A stretch of 50,436 nt of DNA, taken from a virus. A model generated the notes under the pieces. It was not told where the DNA came from. It saw nothing but the letters and a program-made list of their open reading frames with translations, and did no database searches. Location of the stretch: positions 1-50,436 of IMG/VR virus record IMGVR_UViG_3300006871_000011; one strand, given 5' to 3'. The translations under genes and the position numbers were made by a program. Of the stretch, positions 1 through 50,436 are shown piece after piece (position 1 is the first letter of the stretch; each line of letters starts with the position of its first letter).

Positions 1-157
1 CGTGGCCGGCGGTGCGGGCGACGATCGAGCGGGGCAGGAGATCCGGCGCGAACTCGTCGGGCTTCAGTCCGGCGAGGGTGAGGCCGGCGCGGAGGTCGGC
101 GAGCTGCACGGTGGCCGGGGTGGACCACGAGACGATGAAACCGATGGGTGTGTTCAC
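1..157 (-). CDS. DUF6744-like protein, N-terminal part (continues across the window junction)
   Basis: A GTG start at 155-157 opens a frame that runs off the left edge. Its stop-start junction with the ViaA-like gene is a GTGA overlap (stop at 154-156), so the two are probably translationally coupled. The first residues read MNTPIGFIVSWSTPATVQLA, followed by a region ending RSIVARTAGH. If the window is joined end to end, the frame continues without a stop or shift into the segment at 49742-50436, giving a 283-aa protein. The segment resembles the N-terminus of DUF6744 proteins of phages and planctomycete-like bacteria; their function is unknown to me. The gene lies directly downstream of the RavA/ViaA-like pair. 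The family call rests on recall of family features and is moderate. Confidence 0.7.
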   Translation of the reverse strand, partial: MNTPIGFIVSWSTPATVQLADLRAGLTLAGLKPDEFAPDLLPRSIVARTAGH

Positions 158-1527
158 AGGGACTCCGTGGAGGTGGGTCCGATGCTCAGGATGACATCGA
201 GGCCCGGTTGGTTGAGGTCGAGCGATGGGATGGTCCAGACGCCTGCGTCACAGAAGCGCTGGAGCGTCGGGGCTTTGCGGACCTCGACGCCAATGCCGAA
301 CGTGCGGACGTGCATCTGCTTCGCCCACGCGCGGTAGCTCGTGAGTAACTCGTCAGGCAGGCCGACGTCGTCGTCGGTGATGATGATGTGATCCGCGCGC
401 GCGCCGACTGGCCCCTTCGGCCATGCCGTCGTCGGGAGCGTGTGGAGCGGCCCGTCGAGCGAGGTGCCGCCCGAGTAGAACGCGGTGAGCCACTCGATGA
501 TCGCGTCGGGGCTCGCCGTGTGATCGACGACGCGGATCTCCGGGGTGCCCGAGAACGCGGAGAGCGCGAACGGCCGCTTTTGCGCGCGGGCGATCGAGGC
601 CATCGCAAGGCAGAGCCCTTTGGCGGCTTCGATCTTCTCACCGGTCATCGAGCCTGACTCGTCGAGCGAGACGACGATCGGCCCCATCGCCACCGGGCTG
701 CGCGTGATCCGTCGATAGGATAATGCGCGCCGATTGGCGAGTCGGTGCATCGCGAGCAACTCCAGCTCAGGGACCGCGCCAGCGACCAGCCCGGCCTCGA
801 TCGGGAGCATCCGCGCGAGATCGCCGGACAGCTCGATGCCGGTAATCTCCATGCCGGGCAGGTCCGTGCGCTCGCGCTGGAGGCGCTGGGCCTTGGCGAT
901 GAACCGCCCCGCGAGCCGCATAATGTTCACGAGGTTCGGCTGTGCCCGGAGCCGGCGCGTGTAGCCGGCCAGCTTGTTGCCGTCGAGCCCGAGCCCGGAG
1001 CCGAGCCCGAGCCCTGCGCCGATCGCCTCGGCCGCGTCAGCCGCGTCGGCCGCCTGCTTGAGCGCCTCGCGCGTCGACCGCATCCGGGCGATCGAGTCCT
1101 GTGCCGATTCGGTCTCGGGGTCGGTCGGCTTGGGGTGCTCGGCGACGTACGCATTCCACTGCTGCGCCAGCTCGCCCGAGGCGATCTCCGCGAGCGCCGG
1201 CTGGCCGATCGTGCGCGCCCGGAGCGCGTTGCACTCGGGCGCGGCGAGCAACTGCTGCCACCACTGCGCCCGGTTGACGTCGGCGGGGCGCTCGGCCGGT
1301 GTGGGGTTGGGCGAGAGCAGGGTCTCGATCGCGTCGGCCGCGACGAGCGGGTCGGCGCTCTCGACGCCGGCCTCGGTCCATGTGTCCGCGAGGCGCGCGC
1401 CGGCCCGCTTGGTCCAGCGGTCCGTGTCGAGCACCGTGGGTGACTCCTCGACCGGAGCGGTGAAGCGGGCCACGTCGCCCGCTGCCGCCTGACCGTCGCC
1501 GAGGAGGGTCTTGAGATCGTCGCTCAT
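154..1527 (-). CDS. ViaA-like von Willebrand factor A domain protein
   Basis: A 457-aa protein. The C-terminal third is a VWA domain with the metal-ion-dependent adhesion site DESGSM at residues 289-294, preceded by the strand GPIVVSL and followed by KGLCLAMASIARAQKRPFAL, a pattern close to the ViaA C-terminal domain. Later segments FYSGGTSLDGPL and the Asp-rich strand HIIITDDDV fit the remaining VWA fold. The N-terminal part is helical and Ala-rich with a short GLGLGSGLGL stretch near residue 175. In bacteria ViaA partners the MoxR ATPase RavA, and here a RavA-like gene lies just upstream. The start ATG (1525-1527) overlaps the stop of a micro-ORF by ATGA, and its own stop overlaps the GTG start of the DUF6744-like gene. 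Role inferred: substrate or membrane adaptor of the ATPase; the phage function is unknown. Confidence 0.85.
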   Translation of the reverse strand: MSDDLKTLLGDGQAAAGDVARFTAPVEESPTVLDTDRWTKRAGARLADTWTEAGVESADPLVAADAIETLLSPNPTPAERPADVNRAQWWQQLLAAPECNALRARTIGQPALAEIASGELAQQWNAYVAEHPKPTDPETESAQDSIARMRSTREALKQAADAADAAEAIGAGLGLGSGLGLDGNKLAGYTRRLRAQPNLVNIMRLAGRFIAKAQRLQRERTDLPGMEITGIELSGDLARMLPIEAGLVAGAVPELELLAMHRLANRRALSYRRITRSPVAMGPIVVSLDESGSMTGEKIEAAKGLCLAMASIARAQKRPFALSAFSGTPEIRVVDHTASPDAIIEWLTAFYSGGTSLDGPLHTLPTTAWPKGPVGARADHIIITDDDVGLPDELLTSYRAWAKQMHVRTFGIGVEVRKAPTLQRFCDAGVWTIPSLDLNQPGLDVILSIGPTSTESL

Positions 1528-1670
1528 GTGGGCCTGATCCAGTGTGAGGAAAGCAGGATTAGGGAGGATGGGCCGGAACTGTTAAGTCCACGTAACTCGC
1601 CCGCGTTGCCCGAGGGCTGCGGTGGTTGTTCCGTCTTCCTTGACGCCCGTGTACTCCCCAACCCGCTCAT
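1524..1670 (-). CDS. 48-aa micro-ORF between the RavA-like and ViaA-like genes
   Basis: The 139 bases between the ATPase stop and the VWA start are filled by one open frame whose ATG (1668-1670) overlaps the ATPase stop as ATGA, and whose TGA (1524-1526) overlaps the VWA start as ATGA. The peptide begins MSGLGSTRASRKTEQ, is rich in Ser, Gly and Pro and ends SSHWIRPT. Its codons include TTA, CTT, CTA and TTG, so the base composition is less GC-rich than neighbouring genes. That could mean a non-coding spacer, but two exact ATGA junctions argue for real coupled translation. I recognise no family. Confidence 0.45.
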   Translation of the reverse strand: MSGLGSTRASRKTEQPPQPSGNAGELRGLNSSGPSSLILLSSHWIRPT

Positions 1671-2779
1671 GACGCCATCGCGGCCAGCATCGCCTCGACC
1701 TTGGCGGCTGGGAGCCCCATCGCGGTCGCCTGCAAGCGGACGTGCGCCTGCTTGACGTAGGTGACCGTCTTCGCGGCGCGGCCGTTCGCGCCCGGCTGGG
1801 CGGCGAGCTGCTGCGCTTCCTTGACCAGCGTGTCGATCTTCGTGATCGCGTCCATCCGCGTCGCCGCGTCGGTCGCGTGCCGGACCAGCTCGTCGGTCTC
1901 GATCAGGATGGCATCGAGTTTCGCGCCGAGTGGGTTGGCGCGAGCGACGACTTTCTGCGCGGCCGGCGCGGCCTGCTCGGGCACCGACCAGAGGACGTAC
2001 TGGAGGGGCTCCAAGTCGATCGGCTCGACGATCGGCGCGCCACGCATGACGGCCGAGGCGCGGGCGATCTTGTCCGCTGAGCGCAAGCGACGATCGGACA
2101 CCGAGATGCCGGCCTCGTCGAGATCCGCGAGGATCAGGTCGAGCGTCTCGTACGCCGCCGGGCTCCACTGCTTCCGGCCCGCGAGCTGATTGGCGACGTC
2201 GAGATCGGCGAGCGTGCACACCGGCGCGAGGGCCGGCGGGGCGAACGTGAGGAGCTGGCGACGGAGCCCAGCGCCGAGGTAGTTCACCGTGGCGCGGAGC
2301 GTCCAGCGGTCGAGCATCGCGGCGTCTTCGGGCCACGTATTCGCCGAGGCGATCGCCGAGACCAGCGGGGTCTTGATCTGCTGCGTCCCGATCAGCGCTT
2401 GCCGTTCGGGGCCGAGCAGGTGGAGCAGCGAGTCTTGAATCGCCGCCGAGGCGCGTCCGATCTCGTCGAGATACAGGACGTGCGCGTCGGCCGCGTAGCC
2501 GGCCGTGATGTGCTCGTACCGATCTTGGCGGAGCGCCGCGATCGAGACCGGCCCCCAGAGGGCCTCGGGGGCGGTGGTGGGCGAGAGGAGCCGCTCGCAG
2601 TAGCGCGCGTCGCTGATCGCGGCGGCGGCGGTGCGGCAGAGGAGAGACTTCGCGGTGCCCGGCGGGCCGACGAGCAGGACGTGCTCGCGGGCGATCAGGG
2701 CGAGCGTGAGGAGCTGCGCCTCACGGTCGCGGCCGATCAACTGGCCGGCGATGGCGGTTGACAGCGGATGGAGTGACAT
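1667..2779 (-). CDS. RavA-like MoxR-family AAA+ ATPase
   Basis: A 370-aa AAA+ protein. Walker A is GPPGTAKS (residues 38-45), Walker B VLYLDEI (101-107), and a sensor-1 Asn lies in SAIASAN (147). The stretch WGPVSIAALRQDRYEHITAG between the Walker motifs and the DRW..R segment near 157-163 are typical of the RavA branch of MoxR ATPases. The C-terminal third is helical. RavA works with the VWA protein ViaA, and a ViaA-like gene follows, separated only by a micro-ORF. MoxR/VWA pairs act as chaperone-like machines remodelling protein complexes or membrane enzymes; what it remodels here is unknown. The ribosome site before ATG 2779 is weak, and a strong hairpin lies at 2801-2830 just upstream, suggesting separate control from the two preceding genes. 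Confidence 0.9.
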   Translation of the reverse strand: MSLHPLSTAIAGQLIGRDREAQLLTLALIAREHVLLVGPPGTAKSLLCRTAAAAISDARYCERLLSPTTAPEALWGPVSIAALRQDRYEHITAGYAADAHVLYLDEIGRASAAIQDSLLHLLGPERQALIGTQQIKTPLVSAIASANTWPEDAAMLDRWTLRATVNYLGAGLRRQLLTFAPPALAPVCTLADLDVANQLAGRKQWSPAAYETLDLILADLDEAGISVSDRRLRSADKIARASAVMRGAPIVEPIDLEPLQYVLWSVPEQAAPAAQKVVARANPLGAKLDAILIETDELVRHATDAATRMDAITKIDTLVKEAQQLAAQPGANGRAAKTVTYVKQAHVRLQATAMGLPAAKVEAMLAAMAS

Positions 2780-2800
2780 GGACTCTCACAGGCGGTTGGA

Positions 2801-2830
2801 AGGGCCACGCCCACGGGCGGGCGTGGCCCT
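2801..2830 (-). terminator. 12-bp perfect hairpin upstream of the RavA-like gene
   Basis: AGGGCCACGCCC (2801-2812) and GGGCGTGGCCCT (2819-2830) pair perfectly around a 6-base loop, in the 60-base gap between the gene ending at 2840 and the RavA-like start. There is no U-run after it on the minus strand, so it may be an attenuator, a processing site or a stability element rather than a full terminator. Confidence 0.6.
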
Positions 2831-2839
2831 CGTACGGGG

Positions 2840-3106
2840 TTACAGCTTGGTTTCCTTGCGGGTGATGACGCACACCTCGATGTCGCCGCTCATGGCGCGT
2901 GCGCGCTTGCCTTTCGAGAGGAGCGCTTTCTGGCCGAGGTAGTTGACGACGGCGTCGATGTCGATGTGCAGCTCGACCTCGCCGGTGATGGTGGAGAACG
3001 GCAGCCGCACCCACGTCTGCCGCTTCTCGTCGTTCTCGGTCTGCGTCATGCGGGTGCGCTGCGCGGTCATAACGCGCCGAAGGATGCGCTGCTTCACTTC
3101 GCCCAC
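2840..3106 (-). CDS. Hypothetical small protein
   Basis: An 88-aa product if the GTG at 3104-3106 is used. It then overlaps the upstream gene by 13 bases; internal ATGs at 3070 and 3049 are alternatives, and none has a clear Shine-Dalgarno site, so the start is uncertain. The middle (WVRLPFSTITGEVELHIDID) looks like beta strands, followed by a Lys/Arg stretch (SKGKRARAM) and a final strand IEVCVITRKETKL. I recognise no family. It is the second gene of the leftward operon. Confidence 0.65.
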   Translation of the reverse strand: MGEVKQRILRRVMTAQRTRMTQTENDEKRQTWVRLPFSTITGEVELHIDIDAVVNYLGQKALLSKGKRARAMSGDIEVCVITRKETKL

Positions 3107-3480
3107 CGCACGACTGCGCCCGTGGGCAGGTCCACTTCGACCGGCGAGCGCACGCCGGAGACGACGTCGGAGTCCGCGTCGGGGCGGATGTAGACGCCCG
3201 CGAGCACCTGATCCCCTCGGCCGATCGTGAGGGAGACGGTGCCATCGGGGTAGTGCGTGTAGCCGACCATCGTGCCGCCGTTACTCTCGTGCGAGTGCGT
3301 CAGGATCTCGGCCCGCTTGGTGGCGGTGCGGTCCACCTGACTCGTGCGCTCGATCGGCCCGTTCGGGCTGCGGATGCTCGACGCCACGGTCAGGAAGGCT
3401 TCGACCGTGCTCGGCGGCGTGGGCGCGACGTGCTCGCGACCGGCCGCCTCCTCGACGTCGGTAATGCTTCGGGGTTCCAT
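3094..3480 (-). CDS. Hypothetical protein, first gene of the leftward operon
   Basis: A 128-aa protein starting at ATG 3478-3480 with a good ribosome site (GGAGGT six bases upstream). The N-terminal half is polar and probably flexible; the C-terminal half is strand-rich (TMVGYTHYPDGTVSLTIGRG, then VLAGVYIRPDAD). No family recognised. It is the first coding sequence after the divergent control region, with a long leader of more than 200 bases if the promoter at 3722-3751 is used. Confidence 0.75.
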   Translation of the reverse strand: MEPRSITDVEEAAGREHVAPTPPSTVEAFLTVASSIRSPNGPIERTSQVDRTATKRAEILTHSHESNGGTMVGYTHYPDGTVSLTIGRGDQVLAGVYIRPDADSDVVSGVRSPVEVDLPTGAVVRWAK

Positions 3481-3721
3481 CGGGTACCTCCACGCTCAAG
3501 GTGTGAAACGGGACTGACAGATGCGACGACGCGCCCGGGGATGCTCCGGGGCTCTCGCTCGGGGGGAAGTGCCCGAGGTCGGTGCGTCGAATTGTCAAAT
3601 AACCGCTTTCCCACCACCGGCTCGCTCGCACCGACCGTCTGTCGCGTTGGGGCTCACATCCTTGCCGCGCCGGGCCATCCGCCCGTTTCCCGCCGATCGG
3701 CCGCTTCGTCCGGCCGCCTGA

Positions 3722-3751
3722 ATCCTACCACCGGACACCGTGTCCTGTCAA
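3722..3751 (-). promoter_or_regulatory. Leftward sigma70-type promoter
   Basis: On the minus strand TTGACA (3751-3746) is followed by an 18-base spacer and TAGGAT (3727-3722; four of six consensus bases). This is the only TTGACA in the region with a plausible -10. The spacer holds a perfect 13-base inverted repeat. It would drive the operon that starts with the gene ending at 3480. Confidence 0.55.
3733..3745. promoter_or_regulatory. Operator-like palindrome inside the leftward promoter
   Basis: GGACAC-C-GTGTCC is a perfect inverted repeat with one central base, lying entirely between the -35 and -10 boxes of the leftward promoter. That is a classic place for a repressor to block polymerase. 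Candidate binders are the XRE-like or LuxR-like proteins encoded in the genome; this is inference. Confidence 0.5.
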
Positions 3752-3792
3752 GTACCGCGTAAGTCTCACGGGCACGGGCACTTGGCTCTTTG

Positions 3793-3806
3793 GTCCCGCA
3801 CGGGAC
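3793..3806. promoter_or_regulatory. Second inverted repeat of the control region
   Basis: GTCCCG-CA-CGGGAC is a perfect 14-base inverted repeat about 50 bases from the palindrome in the leftward promoter. The half-sites differ from those of the first repeat, so it may bind another protein or be chance in GC-rich DNA. Confidence 0.35.
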
Positions 3807-3826
3807 TACGCTCGGGTGAGGTGGTG

Positions 3827-3855
3827 TTGCGCTATTTTCGGCCCCCACGCACTAT
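3827..3855 (+). promoter_or_regulatory. Weak rightward promoter candidate
   Basis: TTGCGC (3827-3832), a 17-base spacer and CACTAT (3850-3855) lie about 130 bases before the first rightward gene. Both boxes match the consensus only in part, so this is the best candidate seen rather than a firm call. Confidence 0.25.
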
Positions 3856-3981
3856 GCAGTCGTTAGGGGGGAGATGCCGGGGTGGCAACGGTCCCTGAGT
3901 GCCGTTTTGTCGGAGTCGACCTCGCGGGGAAGACAACGGACACTCCTGCGCCCCCCGTCTTCAGTTTCGAGGAGACATGCG

Positions 3982-4314
3982 ATGGCTGACCGCGATTACC
4001 ACAAGCTCCCGCCTGACGCTAAGCCGTTGCGGGAGCCGCAGTTAGATCCGACCGAGGTGAAGGTGATCGACGCATCGAGCACGTCGGCGATGGACCTCAC
4101 TGTCGGCGACCAGCCGGTCAACGTCGAGGGCTGGAAGCCACCCCCGGTCGCGGTCACCGTCAGCGTGGCGGCCGATGGCTCGCTCACGGTCTCGGGCTTC
4201 ATCGCGCCGCAGCAGTACGACACGATGGAGCTGGCGGACCGGCTGTTGGCGCGGGACGAGATGCTCGGCCAGCTCCGCGACGAGCTGAATCGGATCTGGA
4301 GCATCCCGGCATGA
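3982..4314 (+). CDS. Hypothetical protein, first rightward gene
   Basis: A 110-aa protein. The ATG at 3982 is chosen because GAGGAGA lies 6 bases upstream; the frame is open further upstream but without a ribosome site. The middle contains strand-like segments (VAVTVSVAADGSLTVSGF, near residues 60-78) and the end is helical (ELADRLLARDEMLGQLRDEL). Its stop overlaps the next start as ATGA. No family recognised. Confidence 0.75.
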   Translation: MADRDYHKLPPDAKPLREPQLDPTEVKVIDASSTSAMDLTVGDQPVNVEGWKPPPVAVTVSVAADGSLTVSGFIAPQQYDTMELADRLLARDEMLGQLRDELNRIWSIPA

Positions 4315-5042
4315 AGGAGGAGGCGCGCAACTGGCTCGCGCAGCGGATGCGGGAGATCGAGCAGGGTGTGAGCCGCGCGCAGGAGGTGGCCGAGGATGCG
4401 TACGCCAAGGCCGAGGCGGCGCAGAGCGAAGCGCTCGCCATGCGGCGCACGGCGCGGAAGCCGCTGATCGCTGCGCCCGAGGAGGCGTTCTCGGTCGTCC
4501 CGACGAAGCTGGTGCGCGATTGGGTACGCTCCGAGCTGCTGCCCGAAGTGATCCCGAGGCTCTACGACATCGGCATGGGCGTGCAGAAGTTCGACGTACC
4601 CACGATGGCCGGCAATGTCGTCACCGTCCCCGCGCCCGCCTCGGTGCAGGTGAACGCGATCGCGACGCTGATCGACGTCGGCATGGGCCACAACAAGCAC
4701 GACGAGACGGGCATGGACGAGCTACCCGGCGTCTTCGCGCTCGGGGAGCTGGAGCTGGTGGCGGTGCAGGAGCGGAACGAGCAGCTCCGGTCGAGTGGCG
4801 GGATACTGGCGTCAGGGAACGGCTCTCCACCCGAGTTTTCGGAGACCACTGGCGCGACGGTGCCGGAAGGGCACGAGGTCGTCGAGGTCGACGAAGACCC
4901 CATGAAGGGCATCGGGAACGGCACGCACCCGGGCGAGGAGCCGCCGCCGGAGCCGCCGCCTGCCCCGCCCACGCTGGAGCAGCAGATCCTTGCCCGTCGC
5001 CGGATGCGGCGCGACGTCCGTGGGAACGGTGGCGGCCAGTGA
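4311..5042 (+). CDS. Hypothetical coiled-coil protein
   Basis: A 243-aa protein beginning MKEEARNWLAQRMREIEQGV and continuing as an Ala/Glu-rich helix to about residue 45, a likely coiled coil. Strand-forming segments with repeated VPTMAGNVVTVPAPAS-type composition follow, and then a Pro/Glu-rich tail (EEPPPEPPPAPP) and a basic end. It overlaps its neighbours at ATGA (4311) and GTGA (5039). Function unknown. Confidence 0.75.
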   Translation: MKEEARNWLAQRMREIEQGVSRAQEVAEDAYAKAEAAQSEALAMRRTARKPLIAAPEEAFSVVPTKLVRDWVRSELLPEVIPRLYDIGMGVQKFDVPTMAGNVVTVPAPASVQVNAIATLIDVGMGHNKHDETGMDELPGVFALGELELVAVQERNEQLRSSGGILASGNGSPPEFSETTGATVPEGHEVVEVDEDPMKGIGNGTHPGEEPPPEPPPAPPTLEQQILARRRMRRDVRGNGGGQ

Positions 5043-5317
5043 CCGTCACCCTCATGCCGGCCAAAGGGCCGCCCTCGCTCCTCGCGGAACTAACGTTCAT
5101 CGGCCCGCTGTCGATCGCCGGTCCGCTCACGTTCGCGCACTGCAACTTCATCGGCCCGACCGAGGTGCTGAACACCGCGCCATTCTTCTCGCACTGCACG
5201 TTCCACGGGGATCTCATTCTCCCGCCCGACTACGAGCTGCCGGAGTCGAACCATTGCAGCGAAACCATCGTCACCCGAGCGATCTATGACCGGACCTTCC
5301 GATCCCACACTGCCTGA
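5039..5317 (+). CDS. Small hypothetical protein with repeated hydrophobic strands
   Basis: A 92-aa protein from a GTG start that overlaps the preceding stop (GTGA). Repeating units such as ELTFIGPLSIAGPLTFAHC, FIGPTEV and FFSHCTFHGDL resemble stacked short strands of a beta-helix or pentapeptide-like type, though the repeat is not regular. Its last 32 bases overlap the next gene. No family assigned. Confidence 0.6.
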   Translation: MTVTLMPAKGPPSLLAELTFIGPLSIAGPLTFAHCNFIGPTEVLNTAPFFSHCTFHGDLILPPDYELPESNHCSETIVTRAIYDRTFRSHTA

Positions 5318-5675
5318 TCCCGCCGACCGGCTCGCCGTCATCGAGCCCATCGAGGTCGATCTCACAAAAGTGCGCGCGGCGGTGCTGCGTGTGGAAAGAA
5401 CGCACGGCCGAGGGGTGACGCCTCGGGAGGTCCAGCTCCTCGCGGCAGCGGTGCGGAAGTTCGCGCCCGAGCTGGTGCCGGCGCAGGGCGAGGTGCCGAC
5501 GATCACGACGCAGCCGTGCTGCATCTCGTGCGGGACGGCGGTCGCGCATCGGGGCGAGCAGTGCCCGACCTGCCGCGCGAAGACGGACGCGCGCCCCAAG
5601 CCGCTGTTTGATCTCAGCCCGCAGAAGGCTCCGCCGTACGTGCCGGCCACCGAGGAACGAGGAGACGACGAATGA
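5286..5675 (+). CDS. Small zinc-ribbon protein
   Basis: A 129-aa protein. Residues 78-96 hold a CxxC...CxxC zinc-ribbon pattern (CISCGTAVAHRGEQCPTC). The N-terminal part is a helical domain with RGVTPREVQLLAAAVRKF. It overlaps the preceding gene by 32 bases and the next by ATGA. Function unknown; a nucleic-acid or protein-binding role is likely for this kind of ribbon. Confidence 0.65.
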   Translation: MTGPSDPTLPDPADRLAVIEPIEVDLTKVRAAVLRVERTHGRGVTPREVQLLAAAVRKFAPELVPAQGEVPTITTQPCCISCGTAVAHRGEQCPTCRAKTDARPKPLFDLSPQKAPPYVPATEERGDDE

Positions 5676-6385
5676 GCCTGTCCCGTCTGAAGCGAATCGA
5701 CGCCGCGATCCAGAAGCACGGGCTCGGGCGCAAAGCCTCGCCCGACGCGAACGACCATCGCTACCTGCTGCGGGCCATCACGCCCCCGCCGGTGGTGCTC
5801 ACGCGCTACTGGTCGGCCGGCGTCGTGCTCAATCAGGGGCAGACCTCCGAGTGCGTCGCGAACGCATGGACCGGGTTCCTGATGGCCGCGCCGCTCAAGG
5901 ACACGCTCTCCGCCCTCGGCGGCGTCGCCTTCGTGCACCAGCTCTACACCGAGGCGCAGGAGCGCGACGAGTGGCCGGGCACGGGCTACGACGGCACCTC
6001 GGTGCGCGGCGGCGTCAAGGCGCTCGTCGACCGCCACCGCGTCGGCGAGTTCCGCTGGGCGTTCGACGCGGAGACCTGCCGGCAGTGGGTGCTCACGCGC
6101 GGGCCGCTCGTGTTCGGCACGGACTGGTATGAGGAGATGTTCGTGCCCGATGCGCGGGCGTACCTGCACGACAAGGGCACCGTGGCCGGCGGCCATGCGT
6201 ATCTCGTCGTGGGCTTCTCGCAAAAGCGCTGGGCGTTCCGTATCGTCAACTCGTGGGGGCGCGAGTGGGCCGGCTCCGAGGGCGGCCGCGCGTGGCTCCC
6301 GTTCGATGTCGCCGACCGGCTGGTGCAGGCACAGGGCGAAGCCTGCTCGGCGATCGAGCTGACTCCACCTCCGGTGATCCCGTGA
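5672..6385 (+). CDS. Papain-like (C1 family) cysteine peptidase
   Basis: A 237-aa protein with a full papain-type catalytic set: oxyanion Gln in NQGQTSEC (Q55), nucleophile Cys61, His175 in VAGGHAYLVV and Asn193 in IVNSWG. There is no secretion signal and no obvious long propeptide, only about 50 residues before the active-site Gln. Phage C1-like peptidases are sporadic and their targets unknown. Here it sits in the accessory block before the terminase, not beside the capsid genes, so a role against host proteins is as likely as virion maturation. It starts by ATGA overlap with the zinc-ribbon gene. Confidence 0.85.
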   Translation: MSLSRLKRIDAAIQKHGLGRKASPDANDHRYLLRAITPPPVVLTRYWSAGVVLNQGQTSECVANAWTGFLMAAPLKDTLSALGGVAFVHQLYTEAQERDEWPGTGYDGTSVRGGVKALVDRHRVGEFRWAFDAETCRQWVLTRGPLVFGTDWYEEMFVPDARAYLHDKGTVAGGHAYLVVGFSQKRWAFRIVNSWGREWAGSEGGRAWLPFDVADRLVQAQGEACSAIELTPPPVIP

Positions 6386-6573
6386 TGTACAAGTGCAACG
6401 GCTGCGGCCGCGAGCAGCACTACCCCGACGTGCTCAAGTACGACGCGACAGACCAGCGCTGCGGCGGCACGCGCCTCGTGCGGCAGCAACCGAACCATCC
6501 GCCTCCGGAGCCGGGCACGACCGAGCCCTGCCCCGGCACCCTTCAGCCGGTCGAGGAGCGCGAGCCCGAATGA
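6382..6573 (+). CDS. Small zinc-ribbon protein
   Basis: A 63-aa product if the GTG at 6382 is used (it overlaps the protease stop); an ATG follows immediately at 6385. The sequence opens MYKCNGCGREQHYPDVLKYD and contains further cysteines (QRCGG, EPCPGTLQ), a degenerate zinc ribbon. Its stop overlaps the next start as ATGA. Function unknown. Confidence 0.65.
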   Translation: MMYKCNGCGREQHYPDVLKYDATDQRCGGTRLVRQQPNHPPPEPGTTEPCPGTLQPVEEREPE

Positions 6574-6857
6574 GCGACGACGAGCCGCAGGGCCAAGAGT
6601 ACCACCGCATCGACCCGGCCTACTTCGGCGGCGTCGACGAGACCACCGCGCTCTACATCGGGCTCGCCATCAACGGACCACGCGGGCAGCTCGACACGAC
6701 GCTCGATGTGCTCGACTACCCGCAGCTCGTCCTCATGCCGTGCGGCTTCGGCGCGGAGTTCACGCGCGAGACGATGCCGCGCGTGAGCACGCCCTGCTCG
6801 TGCGGCAACCCGTCGCACTGGCTCGTGCTCTACACCTTCACCGACGAGGAAGCCTAA
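6570..6857 (+). CDS. Small hypothetical protein with C-terminal Cys cluster
   Basis: A 95-aa protein, start ATG 6570 by ATGA overlap. It ends with a cysteine cluster (STPCSCGNPSHWLVLYTF), suggesting metal binding, and an acidic tail. Middle strands and the segment YPQLVLMPCGFGAEF are unassigned. It lies in a run of small coupled genes after the protease. Confidence 0.6.
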   Translation: MSDDEPQGQEYHRIDPAYFGGVDETTALYIGLAINGPRGQLDTTLDVLDYPQLVLMPCGFGAEFTRETMPRVSTPCSCGNPSHWLVLYTFTDEEA

Positions 6858-6858
6858 C

Positions 6859-7254
6859 GTGCGCCTTCCCCTCCCGTTGTCGCCCCCGGCCCGTGAGCGC
6901 GTGCTCCGCTGCGCGATCGGCCTGCTCGTGGTCATCATCCTGCTCGTGTGGGCGGGGCCGCTGCGGGCGCAGGTCGTCGACTCGCTCGCGCACTACTGCC
7001 CGCCGGGGAGCACCTCGCTCGCGGCGTTCAAGGACACCGTCATCGTGGTGCCGACCAACTACCAGCTCTCGCTCAAGCAGTCGATTTACCTGCGGGCGAT
7101 CCAGTGTGGCTTCGGTAAGGTCCGCGAGGTGACCAAGATGGCGACGATTCGTTGGTTCAGCAGCGACACCTCGGTCGTGTACGTCACGTTCCGCACGGGC
7201 CGGGCAACCGCGCTCAAGCCGGGGAACGCGACGGTGTTTGCAGTCTACCCGTGA
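6859..7254 (+). CDS. Exported protein with a bacterial Ig-like (Big2-type) domain
   Basis: A 131-aa protein from GTG 6859. Residues 18-38 form a hydrophobic segment after an Arg-rich start (RERVLRCAIGLLVVIILLVW), with a possible signal-peptidase site after PLRA. The C-terminal half has the Big2 pattern: WFSSDTSVVYVTFRTGRATA, then LKPGNATVFAVYP. Such domains are common in phage surface and host-adhesion proteins. A hydrophobic N-terminus means it would be sent to the host envelope or anchored there rather than built into the head. Confidence 0.65.
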   Translation: MRLPLPLSPPARERVLRCAIGLLVVIILLVWAGPLRAQVVDSLAHYCPPGSTSLAAFKDTVIVVPTNYQLSLKQSIYLRAIQCGFGKVREVTKMATIRWFSSDTSVVYVTFRTGRATALKPGNATVFAVYP

Positions 7255-7286
7255 TCGGGGAGAACGGACGGAAGGGGTCGAGGTGG

Positions 7287-7303
7287 TCGCTAGTGTATAG
7301 CGA
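7287..7303. repeat. Inverted repeat in the gap before 7359
   Basis: TCGCTA-GTGTA-TAGCGA is a perfect 6-bp stem in the 104-base gap between two genes. No T-run follows. It could be part of a promoter or operator for the genes from 7359 onward; the gap also contains TTGAAT at 7306 but no clear pair of boxes. Confidence 0.3.
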
Positions 7304-7358
7304 GCGTTGAATTGGTCCTTCGCTCGTCGCACGCTCAGATCGCGGAGGTGGGTAGCTC

Positions 7359-7655
7359 ATGCGGGAGTTCGACGCAGTGCTCGATGCATTCATCGCCGAG
7401 GCCATGCAGCCGTTCGTGCGGCAGGCGGCGCGGGCGCGGCTGCGCGCCACGCTAGCGTCGTTGCCGTGGCGGGTGTACTGGCCGAGCTGGCGGCGCTGGG
7501 GCGGGTTCATCGCCGTGCGGACGGACATCGTGCGCGAGCGCTACGGGCTCACGGTGCCGTTCGGCTGGTGCGCGGTGCGCGACCCGTGGGCGAACCTCAC
7601 GCTCGTGATGCCGTGGTGGCTCTATCCCGTGTGGCGGCTCTGGAGGTCGCGATAA
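7359..7655 (+). CDS. Small Trp/Arg-rich hypothetical protein
   Basis: A 98-aa protein with a GGAGGT ribosome site before ATG 7359. It is rich in Trp, Arg and Pro (SLPWRVYWPSWRRWGGF) and ends WWLYPVWRLWRSR. The aromatic-basic composition suggests membrane-surface association; no clear transmembrane helix or family is seen. TAA is followed immediately by the next ATG. Confidence 0.6.
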   Translation: MREFDAVLDAFIAEAMQPFVRQAARARLRATLASLPWRVYWPSWRRWGGFIAVRTDIVRERYGLTVPFGWCAVRDPWANLTLVMPWWLYPVWRLWRSR

Positions 7656-7871
7656 ATGGCGCAGCTCGTGGATCTCTCGAAGCACGGCGGCCCGGGCGCA
7701 CAGGATCTGCGCTCCAAGCAGCTCCGTGCGGTCGTTATGATCCTCGACGCCGGGGTGCAGCTCGGCATCCTCGCGGCGGATCAGACCAACGTGCAGAACG
7801 CCCGCGTCCTGCGCGATGCCATTACCACGTTCTTCGCGGAGGTCGGCCATGCCGTACAAGTCGACAAGTGA
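7656..7871 (+). CDS. Small helical hypothetical protein
   Basis: A 71-aa protein whose ATG follows the preceding TAA with no gap. It looks fully helical, with an amphipathic middle (LRAVVMILDAGVQLGIL) and end (ARVLRDAITTFFAEVGHAV). No family recognised; it overlaps the ChaB-like gene by 23 bases. Confidence 0.65.
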   Translation: MAQLVDLSKHGGPGAQDLRSKQLRAVVMILDAGVQLGILAADQTNVQNARVLRDAITTFFAEVGHAVQVDK

Positions 7872-8076
7872 GCTGCCGGCGCAGTTCAAGAAGTACAGCA
7901 GCCACGGACAGAAGGCGGCGCAGCAGGCGTTCAACAACGCATACGCGGACAACGACGGCGACGAGAGCAAGGCGTTCGCGATCGCCCACGCTGCCGCGAA
8001 GCGCGCCGAGGGGAAGCGCACCAAGAAGGCGAAGGGGCGCGTGAAGCCGACCCAGCGCTTCAGCGACGAGATATGA
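7849..8076 (+). CDS. ChaB-like protein
   Basis: A 75-aa protein beginning MPYKSTSELPAQFKK and continuing through QQAFNNAYADNDGDESKAFAIAHAAAK, the signature order of the ChaB family, ending in a Lys/Arg-rich tail. ChaB-like proteins are widespread in phages and baculoviruses; the cation-transport role proposed from E. coli is not established for phage copies. The start is placed at ATG 7849 because the family begins MPY and GCGGAGG lies upstream. Confidence 0.75.
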   Translation: MPYKSTSELPAQFKKYSSHGQKAAQQAFNNAYADNDGDESKAFAIAHAAAKRAEGKRTKKAKGRVKPTQRFSDEI

Positions 8077-8483
8077 CGCTATTCGAGCAGCACCCCTACA
8101 GCTACGAGGCGGCCGCCCGCGACGGCTACCTCCGCGCCATCGGCGTGCGCGCGCTCGACGGCGATACGATCGAGGCGCTCGTCGACCTCGGCTTCTGGAC
8201 GTACAGCAGCCAGCAGCTCCGCCTCGCCGGCATCAACACGCCGGAGCTGGTCGGCACGACGGGCGTGGTGCTCCAGCGCGCGCTCGATGCGAAGGCGTTC
8301 ACGGCGGCCCACACCGTCGATAAGCCGTTGCTGCTGCTCACGCATCGCACGCGGGCCGGCGACCCGGTGCGCTCGTTCACGCGGATCGTCGCCGAGGTGT
8401 GGTCCATCGTGGAGCCGGGTGGCATACCGGAGAGCCTCGGGGCCGCATTGATCGCTGCCGGGCTCGCGGACCCGGTACCCTGA
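8073..8483 (+). CDS. Staphylococcal nuclease-fold protein
   Basis: A 136-aa protein with the SNase-fold pattern: ALDGDTIEALVDLGF (residues 27-41) and QLRLAGINTPEL (48-59). The catalytic Arg (R50) and Glu (E58) of the R-x7-E segment are present, but the family Asp next to Thr-Pro-Glu is Asn55. The C-terminal SLGAALIAAGLA matches the end of the fold. It may be a nuclease with altered activity or a binding module. ATGA overlap with the ChaB-like gene. Confidence 0.75.
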   Translation: MTLFEQHPYSYEAAARDGYLRAIGVRALDGDTIEALVDLGFWTYSSQQLRLAGINTPELVGTTGVVLQRALDAKAFTAAHTVDKPLLLLTHRTRAGDPVRSFTRIVAEVWSIVEPGGIPESLGAALIAAGLADPVP

Positions 8484-8509
8484 TGGACACCCCCTAGAGG
8501 AGACGACCG

Positions 8510-9178
8510 ATGGCAACGACCAAACGGCGGCCGGCGGGCCGGTACGAGCGCTGGTTCGCGAAGCCGGGCGAGGAAGGCGGCGAGATCGAGGTGCGCGGGC
8601 ATGTCGTCAATCGGCGCGCGTCGCTCGTCGACGACGACTACGAGCCCACGCCCGTCGAAGGGCTCGCGCCGGTCGTGGCCGACAGCCATCTCCGGGCGAT
8701 CGAGGACGCCGCGCGGCCGGGCGCTCCGCGTGGGCCGTTAGGCGCGTCGTCCACGGTCATCCCCGACCCGAGCGTCGTCAACCGCAACCTCGTGCTGGAA
8801 GACGCGGCCGTGCACATCGGGGGCGAGCCGACGATCAACCCGACCGCCGCGTCAGGCAATGCCAGCGCGCCGGCCGCCAACGCGGTCGTGGCCGACTCCG
8901 GCGCGCTCGCCGCCGGCACGTACTACGTCGAGGTCTCGCTCGGCTTCTCGGGCACGCTCGCGGCGGGGAAGCACCTCCAGATCGAGCACCGGAACGCGGC
9001 GAACAATGCCACGGTCAACACGTTAGGCATGTGCCCGGCGGGCGTCTCGACGATCGTCGTGCGCGAGCGCGTGGTCGTTGCGCTCAACGAGCGTATCCGC
9101 GTCGTGATCGGCGCGGTGGCGGCGGCGGCGTCCGAGGTGGCGATCGCCGAGGTGCGCGTCTACAAGCTGGTGCGGTAG
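8510..9178 (+). CDS. Probable structural protein, strand-rich
   Basis: A 222-aa protein with a strong GAGGAG ribosome site before ATG 8510. The first 80 residues are polar and charged; from about residue 90 alternating hydrophobic strands and small residues (NAVVADSGALAAGTYYVEVS, then RERVVVALNERIRVVIG) suggest a beta-sandwich of the sort found in decoration, fibre or spike proteins. It carries two copies of the iterated GTTAGGC motif (8737 and 9022). No family named. Confidence 0.6.
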   Translation: MATTKRRPAGRYERWFAKPGEEGGEIEVRGHVVNRRASLVDDDYEPTPVEGLAPVVADSHLRAIEDAARPGAPRGPLGASSTVIPDPSVVNRNLVLEDAAVHIGGEPTINPTAASGNASAPAANAVVADSGALAAGTYYVEVSLGFSGTLAAGKHLQIEHRNAANNATVNTLGMCPAGVSTIVVRERVVVALNERIRVVIGAVAAAASEVAIAEVRVYKLVR

Positions 9179-9180
9179 CC

Positions 9181-9873
9181 GTGCGGCATCTCCGCTATCT
9201 CCGCTACGTGCTCCTGCACAAGTGGTATGTCGCCCTCGCAGGGCTCGTGATCGCGTGGGCGGTGACGCGCGAGCATCGGCTGCGCCTCACATGGCGGCTG
9301 CTCGTGCACGATCTCTCGAAGTTCCGGCCGGACGAGTGGCGGCCGTACGTCGAGATGTTCTATGGCAAGAACCTCCTCGACGACGCGCTCCGGGGCCACG
9401 GGCTCGACGTCGTGGACGAGGCCGACCCGCGCTATGCGCTGATCCGGCGCGAAGTCGACGAGCAGCGACGCTCGCAGCGCTACGCCTTCAACGTTGCGTG
9501 GCTCAAGCACCAGCACCGGAATGACCACCACTGGCAGCACTGGCTGCTCAAGCAGGACGAGGGGCCGCTCCTCCAGCTCCTCCCGCCCGCGTACGTCGTG
9601 GACGAGATGGTCGCCGACTGGCTCGGCGCGGGCTCGAAGGTGCTCAAGGGGCCGGCGCTGGTGACCTGCGTGGCGGAGACGGTCGTCTGGTACACGGAGC
9701 ACCAGCACATCATCCAGCTTCGGACGCAGGCGCGGGAGCGCGTGGAGTCGATCCTCGTCGCTCTCGCTCGGCGCTACGGGCTCATGGAGTACGCCCAGCA
9801 GGTGCAGGGGATCACGAACCGCCGGGTCAAGGTGATGGTCCCGGTGCCGCTCCCCGATCACGACACGAGGTAG
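9181..9873 (+). CDS. DUF5662-like protein
   Basis: A 230-aa protein from GTG 9181, two bases after the preceding stop. The order LLVHDLSKFRPDEWRPY (residues 40-56) ... AWLKHQHRNDHHWQHW (about 105-120) with conserved His, Asp, Asn and Trp matches DUF5662, a phage family that may bind metal like HD-domain proteins. An N-terminal hydrophobic segment (WYVALAGLVIAWAVTREH) might be membrane-associated. Biochemical role unknown. Confidence 0.75.
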   Translation: MRHLRYLRYVLLHKWYVALAGLVIAWAVTREHRLRLTWRLLVHDLSKFRPDEWRPYVEMFYGKNLLDDALRGHGLDVVDEADPRYALIRREVDEQRRSQRYAFNVAWLKHQHRNDHHWQHWLLKQDEGPLLQLLPPAYVVDEMVADWLGAGSKVLKGPALVTCVAETVVWYTEHQHIIQLRTQARERVESILVALARRYGLMEYAQQVQGITNRRVKVMVPVPLPDHDTR

Positions 9874-9875
9874 CT

Positions 9876-10436
9876 ATGCGGAAAAGGGCTCTGCTCAGGA
9901 CGCCGAAGGCCGCTGATCTCCTCGGGATTTCCCCCGCGACGCTGGCGAAGTGGCGCGTCGTGGGCGGTGGGCCGCCGTACTTCAAGCTCGGACGCGCTGT
10001 GGTCTACGACCTGATCGAATTGCGGAAGTGGGCAGAGGAGCGGTCCCGGGCTTCAACGCGATCGGAGGTAGCGATGGGACGCAAGATCGAGATGGACCTC
10101 GAAGGCTTCGCGAAGTCGATGGCGAAGGCACGGGAGCGCGAACGGGAGCGCTGCGCGCGCGTGCTCGATGCGGCGGCCGACACCGCGCTCGGGCTCGGCC
10201 GGCCGAACCAAGCCAGCACGCTGCGTGAGCAGGCCGAGGCCCTCCGCGCGATCACCAACGCTGGCATTGTCATGGAGCTGCCCTCGCTCGCCGACGCGCC
10301 GCCCGAGACGGTCGTCGAGGAGATGGGCCTGCCGCCGGTGCGGCACATGGACGACTTCGCCGAAGGGGTCGCGCTGGTGCAGGGCGGGATGTGGAAAAAC
10401 GGCCTGACGGGCCGCTTCCGTGATGGCGGATCATGA
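9876..10436 (+). CDS. Excisionase/MerR-like helix-turn-helix protein
   Basis: A 186-aa protein. Residues 8-55 read TPKAADLLGISPATLAKWRV and continue GGGPPYFKLGRAVVYDL, the winged-helix pattern of excisionase-like (helix_turn_helix_17-type) DNA-binding domains. The remainder is helical (RERERCARVLDAAADTAL) with no family. With no integrase in the genome it is unlikely to be a true excisionase. Lying just upstream of terL it is one candidate for a small terminase or regulator. Confidence 0.7.
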   Translation: MRKRALLRTPKAADLLGISPATLAKWRVVGGGPPYFKLGRAVVYDLIELRKWAEERSRASTRSEVAMGRKIEMDLEGFAKSMAKARERERERCARVLDAAADTALGLGRPNQASTLREQAEALRAITNAGIVMELPSLADAPPETVVEEMGLPPVRHMDDFAEGVALVQGGMWKNGLTGRFRDGGS

Positions 10437-10623
10437 ACCGCCCCAGCCGAATCGCTGGATCTGGTGGGCGCTCAACGGGGAGTTCTTCGTGAGCCGCATT
10501 GACCCGCAGACGGGGCGCAACATCGTGGTGAGGGTGACAGACCGGCAGGAGGGCGAGCGCCTCTTGAGGGACCGCGCCCGCGCCTTGGCGGAGGCACTGA
10601 ATCGCGTGTACGCAGGTGCATGA
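10423..10623 (+). CDS. Small hypothetical protein upstream of terL
   Basis: A 66-aa protein from ATG 10423 (a GTG at 10420 is also in frame). It overlaps the previous gene by 14 bases and terL by ATGA. It begins with a Trp-rich strand segment (NRWIWWALNGEFFVSRIDPQ) and ends in an Arg-rich helix (RLLRDRARALAEALNRVYAG). Function unknown. Confidence 0.6.
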   Translation: MADHEPPQPNRWIWWALNGEFFVSRIDPQTGRNIVVRVTDRQEGERLLRDRARALAEALNRVYAGA

Positions 10624-12134
10624 GTCCCAAGCCGTTCGATCCCAACCGGGTGCGCGTCCTGTGGGCTCCGTTCCCCGGGATGCAGACCAGCTTCGTCAAC
10701 GCGGCCGAGTTCGAGGTCTTCGGCGGCGGGGCGAAGGGGCCGGGGAAGTCGGATTGCCTGATCGCGTCGGCGGTGCGGCAGGTCCACAAGCCGCGCTACA
10801 AGGCGCTCCTCTGCCGCGAGACCGGGCCGCAGATGGAGGAGCTGATCGACCGCACGCACCGGCTGTTTCCCAAGATGGGGTCACGCCCGTTTTGGCGGGG
10901 GGATCTGCGGCGTTGGACGTGGCCCTCGGGCGCGACGCTCAAATTCGAGGCGATCGGCACCCCGGCGGACGTCGACCGCATTCAGGGGAAGGAGTGGAGC
11001 TTCATCGGGCACGACGAGGTCGCCAACGTGCCGGACGAGCGGACGATCGACTTGGAGCAGGCGGAGATCCGGTCGCCCGACCCGTCGATTCTTCGCATGT
11101 GGCGGGGCACCGGGAACCCCGGGAAGGCGGGCCATACGTGGCTCAAGCGGCGCTTCATCAAGCCCTGCGGGGAGGACGGCCGGCGGATCATCATTCGCCG
11201 CGTGCGGCTGCCGAACGGATCGGTCGCGCGCCTCAGTCGGCGCTTCATTCCGGGCACGGTGCTCGACAACCCGATCTATGCGACCGACCCGCTGTACATG
11301 GCCCAGCTTGCGACGCTGCCGGAAGTGCTGCGGCGGCAACTGCTGTACGGCGACTGGAACGCGGGCGTAGGCACAGCGCTGGACGAGCTGGACGAGGCGG
11401 TACATCTCGTCCGCCCGTTCAAGATCCCCCCCGACTGGCGGCACTTTGCTGGGCTCGACTACGGCTACGCGCACTGGTGGGTCTTGTGCTGGATGACGGT
11501 CACCGAGGACGGGGACGTGTTCGTCATCGACACCGTGCGGGGCCGACGCCAGAAGCCGCCGCAAGTCGCCGAGCGGATCAAGTCGCGGGTGCCGGTCGAG
11601 AAGTTGGATTACATCCACTCAGACCTGTATCCCATGCAGGAGCGGAAAGATCGCTCCGACGCCACGCCTTCGATCCAAGAGGAGATGTTGCGGGATCACG
11701 ACCTCGTGCTCGCGCAGGGCAACATCGACCGGAAGAAGGGCCTGAACAATCTACGCTATTACCTTGCGTGGCGCGGACTTGGACCCGAGGGAGCCGATGC
11801 AACGCCCGCGCTCCGCTTCTTCGACACGCCGGGCAATCGGTGGTTGTTCGAGCAGCTCGAAACGATGGTGACCGACGAGTCGGACCCCGAGGACGTGCTC
11901 AAGGTCGACTGCGACCCGGAGACCGGCGAGGGCGGCGACGATGGCTACGACGCGCTCCGCGTGGGCATGGCGTCCCGGCCGGCGCGGCCGATCGGCACGT
12001 TCTTCAAGGGGCCGGTCCGCGCCTTCTCGAAGCAGACGTTGCACTTCATGGTCGAGCACCTGTACCGCGATCGCCCGCTCCCGGCGTCCATGTCGGACGA
12101 CCCGGGGCTCTACACGTATCTCACCGGAGTCTGA
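10620..12134 (+). CDS. terL: Terminase large subunit
   Basis: A 504-aa packaging motor and nuclease. Walker A-type loop GGGAKGPGKS (residues 35-44), Walker B WSFIGHDE (126-133) and the coupling segment GTGNPGKAGHTW are in the ATPase half. The RNase H-like nuclease half starts with GLDYG (278-282, metal Asp280) and ends with an Asp-rich segment (GGDDGYDALRVG, about 437-448). Length is normal for a headful- or cohesive-end terminase. It cuts and translocates phage DNA into the prohead through the portal encoded at 13587. ATGA overlap at its start. Confidence 0.95.
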   Translation: MSPKPFDPNRVRVLWAPFPGMQTSFVNAAEFEVFGGGAKGPGKSDCLIASAVRQVHKPRYKALLCRETGPQMEELIDRTHRLFPKMGSRPFWRGDLRRWTWPSGATLKFEAIGTPADVDRIQGKEWSFIGHDEVANVPDERTIDLEQAEIRSPDPSILRMWRGTGNPGKAGHTWLKRRFIKPCGEDGRRIIIRRVRLPNGSVARLSRRFIPGTVLDNPIYATDPLYMAQLATLPEVLRRQLLYGDWNAGVGTALDELDEAVHLVRPFKIPPDWRHFAGLDYGYAHWWVLCWMTVTEDGDVFVIDTVRGRRQKPPQVAERIKSRVPVEKLDYIHSDLYPMQERKDRSDATPSIQEEMLRDHDLVLAQGNIDRKKGLNNLRYYLAWRGLGPEGADATPALRFFDTPGNRWLFEQLETMVTDESDPEDVLKVDCDPETGEGGDDGYDALRVGMASRPARPIGTFFKGPVRAFSKQTLHFMVEHLYRDRPLPASMSDDPGLYTYLTGV

Positions 12135-12136
12135 CC

Positions 12137-12496
12137 ATGCGCGTCGAAGACATCGCCCGCGTCGTCCACGAAGCTAACCGCGCCTACTGCGAGACGTTAG
12201 GCGACACCTCACAGCTCCCGTGGGACGCGGCGGCGGGCTGGCAGCGCGAGAGCGCGATTGCCGGCATCCGGGCCGTGGCCGATGGCCTAGCCACGTCGGC
12301 GGAGGAGCAGCACGAGGCGTGGTGCACCATCAAGGTGCGGGAGGGCTGGGTGTACGGCACGACGAAAGACCCGGTCGCGAAGACGCATCCGTGTCTCGTG
12401 CCGTACGACAAGCTACCGCTCGCCCAGCAGGTCAAGGACCATCTGTTCCGGGCGATCGTGACCACGCTGCTCGCGGCGGATCTCGCGGGGGTGTGA
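12137..12496 (+). CDS. RyR-domain protein
   Basis: A 119-aa protein. Residues 55-110 follow the ryanodine-receptor (RyR) repeat: HEAWCTIKVREGWVYGTTKD followed by KTHPCLVPYDKLP, with the family spacing of GW.YG...D...K.HP.LVPY. The N-terminus is helical. RyR domains occur in phage and conflict-related bacterial proteins and have been suggested to sense nucleotide-derived ligands; no biochemical role can be read here. It starts two bases after terL stops. Confidence 0.8.
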   Translation: MRVEDIARVVHEANRAYCETLGDTSQLPWDAAAGWQRESAIAGIRAVADGLATSAEEQHEAWCTIKVREGWVYGTTKDPVAKTHPCLVPYDKLPLAQQVKDHLFRAIVTTLLAADLAGV

Positions 12497-12497
12497 C

Positions 12498-12749
12498 GTG
12501 AGCCAAGGGTTCCGCAAGCGCCCACCGTTAGGCGTCGCGCGCCGCGAGGAGCGCCTCTCGGAGTATTTCGACTTCGCGCGCTGGCCCGAGAAGGCGAGCT
12601 ACAAGGTCACGCGCGCCGAGCTGCTCGCCATGTTGACGCGGCAACACCGCGTCGTGATCGAGAGTCGGTGGTACCGCCGGCTCTGGCGCTGGCTGGTCAG
12701 CCGGCGCGGCAGTGCGTCGAACGTCGTCCCGTCCCCGCCACCGCAGTGA
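12498..12749 (+). CDS. Small basic hypothetical protein
   Basis: An 83-aa protein from GTG 12498. Helical and basic, with Trp/Arg-rich end (SRWYRRLWRWLVSRRGSAS) that could bind membranes or nucleic acid, then a Pro-rich tail. It carries an LG pair encoded by TTAGGC near its start (12527). No family. Confidence 0.55.
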   Translation: MSQGFRKRPPLGVARREERLSEYFDFARWPEKASYKVTRAELLAMLTRQHRVVIESRWYRRLWRWLVSRRGSASNVVPSPPPQ

Positions 12750-12757
12750 GGCATCGC

Positions 12758-13180
12758 ATGGAGTTGTCGAGCATAGTGTTAGGCGTGTTCTTCGCCATCT
12801 GGGTCATCACGATCGGCGTGCTGAGCGCCGCGTGCTACGGCCTGTGGCGGCGCGAGCTGATCGCGGACGCGCGCCGGTTCACCGAGCACCAGCGGCTGCA
12901 CGACTTCTATCGTGAGGCGCTCAAGCAGATCGGCGCGACCGTGACGTTCGGCACGCCGACACCGTCACCTGCCGTGGTGACCGAGTCGAGCGATCCGGAG
13001 CGGGATTTGCGAGCGCGCATCTCGGACGAGACGATGGCCGAGGGGGTGCGTGCCTTACGACGGGATTACGAGGCGATGGGCGTCAAGCCGCCCACGGACG
13101 AGGAGCTGATGGCGGAGGTCCGGTCGATCGTCGCCGGCTTCAGCCCCGAGCCCGTGCTCATGGTACCCGTGAGGGACTGA
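12758..13180 (+). CDS. Single-pass membrane protein, hypothetical
   Basis: A 140-aa protein with one N-terminal transmembrane helix (VLGVFFAIWVITIGVLSAAC, residues 7-26), then an Arg-rich cytoplasmic stretch and a helical soluble part ending EVRSIVAGFSPEPVLMVPVRD. The architecture resembles small spanin- or holin-like proteins, but its place between terL and portal does not support a lysis role. The last base of its stop is the first of the next ATG. Confidence 0.6.
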   Translation: MELSSIVLGVFFAIWVITIGVLSAACYGLWRRELIADARRFTEHQRLHDFYREALKQIGATVTFGTPTPSPAVVTESSDPERDLRARISDETMAEGVRALRRDYEAMGVKPPTDEELMAEVRSIVAGFSPEPVLMVPVRD

Positions 13181-13590
13181 TGGCGATTCCAACGACGGTG
13201 ATCGACCGCGTGCGGCTCAAGAAGCCGCTCTCCCCGATGCAGGAGGTCGTGGCGGTGCTCATTGGCATCGGCATGTCGCCGCCCGAGATCGCGCGCGAGC
13301 TGCACCTGTCGGTCTACTCGGTGAAGACGTACATCCAGCTCGCGGCGCGGAAGATCCCCGGCGATCTCCCCTCGTGCGCGCGGATCGCGGCGTGGGTGCG
13401 GGGCGCGCCGAAGGAGGTGCTCACGGGCTACAGCCTGAAGGCGATCATCATGGACCAAGGGCGCGAAGCGATGCGGCGGTTCACCGCGCTGGCGGAGCAG
13501 AAGGTGGATCGTGAGGCGGCGGAACGTTTGACGGGACAAGGAGAACCATTAGTTTCCGCGACATCGGGCACGGAGGACTCCGCAGCATGA
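13180..13590 (+). CDS. LuxR/GerE-type helix-turn-helix protein; possible small terminase
   Basis: A 136-aa protein. Residues 17-60 (LSPMQEVVAVLIGIGMSPPE, then IARELHLSVYSVKTYI) match the GerE/LuxR helix-turn-helix. The rest is helical and polar. Small terminase subunits are short DNA-binding helix-turn-helix proteins usually beside terL and portal, and this gene sits between them, so that role is the best guess; a transcription factor is the alternative. ATGA overlap with the portal gene. Confidence 0.65.
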   Translation: MAIPTTVIDRVRLKKPLSPMQEVVAVLIGIGMSPPEIARELHLSVYSVKTYIQLAARKIPGDLPSCARIAAWVRGAPKEVLTGYSLKAIIMDQGREAMRRFTALAEQKVDREAAERLTGQGEPLVSATSGTEDSAA

Positions 13591-15980
13591 CGGCACCGGC
13601 GGTGATTACCAGCGACAAGACCACGTCATCGGGCGGGGCCTCGTCGTGGTCCCGCTTCGTGCCGCTCCGCGAGAGCCCCACCGACGACGAGCCGCAGTAC
13701 GACGGCGCGCGCCTGACGCTCGTCCGGGCCGGCTGGTCGGCCTTCGACGATCTCGTCAGGCAACAGAACCGGCAGGTCGAGGAGAACGTCCGAATGCTGT
13801 GCGGGCTCCAGCACTCGGTCTACCATCCGATCACGGGGCGCTGGATCGACTCGACGGAGTGGATGCCCGAGGCTGAGCGCCGCTGGCGTGCGCGCCCGGT
13901 CATCAACGTCATCAAGCCGTGGGCGATCATTACGCAGGCGCGGATGACGGAGAACCAGCCGATCGTCACCTTCGTGCCCGGCCCCGATCGCGCCGACGCC
14001 GAGCTGGCCGAGATCCTCGACATCGCCATGAAGACGGCGTGGTTCGAGGCGAACATGGAGGACGTCCACGACCGGCTGTGCTCGTGGCTCCTCGCCGCCG
14101 GCCGGGGCCATCTCCTCACCCGCATCAACCCCCATAAGGGCCAGATGCGCCAGTGGACCGGGCAGGGGATGCTCCCGATGGTCGACCTCTACGACCAGCC
14201 GATCTCGGATCAGGACGGCGGGCAGGGGCAGTACCCGATGCAGGAGGGCGTGCCGTACGGTCCCGATGGGCAGCCGCGCGCCAACTGGCGGGTCTCCGAT
14301 CCCAGCGACCCCTCGCGCGGGGAGATGGTGCCCACGGGCGCGCCGCACGAGACACCGGTCGGCGCGATCGAGTGCGACGTGCTCGCCCCGATGCAGGTGC
14401 GCGGGAGCTGGGGGCCGCAGCCGTGGTACCAGAAGCGCCGGCACTTCATCCGCAGCTTCCACGCGCCCGAGGAAGTCTACGACATGTTCGGCATCGAGGT
14501 CGAGCCGACCGTGCGTGGCGGGCAGGTCTCGGACGTCGGGGAGCTGGAGCGGCTCCTCTACGGCACCGGCTTCTACGGCGCGGTCGAGGGGATGATCGAC
14601 CGTTGGGGCGCGGCCTCGAACGTGGATGGCTACGTCGAGCTAACGCAGCTCTGGGAAGCGCCGTGCGCCCGTCCGGGGATGGAGAAGACGCCGGACCAGC
14701 CCGGCGGGCGCTGGCTCGTCGCCACCCCGGAGCGCGTGCTGCGGGACGGGCCTCGGCCGGCAGCGTTCCCCTACACCTCGCCGCTCAACACCTTCGAGTT
14801 CGTCCGCCTCGCCGGGCGGCCGGGGGGCTCGACGATTCAGGAGGATTTGAACCCGATCCAGCGCGCGATCAACGACGACCACGGCCGCATCCGCGATCAC
14901 GTCGCGCTCAACGCCAACCCGCAGACGATGATCGACGCGCAGTCGGGGCTCAAGCCCGGGCAGCGCTCGAACATGCCGGGGCAGAACTACGTCGTGAACC
15001 GCCGGCCCGGCGTGCAGGCGATCGAGCATGTGCAGCCGCCGAAGCTCTCCGACGACGTCTACAAGCACATGGAGCAGATGGTCGCCTTCTTCAACCAGAT
15101 CGGCTTCACGGCAGGGGCGAACGATCCGGGGACGCCCGGCGATTCGGGCGAGAAGGTGAAGGAGGTGCGGTTCAACACGGACCGCTTCCTCGGGCCGACC
15201 ATGCGCCGGATGGCCGGCGAGTACGGGCGGCTCTACGAGAACTGGATGGCCTTCATGCCGCTGATCTGGGACATGGAGACCACGCTCCACTACGCGGGCG
15301 ACGACAACATCGCGCGCACGGTGGTGATCTACCCCGAGCTGTGGAAGGAAGGGAAGTGCAACGTCCGCCCCGACGTCGAGTCGATGCTCCCCGAAGGGCG
15401 CGGCGAGAAGCAGGAGAAGGCGCTCACGTTCTACGGCATGGGGCTGTTCGGCGATCCGACCCTGCCGGCCGCGAAGCGGAAGTTCTGGGAGGTGGCGAAC
15501 ATGCCGCATCTCTCACGCTTCGCCAAACCCGGCGGCGTCCACACGACCACAGCCGAGCAGGAGAACGGGAAGTTGGTGCTCGGCACCCCGGCGCAGATGA
15601 TCCCCGTCTACGAGTGGTACGACGACGAGGCGCATCTCGCGGTGCACGAGAACTTCATGGCGAGCCCCGAGTTCCTGAAGATCGACCCCCAGCTCCAAGA
15701 CGCCTTCGCCATGCACCGGCAGGCGCACCTGTTCAATCAGTCCCAGAAGGCCGCCAAAGCCGCCGCGCAGATGAATGCGCTCGCAGGCATGGGCGTCCCC
15801 GGCGGAGCCGCTGGCGGGGGACGCCCGGGCGGCGGCGGGGGACCTCCATCGGCGAACGGTAAGAAGCCAGCAGGTGATACGTCCGGGCGACCGATTCCGC
15901 CTACTCCTCCGACGACACCCGTGCCGGGTGGCGTCATGCCCACCGTTGCCGGCGCGACCGCGCCCGGCCTCACTCAGTAG
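13587..15980 (+). CDS. Portal protein
   Basis: A 797-aa protein in the size range of P22-like portals. Recognisable portal features are an N-terminal helical start, SRINPHKG-like clip region near 180, the segment ALNANPQTMIDAQSGLKPGQ (about 437-456), VEHVQPPKLSDDVYKHMEQM-like crown helices, and SGEKVKEVRFNTDRFLGPTM (about 520-540). The C-terminal 70 residues are Gly/Pro-rich and disordered. It forms the dodecameric DNA channel and docks the terminase; followed by scaffold and capsid genes as usual. Confidence 0.85.
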   Translation: MTAPAVITSDKTTSSGGASSWSRFVPLRESPTDDEPQYDGARLTLVRAGWSAFDDLVRQQNRQVEENVRMLCGLQHSVYHPITGRWIDSTEWMPEAERRWRARPVINVIKPWAIITQARMTENQPIVTFVPGPDRADAELAEILDIAMKTAWFEANMEDVHDRLCSWLLAAGRGHLLTRINPHKGQMRQWTGQGMLPMVDLYDQPISDQDGGQGQYPMQEGVPYGPDGQPRANWRVSDPSDPSRGEMVPTGAPHETPVGAIECDVLAPMQVRGSWGPQPWYQKRRHFIRSFHAPEEVYDMFGIEVEPTVRGGQVSDVGELERLLYGTGFYGAVEGMIDRWGAASNVDGYVELTQLWEAPCARPGMEKTPDQPGGRWLVATPERVLRDGPRPAAFPYTSPLNTFEFVRLAGRPGGSTIQEDLNPIQRAINDDHGRIRDHVALNANPQTMIDAQSGLKPGQRSNMPGQNYVVNRRPGVQAIEHVQPPKLSDDVYKHMEQMVAFFNQIGFTAGANDPGTPGDSGEKVKEVRFNTDRFLGPTMRRMAGEYGRLYENWMAFMPLIWDMETTLHYAGDDNIARTVVIYPELWKEGKCNVRPDVESMLPEGRGEKQEKALTFYGMGLFGDPTLPAAKRKFWEVANMPHLSRFAKPGGVHTTTAEQENGKLVLGTPAQMIPVYEWYDDEAHLAVHENFMASPEFLKIDPQLQDAFAMHRQAHLFNQSQKAAKAAAQMNALAGMGVPGGAAGGGRPGGGGGPPSANGKKPAGDTSGRPIPPTPPTTPVPGGVMPTVAGATAPGLTQ

Positions 15981-15988
15981 GGACCATC

Positions 15989-17344
15989 ATGGCCGCACCG
16001 CTCAAGCCCGAACCGGGCTCCAACGCGCAGATGATCGTGATGCCGAACACGGGGGCGTCTGCTCCCGCCAAGTCCAACATCGAGCAGGCGACCGACGAGG
16101 CCCGCGCGCGTCTCGCGCAGGGCGGCTCGGCGATGCCGCCCTCGTCCGCCGCTGCTGCACGCGCGGCCGCGCAGCCCCGGGTCGCCGGTGGGCAGCCGCA
16201 GGGCGGCCAGTTCGCGCAGGACCAGCTCCGCCGCGAGATCCCCGGCGGGCAGCCGGACGAGGCGGTCGAGGAGACGCCGCGCCCGGACCCGGGTGAGCAG
16301 CGCGAGGTCCGTCCCGAGGAGCACGGCGTCGTGCCGGACGAGCAGGGGCAGCCCCCGGTGCCGGACGAGGGCGACGAGGAGGGGGCGGACGTCCCCGAGG
16401 AGCGCGCGGTCGTCATCCCCGGCCTCACCGAGGACGAGGAGGAGCTGCACGTCGAGTTTGAAGACCCCGCCGTCGCCTCGCGCCTGCGTGAGATCGTGAG
16501 CCAAGCCTCACAGATCGACCGGCGCGAGCAGGAGGTGCTCCAATCCTTCGACGAGATCGACCAGATGCGCGAGTCGGTAACGACCGACCCGGTTGGCTTC
16601 GCGCTCAACGTCATCGGGCAGGACCAGCAGGCGCTCGACCATCTCGTGCTCGGTGCGCTGACGCAGCCCGAGGTGTGGCAGCGGCTCCAGCCGACACTCG
16701 CCAAGATGGTCGCGGACCCGAACGAAGCGCGGCTCGTGGCGGCGGAGCAGAAGGGCCGCCGTGCCGACTATCGTGACGAGGCGAGTCGTGCCATCGTCCA
16801 GCGACGAGAGGTCCGCGAGAACCTCTCCCAGATTCAGCAAGCCGTCGCCAGCGTGATTCCCGAGACCCTTGACGCCGAGCGCGCCAATGTTGCCTTCGCG
16901 GACATGCTGCGCGATCTGAAGGAATACGCAGATCGGTACGATCTGCTCACGATTCCGCTCCACGATTTACCGACACTGCTCCAGCGTCGCCTGACTGCTC
17001 TCGGGATTGACCCCGGAGAGGCCAGCCAGCGGATGCAGCGAGCCGCCCTTCGCCGCGCGCCTCGGGGTCGCTCCCCGCTGGCGGGTCGTGCACCAGCCGC
17101 GCCGAATGGCAACGGGCACCAGCCGCCTAACGGCCGGCCCAGCAGCAAGCCGAACGGGCAAGCGTTCGTCGCGAGCCAAGATCGCCGTCGCGCAGTGGCC
17201 GCCATCCCCTCCGGGGGCGCTGGCGCACCAACCTCGCGCAACGACCTCACGCCGCCACGAGACAAGGACGGGAACCCGCTCGGGATCGCCGCGACCATTG
17301 AATGGCATCGCGGCCGCGTGAAGAAAGGCGTAAAAGCCTACTGA
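15989..17344 (+). CDS. Scaffolding-like protein
   Basis: A 451-aa protein between portal and capsid. The first 140 residues are disordered and rich in Pro, Gln and acidic residues; a long helical coiled-coil part follows (SRLREIVSQASQIDRREQEV onward to about residue 330), then a basic, Pro/Gly-rich tail (RRAPRGRSPLAGRAP). Position, acidic-helical-basic composition and length fit a capsid scaffold whose C-terminus binds the coat protein. No sequence family was recognised, so the call rests on context. Confidence 0.7.
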   Translation: MAAPLKPEPGSNAQMIVMPNTGASAPAKSNIEQATDEARARLAQGGSAMPPSSAAAARAAAQPRVAGGQPQGGQFAQDQLRREIPGGQPDEAVEETPRPDPGEQREVRPEEHGVVPDEQGQPPVPDEGDEEGADVPEERAVVIPGLTEDEEELHVEFEDPAVASRLREIVSQASQIDRREQEVLQSFDEIDQMRESVTTDPVGFALNVIGQDQQALDHLVLGALTQPEVWQRLQPTLAKMVADPNEARLVAAEQKGRRADYRDEASRAIVQRREVRENLSQIQQAVASVIPETLDAERANVAFADMLRDLKEYADRYDLLTIPLHDLPTLLQRRLTALGIDPGEASQRMQRAALRRAPRGRSPLAGRAPAAPNGNGHQPPNGRPSSKPNGQAFVASQDRRRAVAAIPSGGAGAPTSRNDLTPPRDKDGNPLGIAATIEWHRGRVKKGVKAY

Positions 17345-17381
17345 CAGCGCCACCCTCACTAGCAACTAGGAGCTGACGCTC

Positions 17382-18824
17382 ATGACACGGTTTGTTCGCT
17401 CGCGGCTGTTCTACCTCGGCCTCTTGGTCGGGGCGTCCCTCGCCGCGATGATCGTCGGGGCACACCCGGCGCTCGCCATGCCCTTCGTTGCGGGCGTGAC
17501 GACGACGACGACGAGCCTCGACACGCTCATGAAGATCATCTACTCGGACCCGCTGATCCGCGACATCGTGGTCGAGTCCGAGCTGATGGACATGTTCAAA
17601 ACGGACTTCAACATCCAGACGGACGAGACGACCGGCGGCAAGTACGTCTCGATGGCGCATTACCTTCGCCTCGCGGGCGCGGCCGGTGCCCGAGCCGAGA
17701 ACGACTACATCCCGGTCCCGCAGGTCGTGCGCGCGATCGAGTCGCGCATCTTCCTGAAGAAGATCATGGGCGTGGTCGAGATGTCCGGCGACGTGATGGA
17801 GAAGGTGGTCGGCGACGAGGGCAGCTTCATCAACTACATGGAGCGCGCCCTCCCCGACACGAAGGAGCGGGTCGTGGCCGAGATGGACCGCATGTACATC
17901 GGCTTCGGCGCAGGCATCAAAGCGCGCGTGAAGGTGGGCTGGGTCGCCGGTGGCCGCGTGGTCACGGCGCTCACGGTCGATCGCGCGTTAGGCGTCACGG
18001 GGTATGAGGATGCGTGGCTCCAGTTCCAAGAGGGCGAGACGATCGTCTTCTCCGCCACGGCAGCCGGTGCGGTCATCAAAAACGCCGGCACCACGCAGGC
18101 GGCCTCGGTCGACAACATCGACGAGACGGCCGGCGCGCTCTCGACGACGATGGACCCGGCCCTTCAGGCGGCCATCGCCGACTCCGACTACATCTTCGCC
18201 GGTGACCAAGCGGGCGTCAGCTCGCAGAACGGCGGCGTTGATCGCGAGCTGGCGGGGCTCTTGGCGGCCGTGGACAACGGCTCCATCCTCGCCACGTACA
18301 ACAACGTCACGCGCGCGGGCAACCGGCAGTTCAACGCCCGTGTCATCGACGCTTCGGTCGCGCCGTACAACGGCAACCTGACCGAAGACCTGCTGATCAT
18401 CACGGACGCGGTGACGTCGACGTCGACCACGTCCAAGATCAACGCGCTCGTCATGTCCCCCCACGCGCCGATCGGCTACTGGCAGGACATGAAGCAGGAT
18501 CGCAACCTGAACGACCCGCGCAACTACACGGGCGGGAAGGGCTCGCTGTCGATCCTGTTAGGCGACCGCACCATTCCCTTCCGGACGGCGCGCAAGCTCC
18601 CGCCGCAGGTGGCCTTCGGGCTCAACACCTCGACGTGGCGGCGCTTCACCCTCGGGACGTGGCAGTGGATCGCGCGCGGCGGGTCGATCTGGAACCTCGT
18701 GACCGACAACGTCGGCCGCAAAGATGCGTACTTCGCCTTCGGCAAGCTGTACGAGCAGCTCGCGTGCATCATGCCCCGGCGCAATTTCCGCATCGAGGGA
18801 CTGACGCGCAAGTTCAACTACTGA
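17382..18824 (+). CDS. Major capsid protein, with Sec-type signal-peptide-like leader
   Basis: A 480-aa coat protein by position (after portal and scaffold) and by features such as LMKIIYSDPLIRDIVVESEL, IESRIFLKKIMGVVEM, and the C-terminal QWIARGGSIWNL...GRKDAYFAFGKLYEQ. The ATG at 17382 has an AGGAG nine bases upstream. The first 32 residues are a textbook signal peptide: basic start MTRFVRSR, hydrophobic LFYLGLLVGASLAAMIVGA, then HPALA before Met33. An alternative ATG at 17478 would start exactly after this leader but has no good ribosome site. HK97-fold coat proteins normally have no such leader; it may be a cleaved scaffold-like delta segment. Confidence 0.85.
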   Translation: MTRFVRSRLFYLGLLVGASLAAMIVGAHPALAMPFVAGVTTTTTSLDTLMKIIYSDPLIRDIVVESELMDMFKTDFNIQTDETTGGKYVSMAHYLRLAGAAGARAENDYIPVPQVVRAIESRIFLKKIMGVVEMSGDVMEKVVGDEGSFINYMERALPDTKERVVAEMDRMYIGFGAGIKARVKVGWVAGGRVVTALTVDRALGVTGYEDAWLQFQEGETIVFSATAAGAVIKNAGTTQAASVDNIDETAGALSTTMDPALQAAIADSDYIFAGDQAGVSSQNGGVDRELAGLLAAVDNGSILATYNNVTRAGNRQFNARVIDASVAPYNGNLTEDLLIITDAVTSTSTTSKINALVMSPHAPIGYWQDMKQDRNLNDPRNYTGGKGSLSILLGDRTIPFRTARKLPPQVAFGLNTSTWRRFTLGTWQWIARGGSIWNLVTDNVGRKDAYFAFGKLYEQLACIMPRRNFRIEGLTRKFNY

Positions 18825-18852
18825 GCCTTCTCACCCTAACGAGGAGGTTTCA

Positions 18853-19263
18853 GTGAGCGTCGTTCGAGACAACGACATCTCGCCATCCAGTGAGATCGCG
18901 GTCCGGCGGTTCGAGTTCCAGAAGGAACTCACGCCGATCTCGCAGGCTGGCGTGGCGTTCGGGCGCTACACCCCGGGCGTCAAGTTCGAGATCCTGAGCG
19001 TGACCGCGTGGGCTCGCACAGCCAACGCGGCCGCGCGCGTGGACGTGCGCGTGAGCGGCGTAACGGCGTTAGGCGCGACGTTCGCGCCGGGTATTGGCGT
19101 CGGCAACGCGCCGGCAGCGGGAGCGGTCCTCGCGACCAACGCCCGCTTCGGCCTCGCGACGGACACGATCGACATTTACCTCACGACGGACGCCGGTGCG
19201 GTGATGGACGACGTTCTCGTGACCGTGCGGTGGCGGGCTCGGGTCTATAGGAGCAGCCCGTGA
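18853..19263 (+). CDS. Probable capsid decoration or head-fibre protein
   Basis: A 136-aa protein from GTG 18853 with a strong GAGGAGG site. It is strand-rich with small residues (VKFEILSVTAWARTANAAAR, VDVRVSGVTALGATFAPG, VLVTVRWRARVYR), a compact beta-sandwich look. Being directly after the coat gene, a capsid-decorating role is likely. No family recognised. Confidence 0.6.
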   Translation: MSVVRDNDISPSSEIAVRRFEFQKELTPISQAGVAFGRYTPGVKFEILSVTAWARTANAAARVDVRVSGVTALGATFAPGIGVGNAPAAGAVLATNARFGLATDTIDIYLTTDAGAVMDDVLVTVRWRARVYRSSP

Positions 19264-19922
19264 GCTACCAGCGGCTCGTGCAGATCGAGAGCATGGAGGG
19301 GCGCGATGCGCCTCTCCTGCTCATGGCTGCACTGCGCGACATCGACCCCACGGTCGAGCTGATCTACTTCGGCCGGTGGGTCGAGAGCGTGAACGAGATG
19401 CCTGTCGTCGACGAACATGGCGGCACGGTCATGCGCCCGGAGCGGGAGATCCGCTATCGGGTGAGTGGCCGGTGGCGGCTCGGAGCCGTGCGTCGCACGG
19501 ATGAACGCCAGCGGCGCGGGGAGGCGATCCTTGCGATGGAGGAGCGCCGCAGCATCCCCAATCCGCGCAACGTGTTGTTAGGCAAGCTGCTCCTACAGGG
19601 CTTCGCCCAGATCGAGGAATACATCGGCCCGGACCCGAGCGGCCTGATGCTCGTGAACCCCGGGCCGGACGAGTACGAGACGACCATCCTCGAAGACTTC
19701 CGCGCGCGCGACGCTCACTGGCGTCGGGGCGAGGGCGATCAGGTCGTGGAGGAGCGGCTCGTCGCGGCCTCGGACGAAGAACGGCGGCGCGTCGCGGCCG
19801 CCAACTTCAACCAGTACCTCGCTACGGATGGCCGCGCGCACTACCGCCGCGAGATGCGCGGCCGGCTCCTCGTTGGGCCGGGAGGTAGCAGTGGCGGCCG
19901 TGGCAAGTTGATATTGCCGTAA
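19260..19922 (+). CDS. Hypothetical head-region protein
   Basis: A 220-aa protein from GTG 19260, overlapping the preceding stop (GTGA). It contains charged helices (RRTDERQRRGEAILAMEERR) and an acidic-to-basic middle, ending Gly-rich. No family assigned; sits among head genes, so a minor head or assembly role is likely. Confidence 0.6.
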   Translation: MSYQRLVQIESMEGRDAPLLLMAALRDIDPTVELIYFGRWVESVNEMPVVDEHGGTVMRPEREIRYRVSGRWRLGAVRRTDERQRRGEAILAMEERRSIPNPRNVLLGKLLLQGFAQIEEYIGPDPSGLMLVNPGPDEYETTILEDFRARDAHWRRGEGDQVVEERLVAASDEERRRVAAANFNQYLATDGRAHYRREMRGRLLVGPGGSSGGRGKLILP

Positions 19923-19998
19923 GTGCTTGTCGGATAAGAGACTGCTCGCTCGGCTGGTGGAGCAGCTCATAACGACCTAACGACGGGAGGACTTTCCC

Positions 19999-20907
19999 AT
20001 GACGGTAGGCAACAAGGGCTTCGGCCGCCGGGTGATCGGCGACGCGGAGTACGACAAGGCGGTGCGGGAGGAGCAGGGCGGCGCGAGCGTCTTCGGCGTG
20101 CGCGTGCGCGGTGCGATCCCCGACACCGGCCCCACCAACATCGCCAAGCGGAACACGGAGCACGGGGTCCGCGTGGTGAACGACGTCACGCCGGGCAACA
20201 CGCGCGGCGAGGCGACGGACGGGGGCACGGTCTCCATCGACGATCTGCGCGACATCCTCGCCGAGAACCCGACCTTCTTCGACTCGCTGTACGAGGCGGA
20301 GCTGGCGCGGGACGGCGGCGCGCGAGACGATGCACTCCGCATCTTCCAAGAGGTCGAGCGCGGGATCAAAGGGCAGGGCCGCGCCGACGTGCTCGACGAG
20401 ATCGCGGCGCTGCTCGGTCGGCACCGTGAGCTGGCGGGCCAGCGCGCGGATCTCGACAAGGTGCACCGCGAGCAGATCGGTCGGATGCTGCGCCGGCAGG
20501 AGGAGAACAACCGGCTCGCGGACGCCGACGCGATTCAGGCGGACGTCGACGCGCAGATGAAGACGATCGCCGACGAGAAGGGGCTGGACATCTCCTCGGG
20601 GCCGGGCGAGCCGGGCGGGAAGACGCCGACCAAGCCGAACCGCCACGTCGCGGTCGAGTCGAGCGGCACGGGTCCACGGCAGGGCGTGCCGAAGGGCGTG
20701 GGTGGGGAGGAGGGGAACGGGGGAAACGGGGAGAACGGGGCCGAGACGGATTACGAGTCGATGACCAAGGCCGAGTTGGAAGACGAGGCCGACGCGCTCG
20801 GCGTGGATCTCGGCGAGATCGAGGGCTCCGGGGCGGGTGGCACGGTGCTGAAGGAGGACGTGCTCAAGGCGGTGAAGAAGGCCGCCAAAAAGCAGGCGAA
20901 GAAGTAG
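19999..20907 (+). CDS. Head-region protein with C-terminal E3-binding/SAP-like motif
   Basis: A 302-aa protein with GGGAGG before ATG 19999. Residues 85-195 are helical (coiled-coil-like DKVHREQIGRMLRRQEENNR). A Gly/Pro/Asn-rich linker leads to a short C-terminal module MTKAELEDEADALGVDLGEI followed by GTVLKEDVLKAVKKAAKK, which resembles the small peripheral-subunit-binding (E3-binding) or SAP fold often attached to phage structural proteins. Role unknown; structural context. Confidence 0.6.
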   Translation: MTVGNKGFGRRVIGDAEYDKAVREEQGGASVFGVRVRGAIPDTGPTNIAKRNTEHGVRVVNDVTPGNTRGEATDGGTVSIDDLRDILAENPTFFDSLYEAELARDGGARDDALRIFQEVERGIKGQGRADVLDEIAALLGRHRELAGQRADLDKVHREQIGRMLRRQEENNRLADADAIQADVDAQMKTIADEKGLDISSGPGEPGGKTPTKPNRHVAVESSGTGPRQGVPKGVGGEEGNGGNGENGAETDYESMTKAELEDEADALGVDLGEIEGSGAGGTVLKEDVLKAVKKAAKKQAKK

Positions 20908-20916
20908 GAGGCGCTC

Positions 20917-21585
20917 ATGGCGATCTTGACGGGAACCGTTCTCGACAAGGCGCGCGATCGCCATGCGTCGTTCGACGAGAAGCGGGTGCCGGTACGGATG
21001 GCGCGCCGCTTCTTGTCGGACTACGTGCGGGCGCTCCACGGGAAGATCACCGCGATCGACCCCGAGGCGCTGCGCGTCCAGTTGCTCACCAACCTGCCGT
21101 TGGCGAATCACGACGCCGGGATCGCGCTCCCGGCGAATCGCTACATCGCGTCGGTCATGGCGATCGACCCCGCGACGTCCAACCCGCAGCAGAATTACCC
21201 AATCGCTCTGCTCAACGCCCAGACCAAGGATGCGTGGAACGCGCCCGTGGCGGCGGCGTGGCAGATCGGCGACACGCTGTTCCTTCGCTCGCCCGCGAGT
21301 CTCTGGACGGGGCTCGGCTCCATCGGGATCGCGTACGTGCCTTTGCCGGTCGAGCTGGCGACGGCCGCCGACGTGCTGCCCGTGCCCGACGCGGCGGAGC
21401 TGGCGTGCGTCGAGAACCTCGCGCTGTTCATGGCGCGGCGGGGCTCGATGGACTCCAGCGCGCCGCCGATCGACGTGGGGGTCTTCGCACAGATCGCGGC
21501 GGCGGCCGAGCAGACCTACCTCGATGACGTCATCAACCGGCTGACCGGCCAAGTGTTCCTCACCCGCGACGTGTGGCCCCCGTGA
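20917..21585 (+). CDS. Head-tail connector candidate 1
   Basis: A 222-aa protein with AGGAGG upstream. N-terminal helix, central beta segment (RYIASVMAIDP, WQIGDTLFLRSP) and a C-terminal helical part (AAELACVENLALFMARRGSM ... AEQTYLDDVINRLTGQ). Its layout and position between head and tail genes fit a podovirus gatekeeper or adaptor subunit that binds the portal. It resembles the next two proteins in length and in the C-terminal helix pattern. Confidence 0.55.
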   Translation: MAILTGTVLDKARDRHASFDEKRVPVRMARRFLSDYVRALHGKITAIDPEALRVQLLTNLPLANHDAGIALPANRYIASVMAIDPATSNPQQNYPIALLNAQTKDAWNAPVAAAWQIGDTLFLRSPASLWTGLGSIGIAYVPLPVELATAADVLPVPDAAELACVENLALFMARRGSMDSSAPPIDVGVFAQIAAAAEQTYLDDVINRLTGQVFLTRDVWPP

Positions 21586-22250
21586 GCAGCCCTCGTGACA
21601 TCGTCCTCGCGGCGCTCGGCTTCTCCGGGCTCAACAAGCCGCTCCAGATCGCGCCCGACGCGGAGATGCTCGACGTCGTGACGCGCGCGGCGCGTGGCTG
21701 CTGGGCCTATGCCGCGCGGCTCAACCCGGAGTTCTTCGGCGCGCAGGCGGCGGTCGTCTATGCCGGCGCAGGCTGGGCGCGACCGGCGGACGCGGAGCTG
21801 GTGTGGTACATCGAGAACCCGGCGGGGCAGGAAGTGATCGTCGTGCCGCGCAACGACTTGCAGGCAGACGCCTCACGGCCGGCGGTCTGGTCGCTGACGC
21901 AGGTCTATCGGCCCATCCCCGCGTACGCACCGGGGCCGGTCGCCGCCAACGCGCTCACGGTGTTCTACTCGCAAATCTTCCCCAAGCCGGCCACGATCGA
22001 CACGCCGATCACCGCGCTCTGGCCGACGCAGTTCGACGATCTGCTCGTGCACGAGACGGCCATGTACTTCGCGCTCAAGGACCGGCGGGCCGACGAGCGC
22101 GGCGTCATCGAGGCGGGGCGCGATCATTGGGCGCAGCTCTTTGCCGCGTTCCTCGAACATGAGACCACGCCCCGCGTGTATCGCTACGGGGCTCCGCGCA
22201 CCTTCAACGTGCCGGCGTTGATCGCCGCGCACCTCGCTCCGGCGGCCTGA
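21582..22250 (+). CDS. Head-tail connector candidate 2
   Basis: A 222-aa protein from GTG 21582 in a GTGA overlap. It has an N-terminal helical segment (PDAEMLDVVTRAARGCWAYA), a beta middle and a C-terminal helix pair (FDDLLVHETAMYFALKDRRA then HWAQLFAAFLEHE). This is the arrangement of head-to-tail adaptor proteins. Family not named; similar in outline to its two neighbours. Confidence 0.55.
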   Translation: MSSPRDIVLAALGFSGLNKPLQIAPDAEMLDVVTRAARGCWAYAARLNPEFFGAQAAVVYAGAGWARPADAELVWYIENPAGQEVIVVPRNDLQADASRPAVWSLTQVYRPIPAYAPGPVAANALTVFYSQIFPKPATIDTPITALWPTQFDDLLVHETAMYFALKDRRADERGVIEAGRDHWAQLFAAFLEHETTPRVYRYGAPRTFNVPALIAAHLAPAA

Positions 22251-22954
22251 TGCTGACCTGCGATGCCATCGCCGATCTCGCGATCGAGCGCGTGAGCGAG
22301 TTCACGAAGACGTACCCGAAGTCGCGGGCGTCGATGTTCCGGCGCATCGGCGTCCGGCAGCAGCAGCTCGTGCTCGTCGCGACCGACGCGAATCAGGACT
22401 ACTACGGCGTCGTCTCGACGGCGAACGTCGACCACGCCTCGGGCGATCGCGTGGACCTCGCCGACATCGCCGATCCGGTGCCCACGCCGGAGCAGATCCA
22501 GCGCGTCGAGGTCAACGCCATCTCGGGCGGCGGGCCGGCGATCGGCACCAACATCGCCATCGTCCCGTTAGGCGACCTCAACGCCGAGGACGCGCCGCGC
22601 GCCACGCTGCGCCACCAGATCCTCAAGGGCGTCGGCGCGGATCTCGCGCTCGTGAACGAGATCCGCGTCTACTACGCGCTCATGCCGAAGGCGTACCTCG
22701 CCACGGACGGCGCGACGGCGACGGAGATCCCGGCCCCGCACGACGAGCTGCTCGTGGTGGACCTCGCCATGTGGCTCGTCAACGCGGCGCGCGGCATCGA
22801 CCCGACCGAGCGCGACAAGGCGTTAGGCCAGCTCGCGAACGAGGAGACGGGGCTCTTGGAGGGATGGAAGTTGCACGTCGAGCGCTCGATCCCGATGACC
22901 TCACGATTCACGCGGCCGCCGCACGCGGCGCGGAAGGAGGCGGACAATGGCTGA
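22250..22954 (+). CDS. Head-tail connector candidate 3
   Basis: A 234-aa protein with one-base overlap at its ATG (22250). N-terminal helix, a strand-rich middle (QLVLVATDANQDYYGVVSTA), and C-terminal helices (HDELLVVDLAMWLVNAARGI ... GWKLHVERSIPM). Third in a row of similar-sized proteins between head and tail modules; two TTAGGC Leu-Gly pairs (22567, 22822). Likely neck or adaptor protein. Confidence 0.5.
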   Translation: MLTCDAIADLAIERVSEFTKTYPKSRASMFRRIGVRQQQLVLVATDANQDYYGVVSTANVDHASGDRVDLADIADPVPTPEQIQRVEVNAISGGGPAIGTNIAIVPLGDLNAEDAPRATLRHQILKGVGADLALVNEIRVYYALMPKAYLATDGATATEIPAPHDELLVVDLAMWLVNAARGIDPTERDKALGQLANEETGLLEGWKLHVERSIPMTSRFTRPPHAARKEADNG

Positions 22955-23111
22955 AGACCGGCCCGTGACGACGTGGGCTCGGGCGGACGACATCGAGAAC
23001 ATCACAGTGGCCGGAGATCCCGTCACTGCGCCGCCGGCACCGGCGGCTCCATCCGTCAACGTGACCCGACAGGGCAACCCACCACCGACGATATGGAACA
23101 CCGCAACATAA
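22947..23111 (+). CDS. 54-aa protein upstream of the tailspike
   Basis: A short frame from ATG 22947, preceded by a GGAGG-containing stretch, to TAA 23109-23111. It overlaps the previous gene by 8 bases and the tailspike gene by 19. The peptide opens MAEDRPVTTWARADDIENIT and ends in a Pro/Ala-rich tail. Tight overlaps and a good ribosome site support translation; no function can be read. Confidence 0.6.
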   Translation: MAEDRPVTTWARADDIENITVAGDPVTAPPAPAAPSVNVTRQGNPPPTIWNTAT

Positions 23112-25654
23112 CGGGCCTCGATGCCCTGCATCCCTTCAGCATTCGTCAGGCGATCGACCCCGGCGCGATCGGCGCGGACAAGGGCTGGTACGACACCTCG
23201 GTCTCGCCGCCACGGCTCCGGATTCGTAACGCGACCAACACCGGCTGGGAAGATCCGCAGGCGCAAGGCTCCGCGATGCGGGCCTTCGCGACCACGGCCG
23301 CGCGCGATGCGTTCTACACCGCGCCGGTCGGCGAGGAGCTGGCGTGGAATCGGCAGACCGGCTTCATCCAGCGGCGCGATGCCGTCTTGGCGCGGTGGCT
23401 GAACGATGGCGTCACCGGCGGGGCGGGTCCGCTCGTGCGTGCCTCCTCGAAGGGCGCATGGGGCGACGGCGCACATAACGATCGTCAGGCACTGATCGAC
23501 ATGGACACGGCCGCCGCGACCGTGGGACGTGGCGAAGTGAACGCGGGGCTCTACCGCGTCGACGCCAACATGTCGTTCAGCAATCATCTCACCCTCACCG
23601 ACAACGCAGTCCTTCAGCCGAACGTCGGCGTCAATATCGACATCAACGGCGAGTTCGACGCCAGCCTCCAGAAGCACTTCGATCTCTCGTTAGGTGGGAC
23701 GGTCAAATTCACCAACAACAAGACCGTCACGGTCTTCTACCTCGAACATTGGGGCGTGGTCGGCGATGGCGTCACGGATGACACGGCGGCGTTCAACGCC
23801 TGCCTTGCGGCGATCCCGAACAACGCGGTGCTCCGCCCACTGCCTCGGCGGAAGTTCCTCTGTGGAACGCTCGTGCTCTCCGGGCGCTTCCAAGTCGAGA
23901 TTGACAGCGGCCTGAAGGCGGGCTACGACGACGGCGTGCCCGAGATCCTCTACAACGGGGCGGCTGGCGGCTTCCCGTTCGTGCTCGATCGCTGCCGCAA
24001 GTGCCGCGTGACGGGGCTCAACATCACGATCAATCGCGTCGGCCACGAGGCGGGCACGGGGTTCCTGCTGAGCGGCTACGGCACGCGGGACTATAACAAC
24101 GTCGACACGGGGATCAATCTCGGCATCGGGTCGATCTGCTCGATCACGTACTGCAAGGTGTTCAACGCCTTCAACACCGACTGTCAGGCGGTCGACATCT
24201 GTCGTTATGCCACCATCCAGAATCAGGAGTACCATCACGTCGAGCACTGCCTGCTGTTCAACGGCGACAGCTTCCTGCGCTTCGCCTTCATCTCGGTGGG
24301 CGCGGGCTCGGTGAACTTCACGGTGACCGGCGTGACGACGCTCACGGCCGGCGACGTGGGGAAGCGCATCCGCATTCTCAAGGCGGGCGCGGTCGCGGGC
24401 GGCGTGAACCGCGCGCTCGACACGACGATCGCCACAGTCACCGACGCCACGCACGGCACGCTCACGGTCGCGGCAGTCGCGGCAGTCGTGGGTATTCAAT
24501 CGCTGATCGGCGAGAACAAGGGCTCGGGCATCCGCATCGGCCCCAACTCGAACGCGAAGCGACAGACGATCCGCGACAACCAATGCAACTCATGGTTCGC
24601 CGGCATCAACTGCTTGAACGGTGGCTTCCAAGCCTACGAGAACTCGCTCTCGGTCTGCGAGAACGCCATCCGCATCTCAGGCGCGGCGGAGCCGACGTTC
24701 GACGTCGGCACCAACTCGGAGCTGTGCCTCCGGCAAGTCTGGATCGACGGCATGGGCGGCGCAGGCGGCATGGCAACACACAAGACCTTCGGCGGGCGCT
24801 TCGACCCCGAGTGGTGCATGGATGCCTTCCTCGCGAACGACGCCAACACCGGGCCGCTCGTGATCGAGATGTGCAGCTTCGAGAATCGCATCACGGACGG
24901 AGCGTATCTGTTCCGGGCGCAGCAGTTCTGGGGCATCAAGGTCAAGGGCATCATCTTCGGCACAGGTGGCGACTTCCCCGACAACCGCATGTGGGACCCG
25001 CTCAACGCCCGCACCGGCGAATGGCAGGAGACGTACGGCGGCGGGCCGTTCGTGGATTGGCGCAGCCACCGCTTCCAAATGGGGCTGTCGGTCGAGGCGT
25101 ATCAGATCGACATGGCGGGGCTCGGGCCGCTCGTGCTGTTTCGCCGCACGAACGCCGGGGAGGTGCAGGCGCAGGCGGTGGCGGCCAAATCCATCTCGCT
25201 GCCGTGGCTCGGGGGCGCGGGCGAGCAGGTGTCATGGCAGGGCGGCATGAACGAGCTGGGCCGCCATCCGGGCGGGGTGCCCTACTACGACTTCGACTCG
25301 CCCGGCATCGTGATCTCGACGGGGCACACACTGGCGGCGGAGACGGTGCACTACCGCGTCGGGCCGGCGCAGCTCACCGGGGGCTCGGGGCTCCAGAAGG
25401 ACGTGGGGCTCCGGATTCACCCGCTGCTCATTGCCGGCGTGGGGCTGGCGGACGCGGTCGATCAGCAGGGACCAAACGACCATGTCCGGCTCAATGGGCT
25501 CGTGAAGATCGGCGCGAAGAACGCCGCGCCGGTCGATGCCGACATCGCGAACAGCCAGATCACCTTCTACCTCGACGAAGCGGGCTCGAACCTCAAGGTG
25601 CGTATCCGCCAGAGCGGCGGCGGCTACAAGACCTCCACGATCGCGATGGTCTGA
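23093..25654 (+). CDS. Tailspike with pectate-lyase-fold beta-helix
   Basis: An 853-aa protein. The start is set at ATG 23093 (MEHRNITGLDALHPF); the frame is open upstream only as non-coding-looking Arg/Gly-rich sequence. Residues 220-245 hold the Pectate_lyase_3 entry motif WGVVGDGVTDDTAAFNACLA, followed by a long right-handed beta-helix (repeated strands to about residue 680) and a C-terminal strand-rich domain. Proteins of this kind bind and often cleave host capsule or O-antigen. The N-terminal 200 residues would attach it to the tail. Confidence 0.85.
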   Translation: MEHRNITGLDALHPFSIRQAIDPGAIGADKGWYDTSVSPPRLRIRNATNTGWEDPQAQGSAMRAFATTAARDAFYTAPVGEELAWNRQTGFIQRRDAVLARWLNDGVTGGAGPLVRASSKGAWGDGAHNDRQALIDMDTAAATVGRGEVNAGLYRVDANMSFSNHLTLTDNAVLQPNVGVNIDINGEFDASLQKHFDLSLGGTVKFTNNKTVTVFYLEHWGVVGDGVTDDTAAFNACLAAIPNNAVLRPLPRRKFLCGTLVLSGRFQVEIDSGLKAGYDDGVPEILYNGAAGGFPFVLDRCRKCRVTGLNITINRVGHEAGTGFLLSGYGTRDYNNVDTGINLGIGSICSITYCKVFNAFNTDCQAVDICRYATIQNQEYHHVEHCLLFNGDSFLRFAFISVGAGSVNFTVTGVTTLTAGDVGKRIRILKAGAVAGGVNRALDTTIATVTDATHGTLTVAAVAAVVGIQSLIGENKGSGIRIGPNSNAKRQTIRDNQCNSWFAGINCLNGGFQAYENSLSVCENAIRISGAAEPTFDVGTNSELCLRQVWIDGMGGAGGMATHKTFGGRFDPEWCMDAFLANDANTGPLVIEMCSFENRITDGAYLFRAQQFWGIKVKGIIFGTGGDFPDNRMWDPLNARTGEWQETYGGGPFVDWRSHRFQMGLSVEAYQIDMAGLGPLVLFRRTNAGEVQAQAVAAKSISLPWLGGAGEQVSWQGGMNELGRHPGGVPYYDFDSPGIVISTGHTLAAETVHYRVGPAQLTGGSGLQKDVGLRIHPLLIAGVGLADAVDQQGPNDHVRLNGLVKIGAKNAAPVDADIANSQITFYLDEAGSNLKVRIRQSGGGYKTSTIAMV

Positions 25655-25656
25655 GC

Positions 25657-27765
25657 ATGGGCCTCCGCACCAAGCTGCCGCTGCCCTTCGGTGGGGGGCT
25701 GGACCGCTACAGCGGGACGGCCGTCGCCGAGTCGGCGGCGTACCGGGATCTCCGGAACGTGCATCTCCGGCAGGGCGGCGCGGAGCTGCGCGGCGGCCTA
25801 GGGCTCGTGAACGATCTCGCGCACGACGCGATCGTCGGAATCTTCCCGATTCGCAGCGAAGGCATCGGCGCGGTGATTACGTACGACACGGTCACGCGCG
25901 ACGTGACGCTCTACCTCTCCAGCGCGGACGGCACGGTGGTCTCGCTGGTGGGGGTGGTCTGGACGCTTGCGGCCGACAACGCCTTCCCGCGCGTGCTCGC
26001 GGCCGACTTCAACGACCGGCTCGTCATCGCGCACGACGAGCCGATCTACAGCAAGCGCAGGGTCACGCGGGTCTACGATCCGGGTGCGGGCACGATTGTC
26101 AATCTGCAAGCGGACCTCTACCTCCCCACGGTGCCGCCGACGCCCGTCGACGTGTTCTTCCGGGGCGTGATGACCTACCTCAACTACCTCGTCGGTTGGG
26201 GCTACGGCAGCGAGAACGCGGGGGACGACAACCGCGCCGAGGTCGTGCGGATCTCGAAGCCGGGGGAGCTGATCTTCCTCCCCGAGCACTACTTCATCGC
26301 GGGGACGCGCGGCGACCCGGTGCTCCGCTGCGCGGAGGCGGGGCAGGTGCTCACGGTCAGCAAGCCCAGCTCGCGCGCCGTGATCGAGGGCTACGACCGC
26401 GCCACGTTCGGGATCAGGCCGCTGGACCGCTTCTTCGGCATCCTCGCCAGCCGACTCTCGGTGACGGTCGGCGGCGTCGAATACTTCTGGTCCGGCGAGG
26501 GGCCGCGCCGTTCGGTGGGCGGGCTCTCGGAGGATCTCGGGCTGCCCCTCGACCTCGGCGGCCCCGCGCCCTCGGAGCTGGCGACGCTGACTGATCCGAC
26601 CTACGGCTTCGCGTGCTATCGGCCGGACCGGCGGGAGGTCGAGTTCGTCTTCGGGAAGTGGGCGTACGTCTACCATCTCGGCGAGGTGGGCGCGGAGCGC
26701 TGGAGTTATCGGCCGTACGCGGTGGAGCTGGCCTCGGCGGGGGTGCTCTACGAGTCGGACGGCGGCGGCGCGTCGGCGATCGGGACGGCGGCCTTCCCCA
26801 CGCTCGACAGCCTCGTGATCGGCGCGCCGGCCGGGGACGTCAGCCTGCTCACGGCGAACTACACGACCGTGGGCGGCCTCACCGGCGGCGAGCAGATCGA
26901 ACTCTGGGCCAAGAGCCGCTACGCGGGCGACCTCTGGGTCCGCATCGCAACGGCGGCCGCGAACCCCGTGGGCGGGGCGATCGCCGCGAACGTTGCGCGC
27001 TTCGGCATCACGTACGACGTGGCGGTCCGATTCACCCTCGTTGGCATTCCGGGCTCGGGCTACACATCGAGCAACCCGCTCGACTGGCCCGTCGCCTCGC
27101 GCGCGATCGGCACGACGCAGGTGCCCGCGCCGGTCATCAACGAGGGCTTCTTCGGGGCCGCGCCCGCGTGGAGCCGTGTGAGCGGCGTGGCGCACGGCTT
27201 CACGTTCCAGCGCGACGGCACGGCCACGCCCGCGCTTCATCCCGAGCTGCTCTCCATCTTCGAGCACTCGACGGACGGCGGCGGGAGCTGGACCGCCCAT
27301 GCCGGCGCGGCGCTCGCGGCCAACCCGACGCAGCTCGATCTCGCGAATGGCGACTCCAGCCGGCTCATCAACTGGAGGACCAAGGACGTCTCGACCGAGG
27401 GCGTGGCGTCGGCCTACTTCACGCTCGCCAACTCCTATTGGGCCGGGCCGCCGAACCTCGCGAACCTCACGCTCGATGATCCGGCCACGGGGCCGATGCA
27501 CTTTCACGTCGCGTGGACGGGCGCGGATTGGCCGGCCGGCGCGGACGCCAACTGGTCGGTGGGGGTCGTCATCCACTCGTACACGCCGGGCACCAACTCC
27601 AGCGCGGAGGGCTTCACGGCCTACCCGGCGACGGACCTGTTCATCGACGCCGGGGGCTGCGGCTACAACTTCGTCGAGGCGATCTACCGCACGCGCTGGA
27701 CGCAGTTCGGCGCGAGCGACTACTCGCCGACCGCGACGTCGAATGTGCTCCCGGGGAACTGCTGA
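25657..27765 (+). CDS. Tail nozzle/hub-like protein
   Basis: A 702-aa protein two bases after the tailspike, start ATG 25657. Its first half (LRNVHLRQGGAELRGGLGLV, VLAADFNDRLVIAHDEPIYS, YLNYLVGWGYGSEN) shows the propeller-like pattern of podovirus nozzle proteins (P22 gp10 or T7 gp12 type). The second half contains strand-rich, fibronectin-like segments (PAPVINEGFFGAAPAWSRVS onward). It probably forms the tail tube tip. The call rests on pattern and context. Confidence 0.65.
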   Translation: MGLRTKLPLPFGGGLDRYSGTAVAESAAYRDLRNVHLRQGGAELRGGLGLVNDLAHDAIVGIFPIRSEGIGAVITYDTVTRDVTLYLSSADGTVVSLVGVVWTLAADNAFPRVLAADFNDRLVIAHDEPIYSKRRVTRVYDPGAGTIVNLQADLYLPTVPPTPVDVFFRGVMTYLNYLVGWGYGSENAGDDNRAEVVRISKPGELIFLPEHYFIAGTRGDPVLRCAEAGQVLTVSKPSSRAVIEGYDRATFGIRPLDRFFGILASRLSVTVGGVEYFWSGEGPRRSVGGLSEDLGLPLDLGGPAPSELATLTDPTYGFACYRPDRREVEFVFGKWAYVYHLGEVGAERWSYRPYAVELASAGVLYESDGGGASAIGTAAFPTLDSLVIGAPAGDVSLLTANYTTVGGLTGGEQIELWAKSRYAGDLWVRIATAAANPVGGAIAANVARFGITYDVAVRFTLVGIPGSGYTSSNPLDWPVASRAIGTTQVPAPVINEGFFGAAPAWSRVSGVAHGFTFQRDGTATPALHPELLSIFEHSTDGGGSWTAHAGAALAANPTQLDLANGDSSRLINWRTKDVSTEGVASAYFTLANSYWAGPPNLANLTLDDPATGPMHFHVAWTGADWPAGADANWSVGVVIHSYTPGTNSSAEGFTAYPATDLFIDAGGCGYNFVEAIYRTRWTQFGASDYSPTATSNVLPGNC

Positions 27766-28259
27766 TGCGGAAGCGCCTGTTCTTCGGCACGCGCGACGCG
27801 GCGCATCTCTTGGAGGCGGGAGTCGGCTTCCTCGACGATGGGCTGATCTACAACGTGCTCGCGAAGACCGACCGGGTCGCCCCGGGCGGTACGGCGGGCG
27901 AGTGCGTCTTCACGTCGCTCTATCTCTCGATCGTGCACTTCTCGGCCGTGAGCTGCCGGGTGACGCCAATCATCGACGGCGTGGCGCAGGCGGCGCAGGT
28001 CTTCGCGCTGTCGGGCACCGGCGTCGTCGGCGGGCCGTTCCTCGAAGTCGACCGCAAGGTCGACAAGGTGGAGGTGGGGCTGAGCGTGCCGCTGATCGTG
28101 GGCGGCATCGAGCGGCTCCGGACGTACCCGCGCGGGACATGGGTACAGGCGCTGGTCGAGACGACGTTCGAGGTCGGCGGCTCGTCGTATATTCGCTTCG
28201 ACGAGATCGACGTGGAGCACGAGATCGTCGTCGCGGCCGCGCAGCCGGTGGGGGTCTGA
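27765..28259 (+). CDS. Tail-associated hypothetical protein
   Basis: A 164-aa, strand-rich protein (MRKRLFFGTRDAAHLLEAG, then GECVFTSLYLSIVHFSAVSC and KVEVGLSVPLIVGG). Start at ATG 27765 overlaps the preceding TGA by one base. Probably a small tail or virion protein; no family recognised. Confidence 0.6.
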   Translation: MRKRLFFGTRDAAHLLEAGVGFLDDGLIYNVLAKTDRVAPGGTAGECVFTSLYLSIVHFSAVSCRVTPIIDGVAQAAQVFALSGTGVVGGPFLEVDRKVDKVEVGLSVPLIVGGIERLRTYPRGTWVQALVETTFEVGGSSYIRFDEIDVEHEIVVAAAQPVGV

Positions 28260-28435
28260 TGGGCGTCCGGGTGCAGCTCCTTCGGTGCAAGAGCTTCGAC
28301 GCCGCCTCGGCGGTGCTCGTCGAGGCGGCCATCAATGCGTGGCTGGCGACGGCGGGGGAGCGCACGTTCATCGAGGCGCACTATGCGGCGAATGGCGCAG
28401 GGTCGTTCACCTGCCTGATCTTCTACACGGAGTAG
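28259..28435 (+). CDS. 58-aa Cse60-like small protein
   Basis: A short frame from ATG 28259, overlapping the previous stop by one base, to TAG at 28433-28435. It reads as strand-helix-strand: VRVQLLRCKSFDAASAVLVE, then a helix, then GSFTCLIFYTE. This matches the outline of small Cse60-type proteins found in phages near tail genes. Function unknown. Confidence 0.55.
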   Translation: MGVRVQLLRCKSFDAASAVLVEAAINAWLATAGERTFIEAHYAANGAGSFTCLIFYTE

Positions 28436-28439
28436 GCCG

Positions 28440-29084
28440 ATGACAATGCCAGCGATGACGTGGGAGCAGATGCGGCGCTTCATGCGGCCGAAGACACCCG
28501 TCGATCCTTACTCGTTAGGTGGCTACACGACGGGCGTGGATGCCACGGGCGCGGCGGCGGGTGGGCGCGGTGAGCAGGCGCAGGACGCCTATATCTCGCG
28601 CGCGTCGAGCTTCGACGCCTCGAAGTCGCTGAACGATTGGGCGCGCGGCGCGTACGCCAACGTCTCGGCCGGGCTCGATCGCCGGCTGCGGGATCTCTCC
28701 GGCGCGGCCGTGGGATCGGGGCGACTCAACACCGGCTTCTTCGACGAGGATCAGGGGCAGCTCATTCGCGACACGCAGGCGGACTTCACGAATAACCTGA
28801 GCCAGCAGGCGTTAGGCGCGGCCGAACTCCAGCAGCGCAACGACACGTCGCTAGGGGCGTACGGCGAGCGGCAGACGGAGTTCGCCACCGACATCGCGCA
28901 GTCTCGGCGGGAGGAGATGATTAACGCCGCGCGGGAGCAGGCGGAGCGCGCGCGTCGCCGGAAGCGGGGGATCGGAAGCGCGATCGGCGGCGCGCTCGGC
29001 GCGGCCGGCGGCTTCCTGTTAGGCGGCCCGGCCGGCGCGGCCACGGGCTGGAACGTCGGGCGCTCGGTCGCCGGGAGCTTCTGA
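28440..29084 (+). CDS. Internal virion protein candidate with glycine-zipper C-terminus
   Basis: A 214-aa protein. The first 150 residues are helical and polar; residues 177-214 form a Gly/Ala-rich hydrophobic hairpin (GIGSAIGGALGAAGGFLLGG, then PAGAATGWNVG), a glycine zipper able to insert in membranes. Small proteins of this kind precede larger ejection proteins in podoviruses and help form the channel for DNA. Its stop overlaps the next ATG by one base. Confidence 0.6.
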   Translation: MTMPAMTWEQMRRFMRPKTPVDPYSLGGYTTGVDATGAAAGGRGEQAQDAYISRASSFDASKSLNDWARGAYANVSAGLDRRLRDLSGAAVGSGRLNTGFFDEDQGQLIRDTQADFTNNLSQQALGAAELQQRNDTSLGAYGERQTEFATDIAQSRREEMINAAREQAERARRRKRGIGSAIGGALGAAGGFLLGGPAGAATGWNVGRSVAGSF

Positions 29085-30340
29085 TGCCACGCTACTCACT
29101 CAACCTGCGCTCGATCTACGGGCCGGACGAGCCGACCTTCGGCGAATCGTTAAGCGGCGGGATCAGCTCGGCGATCGGCGAGTACCAGCGGAAGAAAGAG
29201 GTGGAGCGGCAAGAGGGCAACGAGATCCGCGCCCGGGGCGGCGTCCCGCTCCCCACCGCGCCCGCGCCGACGCCGGGCCAGCGGGTCCGGGGGATCGCGG
29301 GCGGGTTGAACGATCTGCTCCACGGTCGTCGGCCGGACTTCGGCAACGTGTTCTCGGGGCCGCAGATCGACGGCCGTCAGCGCGACGGCGTGCCCAGCCC
29401 TGCGGTGCCACCCCCGACCACTGGCGCGCTGCCGTACACCCGGGGCGATCCCTACGGGCAGGAACCGTTCGATCCGTTCTATCGGCGGAATGCGTTAGGC
29501 GCGAGCCCCGAGACGGCGGCCGGGCGTATGCCGATGCTTCCGAGCCCGGCCGGTGCTGCGCCCGCGCCGAACGTCGCCGCGCGTGGCGCTCAGCCCTCGG
29601 TGGCCTCGCCTTCAGCGGTCTCGCCATACGTCTACGAGGGCATTCGCGGCCAGCGCTACTCGGTCGACCCGCTCTACGGCGCGCGCGTGCAGGCCGAGGG
29701 GAAGGAGATGGCCGGCCGCGCGCACGAGGAGGAGCAGATCCGCTCGCTCGTCGACGCGGGCATGGACCCCCGCGAGGCGCGGGCGCGTGTGCTCAACAAC
29801 GTTGTCAAGTACGACGACACCTTCGGCCAGCAGCCGCGCACGGCCGGCGGCATGACGTTCGAGCAGCGGAAGCAGCTCCAAGACGAGCGCATCGCCGCGT
29901 CGCGGGCGATCGCGCTGCTCACCTCCTCCGGCCGGCAGAACACGGCGGAGTACCGTCAGGCGCTCCTGCGGATGCGCGAGATCGACCAGCAGCTCCGCGC
30001 GGCCGAGATGCTGGCGCGTGGCACCTCCAGCGAGGCGGGCGCGATCGAGCGCACCATCCCGACCGGCACGAACCGGATCGTCGAGGAGTCCCAGCCGGGC
30101 GGGAAGGAGCGCATCGAGTCGGCGGCCGAACGCGCGGCCGCGCTTCGGCGGCAGGCGGCCGACACCCGCCGGCAGGGCGCGGGGCGTGTGCTGCTCCGGG
30201 GCGCGGGGCGGCGCTCGATCACACAGGCGCAGTACGACCAAGCGATCGCGAAGGGAGCGGATGATGCCACGATCGCCCAGAGCTACGACATCCCGGCATC
30301 CGTCAAGCGGAAGCAGGCTCTCCTCACGCCAAAGCGCTGA
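29084..30340 (+). CDS. Internal virion/ejection protein candidate
   Basis: A 418-aa protein. N-terminal SLNLRSIYGPDEPTFGESLS, a long Pro/Gly-rich disordered middle and helical C-terminal third with many Gln, Arg and Glu (EQRKQLQDERIAASRAIALL; RIESAAERAAALRRQAADTR). It is placed between the glycine-zipper protein and the giant protein, one-base overlaps at both ends, so the three probably act together as internal proteins. No family recognised. Confidence 0.55.
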   Translation: MPRYSLNLRSIYGPDEPTFGESLSGGISSAIGEYQRKKEVERQEGNEIRARGGVPLPTAPAPTPGQRVRGIAGGLNDLLHGRRPDFGNVFSGPQIDGRQRDGVPSPAVPPPTTGALPYTRGDPYGQEPFDPFYRRNALGASPETAAGRMPMLPSPAGAAPAPNVAARGAQPSVASPSAVSPYVYEGIRGQRYSVDPLYGARVQAEGKEMAGRAHEEEQIRSLVDAGMDPREARARVLNNVVKYDDTFGQQPRTAGGMTFEQRKQLQDERIAASRAIALLTSSGRQNTAEYRQALLRMREIDQQLRAAEMLARGTSSEAGAIERTIPTGTNRIVEESQPGGKERIESAAERAAALRRQAADTRRQGAGRVLLRGAGRRSITQAQYDQAIAKGADDATIAQSYDIPASVKRKQALLTPKR

Positions 30341-33300
30341 TGGGCGACCCGCTCGGGCTGTTCACGCAGGACTCCACGCGCCGGAAGCAGCAATCGGCCG
30401 AGAACGACCCGCTGGGGCTCTTTAGCTCACAGGGAGCCCCGGAGGACTTCTCGGACGTTCGGAGCGGCTCCAGCACCGCGCCCGCCCCACGGCGCGGTAT
30501 CGTCACGGGGATTGCCAGCGCGATCGGGGACTTATTCCCCTCCACGAACGAACCCCGGCGGATGATCCCCCCGGTGGACCGCCGCACGCCGGAGCAGAAG
30601 GCGGCGGACGATCTGGCCGAGCGCCGCGCCCTCCAGACCCAGCGGCCCGACGTCACCGGGACGGGCGGCTTCCAGACGCCCGCGACGGTTGCCACGCACG
30701 AGAAGAACGTCGCGGCGATGAAGACGCGGGGCGTGCAGCGCGCGCAGTTCTCGCCCGAGAAGTGGCAGCAGATCGCGGCCGCCGGGGCGGAGTACGCGAA
30801 CCAGCTCCACGCGCAGGGGCGGCACGAGGAAGCGGAGGACATCAACCGCAAATCGTACAACGCTCAGCTCCTCGCGTCGGGTGCGAAGGAAGCCGACACG
30901 CACGGGGCGATCGTCCTCTCGAACCTCCTCGGGATCATTCACGACCCGTACGCCGGGCAGCGGCGGAACATCGCCGAGGCGGAGATGCCGGGCATGGTTG
31001 CGACGCCGGAGGAGCAGACGGCGATGGGGGTGGCGAAGCCGGCGTATCCGGCGCGGCCCTTCTCGATCGGGAAGGACATCGTGGCTCCACTCGCCGGGCA
31101 GGCTCCGGTGCTCATCGCGGGTGGCGCGGCGGGCCGGACGGCCGGCGCGGTCATCGGAGCGGGGCTGGAGCGCGCGGGGGCGGAGACGATCGGGACGGCG
31201 ATCGGCCGGCTGGCGCGTGGCGTCGAGGTGCCGGAGATGCTGGGGCCGCGCGTCCCGGTCTCCTCGATGCGGAATCTCGGGCTCCGCGTGGGCGAGGAGG
31301 CGCGGGCGTTCCGGGCGGCGCTGCCGTCGATGATGGGTCGGGGGGCGACCGAAGGCCAGATCATCATGGGGACGCAGCAGTACCGCATGGCCCGCGAGCA
31401 GGGGGCGACGGTCGAGGACGCGGTGAAGGCGGCGCTCGAAGGGGCGGCACTCAACGTGCCATTCGGCGCGGCGGCGGAGATCGGCCTCGGCGTCGTGGGC
31501 CGCGCGGCCGGCGTCGGCTTCGATCCCGTGGGCCGCCTCGCGAGCCGCATCCGTCAGCACATCGCCGGCCGGCCGGAGCCCGAGCTGGGGCTCGACGTCG
31601 CGGGGGAGGCGGACGTCCCTCCCGCCGGCCCAGCACCGGAGACGCTTCACCGCACGATCGGCGAGGGGCTCGATCAGCTCCTCGCGCAACGGCAGATCGA
31701 GGAGCGCGGCACCTCGGCGGTCGAGCGGCCGCCCTCGCGCGTGCGTACGCGCGCGCCGGAAGAACCCGTCCCGCTCCGGACGGCCGCCGAGATTGCGATG
31801 GAGCGGACGCGGCCGGCCGAGGAGGCGAACGCGGTCACGCAGATGGAGCGGCAGCGCCGTTTCGCTGAAGCCGCGCGGGTACAGGCGGAGCAGATGGCGA
31901 ACGAGCCGGACCTCCAGCTCGAACTGGCGGCGCAGCAGCGGCCGGGCGAAGTGCAGGGACCGAAGACGCTGGGCGAGACACTCGCGCAGGCGGGCGAGGA
32001 GCGTGCGGCCGGCGAGCCGCTGGCGACCGAGTACCACGACGCGATCAACAACTACGTCGACGCGCTCGCGGCCGTGAAGGACCGGCCCAAGGACAGCCCG
32101 CCGACGATGAAGCAGCAGGTCGCGCTCGCCCGGGCGCGACAGGCGCTCAACGACGCGCGGCAGCGGTACGGCGCGCAGGTCGGGGCGTCGGCGGTGCTGG
32201 CGCTCGCGGCGTCGAACGACGACCTCACCGACGACGAGAAGAAGCTGGTGGGGCTCGGCGCGCTGGCGATCGGCTCGCTCCGGATTGTGAAGGAGATCCC
32301 GGCGGAGACGCGGGTGAGGCTGCGCGATCACATCGCGCGCAACTTCCCGTACGCCGAGACGCCGCACGATTGGGTGCAGATTGCGAAGGACACGGGCTTC
32401 GACCTCGGCGGCCACGAAGGGGAGCAGCAGTTCTTCCGCGCGCTGCAAGATCAGATGCACCCGGAGACCGACAAGGTCTCGCCCGAGCAGGTCCAGCGGA
32501 TCTTGGCCGACCTCCCGGGCGAGCAGCGGCCGCCGGGCACCCAGCCAATCCCCGGGAAGTTCGTCTCCCGCTTGCGTCAGGCGATCGAGGCGCTTCCCGG
32601 GAAGGCGTGGGACCAGCCCCGGCCGGCGGCCGATTGGATCGGCAAGCTCAAGGGGTTGAGCACCTTCTCGAAGAAAGAGCTGGAGCTGATGCTACCCCAG
32701 CTCGAAGACGCGGCCGCGCGCAAGCAGAAGTTGGCGCGCGACGACGTGATGGCGCTGGCGGATGCCACGCTGCCGAAGATCGAGCGCGTCACGTTAGGCG
32801 GGCCACCGGAGGCGGCCGCCGCGCCGGAGCCTCCGACCGCGCCGGCCGGCCGGATTCACGACATCGACGACGTCTTCGAGCAGGCGCGCGACGAGCGGGA
32901 TCGTCCCTATCTCGACGAGCAGCTCTCGCTCCGGCAGGAGCGGATCAGGGAGCTGGAGCAGGACGTCGAGCACGATCAGCAGCGCGCCTACGAGGACATG
33001 GAGGAGGCGTCGGGCCGGCAGAGTGAGAAGCTCCACGATCTGTACCGGTTGGTGGAGGATGCGGGGCTCACGCGCGACGTGCTCGATCCGGCACTGCAAT
33101 ACATCGGCGAGTATGGCGAGTCGGCCGACTCCGACGCGGCGTTCCAGAAAATCTGGGAAGACCTTTCGACGAGCCGCGACCCCGAGGAGGTGCTCCGCGA
33201 GGAGGGCTACAGGATCGAGGAGGTCCCCGCTGCCGAGCCGGATCACTACTACAGCTTCACACACATCGGCCCGCGCGGCGAGAGCAAGCAGAGCCGATTC

Positions 33301-36300
33301 TACCATGTCAGCGGAGAGACGCAGGAGCACATCCGCGAGCGCGTGGCGGAGGACTACGGCGCGGAAGCGGCGCGCACGCTGGAGTTCTCCGAGAAGCCGG
33401 GCGATCCCACCTACCGGGTGCTGGGTCCGGACGGCCGGGTGGTCGCGGAGGATCTCTCCAGTCGCGAGGATGCGGCCAGCGAGGCGGTCAACAACGAGGC
33501 GCTCGACGACAGCGATAATGAGCTGCACGAGAACGTGCAGTACGCGCTCTCACGCTACATCGACGCGACCGCCGTCTATCAGGAGGCGGAGAGCCGGCAC
33601 TACTCGCTAACCGAGGAGCCGGAGTACGCCCTCTCGCACATCTACGAGGAGATCGAGAAGCTCCGCGACGAGACTGGGCGGATCGACCGCGCGAGGGACA
33701 CGCTACCGGACGCGCCGGAGGAGGAGCCGGAGCCGCTCGCGTTGCCGGAGACCACGGAAGCGCCGGCCGTCGATCCGTACGCGCTGCCCGTCGAGCCCAC
33801 CCCCAAGGGGCGAGCAGAGTTCTCCGGGTTCCAGCGCCTCGGCGGCGGCAAGAATTACCGCGAGCTGCTCAACGTGCTGGAGAACCCCCCAGAGGAGTCG
33901 TACGAGGGCGGCCATTACAGCAAGCGGGCCGGCTACGTCATGGACCCCCGACCCAACCTCGCGGGGCATGTCCGCGCCGAGGACCACCTCGTCTACGAGA
34001 CCCCGGGCCTCACGGGCGAGCAGGTCGAGATAGACCCCAACGACTCGGCCGTGGTGAAGGCGGCCAAGCAGGTCATCGCCGACACGCGGGTGGAGCGCAA
34101 TGAGAACTACCGGCAGCTCGGCGAGATCGTCCGCAAACTGGAGGCGATGCCCGCCTCGGAGACCGACCCGAACAACCCGAGCCCGGAGGCGGCGCGGCTC
34201 GCCTCGGACTACCGGAGTATCGTCACCGACATCACCGGGCTCTCGCACCGGGAGGAGGTAAACGCCGACAAGCTCCGGTCGGCGTGGGAGCTGAAGCACG
34301 GGCGCGAGGTGCCGTCGCGCACGATCGCCACGATGCTCGAATCGCAGTCGGATTGGGCGCAGGAGGCAAACGAGTTCGGCATCCGCCGGCCCGTGGCGGA
34401 GACCGAGGAGGCGCTGCGCCCGCTTCGTGAGGCGGCGCAGCGGGCGATGGAGCAGACCGACCGCGCGGTCGACGCCGAGGCGAAGGCGAAGGACCGATTT
34501 ACCGACGCGCGGCAGACCTTGGCCGACCTCGCAGACGCCGAATACCCGAAGCTACAGAACGAGTGGGCCGAGATGGAGCGGACCGGCCGGGCAACCGCCT
34601 ACGGCCCGCCGAGCTGGCGGCGGATTTTGGACCCCGATGACGCGCCGGACTTCGAGCTGCTGCGTACCATGCGTCCCGAGTGGGGCTCAGCCCTCGACGA
34701 GCTGAAGGCCGCAGCGGAGCACGCGAACGAGACGCAGATCGCAGCACAGTCCGCGTACGACGAACAGGTGCGGACCCGGGGTGAGGTGGACCGGGCGGAG
34801 AGGGCAGCGAAGAAGTCCGTGCCGCCGTCGCCGCTTCTCGAAACGCGCGCCGCATTCTCGCTCAACGCCGCGCGCTTCCTGCTCGATGCGGCGGAGCGCG
34901 GGCACGATCATATCGCATGGTCGGACGCGGCCAACCGCGTGAAGGTTGCGTCCTTGCCCATCAAAGCGGCGAAGCTCGTGTACGACGACATCACCAAGAG
35001 CGCCGTCGTGCGAATGCTCGGGAACCTCGGGTTCAAGAACGTGCCCGTGGATCGTGTCTTCATCCAAGGCTACGGCCACTGGCATGTCGAGCTAACGCCC
35101 GCGATGCGCTCGGCGATCCGCAAGGCTGGGCTCCCGATCCTGAGTGCGATGGCGATGACCGGGCTCTCCGCCGAGGAGGCGAAGGCGCAAGGCACTGAGG
35201 GTGCGCCGGCCTCGCGCTCGCTCTACGGCACCTTGGCGGGTGGCCTCGTCGCGGGGGCGGCGCTCGCGACGCTCCTCACCAGCAAGCGGATGCGGCGGCT
35301 TGTGAAGGAGAACCGCGAGCTGGGGACGGCGATCATGCGCGACGACCTGAGCGGGCTCGCGAACAAGCGGGCGTTCACCGAGGCGCGCTCGGTCATCGAC
35401 GCGGACCCGAGCATGGCGTGGGCGGCGTTCGACGCCGCGCAGTTCAAGCGGGTCAACGACGTCGCCGGCCACGATGCCGGGGACAAGGCGATCCAGCGCT
35501 TCGGCCACGCCATCGCCGCTGCGGCGAAGGAGACGGGCGTCGACCTCCGCGCGTTCCGGCCGGGTGGCGACGAGTTCGCGGTCGCGGTCCCGAAGGAACG
35601 AGCGCAGGAGTTCATCGACGCCGTCGAGAAGCACTCGAAGCACACGGTCTCGGGGATCGAGACCCAGCTCCACGGCATGGCGGCCGACACCTACGAGCAG
35701 GCGGATCAGCTCCTCAACCAGCGGAAGGACGACCTCCGCTCGCTCGGGCTCCTACAGGAGCGCCGGGCCAGCCGCTACCACGGGGCGACCGAGGCGGAGG
35801 TCGCGGGGCAGGAGGCGACCAACGCCGAGTTCGACGCGGCGCTCTCGAAGCTCAAGGCACAGGAGCCGCCGGCCACGGCCGAGGAGGCAAAGATCGTCTC
35901 CGACGCCATCGCCAAGGCGGAGCTGCCGAAGGATCTCCCGCCGGGGCTCCTCCTCCATGCCAACCCGATCGGCCCGGCGCTGCGCCAACTCTCGCGCTAC
36001 CCGGCGGCGGCGGCGCTCATGGGCGTCGGCGCGGTCATGGGCGAGTCGGACAACGAGAACATCAAGCGGGCGTCCAAGCCCACCATCGCCCTCGGTGCGC
36101 TCTCGATGATCGGGAGCCACCGGCTCAAGGCGGCGAAGGACGTCTTCGGCGGCGGCGTGCTCAACCTTCTCACGCGGACCGAGGCGGGGAAGCGGATGGT
36201 CGAGTTCTTCAACCCCGGCGCGCTCCTCTCCCCCGAAGCGAAGCAGGCGTTGGAGCAGTACCGACAGACGCAGGCGTACGGCCGCTCGGTCGCGCTCGAA

Positions 36301-38646
36301 CACGGCCGCGCCGCCGAGCGCCTCGGCCCGGCGGGGAACCGGGCCGTCTCCGACGTGATCGAGAACGAGCAGTGGGAAGACCCGAACCAGTTCACCCCGC
36401 AGCAGATGCAGGACGTCCTTACGGTCGCTGCCGGCATCGAGCGCGAGGTGCGGAAGCTGACCGACGCCAAGGTGCAGCACGGCGTCCTCGAACCGACGCA
36501 GGCGATCCCCGGGTACCTCAAGCGCAAGTACGCGCAGTTCGACGCGCTCGACGCGGTGGCCGACCACCGGGCCGGTGGCGTGACGCAGGGGAAGACGATC
36601 GGGGCGGCCACCAAGAGTCGCGTGCTCGACGAGCCCATTCGCGCGGCCGAGGTGGAGCTGGCCGACGCGCGAGCGTCCGGCGATCCGGCGCGGGTCAAGG
36701 ACGCCGAGGACGCGCTCACCGAGGCGCAGCTCGTCCAGCAGCAGCAGCGGGTCACGCTCGGCGAGATCCGTGAGGCGGGCTACCGGGCGTCGGCGACGTT
36801 CGACCAAGGGTGGCACGACGTCGCGGCGGCCAAGCTGCACGAGCAGCTTCGGGCGCAACCCGGTACGGTACACCCGGGGTACGACAGTGAGCTGTCCAAC
36901 TTCCTCGCCGCGCGCTCGCTCTACAAGGCGGCGAAGACGACCGCCGACCGCGACGCGGCGAAGGCGTTGATGGACGACTCCTTCGTCAAGCTCAAAGAGC
37001 TGAGCGACCGCTTCAAGGCCAAGGGCGGCGAGTGGCGGACGCTGCCCGACACGCGGAGCTACGGCGTGCTGCGCGGGATGCCGGTCACGCGGGCGGTGTA
37101 CAACGAGATCGCGCCGGCCTTCGATCCGGGGAAGTGGGATCAGTTCCTCAACTTCTGGAAGCAGGCGAAGACGATCTTCAACGTCGGCACCTCGGTCGGC
37201 AACGTCGCCTCGAACGTCGCCTTCGCGCACATGGAGGGGATGCACCTGTTCGAGCAGCCGCTGTGGCTCAAGCGCGCGCTCTCCGATCTCAAGGCGTACG
37301 GGCCGGCGACCCGGCACCTCTCCGAGACCGGCGTGCTCGAAGCCTCGGCGACGTTCAGCCCGAACGAGGTGCGGAACCCGCGCGCCCAGCGGAGCGAGGA
37401 GGGGTTAGGCGAGCTGCTCCAGACGACGCGCCCCGAGACGCAGCGCGTCCTCCGCGAGCGCGGCATCACCGAGCAGTCGGTCGCCGCGCGCAAGCGGCGC
37501 GGGACGGCCACGCGCGCAGCGGTTGGCGCGGCCGTGGGCGCGGGGCTCCTCGCCGACAACGAGAACCCGGAAGACGCCGCGCTCGGGGCGACGTTAGGCG
37601 GGCTGGCCGGGGCGGCGCTCAATCCGCGCGTCCGGGCGTTCATCCGGCGCGGTTACGCGAACGAGGACAACCTGTTTCGCATCGCGCTGTACATGAAGCA
37701 GGTCGCGGAGGGGATGCCCAAGGACGCGGCGGCCGTCAACGCCAAGCGCGCGTTAGGCGACATGGCCGCGCCGCAGTCGCCGGCCACGCAGATGATCCGC
37801 CGCACGGTCTCACCGTTCTTCCTCTACCCGCTGCGGGCAGTGCCGCGCTTCGCGTCCCAGATGATCGACCACCCGTGGCGCTACGCGACGCTGATGGGCG
37901 CGTTCGCCGCGCTCGATCTCTACGCGCGCAAGCAGGTCGGGCCGGTCGAGGAGCGCGACATCGCGCCGCAGGACCGCCGCGACAACTTCGGCTACTTCCT
38001 CCCCGGCTTCACCCAGCTCCCGTTCATGAACGAGCGGGGCGAGAAGGCGAACGCCGACATGGCGCGCTGGACGCCGCTCTCCTCGATGACGTCCTCCGCG
38101 CCCCCGGGCACCACGGGCGGGGCGATCTCGGATCAGTTCCCGGCATTCCTCCAGCCGAGCGGTCCGCTGCTCGACATCGGCGCGCGGGCCGTGGCGAACG
38201 CCGATCCGTTCAGCGGCAAGCCGGTCGTCAAGAAAGACTACCCGTTAGGCGAGAACATCGCGGGGCTTCTGCACCAAGCGGCCGAGGTGGCCGCGCCCTC
38301 GATGCTCGCCTTCCACCGGGAGCGCTTGCAGACCGACATCAACAACCGCGATTGGGACAAGTTCAAGAACGACGTGTTAGGCCCCACGGGAATGCGGCCC
38401 CGGTTCACGCGGCCGGGAGCACAGGTCCAGCGCGCCGTGTATCAATTAGAGGATGACCTCACCGCGATGAAGCGGGAGTTCAATCAGGCGATGATCGCCA
38501 ACAAGAATCCCGAGCACGCGAAGGAGATCGTGGACACGTACCTGCACCGCGTCTCGTCCGCGCTCTCGCACTTCAGCGATCGGATGGGGCCACCGCCGGC
38601 CGACGTCGTGCGCCGGGCGATGGACACGCAAGTTACGCCACCCTAA
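30340..38646 (+). CDS. Giant polyvalent virion protein with LPD and membrane-linked GGDEF domain
   Basis: A 2768-aa protein, by far the largest here. The N-terminus has DPLGLF twice (residues 3-8, 23-28). Hydrophobic Ala/Gly segments lie near 255-290. Residues about 1150-1600 match the large-polyvalent-protein domain of phage giant proteins: GGGKNYRELL (1168), ESQSDWAQE (1334) and LNAARFLLDAAERGHDHIAW (1508). Next comes a likely membrane helix (about 1631-1650, TLAGGLVAGAALATLL) followed by SKRMRRLVKENRELG, and a GGDEF domain at about 1665-1790: DDLSGLANKRAF, FDAAQFKRVND, GHDAGDKA, RPGGDEF (GGDEF at 1742-1746). A second hydrophobic segment follows near 1886. The C-terminal 800 residues are helical and end at stop 38644-38646. 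Such proteins are usually injected with the DNA. The cyclase would make c-di-GMP or a related dinucleotide; activity is unproven. Confidence 0.85.
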   Translation: MGDPLGLFTQDSTRRKQQSAENDPLGLFSSQGAPEDFSDVRSGSSTAPAPRRGIVTGIASAIGDLFPSTNEPRRMIPPVDRRTPEQKAADDLAERRALQTQRPDVTGTGGFQTPATVATHEKNVAAMKTRGVQRAQFSPEKWQQIAAAGAEYANQLHAQGRHEEAEDINRKSYNAQLLASGAKEADTHGAIVLSNLLGIIHDPYAGQRRNIAEAEMPGMVATPEEQTAMGVAKPAYPARPFSIGKDIVAPLAGQAPVLIAGGAAGRTAGAVIGAGLERAGAETIGTAIGRLARGVEVPEMLGPRVPVSSMRNLGLRVGEEARAFRAALPSMMGRGATEGQIIMGTQQYRMAREQGATVEDAVKAALEGAALNVPFGAAAEIGLGVVGRAAGVGFDPVGRLASRIRQHIAGRPEPELGLDVAGEADVPPAGPAPETLHRTIGEGLDQLLAQRQIEERGTSAVERPPSRVRTRAPEEPVPLRTAAEIAMERTRPAEEANAVTQMERQRRFAEAARVQAEQMANEPDLQLELAAQQRPGEVQGPKTLGETLAQAGEERAAGEPLATEYHDAINNYVDALAAVKDRPKDSPPTMKQQVALARARQALNDARQRYGAQVGASAVLALAASNDDLTDDEKKLVGLGALAIGSLRIVKEIPAETRVRLRDHIARNFPYAETPHDWVQIAKDTGFDLGGHEGEQQFFRALQDQMHPETDKVSPEQVQRILADLPGEQRPPGTQPIPGKFVSRLRQAIEALPGKAWDQPRPAADWIGKLKGLSTFSKKELELMLPQLEDAAARKQKLARDDVMALADATLPKIERVTLGGPPEAAAAPEPPTAPAGRIHDIDDVFEQARDERDRPYLDEQLSLRQERIRELEQDVEHDQQRAYEDMEEASGRQSEKLHDLYRLVEDAGLTRDVLDPALQYIGEYGESADSDAAFQKIWEDLSTSRDPEEVLREEGYRIEEVPAAEPDHYYSFTHIGPRGESKQSRFYHVSGETQEHIRERVAEDYGAEAARTLEFSEKPGDPTYRVLGPDGRVVAEDLSSREDAASEAVNNEALDDSDNELHENVQYALSRYIDATAVYQEAESRHYSLTEEPEYALSHIYEEIEKLRDETGRIDRARDTLPDAPEEEPEPLALPETTEAPAVDPYALPVEPTPKGRAEFSGFQRLGGGKNYRELLNVLENPPEESYEGGHYSKRAGYVMDPRPNLAGHVRAEDHLVYETPGLTGEQVEIDPNDSAVVKAAKQVIADTRVERNENYRQLGEIVRKLEAMPASETDPNNPSPEAARLASDYRSIVTDITGLSHREEVNADKLRSAWELKHGREVPSRTIATMLESQSDWAQEANEFGIRRPVAETEEALRPLREAAQRAMEQTDRAVDAEAKAKDRFTDARQTLADLADAEYPKLQNEWAEMERTGRATAYGPPSWRRILDPDDAPDFELLRTMRPEWGSALDELKAAAEHANETQIAAQSAYDEQVRTRGEVDRAERAAKKSVPPSPLLETRAAFSLNAARFLLDAAERGHDHIAWSDAANRVKVASLPIKAAKLVYDDITKSAVVRMLGNLGFKNVPVDRVFIQGYGHWHVELTPAMRSAIRKAGLPILSAMAMTGLSAEEAKAQGTEGAPASRSLYGTLAGGLVAGAALATLLTSKRMRRLVKENRELGTAIMRDDLSGLANKRAFTEARSVIDADPSMAWAAFDAAQFKRVNDVAGHDAGDKAIQRFGHAIAAAAKETGVDLRAFRPGGDEFAVAVPKERAQEFIDAVEKHSKHTVSGIETQLHGMAADTYEQADQLLNQRKDDLRSLGLLQERRASRYHGATEAEVAGQEATNAEFDAALSKLKAQEPPATAEEAKIVSDAIAKAELPKDLPPGLLLHANPIGPALRQLSRYPAAAALMGVGAVMGESDNENIKRASKPTIALGALSMIGSHRLKAAKDVFGGGVLNLLTRTEAGKRMVEFFNPGALLSPEAKQALEQYRQTQAYGRSVALEHGRAAERLGPAGNRAVSDVIENEQWEDPNQFTPQQMQDVLTVAAGIEREVRKLTDAKVQHGVLEPTQAIPGYLKRKYAQFDALDAVADHRAGGVTQGKTIGAATKSRVLDEPIRAAEVELADARASGDPARVKDAEDALTEAQLVQQQQRVTLGEIREAGYRASATFDQGWHDVAAAKLHEQLRAQPGTVHPGYDSELSNFLAARSLYKAAKTTADRDAAKALMDDSFVKLKELSDRFKAKGGEWRTLPDTRSYGVLRGMPVTRAVYNEIAPAFDPGKWDQFLNFWKQAKTIFNVGTSVGNVASNVAFAHMEGMHLFEQPLWLKRALSDLKAYGPATRHLSETGVLEASATFSPNEVRNPRAQRSEEGLGELLQTTRPETQRVLRERGITEQSVAARKRRGTATRAAVGAAVGAGLLADNENPEDAALGATLGGLAGAALNPRVRAFIRRGYANEDNLFRIALYMKQVAEGMPKDAAAVNAKRALGDMAAPQSPATQMIRRTVSPFFLYPLRAVPRFASQMIDHPWRYATLMGAFAALDLYARKQVGPVEERDIAPQDRRDNFGYFLPGFTQLPFMNERGEKANADMARWTPLSSMTSSAPPGTTGGAISDQFPAFLQPSGPLLDIGARAVANADPFSGKPVVKKDYPLGENIAGLLHQAAEVAAPSMLAFHRERLQTDINNRDWDKFKNDVLGPTGMRPRFTRPGAQVQRAVYQLEDDLTAMKREFNQAMIANKNPEHAKEIVDTYLHRVSSALSHFSDRMGPPPADVVRRAMDTQVTPP

Positions 38647-38664
38647 CGCGCGTGGGGGGAGGGG

Positions 38665-39015
38665 ATGACAGACAATGGGCTCTTTAAGACGCGGCAGAAA
38701 ATCATCCTGTTCTTCGGCGTCATCGCTACCCTGTTCGGTTTCGCGGCGCTCGCGGCGGAGCTGTGGCGCACATGGACCAACGTCGAGGGCATCCGCGTCA
38801 AGTTCCTCGGCCTCGCCAGCGTCATCACGTTAGGCGGCTTGGTGCTGATCCAGACGCTCGCGCCCCTCACGGTCGTGCGATTGTTCGGGGAGTACCTCCG
38901 CGCGCGCTACGTCGGCGGCCGGCGCGCGAGCGATCCGCCACCCGATACCGCGCCGCCCCCGGTGCCCCGCCACAAATGGCCGGACGTGCCGCCCCGTCCC
39001 CCGAGAGGTGACTGA
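38665..39015 (+). CDS. Two-helix membrane protein, holin candidate
   Basis: A 116-aa protein. Two hydrophobic helices (KIILFFGVIATLFGFAALAA near 12-31; FLGLASVITLGGLVLIQTLA near 47-66) are followed by a basic, Pro-rich tail. This is the size and topology of a class II holin or a holin-like protein. It directly precedes the glycoside-hydrolase-like gene with a one-base overlap, which supports a lysis cassette. RBS GGGGAGGGG at 38653 onward. Confidence 0.65.
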   Translation: MTDNGLFKTRQKIILFFGVIATLFGFAALAAELWRTWTNVEGIRVKFLGLASVITLGGLVLIQTLAPLTVVRLFGEYLRARYVGGRRASDPPPDTAPPPVPRHKWPDVPPRPPRGD

Positions 39016-39728
39016 TGCAGGACGCCCATCTCTACTGCGTGCCCTCCGGCGCGCGCGGCTTCGATTGCAACTTCCACGTCACGCCCGAGATCGCACGGCA
39101 GCGCCGGGCGAAGGGCGAGACCTTCTGCGCGCGCTACGTGCGGCGCGAGCAGCGTCACGACTACGACCTCACGCGGAGCGAGGTCGACACGATCTTGAAC
39201 GCGGGGCTCGGGCTGATCGTCGTCCAGCACGTCGCGCCGGAGGGCTGGGTGCCGAGCGCCGCGCTCGGCGTCAAGTACGGCACGATCGCGGCGGACGAAA
39301 CGACGACGCTCCTCCTGCCGCCGGGTACGATGGTGACGCTCGACCTCGAAGGCGTGAAGGTCGGGACGCCCGCGCGCGAGGTCATCGCGTACTGCAACAA
39401 CTGGCACTCGGTCGTCGCGAGCGCGGGCTTCATGCCGCTGCTCTACGTCGGCTTCGATCCGGGGCTGACGGCGAAGCAGCTCTACCACGACCTGCGCTTC
39501 ACTCGCTATTGGGGCGCGTACAACATCCGTGAGCGCTGGGTGCCGGCGGTCCGGGGCTTCTGTCTCCAGCAGGGGACCGACCCCAACCACGACTTCGACC
39601 GCGACGTCGCGACGACGGACGCGCTCGGTGGCTGCGCGGTCGTGTTGGCGCGCGCCGGCTGGACCGGCCGCCAGCGCACGGGCGTGGCCCGTAAACGGCG
39701 TAAACGCGCCAAGGCTACCACCCGGTAG
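39015..39728 (+). CDS. DUF1906-like glycoside-hydrolase-fold protein, endolysin candidate
   Basis: A 237-aa protein resembling DUF1906 (Rv2525c-like, GH25-related) TIM-barrel proteins: an opening GARGFDCNFHVTPEIARQRR, CARYVRRE, then DLTRSEVDTILNAGLGLIVV, a middle with GTMVTLDLEGVKV and a strand GFMPLLYVGFDPG. The basic C-terminal tail (RKRRKRAKATTR) could bind the cell wall. With the upstream holin candidate it is the likely lysin. No classical endolysin domain was recognised elsewhere. Moderately sure of the fold, less of its activity. Confidence 0.6.
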   Translation: MQDAHLYCVPSGARGFDCNFHVTPEIARQRRAKGETFCARYVRREQRHDYDLTRSEVDTILNAGLGLIVVQHVAPEGWVPSAALGVKYGTIAADETTTLLLPPGTMVTLDLEGVKVGTPAREVIAYCNNWHSVVASAGFMPLLYVGFDPGLTAKQLYHDLRFTRYWGAYNIRERWVPAVRGFCLQQGTDPNHDFDRDVATTDALGGCAVVLARAGWTGRQRTGVARKRRKRAKATTR

Positions 39729-39752
39729 CCCTCACTCATTCGGGAGGCTGTC

Positions 39753-40016
39753 ATGCGGAAATACGGGATCGGTGAACCTTCGGCCATCGAGCAGGTCAGC
39801 GCCCCCAGCTACTCGGGGCACCGCAAGCTGGGGGCGGCGCTGCCCTCGGTCGACCTCAAGGTGGTCGCCCCGCTGATCTGGTCGTGGATTCACGCGAAGG
39901 GGCACGAGAAGATCGTCACGTTCCGCGTGGCGTTCTTCACCAAGACGCTCTATTGGGACAGCCCCGAGGTGCACTTCCTCGCCGAGCGTATCCTCGGCAC
40001 CGACACGGGGGCGTAA
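39753..40016 (+). CDS. Small hypothetical protein
   Basis: An 87-aa protein, the last gene before the hairpin at 40039-40060, with GGGAGG upstream of ATG 39753. It has the strand-helix appearance GAALPSVDLKVVAPLIWSWI, then EKIVTFRVAFFTKTLYW. Unassigned; it might belong to either the late or the recombination unit. Confidence 0.6.
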   Translation: MRKYGIGEPSAIEQVSAPSYSGHRKLGAALPSVDLKVVAPLIWSWIHAKGHEKIVTFRVAFFTKTLYWDSPEVHFLAERILGTDTGA

Positions 40017-40038
40017 GGAGGGGGCGAGATCGCCTTGC

Positions 40039-40060
40039 ATGGGGGCCGCCCGGCCCCCAT
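40039..40060 (+). terminator. Perfect 10-bp hairpin between late and recombination genes
   Basis: ATGGGGGCCG-CC-CGGCCCCCAT is a perfect inverted repeat with a 2-base centre, followed by CTTACGG. No U-tract follows, so it may act as a pause or partial terminator. It separates the late unit (to 40016) from the recombination/replication unit (from 40104). Confidence 0.5.
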
Positions 40061-40103
40061 CTTACGGCGTCCCGTTCCACGTTTCCATCACATGGAGAAC
40101 CGT

Positions 40104-41135
40104 ATGACGAACGTGCTCACGTTCCCCGGGCCTGCCCGCACGCAGTACATCGGCGGGTCCGACATCGGCGCGCTGCTCGGCGTCAACCCGTACAAGACGC
40201 CGCTCCAGCTCTACCGCGAGAAAGTGGGGCTCGACGAGCCGGCGGCCGACAACCCGCACACGAAGCGCGGGATCGCGCTCGAAAGCGTGGCGGCTGAGTG
40301 GTACGCGAAAGAGACCAGCATCAAGCTCCGCCGCTCGAACAAGTTCCTCCGCCACCCGCAGCACGAGTTCATCGGCGGTCACATGGACCGCGAGCTGGTT
40401 GGTCGCGACGCGATGGCGGAGATCAAATGCCCGTCGTTAGGTGCATGGTCCAAGCTCAAGCGCGAGGGGCTGCGCCCGGACTACGTCGCGCAGATGCAGT
40501 GGTACCTCGGGCTCTCCGGCAAAGAGTTCGGGGTGTGGATCATCTTCTGCGCCGACCAGTGGGACGGGCTCCACTGGACGCTCTCGGCGGATTACCCGAT
40601 GTTCGAGAAGATGGTCGAGAAGGCGACGGAGTTCTGGTACAACCACGTCATCCCGCGCGTGCCGCCTTCACCGACCGACGACGACACGGAGCGCCTGACG
40701 ATCGAAGCGCAGGGCGGCACGGCCGTGCGGCGCGACGACCCCGAGTTCGTCGAAGCAATGCGACTGCTGCGCGAGGCGAAGACGCTGAGCAAAGAGGCCG
40801 CGCAGATCGAGGAGACGGCGAAGGAACGCATCCTCGCGCTCGTGAACGAGGAGCCGAACTGCTACACCGGCCCGGGCTATCGCGCGTACCTGCGGCTCAA
40901 CGAGGGGCGCACCACGTTCGACAAGAAAGCGCTCGCTGCGAACCGGCCGCTCGATCGTACGAGCGTCTGGGCTGAGCTGATCCCGGCACTGCATCGGCTT
41001 GCGCCGCTCGCGCTGCCCGAGCAGATCGAGGAGGTTGTCGCCACGGTCGGTAAGTGCCATCTCGACCTCGCCAAGTTCGAGAAGCAGGGCAAGCCGTTCA
41101 CGTCGCTGCGTCCGTACTTCACGGGAGGCGACTGA
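40104..41135 (+). CDS. YqaJ-type viral recombinase exonuclease
   Basis: A 343-aa protein. ATG 40104 is chosen because GGAG lies six bases upstream; ATG 40092 is in frame. Motifs of the YqaJ/lambda-exonuclease family: GGSDIGALLGVNPY (residues 17-30), GIALES (E60), GGHMDRE (D95), AEIKCPS (E106, K108) and QMQWYLGLSG. It would digest 5' ends of double-stranded DNA to give 3' single strands for the annealing protein RecT, encoded next after a one-base gap. The C-terminal part is helical with KKALAANRPLDRTSV. Confidence 0.9.
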   Translation: MTNVLTFPGPARTQYIGGSDIGALLGVNPYKTPLQLYREKVGLDEPAADNPHTKRGIALESVAAEWYAKETSIKLRRSNKFLRHPQHEFIGGHMDRELVGRDAMAEIKCPSLGAWSKLKREGLRPDYVAQMQWYLGLSGKEFGVWIIFCADQWDGLHWTLSADYPMFEKMVEKATEFWYNHVIPRVPPSPTDDDTERLTIEAQGGTAVRRDDPEFVEAMRLLREAKTLSKEAAQIEETAKERILALVNEEPNCYTGPGYRAYLRLNEGRTTFDKKALAANRPLDRTSVWAELIPALHRLAPLALPEQIEEVVATVGKCHLDLAKFEKQGKPFTSLRPYFTGGD

Positions 41136-41136
41136 C

Positions 41137-42021
41137 ATGGGCGTTCAACTCTCTCCCGAGGTCCGTACGGGCGTCGTCGCACTGTTCCAGCAGGATGCCC
41201 CGCTGACGAAGATTCTGGCGAAGGCCGAGTCCTCGATCGCGCAGGCGATGCGCGGGCCGATCGAAGCACCGCAGCTCATTCGCGCGGCGCTCTTGCAGGT
41301 CTCCATGACCCCGGCGCTCCAGCAGTGCGACAAGCTGTCGATCGTGCAGTCGGTGATGCAGGCCGCTTCGCTCGGGCTCATGGTCGGCGGCCCCACCGGC
41401 GAGGCGGCGCTCGTGCCGCGCAAGAAAAAGTGCGTGCTCATGCCGATGGTGCGCGGGCTGGTCGCCCTCGCGCAGCGCTCGAAGACGGTCATCGCCATCC
41501 CGGCGCACCCGGTCTACACCGGCGACCGCTTCAGCGTGCAGCTCGGCAGCGAGCTGCGGATCGTGCACGAGCCCGACCTCAACCGGAAGGGGCAGGTCGA
41601 TGAGAACATCACACACGTCTACGCCATCGTCATCACGCCCTCGGGGTTCCGCGATCCGCACTGGATGACACGCGACGAGGTGGAGGAGATCCGGCAGGTG
41701 TCGTCGGCCAAGGATGACGGCCCGTGGGTGCAGTGGTGGGCGGACATGGCGATTAAGACCGTCGTGAAGCGAGCGACGAAGCGTTACGACCTCTCGCCCG
41801 AGTTTCGCGCAGCCGTGGAGCTGGATAACCGCTTCGAGACGGGGCGCATCAACGAGCCGACGCCGCTGCTCGACACGGCGGAGGAGGTCGAGGCCACGGT
41901 CATCGAGCGCACGCAGGAGCGCTCGGACGCACTCCGCGAGAAGCTGGGTGTGGGGAAGCAGTGCGAAGCGTGCGGCGCAAGGCCGGGCGAGGCGCACAAG
42001 GGCGAGTGCCCCTATGCCTAA
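41137..42021 (+). CDS. recT: RecT-type single-strand annealing protein
   Basis: A 294-aa protein with ribosome site GGGAGG. The RecT core is seen as QLIRAALLQVSMTPALQQCD, SIVQSVMQAASLGLMVGGPT, VLMPMVRGLVALAQRS and WVQWWADMAIKTVVKRATKR. Unusually it ends in a small cysteine cluster (CEACGARPGEAHKGECPYA), a possible zinc knuckle not typical of RecT. It anneals single strands produced by the YqaJ exonuclease just upstream. The stop lies inside the next gene (8-base overlap). Confidence 0.92.
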   Translation: MGVQLSPEVRTGVVALFQQDAPLTKILAKAESSIAQAMRGPIEAPQLIRAALLQVSMTPALQQCDKLSIVQSVMQAASLGLMVGGPTGEAALVPRKKKCVLMPMVRGLVALAQRSKTVIAIPAHPVYTGDRFSVQLGSELRIVHEPDLNRKGQVDENITHVYAIVITPSGFRDPHWMTRDEVEEIRQVSSAKDDGPWVQWWADMAIKTVVKRATKRYDLSPEFRAAVELDNRFETGRINEPTPLLDTAEEVEATVIERTQERSDALREKLGVGKQCEACGARPGEAHKGECPYA

Positions 42022-42331
42022 CAAGCGTGAGTGGCCCTCAGTGGTCGACGTCGGTACCCTGCGGGAGAACGCGCACATCCCCGACAGTGAGGTGGCCGAG
42101 ACCCTTGTGCTCACCGAGGCGGAGATCGAGCACATGGAGAAGGTCGCGGCCGCGTATCAGGTCATCGCCGATCACCACCCTGACGAGCACGAGCGGCGAC
42201 TCGCGCATTTCCGTTCGGGCGCGATTCGTGTCCACATCGACGATCGGACGAAGTTCGTGGCGTTTCTCAGGTCACTCCAGCGCGCGAGGAGGGCTCATGG
42301 CACAGCGAAAGACAAAGCGCCAGCTCGCTGA
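42014..42331 (+). CDS. Hypothetical protein in the recombination operon
   Basis: A 105-aa protein from ATG 42014; its first codons ATGCCTAAC carry the iterated motif. It contains a helical part (LVLTEAEIEHMEKVAAAYQV) and a charged region with HIDDRTKFVAFLRSLQRARR. No family assigned. It overlaps its neighbours at both ends (8 and 35 bases). Confidence 0.6.
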   Translation: MPNKREWPSVVDVGTLRENAHIPDSEVAETLVLTEAEIEHMEKVAAAYQVIADHHPDEHERRLAHFRSGAIRVHIDDRTKFVAFLRSLQRARRAHGTAKDKAPAR

Positions 42332-42626
42332 CGAGGCGTGGCACCGGGCGCAGGAAAAGCTGGCGTTGGTCGAGGAGCCGCAGCGGCCGGCCAACTACCT
42401 CCGGCTCGCGGCCGTGCCGGCCTCGTGCCCACAGTGCGGGAACGCGAAGAAGTGGCAGTGGTCCACCATGTTCGGCGACCTGCTCCAGTGCAACTCCTGC
42501 GCGCAGTTGATCGAGGTGCCGCGCGCCGCGTTCATCGGGTACCTCGAAGCGCTGCACGCCTACTACGCGATGCTCAACGCGCCGAAGCCCAAGGCCACGG
42601 GCAAGCGGACGCGCGGGGCGCGATGA
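42297..42626 (+). CDS. Zinc-ribbon protein
   Basis: A 109-aa protein with GAGGAGG before ATG 42297. CPQCGNAKKWQWSTM ... LLQCNSC (residues 41-63) is a four-cysteine zinc ribbon; the ends are basic (MAQRKTKRQ, KATGKRTRGAR). Probably binds nucleic acid; partner unknown. Overlaps the previous gene by 35 bases and the next by ATGA. Confidence 0.65.
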   Translation: MAQRKTKRQLADEAWHRAQEKLALVEEPQRPANYLRLAAVPASCPQCGNAKKWQWSTMFGDLLQCNSCAQLIEVPRAAFIGYLEALHAYYAMLNAPKPKATGKRTRGAR

Positions 42627-42922
42627 CCGAGCGGCGCGAACGGCTGGAGCAGGGCGTGACGTACGCCTATGCCGTGGGCGACGGCATCCAGCTTCGCGTG
42701 GGCAAGAGCCGGCTGGTCAATGGCCGGTTCGCGCTCACGCTGTTCTACCCGCAGAAGTCGCCAGAGGAAGCGCTCGTCGGCGTTCTGCGGAACGAGAGCG
42801 CGGCCGTGGCACTGGTCGCGTTCCTCGATGCCCTCACCGAGTCCGTGCAAGTCGCCATCAACCATCACACCCATCACGATGCCAAAGACCAAGGGCACGA
42901 CCCCGGACCAACTGGAGCTTAG
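42623..42922 (+). CDS. Small hypothetical protein
   Basis: A 99-aa protein, ATGA overlap at start. Strand-rich opening (EQGVTYAYAVGDGIQLRVGK, NGRFALTLFYPQ) and a helix (SAAVALVAFLDALTESVQVA), then a His-rich tail (INHHTHHDAKDQGHD). Unassigned; overlaps the next gene by 44 bases. Confidence 0.55.
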   Translation: MTERRERLEQGVTYAYAVGDGIQLRVGKSRLVNGRFALTLFYPQKSPEEALVGVLRNESAAVALVAFLDALTESVQVAINHHTHHDAKDQGHDPGPTGA

Positions 42923-43379
42923 CGCGCACGCGCGCCGCACCGATCCCGCGACCAGCCAGCAGGCCGCCCTCGACGTCACCAACCTCCGCGCCAGTCAGGC
43001 GCGCATCCTCCAGATGTTCCGCCTGTACGGGGACATGCACGACAAGCAGCTCGAAGCCTATCTGCACGACGCCGAGCGCGCCGCTGGCGTGCGGCTCATG
43101 TCGTCGTCAGGCATCCGCTCGCGGCGCAGCGAGCTGGCGAAGCCGAACATGGAGCGGCTGGAGCAGCTCGTTCAGGAACTGGTCCAGACCTACGACACGA
43201 ATTACGAATTGCAGAAGCGCCTCGGCCGGGCACTCAGTTGGGACGACCGAGGCCGGGATCTCATGGACCGCGCGCGGGATCGGCTGCGTATCGAGGGCTT
43301 GCGCTCCCCGCTCTGGGACACGGGCCGCCGGGTCGTGGTCGACGGGCGCTCGTGCATCGTCTGGGGGCTCGCGAAATAA
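42879..43379 (+). CDS. Winged-helix phage DNA-binding protein
   Basis: A 166-aa protein. ARRTDPATSQQAALDV near residue 20 followed by RASQARILQMFRLYGDMHDK and SSSGIRSRRSELAKPN matches a common phage winged-helix protein placed beside replication genes. The C-terminal half is helical and ends with a short strand (RRVVVDGRSCIVWGLAK). Start at ATG 42879 chosen for fit to the family; it lies within the preceding gene. It may assist replication or control transcription. Confidence 0.65.
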   Translation: MPKTKGTTPDQLELSAHARRTDPATSQQAALDVTNLRASQARILQMFRLYGDMHDKQLEAYLHDAERAAGVRLMSSSGIRSRRSELAKPNMERLEQLVQELVQTYDTNYELQKRLGRALSWDDRGRDLMDRARDRLRIEGLRSPLWDTGRRVVVDGRSCIVWGLAK

Positions 43380-43720
43380 TGTGCGACGCCTGCCGCGCGC
43401 GGATCGACGCCGCGCTCAGTGAAGCCTCGGTCGCCGACGTGCTGGCGTTCGAGCAATTCGTCGAGGCGCTCTCGGCGCGCCAGCAGCAGACGATCATACG
43501 CGGCCTCTGGTGCAGCGAGATCGTCGAGGATCGAGAGGAGAAGGGCTTCGAGGAAGGTGAGGCGTCCGCTGAGTTCGAGTGGAGGCGTATGCTCGAACCG
43601 ATTTGTCAGGAGCTGGAGATCGCGGTGGCGCTGGAGATCGCAGCCACCGGCAACCCCCCGACCGACTCGCCGCTCGGGCGACTCGATAAGGCCATCATCG
43701 AATTACGAGGGTTACTCTGA
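43379..43720 (+). CDS. Small hypothetical protein preceding the initiator
   Basis: A 113-aa helical protein from ATG 43379, one base overlapping the previous TAA, with a cysteine pair near the start (MCDACRARIDAALSEASVAD). Acidic middle (EIVEDREEKGFEEGEAS). Function unknown; one-base overlap with the initiator-like gene. Confidence 0.6.
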   Translation: MCDACRARIDAALSEASVADVLAFEQFVEALSARQQQTIIRGLWCSEIVEDREEKGFEEGEASAEFEWRRMLEPICQELEIAVALEIAATGNPPTDSPLGRLDKAIIELRGLL

Positions 43721-44796
43721 TGCCATTCGTGAAGTTGGACTGCGGGATCATCGACTCCTCGCTCTGGCTCGACCGCGATGTGCGCTCGCTGTTCATCACG
43801 GCGCTCGTCATGGCGGACCCGTACGAGCTGTCACGGCCGGCCGAGGCGCTCGATCTCAAGACGATGGAGCCGACCGGGTTCGTCGTCCCGCCGGGCAACT
43901 ACGGCTTCGTCCGCGCGTCGGGCGGGGCGATCGTCCGCGCCGATGGCTGTTCGAAGGAGGCGGGCGCGGCCGCGCTCAAGGCGCTGAGCGAGCCCGACCT
44001 TGACAGCCGCTCCTCGGACTTCGAGGGCCGGCGGATGGTGCGGGTCGATGGTGGCTTCATCGTGCTCAATTACTGGCGCTACCGCATGAAGGATCACTCG
44101 GCTGCCGAGCGGATGCGCCGGATGCGTGAGCGCCAAAGAGACACCGAAGATCCGGCGTTACGCGTAACGCCCCGTAACGTTACGCATTCTGCATCTGCAT
44201 CTGCTTCTTCTTCTGGTAGTTCTAGTTCTGAAGAACTACAGAACTCTGAAGTGAAAGAGCTGCGGGCTGATCTTCAGCTCGCTGTCTTGCACTTCGTGAC
44301 CGAGTTCGATTTCAACCCCTACCTCGCCGACGTGACCGGGCTGTTGCGCTCGACCCGGAACCCGCTGTCGGTGATGGGCGTGCTCCGCCGGCACCTCGTC
44401 GGCATGGACGTGCCGGTGCGGACGCCGCGCGAGGTGGGGCTCGCGGTGCAGGAGTACAACGCCACGGGGGAGGAGCAGTTCAAGCCGATGCTGTTTGCCG
44501 GCTTCCTGCGGAAAGCGCCGGAGATCGAGCAGCGGCAGCGGGGGAACGCGGCGCGGCGGCGGGAGGAGCAGGGGATCGTCGAGGCCGGTGAGTATCAACG
44601 CATCGCGCAGCGCGAGGTGGAGGAGGCAGAGATCGCCGTGAACGCCTTCGCCGCCGCGCACCCCGATCGGTATGCCGAGCTGCGACTGGAGGCGGAGCGG
44701 GATGTCGAGTTGCCGGCGGGCCAGTTCCGCGATGCGGTTGTCTTTGGCAAAGTGATCAACCTCGTCAGGCGGGAGACCCATGCCAGCACCGACTAG
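43720..44796 (+). CDS. Replication-initiator-like protein (lambda O-type layout)
   Basis: A 358-aa protein. Residues 1-140 follow the phage replication-protein pattern: winged-helix-like start LDCGIIDSSLWLDRDVRSLF, then VDGGFIVLNYWRYRMKDHSA and ERMRRMRERQR. A Ser-rich linker (SASASASSSGSSSS, residues 157-170) joins a C-terminal helical domain. The linker DNA is notably AT-richer than its surroundings and packed with repeats (44155-44245), as in lambda O, whose gene holds the origin. It likely recognises the origin and loads host or phage helicase; no helicase gene was recognised here. Overlaps the next gene by 17 bases. Confidence 0.65.
   Translation: MPFVKLDCGIIDSSLWLDRDVRSLFITALVMADPYELSRPAEALDLKTMEPTGFVVPPGNYGFVRASGGAIVRADGCSKEAGAAALKALSEPDLDSRSSDFEGRRMVRVDGGFIVLNYWRYRMKDHSAAERMRRMRERQRDTEDPALRVTPRNVTHSASASASSSGSSSSEELQNSEVKELRADLQLAVLHFVTEFDFNPYLADVTGLLRSTRNPLSVMGVLRRHLVGMDVPVRTPREVGLAVQEYNATGEEQFKPMLFAGFLRKAPEIEQRQRGNAARRREEQGIVEAGEYQRIAQREVEEAEIAVNAFAAAHPDRYAELRLEAERDVELPAGQFRDAVVFGKVINLVRRETHASTD
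44155..44245 (+). repeat. Repeat cluster inside the initiator gene, replication-origin candidate
   Basis: GCGTTACGCGTAACGC (44155-44170) is a perfect 16-base palindrome, and CGTAACGTTACG (44173-44184) a perfect 12-base one, giving four CGTTACG-type half-sites. GCATCT direct repeats and a TTC run follow, then nested inverted repeats of AGTTCT at 44218-44245 (TAGTTC-TGAA-GAACTA in the centre). The 90 bases are AT-richer than flanking DNA and encode the Ser-rich linker. Position and arrangement resemble the lambda origin inside gene O. Confidence 0.55.
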
Positions 44797-45025
44797 GCTC
44801 GCGGTCCGGGCGCAGCACGACCCGATCGCGCGACGGATCGCGGCGTTCATCAACGAGCGCTTCGACGGCAACATCCTCGCGGCCAGCCGGGCGATCGGCT
44901 GCACACACAACCGACTCTGGCTGCCGGCGACCGGCCGGGCCAAACCCAGCATCGCCCTCCTCCAGCAGCTCGCCAAGTTTTCCGGGCGATCGGTGGACTG
45001 GTGGGTGAACGGAGATCCGACATGA
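44780..45025 (+). CDS. Helix-turn-helix regulator (Cro/XRE-like)
   Basis: An 81-aa protein with GGCGGGAGA upstream of ATG 44780. Residues 20-75 (IAAFINERFDGNILAASRAI, then GCTHNRLWLPATGRAKPSIALLQ split across helices 2 to 4) resemble a compact XRE/Cro-type fold ending FSGRSVDWWVNGD. Candidate repressor of the divergent control region or of its own operon. ATGA overlap with the VRR-NUC gene. Confidence 0.6.
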   Translation: MPAPTRLAVRAQHDPIARRIAAFINERFDGNILAASRAIGCTHNRLWLPATGRAKPSIALLQQLAKFSGRSVDWWVNGDPT

Positions 45026-45603
45026 CCGTTCGACTCGGCCCCAACTCTCCGCTGCTCACTAAGGGCGGCCGCAAGCGCTCGCTCGGCCCCGACGAGGCGA
45101 GCATTCAATCCGCGATCCTCGAAGCGTGCGTCGGCCCGGCCTTGCCCGGCGGGCCGCGCACGCTCACCTCGGGATTGCAGGCCAAGTTTCCTGAGCTGCA
45201 CCTCCTCTACGCGATCAACCCCAACAAGGGCGGCCAGCGCTCCAAGGCGGCGCGCGGCCGGGCGAAGGCGATGGGGCTCCTGCCCGGGATGCCAGACCTC
45301 CACCTCCCGATCATGCGCGGGCCGTTCTTGAGCCTGTACCTCGAAGTGAAACGCCCGGACGGGCGCGTGCAGTCGGGGCAGGAGACGATGCGACGCAATC
45401 TGGAACACATGGGCCATCTCGTGGCCGTGGTCCGGAGCGCGCAGCAGGGCGTCGACGTGCTCGTCGGGTACCTCGCGCTCCCCATGAACCGGCCGAGCCT
45501 CCGTCCGCTCGGCCCGAATACGTTAGGCGTGGCCGGCCAGACCGCACGCCTCGACCGGTGGCGCTACGAATGCGTCCTGCTCCTGAGCCCGGACTCGTAC
45601 TGA
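45022..45603 (+). CDS. VRR-NUC domain nuclease
   Basis: A 193-aa protein with the VRR-NUC signature: E34 in IQSAILEA, ARGRAKAMGLLPGMPDL (residues 78-93), LYLEVKRPDGRVQSGQ (105-120; E108, K110, Q120). In phages such single-domain enzymes act as Holliday-junction or flap nucleases during recombination and replication, in keeping with its YqaJ/RecT neighbours. Start ATG 45022 by ATGA overlap. One TTAGGC Leu-Gly pair at 45522. Confidence 0.85.
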   Translation: MTVRLGPNSPLLTKGGRKRSLGPDEASIQSAILEACVGPALPGGPRTLTSGLQAKFPELHLLYAINPNKGGQRSKAARGRAKAMGLLPGMPDLHLPIMRGPFLSLYLEVKRPDGRVQSGQETMRRNLEHMGHLVAVVRSAQQGVDVLVGYLALPMNRPSLRPLGPNTLGVAGQTARLDRWRYECVLLLSPDSY

Positions 45604-46508
45604 TGCCTAACCACACCGACGCCGCACTTCGCGAGGCGGTCCAACTCCTCAAGGCGCACCCGGACTTCCGCGTGCTCCAGCGCTTCCAGCCGTACCCGAA
45701 CTACAACGCCGCCGGGCTGACCCCGCCGGCCATCGCCTGCTTCATCGACGTCGAGACCACGGGGCTCGATACCCTGACGGACCAGATCATCGAGCTGTCG
45801 GTCGTGCGTTTCAGCTTCGCCCCGGCGACGGGGGAGATCATCGACGTGCTCGACACATACGCGAGCTATGAAGACCCGGGGCGGAAGCTGCCGGCCGAGA
45901 TCACCGAGAAGACCGGCATCCGCGACGCGGACATTGCCGGCCGGACGATCGACAGCGGGGTCGTCTCCTCGCTCGTGCGCGGGGCGGCGCTCCTGATCGC
46001 CCATAACGCGGACTTCGACCGCAAGATGTGGGAGCGGCGCTTCCCGCAGCACGTCGCAAAGCCGTGGGGCTGCTCCTACCGGGACGTGCCGTGGCGCGCG
46101 CACGGCTTCGACAGCCACAAGCTCCGCGTCCTGCTCGCCGACGTGTGCGATCTGTTCTACACGCCGCATCGGGCGATGGACGACGCGCTCGCGGCCGTGC
46201 ACCTGCTGGCGATGGCGACGCTCGATGGCCGGCCGGCGTTCGCGCACCTGCTCGAACGTGCCCGGGAGACGACCATCCGGATCTGGGCACTCAACTCGCC
46301 GTTCCACTTCAAGGACCAGCTCAAGGCGCGCGGCTACCGCTGGTCGTCCGGCGACGACGGGCGGCCCAAGGCATGGTACCGCGACGTGCGGCCGGAGGAG
46401 GAGCTGACCGAGATGCAGTGGCTCGACGACAATGTCTACCTCGATGGGCACAATCGCGCGCGTCGCCAGCAGGTGACCGCGTGGGACCGCTACTCCGTGA
46501 GGGCCTGA
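45603..46508 (+). CDS. DnaQ-like (DEDDh) 3'-5' exonuclease
   Basis: A 301-aa protein. Exonuclease motifs: I, CFIDVETTG (D49, E51); II, HNADFD (D139 of motif); III, HRAMDDA (H189, D194). The C-terminal 90 residues (HFKDQLKARGYRWSSGDDGR, KAWYRDV) form the small domain often attached to such phage and bacterial exonucleases. Likely proofreading or end-processing exonuclease. No DNA polymerase was recognised in the window. Start codons ATGCCTAAC again contain the iterated motif. Confidence 0.88.
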   Translation: MPNHTDAALREAVQLLKAHPDFRVLQRFQPYPNYNAAGLTPPAIACFIDVETTGLDTLTDQIIELSVVRFSFAPATGEIIDVLDTYASYEDPGRKLPAEITEKTGIRDADIAGRTIDSGVVSSLVRGAALLIAHNADFDRKMWERRFPQHVAKPWGCSYRDVPWRAHGFDSHKLRVLLADVCDLFYTPHRAMDDALAAVHLLAMATLDGRPAFAHLLERARETTIRIWALNSPFHFKDQLKARGYRWSSGDDGRPKAWYRDVRPEEELTEMQWLDDNVYLDGHNRARRQQVTAWDRYSVRA

Positions 46509-46753
46509 TGCCTGAAATGTCCGACCGGGAGCGCGCCGCGCTCGCCGTCTCCTGCCCCCGCTGCGGCGCGGCCGAGGGGGAGCTGTGTCACCGGCTCTGC
46601 TGCATGGGCACGCCCCTCCCCAACCCCGCGCTCAACGACCCCAAGCTTCGACTGGCCTGCCATCCGCAGCGCCATGCCGCTAGGTTGGGCGATGGCACTC
46701 GGGCCGCCGATGGAGAGTTATCGTCAAGGGATCTCTCCGCACCCTTTGTCTGA
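46508..46753 (+). CDS. Small zinc-finger protein, last rightward gene
   Basis: An 81-aa protein whose ATG overlaps the preceding TGA by one base. VSCPRCGAAEGELCHRL and ACHPQRHAARLGD give a Cys/His zinc-finger pattern common in small phage proteins. The strong terminator at 46793-46833 follows. Confidence 0.65.
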   Translation: MPEMSDRERAALAVSCPRCGAAEGELCHRLCCMGTPLPNPALNDPKLRLACHPQRHAARLGDGTRAADGELSSRDLSAPFV

Positions 46754-46792
46754 GATGCCCCGCCGCGCTCGCGGCGTCGCGCCCAAACGACG

Positions 46793-46833
46793 AACGCCCC
46801 CTGCTCCATGTCGGAGTAGGGGGCGTTGCTTTT
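46793..46833 (+). terminator. Strong rho-independent terminator of the rightward unit
   Basis: AACGCCCCCTGCTCC (46793-46807), loop ATGTC, and GGAGTAGGGGGCGTT (46813-46827) form a 15-bp stem with one G-U pair, followed by GCTTTT. It ends rightward transcription just before the opposing operon's end. Confidence 0.9.
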
Positions 46834-46854
46834 GAGGCCGCTGCGGGGCTCCTA

Positions 46855-46888
46855 GACAGAAACGCCCCAGAGCCGAAGCTCTGAGGCG
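46855..46888 (-). terminator. UUCG-loop terminator of the leftward operon
   Basis: On the minus strand CGCCTCAGAGC-TTCG-GCTCTGGGGCG (46888-46863) pairs over 11 bp with one G-U, capped by a UUCG tetraloop and followed by TTTCTGTC. It lies just beyond the last minus-strand gene, so the two units end in back-to-back terminators. Confidence 0.85.
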
Positions 46889-46923
46889 CTCTGTCCCGTT
46901 TCGCCAACCTTCCCCTCCGGCCA

Positions 46924-47220
46924 TCACCCGGAGGATGGAGTCCGTGCTCGCAAGCTACGCGCCGCGCGGATGCGATTCAAGACGGATCTCGGAATCTGGA
47001 CCTCGGCGTTCTCCCAGCGACGCCATGTCCGGGCGGAGCAGCCGTACCACTCGGCGGCCTCCACCTGCGTCCAATCCCGGTCGAGCCGGAAGGTGAGCAC
47101 GGCGAACGAGCCGCTCTCGTGGATGCCACGGATGCGCGCCGCGTCGTCGAGGAACGCGCGAGTGCCGGCCTTGAGCATCCGGCGCTTCACGCGGGGGCGG
47201 GTGGCGGGGTTGGTGGGCAT
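46924..47220 (-). CDS. XRE-like helix-turn-helix protein, last gene of the leftward operon
   Basis: A 98-aa protein. ATG 47218-47220 is chosen because GGAG lies upstream; the longer open frame lacks a ribosome site. Residues 46-85 (FRLDRDWTQVEAAEWYGCSA, then RTWRRWENAEVQIP) are an XRE-type helix-turn-helix. The start is basic (RPRVKRRMLKAGTR). Possible autoregulator of the operon. Confidence 0.7.
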   Translation of the reverse strand: MPTNPATRPRVKRRMLKAGTRAFLDDAARIRGIHESGSFAVLTFRLDRDWTQVEAAEWYGCSARTWRRWENAEVQIPRSVLNRIRAARSLRARTPSSG

Positions 47221-47221
47221 C

Positions 47222-47602
47222 CTAGTTCTGCTCCGGTGCTGAGGCGCGCAGGGCGGCATCGTGCGCGCCGGTGAGGAGGCCGTTCCTGATGAACTGCTCG
47301 ACCGCGCTCAGGTGCTCGCCCATGCGGTGGGCGATGGCGACGATCCGCTCCGTCTCGTCGACCGTGAACTTCTGCCGGAAGTCGGCGATCAGCTCCGCGT
47401 TCGGCGCGAGGAGAACGTGGGTCGCGTCTTCGCCGACCGGCTGGAGCGCGGCGCAGAGGAGCGCGAGCCCGTACCGTAGGCGGTGATGGCCTTGGGGCTC
47501 CGCGTCCATGCCGTCCACCAGAAACGGGAGGAGCGGGGGCATCTCGGCCGCGAGCAGGTTGGTGATGACGGCCGCCGAGATTTGGTGACAGTGAAAGCAC
47601 AT
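47222..47602 (-). CDS. Hypothetical protein with N-terminal Cys/His motif
   Basis: A 126-aa protein from ATG 47602 with GGAGGT seven bases upstream; the start MCFHCHQISAAVITNLLAAE puts a CxxCH-type motif at the very N-terminus. The remainder is helical (TERIVAIAHRMGEHLSAVEQ). Unassigned. Confidence 0.65.
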   Translation of the reverse strand: MCFHCHQISAAVITNLLAAEMPPLLPFLVDGMDAEPQGHHRLRYGLALLCAALQPVGEDATHVLLAPNAELIADFRQKFTVDETERIVAIAHRMGEHLSAVEQFIRNGLLTGAHDAALRASAPEQN

Positions 47603-47621
47603 GGCTGGGCACCTCCGGTGC

Positions 47622-47885
47622 CTAACGGGTTCCATTGGCGAAGTAGACCTTGCCGGCCGGGTACACCTCGACCTCGCCGCTCGGCAGGAAGGACGCGAGG
47701 GGCAGAAAGGCGTCCGCCGCTGCGTGCTCGCGGAGAACGGCGTAGTGATTCGAGGGCATCACGCGATAACGCACGTCGCCGCCCTCGGTGGTGCGACAGA
47801 CGGTCTGGGCCTCGCCCTCGCGGCGCGCGAGGCCGGCAGCGGTCACGCAGGCGAGGCCCATTGTGGTGTAGGTGGGGTCAGTCAT
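47622..47885 (-). CDS. Small hypothetical protein
   Basis: An 87-aa protein; ATG 47883-47885 overlaps the upstream stop as ATGA. Mixed strands and helices (RYRVMPSNHYAVLREHAAAD; SGEVEVYPAGKVYFANG). No family; the stop codon lies in a GCCTAAC copy (47620-47626). Confidence 0.6.
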   Translation of the reverse strand: MTDPTYTTMGLACVTAAGLARREGEAQTVCRTTEGGDVRYRVMPSNHYAVLREHAAADAFLPLASFLPSGEVEVYPAGKVYFANGTR

Positions 47886-48451
47886 CAACGACGCTCCATT
47901 CCTTCGATTCTTTTCAGCATCTCCTCCAGCGATGCCCCGGCCGACAGGCCCAGCGCCTCTCGCAGTCGGTCCCGTTCGCTGAGCGCCCGATCAAGCAACG
48001 TCGCGTTTGTGGAACGTGAAGCCTCCGCCTGCCGAAAGTTCTCTTGCAGTCGGTCCCGTTCTGCGGTGAGGCGGGCGCGGGCCTTGGCGAAGTTCTCTCC
48101 ATCCTTCAGCCATTCCGCTTGTTTCTCCGCCAACTCTGCTTCGAGGCGGGCGACCGTGGCGAGAATCTCGCCAATTGCTGGGCGTAACTCCTCAGCCTTG
48201 CCGTCAGGTGGTAGGCCAAGTTCTTCTGCCGCGCCTTTCGCGATGCCGAGCCAGAAGTGGTACCGCTCTGTCATCAGAGCAAGGTTGCGAGCGACAACCG
48301 GCGTCTCTCCCTCGGTGTCGGGGGCCGCGCGGGGCGAACGCATGACATGAACCCACGAACCGCCGTCAACGCCACTCGGCGCTCGTTCGTTGCCGCACCG
48401 TGGACAAATCGTTCCATCGGGCAGCAGTGCGTCTGGGCATCGCTCACTCAT
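47885..48451 (-). CDS. Coiled-coil protein with short zinc motif
   Basis: A 188-aa protein from ATG 48449-48451 with GGAGAGG upstream. Near the N-terminus MSERCPDALLPDGTICPRCG gives a few cysteines of a possible zinc motif; residues 95-170 are a long coiled coil (ATVARLEAELAEKQAEWLKD, ARARLTAERDRLQENFRQAE). Role unknown; perhaps a scaffold or partner-binding protein. Confidence 0.6.
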   Translation of the reverse strand: MSERCPDALLPDGTICPRCGNERAPSGVDGGSWVHVMRSPRAAPDTEGETPVVARNLALMTERYHFWLGIAKGAAEELGLPPDGKAEELRPAIGEILATVARLEAELAEKQAEWLKDGENFAKARARLTAERDRLQENFRQAEASRSTNATLLDRALSERDRLREALGLSAGASLEEMLKRIEGMERR

Positions 48452-48983
48452 GGTCCTCTCCGGGAAAGGCGAGACGGGCGGCGGCCCACGTCGGAGCGAT
48501 CGTATCGGCAAAGCGACGCAGATCGCGCAGTGCGTGAACGGCTACGTGATAGGCTTCGTCGTACTCCTCGCTCGCCTCGCGTGCGGGCTTGTGATCGAGC
48601 GAGAGCAACCGATCGAACTTCGCGCAGCAGCGGCGCAGCCATGCACCCGGCCCGATCTCCCGTTCTCTGTCGCTGCGGTCGTCGGGGTGGGAGGCGAGAC
48701 GGGATTCCAGCGAAGCGATGTAGTCCGCGAGCGCGTTGCTCGCGAGATCGAACTTGAGTATGGAATCCTCATCGGCAGCTTCGGCAATGAGACGAGCCAG
48801 AAGGGCTTGCGCTTCCGCGCTCGGGGCGGTGGGCGGGGTCCACCGCTGCTCTCCGCACCGGCACTGCTGCCCGACCGCCGGGTTGTCCTCCTCGCCGGCC
48901 ACGGCAAACACATGAGAGTCGCGCGTGCATCCGAAGACGCCGTCGATCCGCGCGGAGCCTGCGGTCTGAATGGTGTTAGGCAT
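48444..48983 (-). CDS. Hypothetical protein with Cys/His motif
   Basis: A 179-aa protein from ATG 48981-48983 (ATGCCTAAC start, ribosome site GGAGGG). FGCTRDSHVFAVAG ... GQQCRCGEQRW near residues 20-45 forms a putative metal site; the rest is helical (AQALLARLIAEAADEDSILK; YHVAVHALRDLRRFADTIAP). Overlaps neighbours by 8 bases at each end. No family named. Confidence 0.6.
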   Translation of the reverse strand: MPNTIQTAGSARIDGVFGCTRDSHVFAVAGEEDNPAVGQQCRCGEQRWTPPTAPSAEAQALLARLIAEAADEDSILKFDLASNALADYIASLESRLASHPDDRSDREREIGPGAWLRRCCAKFDRLLSLDHKPAREASEEYDEAYHVAVHALRDLRRFADTIAPTWAAARLAFPGEDHE

Positions 48984-49458
48984 GGTTCCCTCCGGCGGTG
49001 CGGCCTCGCGTCGCGAGTTGCGGGTAAGCCTTCGGCGTGAAGCCGAGGCGCTGCGCGGCGGCGCGGCGGACGTCCGCGATCGCCGAGGACGACATCTTGA
49101 GCATCTTGGCGATCTCGCCGATCCCGCGCCCCTCGCACGCGAGCGTGAGGACCGTGCGTTCCTGCGCCGGCAGGAGCTGGCCGTGCTCGGCGAGGGCGGT
49201 CCGCAGCTCCTCGCGGCTAGCGCCGAGCGAGCCGACTTTCGAGTAGCCGTGGGCGCGCGCCTGCGGCCGTTTACCGTTCGTGGGCTCAGCCTCCGGCGCG
49301 GGCTCCGGCGTGTGCGCCTCCAGCGCTTCGCCGAGGCGGGTGAGGGTGAGCTGGTCGCGGACGACGATCGTGTCCTTCTCCAGCGCGGCGTCGAAGCGGA
49401 GGTAGAACTCGCGCCCGCCGATGCGGGCGATCGTGAGGGTCTCGACAGCGATTGGCAT
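48976..49458 (-). CDS. LuxR/GerE-type DNA-binding protein
   Basis: A 160-aa protein. The C-terminal third (LLPAQERTVLTLACEGRGIG, then EIAKMLKMSSSAIADVRRAA) is a GerE/sigma-region-4-like helix-turn-helix. The N-terminus is strand-rich (VETLTIARIGGREFYLRFDA) with an acidic linker. A transcription regulator is likely; its targets may include the divergent control region. Confidence 0.7.
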   Translation of the reverse strand: MPIAVETLTIARIGGREFYLRFDAALEKDTIVVRDQLTLTRLGEALEAHTPEPAPEAEPTNGKRPQARAHGYSKVGSLGASREELRTALAEHGQLLPAQERTVLTLACEGRGIGEIAKMLKMSSSAIADVRRAAAQRLGFTPKAYPQLATRGRTAGGNHA

Positions 49459-49488
49459 GTGGATAGACTCCGGTGATGGTGGTGGTCG

Positions 49489-49740
49489 TTAGGTGGGACG
49501 GGAACGGCGACGTAACGCCCGCTGCGTCCGGCTGATCTTGGCGCGGCGGTCGATCTCCTCGATGGGGAGGGCGGCGATGGCATCGTACTCCTGCACGCGC
49601 CCAACGACCGACAAGGCGAGCAGTCGGTCGTCAGGCGCGGTGGCGAGGCGTCGGGCGGCATCGAGCACGCGGTCCCGCGCCCACGCGAGCCGCTCGGCGA
49701 GGAGCGGGGCGTGGGCTTGGTAGTAGCGCTCGGCGGCCAT
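49489..49740 (-). CDS. Small helical, Arg-rich protein
   Basis: An 83-aa protein, ATG 49738-49740 one base after the DUF6744 stop (49742-49744). Fully helical appearance (HAPLLAERLAWARDRVLDAA, LSVVGRVQEYDAIAALPIEE) with an Arg-rich end (RTQRALRRRSRP). Possibly DNA-binding; no family. Its stop sits in a GTTAGGT copy (49488-49494). Confidence 0.6.
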   Translation of the reverse strand: MAAERYYQAHAPLLAERLAWARDRVLDAARRLATAPDDRLLALSVVGRVQEYDAIAALPIEEIDRRAKISRTQRALRRRSRPT

Positions 49741-49741
49741 G

Positions 49742-50436
49742 TTACAGCAGCGCCGGCTCGGGCTCCGCGACGAGCGGCAGTTCGGGCTGAGCGATCCGCT
49801 CGCCCAGCTTCTGGAGCAACAGCTCCTCGGCCTCGTCGATCGCCGACGTCAGGATCGACGCCTGCGTGCCGACGAGCGTGGCGTACGCGCCGACCCGGTC
49901 GCGCAGCTCGGCCACGCGGGTGATGCGCCGGCTCTTGACGTCGGCGCGGATGCCCTTCTCGTGCAGTTCCGCGACGGCGGTCTTCAGCTCACCGATCTGC
50001 TTGAGCATGTAGTCGGTGATGACGTTGGCGATCGACTCGTCCGTGCCGTGCCCGATCGTGCAGGCGAAGCTGGAGAGCGAGCCGCCGATCGCGTCGAGGA
50101 TCACGTCCATCTGCCCGATGACGGTGGAGCCGGCGGGAATGAAGTACGCCCCGCCCTGCTCGCGCACCGGGATCAGGTCGGAGCCCGCGCCCGAGACCAC
50201 GCGCTGGAGCACGCGGGTGACGTCCGAGGCGGTGCGGGTCGAGTCGATCAGCTTGGCGCTATCATCGAGCGTGAGCGCGAGCGCCGGGTCGTCGGTCGTG
50301 AGTTTGCCGGTCGCGTCGTCGTACTCGATGCCGGCCTCGCGTGTGTAGGTGAGCGTGACGCCGGTGCCGCTGCCGTCCTCGCGGGTGATCTGGCGGATCT
50401 TGGTGGCGACGGGGCGCGCCAGCTTCTTTGTATCCT
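49742..50436 (-). CDS. DUF6744-like protein, C-terminal part (continues from window start)
   Basis: The minus frame is open to the right edge of the window. The codon at the junction is completed by base 1 and continues into the frame at 2-157. Its end carries VVSGAGSDLIPVREQGGAYFI and PAGSTV, then a helical tail ending LPLVAEPEPALL. Upstream of the GTG at 50212 the frame continues as LTYTREAGIEYDDATGKL and DDSAKLIDSTRTASDVTRV, so the GTG is internal. Together with the first part it encodes 283 aa. DUF6744 has no known function; here it is coupled to the RavA/ViaA-like genes. Confidence 0.7.
   Translation of the reverse strand, partial: DTKKLARPVATKIRQITREDGSGTGVTLTYTREAGIEYDDATGKLTTDDPALALTLDDSAKLIDSTRTASDVTRVLQRVVSGAGSDLIPVREQGGAYFIPAGSTVIGQMDVILDAIGGSLSSFACTIGHGTDESIANVITDYMLKQIGELKTAVAELHEKGIRADVKSRRITRVAELRDRVGAYATLVGTQASILTSAIDEAEELLLQKLGERIAQPELPLVAEPEPALL

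Follow-up and report, generated by a model that had tools for sequence, protein, structure and literature searches.

Podovirus ejection proteins form a small, medium and large set (229, 471 and 609 aa in P22; 196, 747 and 1318 aa in T7), the largest of which inserts into the inner membrane with one domain in the cytoplasm, and those of T7 and P22 show little sequence similarity even to each other (PMC8954989). Iyer et al. (2017) described phage 'polyvalent' proteins, encoded near virion genes, and stated that a few of them hold a GGDEF domain, which may serve cyclic-nucleotide signalling on invasion (PMC5512222). GGDEF domains are also annotated as standalone proteins in Yuavirus and Vojvodinavirus. 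A tested phage-ejected cyclase was not found in the open-access literature searched. Here we describe a GGDEF (diguanylate cyclase) domain embedded in a 2768-aa protein, hereafter the giant, encoded in the window, i.e. the whole stretch of 50,436 nucleotides analysed, from a phage in an environmental sample (IMG/VR record IMGVR_UViG_3300006871_000011).

Genes in the window follow a podovirus-like order of terminase, portal, head, tail spike, 214-aa protein, 418-aa protein and giant (Table 1), and the portal and head proteins are distant relatives of those of Arthrobacter phage Jasmine. The ATG of the giant shares bases with the stop codon of the preceding gene (TGATG). Outside this block, a phage peptidase homolog lies upstream of the terminase (window 5672–6385; phrog_16701, E 1e-34) and a RecT-like annealing protein downstream of the giant (window 40999–42021; phrog_148, E 6.7e-62).

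Table 1. Features of the window discussed in the text; positions refer to the window, residues to the giant.
Feature	Position	Strand	Basis or remark
Terminase large subunit	10620..12134	+	~32% identical to HMO-2011-type podovirus terminases
Portal protein	13587..15980	+	phrog_156, E 8.9e-18
Major head protein	17382..18824	+	phrog_14242, E 8e-22
Probable tail spike/fibre	22973..25654	+	weak matches to phrog_20911 and phrog_13893
214-aa protein with Gly/Ala-rich hydrophobic C-terminal segment	28440..29084	+	position and size like podovirus gp14/gp7 ejection protein
418-aa protein	29084..30340	+	position and size like P22 gp20 ejection protein
Giant (2768-aa protein) ORF	30340..38646	+	last gene of the structural block
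Divergent 'QSDW' domain, residues 1160–1600, two insertions	33817..35139	+	profile match, alignment
Two hydrophobic segments, residues 1598–1609 and 1630–1646, candidate membrane hairpin	35131..35277	+	sequence reading, Kyte–Doolittle; kept in homolog
Charged helical stalk, residues 1647–1666	35278..35337	+	AlphaFold2 helix 1637–1665; kept in homolog
GGDEF (diguanylate cyclase) domain, residues 1667–1800	35338..35739	+	PF00990, TIGR00254, AlphaFold2, VIA-align to WspR
D1698, corresponding to metal ligand D327 of PleD	35431..35433	+	alignment
GGDEF signature, residues 1742–1746	35563..35577	+	alignment
K1796 and R1800, corresponding to the phosphate-contacting K442 and R446 of PleD	35725..35739	+	alignment; homolog has K1830 and K1834

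Three proteins of 214, 418 and 2768 aa follow the tail genes as a small–medium–large series, the giant bearing hydrophobic segments. In HMO-2011 (164, 502 and 1128 aa), Jasmine (238, 431 and 1803 aa) and ctLwi270, a Podoviridae sp. (1416 aa), the longest proteins likewise close the structural block or lie near its end. By gene position and size, the giant would correspond to the largest ejection protein, in the position of gp16. Like T7 gp16 and P22 gp16 (PMC8954989), it ends the structural block behind a small and a medium gene, is the largest of the three and has candidate membrane-inserting segments; however, it is more than twice as long, shows no detectable sequence similarity to them and carries a cyclase domain in place of a transglycosylase. 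No sequence match to a known ejection protein was obtained for the giant or for the two genes before it (PHROG, Pfam, and profiles against HMO-2011, Jasmine and ctLwi270), and homology of the neighbours to genes of these three phages was rejected, none being found beyond terminase, portal and head protein. Because no sequence similarity backs an ejection role, that role is assigned by position. Delivery with the virion, as proposed in an earlier note on this DNA, is plausible from podovirus ejection-gene synteny and from membership of the polyvalent class, and the term 'virion protein' used there was an assumption that gene position alone supports.

GGDEF is the sole Pfam match in the giant. 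PF00990 covers residues 1667–1765 with 49.4 bits (E 5.7e-13; the curated cut-off of 23.8 is about half this score), a genome-wide search places it at window 35338–35637, and TIGR00254 (NCBIfam) passes its own threshold (46 bits against 37.4). The top NCBIfam cyclase model is that of DgcN/YfiN, which scores far under its equivalog cut-off, and phmmer against PDB sequences returned SadC, PleD and WspR. The ordered motifs reported in the earlier note were all located: DDLSGLANKR from residue 1667, FDAAQFKRVND with the first metal Asp (D1698), GHDAGD ending at D1715, and GGDEF at exactly 1742–1746. The domain is longer than that note had seen, reaching about residue 1800: PHROG families of unknown function on the same stretch extend to residue 1798, and ADQLLNQRKDDLR contains a Lys and an Arg equivalent to the phosphate-contacting residues of PleD. 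A chance match was rejected on the E value together with the structure and the homolog.

IMG/VR yielded only two relatives. One is a 33.7-kb contig with 100% identity in the parts that match; the other, IMGVR_UViG_3300033475_000038 (49.4 kb), encodes a giant of 2765 aa. Identity to the latter is 53% in the GGDEF segment versus 45% overall. In sliding windows, this segment ranks in about the top eighth of the protein (53–55% against a maximum of 62%), placing its conservation in the upper range of the giant, not in its highest part. The homolog keeps D1732, N1740, D1749, GGDE(I) and K1830, its signature reading GGDEI.

Residues were compared in an alignment of the domain with the 45%-identical homolog and with 33 GGDEF sequences taken from bacterial genomes. 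All 12 columns that are invariant in the 33 bacterial cyclases are kept by the giant's domain, N1706 and D1715 among them. We take D327, N335, D344, E370/E371, K442 and R446 of PleD to be equivalent to D1698, N1706, D1715, D1744/E1745, K1796 and R1800, respectively, and the corresponding metal, guanine and phosphate residues are all present. N1706 and D1715 fall at the guanine-contact positions known from PleD, favouring GTP, and the Asp at 1715 in particular favours GTP as the presumptive substrate. Three departures from the bacterial pattern were recorded, because of which activity may be low: at the second Asp of the DxD motif (accessory D329 in PleD) the giant has A1700, whereas all 33 bacterial sequences carry Asp or Asn there and the homolog carries Asp; Asn1793 stands in place of the ALYxAK Tyr; and the domain has a shorter second half. 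In the alignment, giant and homolog both lack the RxxD inhibitory site, which bears out the earlier reading that it is missing from its usual place. This site is lacking in many active cyclases and is optional, not family-defining.

An AlphaFold2 model of the domain, computed from the alignment, reached a mean pLDDT of 95.8. VIA-align gave Z scores of 15–17 against WspR, DgcR, SadC and PleD, including the WspR GGDEF domain 3i5b (Z 16.9, rmsd 2.1 Å over 136 residues), 3ign (Z 16.8) and PleD 1w25 (Z 15.1, 2.2 Å over 134), the last being a superposition that the earlier note had proposed as a check. Within a library of viral models, the best match was A0A516M277, a piece of another long viral protein (1143-residue piece, E 5.1e-10), with standalone phage cyclases ranking after it. 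Model and alignment together describe a complete and, as predicted, well-folded GGDEF domain that keeps its catalytic residues and is conserved in the 45%-identical homolog.

The hydrophobic helix and charged linker said to precede the domain were also recovered: the Kyte–Doolittle value of 1.72 at residues 1630–1646 is the highest peak in the whole giant, and one continuous modelled helix (1637–1665) runs into the GGDEF domain. The outer flanks are basic (RSAIRKAG before, SKRMRRLVKEN after) and the loop between the two hydrophobic segments is acidic; by the positive-inside rule, both ends would be cytoplasmic. From this sequence pattern, residues 1598–1646 likely form a membrane hairpin that places the GGDEF domain in the cytoplasm. 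The domain shares with WspR, SadC, PleD and DgcN/YfiN the fold, the catalytic signature and the helical stalk, with a YfiN-like membrane anchor and linker, but differs from them in having no RxxD, a shorter second half and a setting within a 2768-aa phage protein. Profile, structure and homolog uphold the domain and the membrane-cyclase layout first proposed, with intact metal residues and the missing RxxD.

The GGDEF domain follows a second, divergent domain, for which we coin the name QSDW (consensus VEEIQSDWHQxGRKxGY, ~350 aa). A DNA pattern for QSDW matched at least 120 viral contigs and yielded 119 ORFs, of which 54 are at least 1000 aa long and the longest reaches 4073 aa; another QSDW locus lies at L201:10033–11262, alongside more than 100 other IMG/VR loci. 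In a two-sequence search, a profile of 79 ORFs matched the homolog at 8e-15 and the window giant at 8.6e-8. Further QSDW giants bear LPD38 (large polyvalent protein associated domain 38), SLT transglycosylase or Strawberry-notch helicase domains, and QSDW itself had no Pfam match in the giants scanned. Its AlphaFold2 model (pLDDT 84.2) retrieved almost only GNAT acetyltransferase folds in VIA-align (Z 6–8.6), and Foldseek returned no solved fold significantly like the family; a weak resemblance to GNAT acetyltransferases is suggestive only. By tblastn, no isolated-phage relatives of the QSDW region or of the C-terminal 900 aa were detected.

With 2768 aa, GGDEF plus QSDW, and adjoining head and tail genes, the giant is a member of the polyvalent class. 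It shares with the GGDEF polyvalent proteins already listed (PMC5512222; e.g. Acetonema longum prophage WP_004096050.1) a giant multi-domain phage architecture, an embedded GGDEF domain and predicted co-delivery with DNA, and is set apart by its podovirus-like layout, the hairpin and stalk before GGDEF, the placement of GGDEF after QSDW, and the lack of any detected SNF2, methylase, ART or zincin domain. Pfam likewise gave no match to a cell-wall hydrolase domain or to a polyvalent-associated domain such as LPD38 in the giant. For an LPD38 domain at its C-terminus there was only an insignificant similarity, at residues 2609–2632; in this region (window 38164–38235), NADPFSGKPVVKK recalls, at a like position, the NrDsFTGrPIv of LPD38 giants, without statistical support. 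The earlier claim that no phage ejection protein with this function was known to be described falls because Iyer et al. state that GGDEF occurs in a few polyvalent proteins; the window giant is an unusually clear case of the predicted kind, not the first description of GGDEF in this class.

A second giant, of 3114 aa (IMGVR_UViG_3300036886_000048; L266:7963–17307), has its GGDEF domain at residues 692–832 (43.2 bits), keeps the metal Asp, Asn, Asp and GGDEF, and comes after head closure Hc3 and tail fibre genes (podovirus-like). GGDEF precedes QSDW in this protein whereas it follows QSDW in the window giant, and the two have only GGDEF and QSDW in common, so that the fusion was built more than once. 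A further giant, cut by the contig end, carries DLDDFKRVND...GHAAGD...HRGGDEF after more than 650 residues. The pairing of QSDW with GGDEF is rare, found in one of the 54 long QSDW ORFs from the pattern search, many ORFs being incomplete. Recent capture of an ordinary host cyclase was rejected: the 42 bacterial relatives are separate cyclases in ORFs of 154–1039 aa without the QSDW motif, the best being 41% identical over part of the domain.

We consider the giant to be probably an ejected, membrane-anchored and feedback-insensitive diguanylate cyclase, a polyvalent ejection protein in the gp16 position of a short-tailed phage. It would be packaged, leave the virion with the DNA and insert, like T7 gp16, in the inner membrane, where hairpin 1598–1646 would leave the GGDEF domain on the cytoplasmic side, exposed to GTP immediately within the site of entry. 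For catalysis, two GGDEF domains must face each other, as established for PleD and WspR; several copies in the ejection ring could pair their GGDEF domains via the helical stalk and convert GTP to c-di-GMP, whose level may rise locally on infection because RxxD-mediated product feedback is missing. The phage would presumably gain by altering host signalling early, or else by interfering with defence. The benefit is the least certain step: infected cells may become sessile with a changed envelope, later phages may be excluded, or defence based on nucleotides may be disturbed. More tentatively still, podoviruses may repeatedly have built a feedback-free cyclase into their largest ejection protein, with the entry pore flooding its site with c-di-GMP and reprogramming the host before expression (motility stop, envelope change, rival exclusion, defence interference), a generalization that we would sooner doubt than accept.

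Three other readings bear on the same evidence. The alanine at 1700, the asparagine at 1793, the shortened second half and the GGDEI of the homolog would suit a module that binds GTP or c-di-GMP and serves regulation or assembly in the ejection machine, comparable to degenerate bacterial GGDEF proteins, rather than a working cyclase. However, degenerate GGDEF domains usually lose the signature, whereas giant and homolog keep the metal Asp, GGDE, the Asn/Asp guanine contacts and the Lys, and the separately built 3114-aa giant also has the metal Asp, Asn, Asp and GGDEF; we regard a non-catalytic module as unlikely. Less likely again is action in late expression or lysogeny instead of on ejection, with c-di-GMP changing ahead of lysis or in carrier cells, a role proposed for the standalone cyclases of phages: the standalone GGDEF genes of Yuavirus and Vojvodinavirus belong to temperate phages and LK3 lysogens are hyperbiofilm formers, but here the domain lies behind a membrane hairpin and is fused into a giant that takes the gp16 position and closes the late structural block. 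Hybrid-promiscuous enzymes have Ser at the guanine-contact Asp position, and the presence of D1715 (D344 in PleD) fits GTP-only cyclases; synthesis of another nucleotide (e.g. cyclic AMP-GMP, c-di-AMP, or linear pppGpG/pGpG), by which defence based on cyclic nucleotides would be blocked or decoyed, is the most improbable of the three, even though polyvalent proteins have been predicted to deliver enzymes that interfere with nucleotide signalling in the host (PMC5512222).

If the giant is active as a cyclase and ejected, it would be the first demonstrated virion-delivered second-messenger synthase, as far as the literature found shows, and the phage would alter host signalling before its own genes are read. 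With the window giant, what was predicted in silico in 2017 becomes a concrete domain that can be expressed and whose catalytic residues are defined.

The GGDEF proteins that stand alone in phages (Yuavirus AN14 and Bordetella phages CN1, FP1 and LK3) share with the giant a phage-encoded domain, ~36–42% identical over 89–105 residues. They differ in being encoded by small genes of their own (156 aa in AN14), which lie amid replication and antirestriction genes and outside the virion block. A match in Pseudomonas phage Y1 (OQ572403.1 63230–75775) was set aside: the gene encodes a WspR-like response regulator containing GGDEF, the record is unverified, and the stretch is probably DNA of the host. 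Finally, a near-identical 363-aa standalone protein with DPGLDLPNRR...GGDEL occurs in ~30 prophage-like contigs (L097–L134), mostly from isolate genomes, and is a common prophage GGDEF gene.
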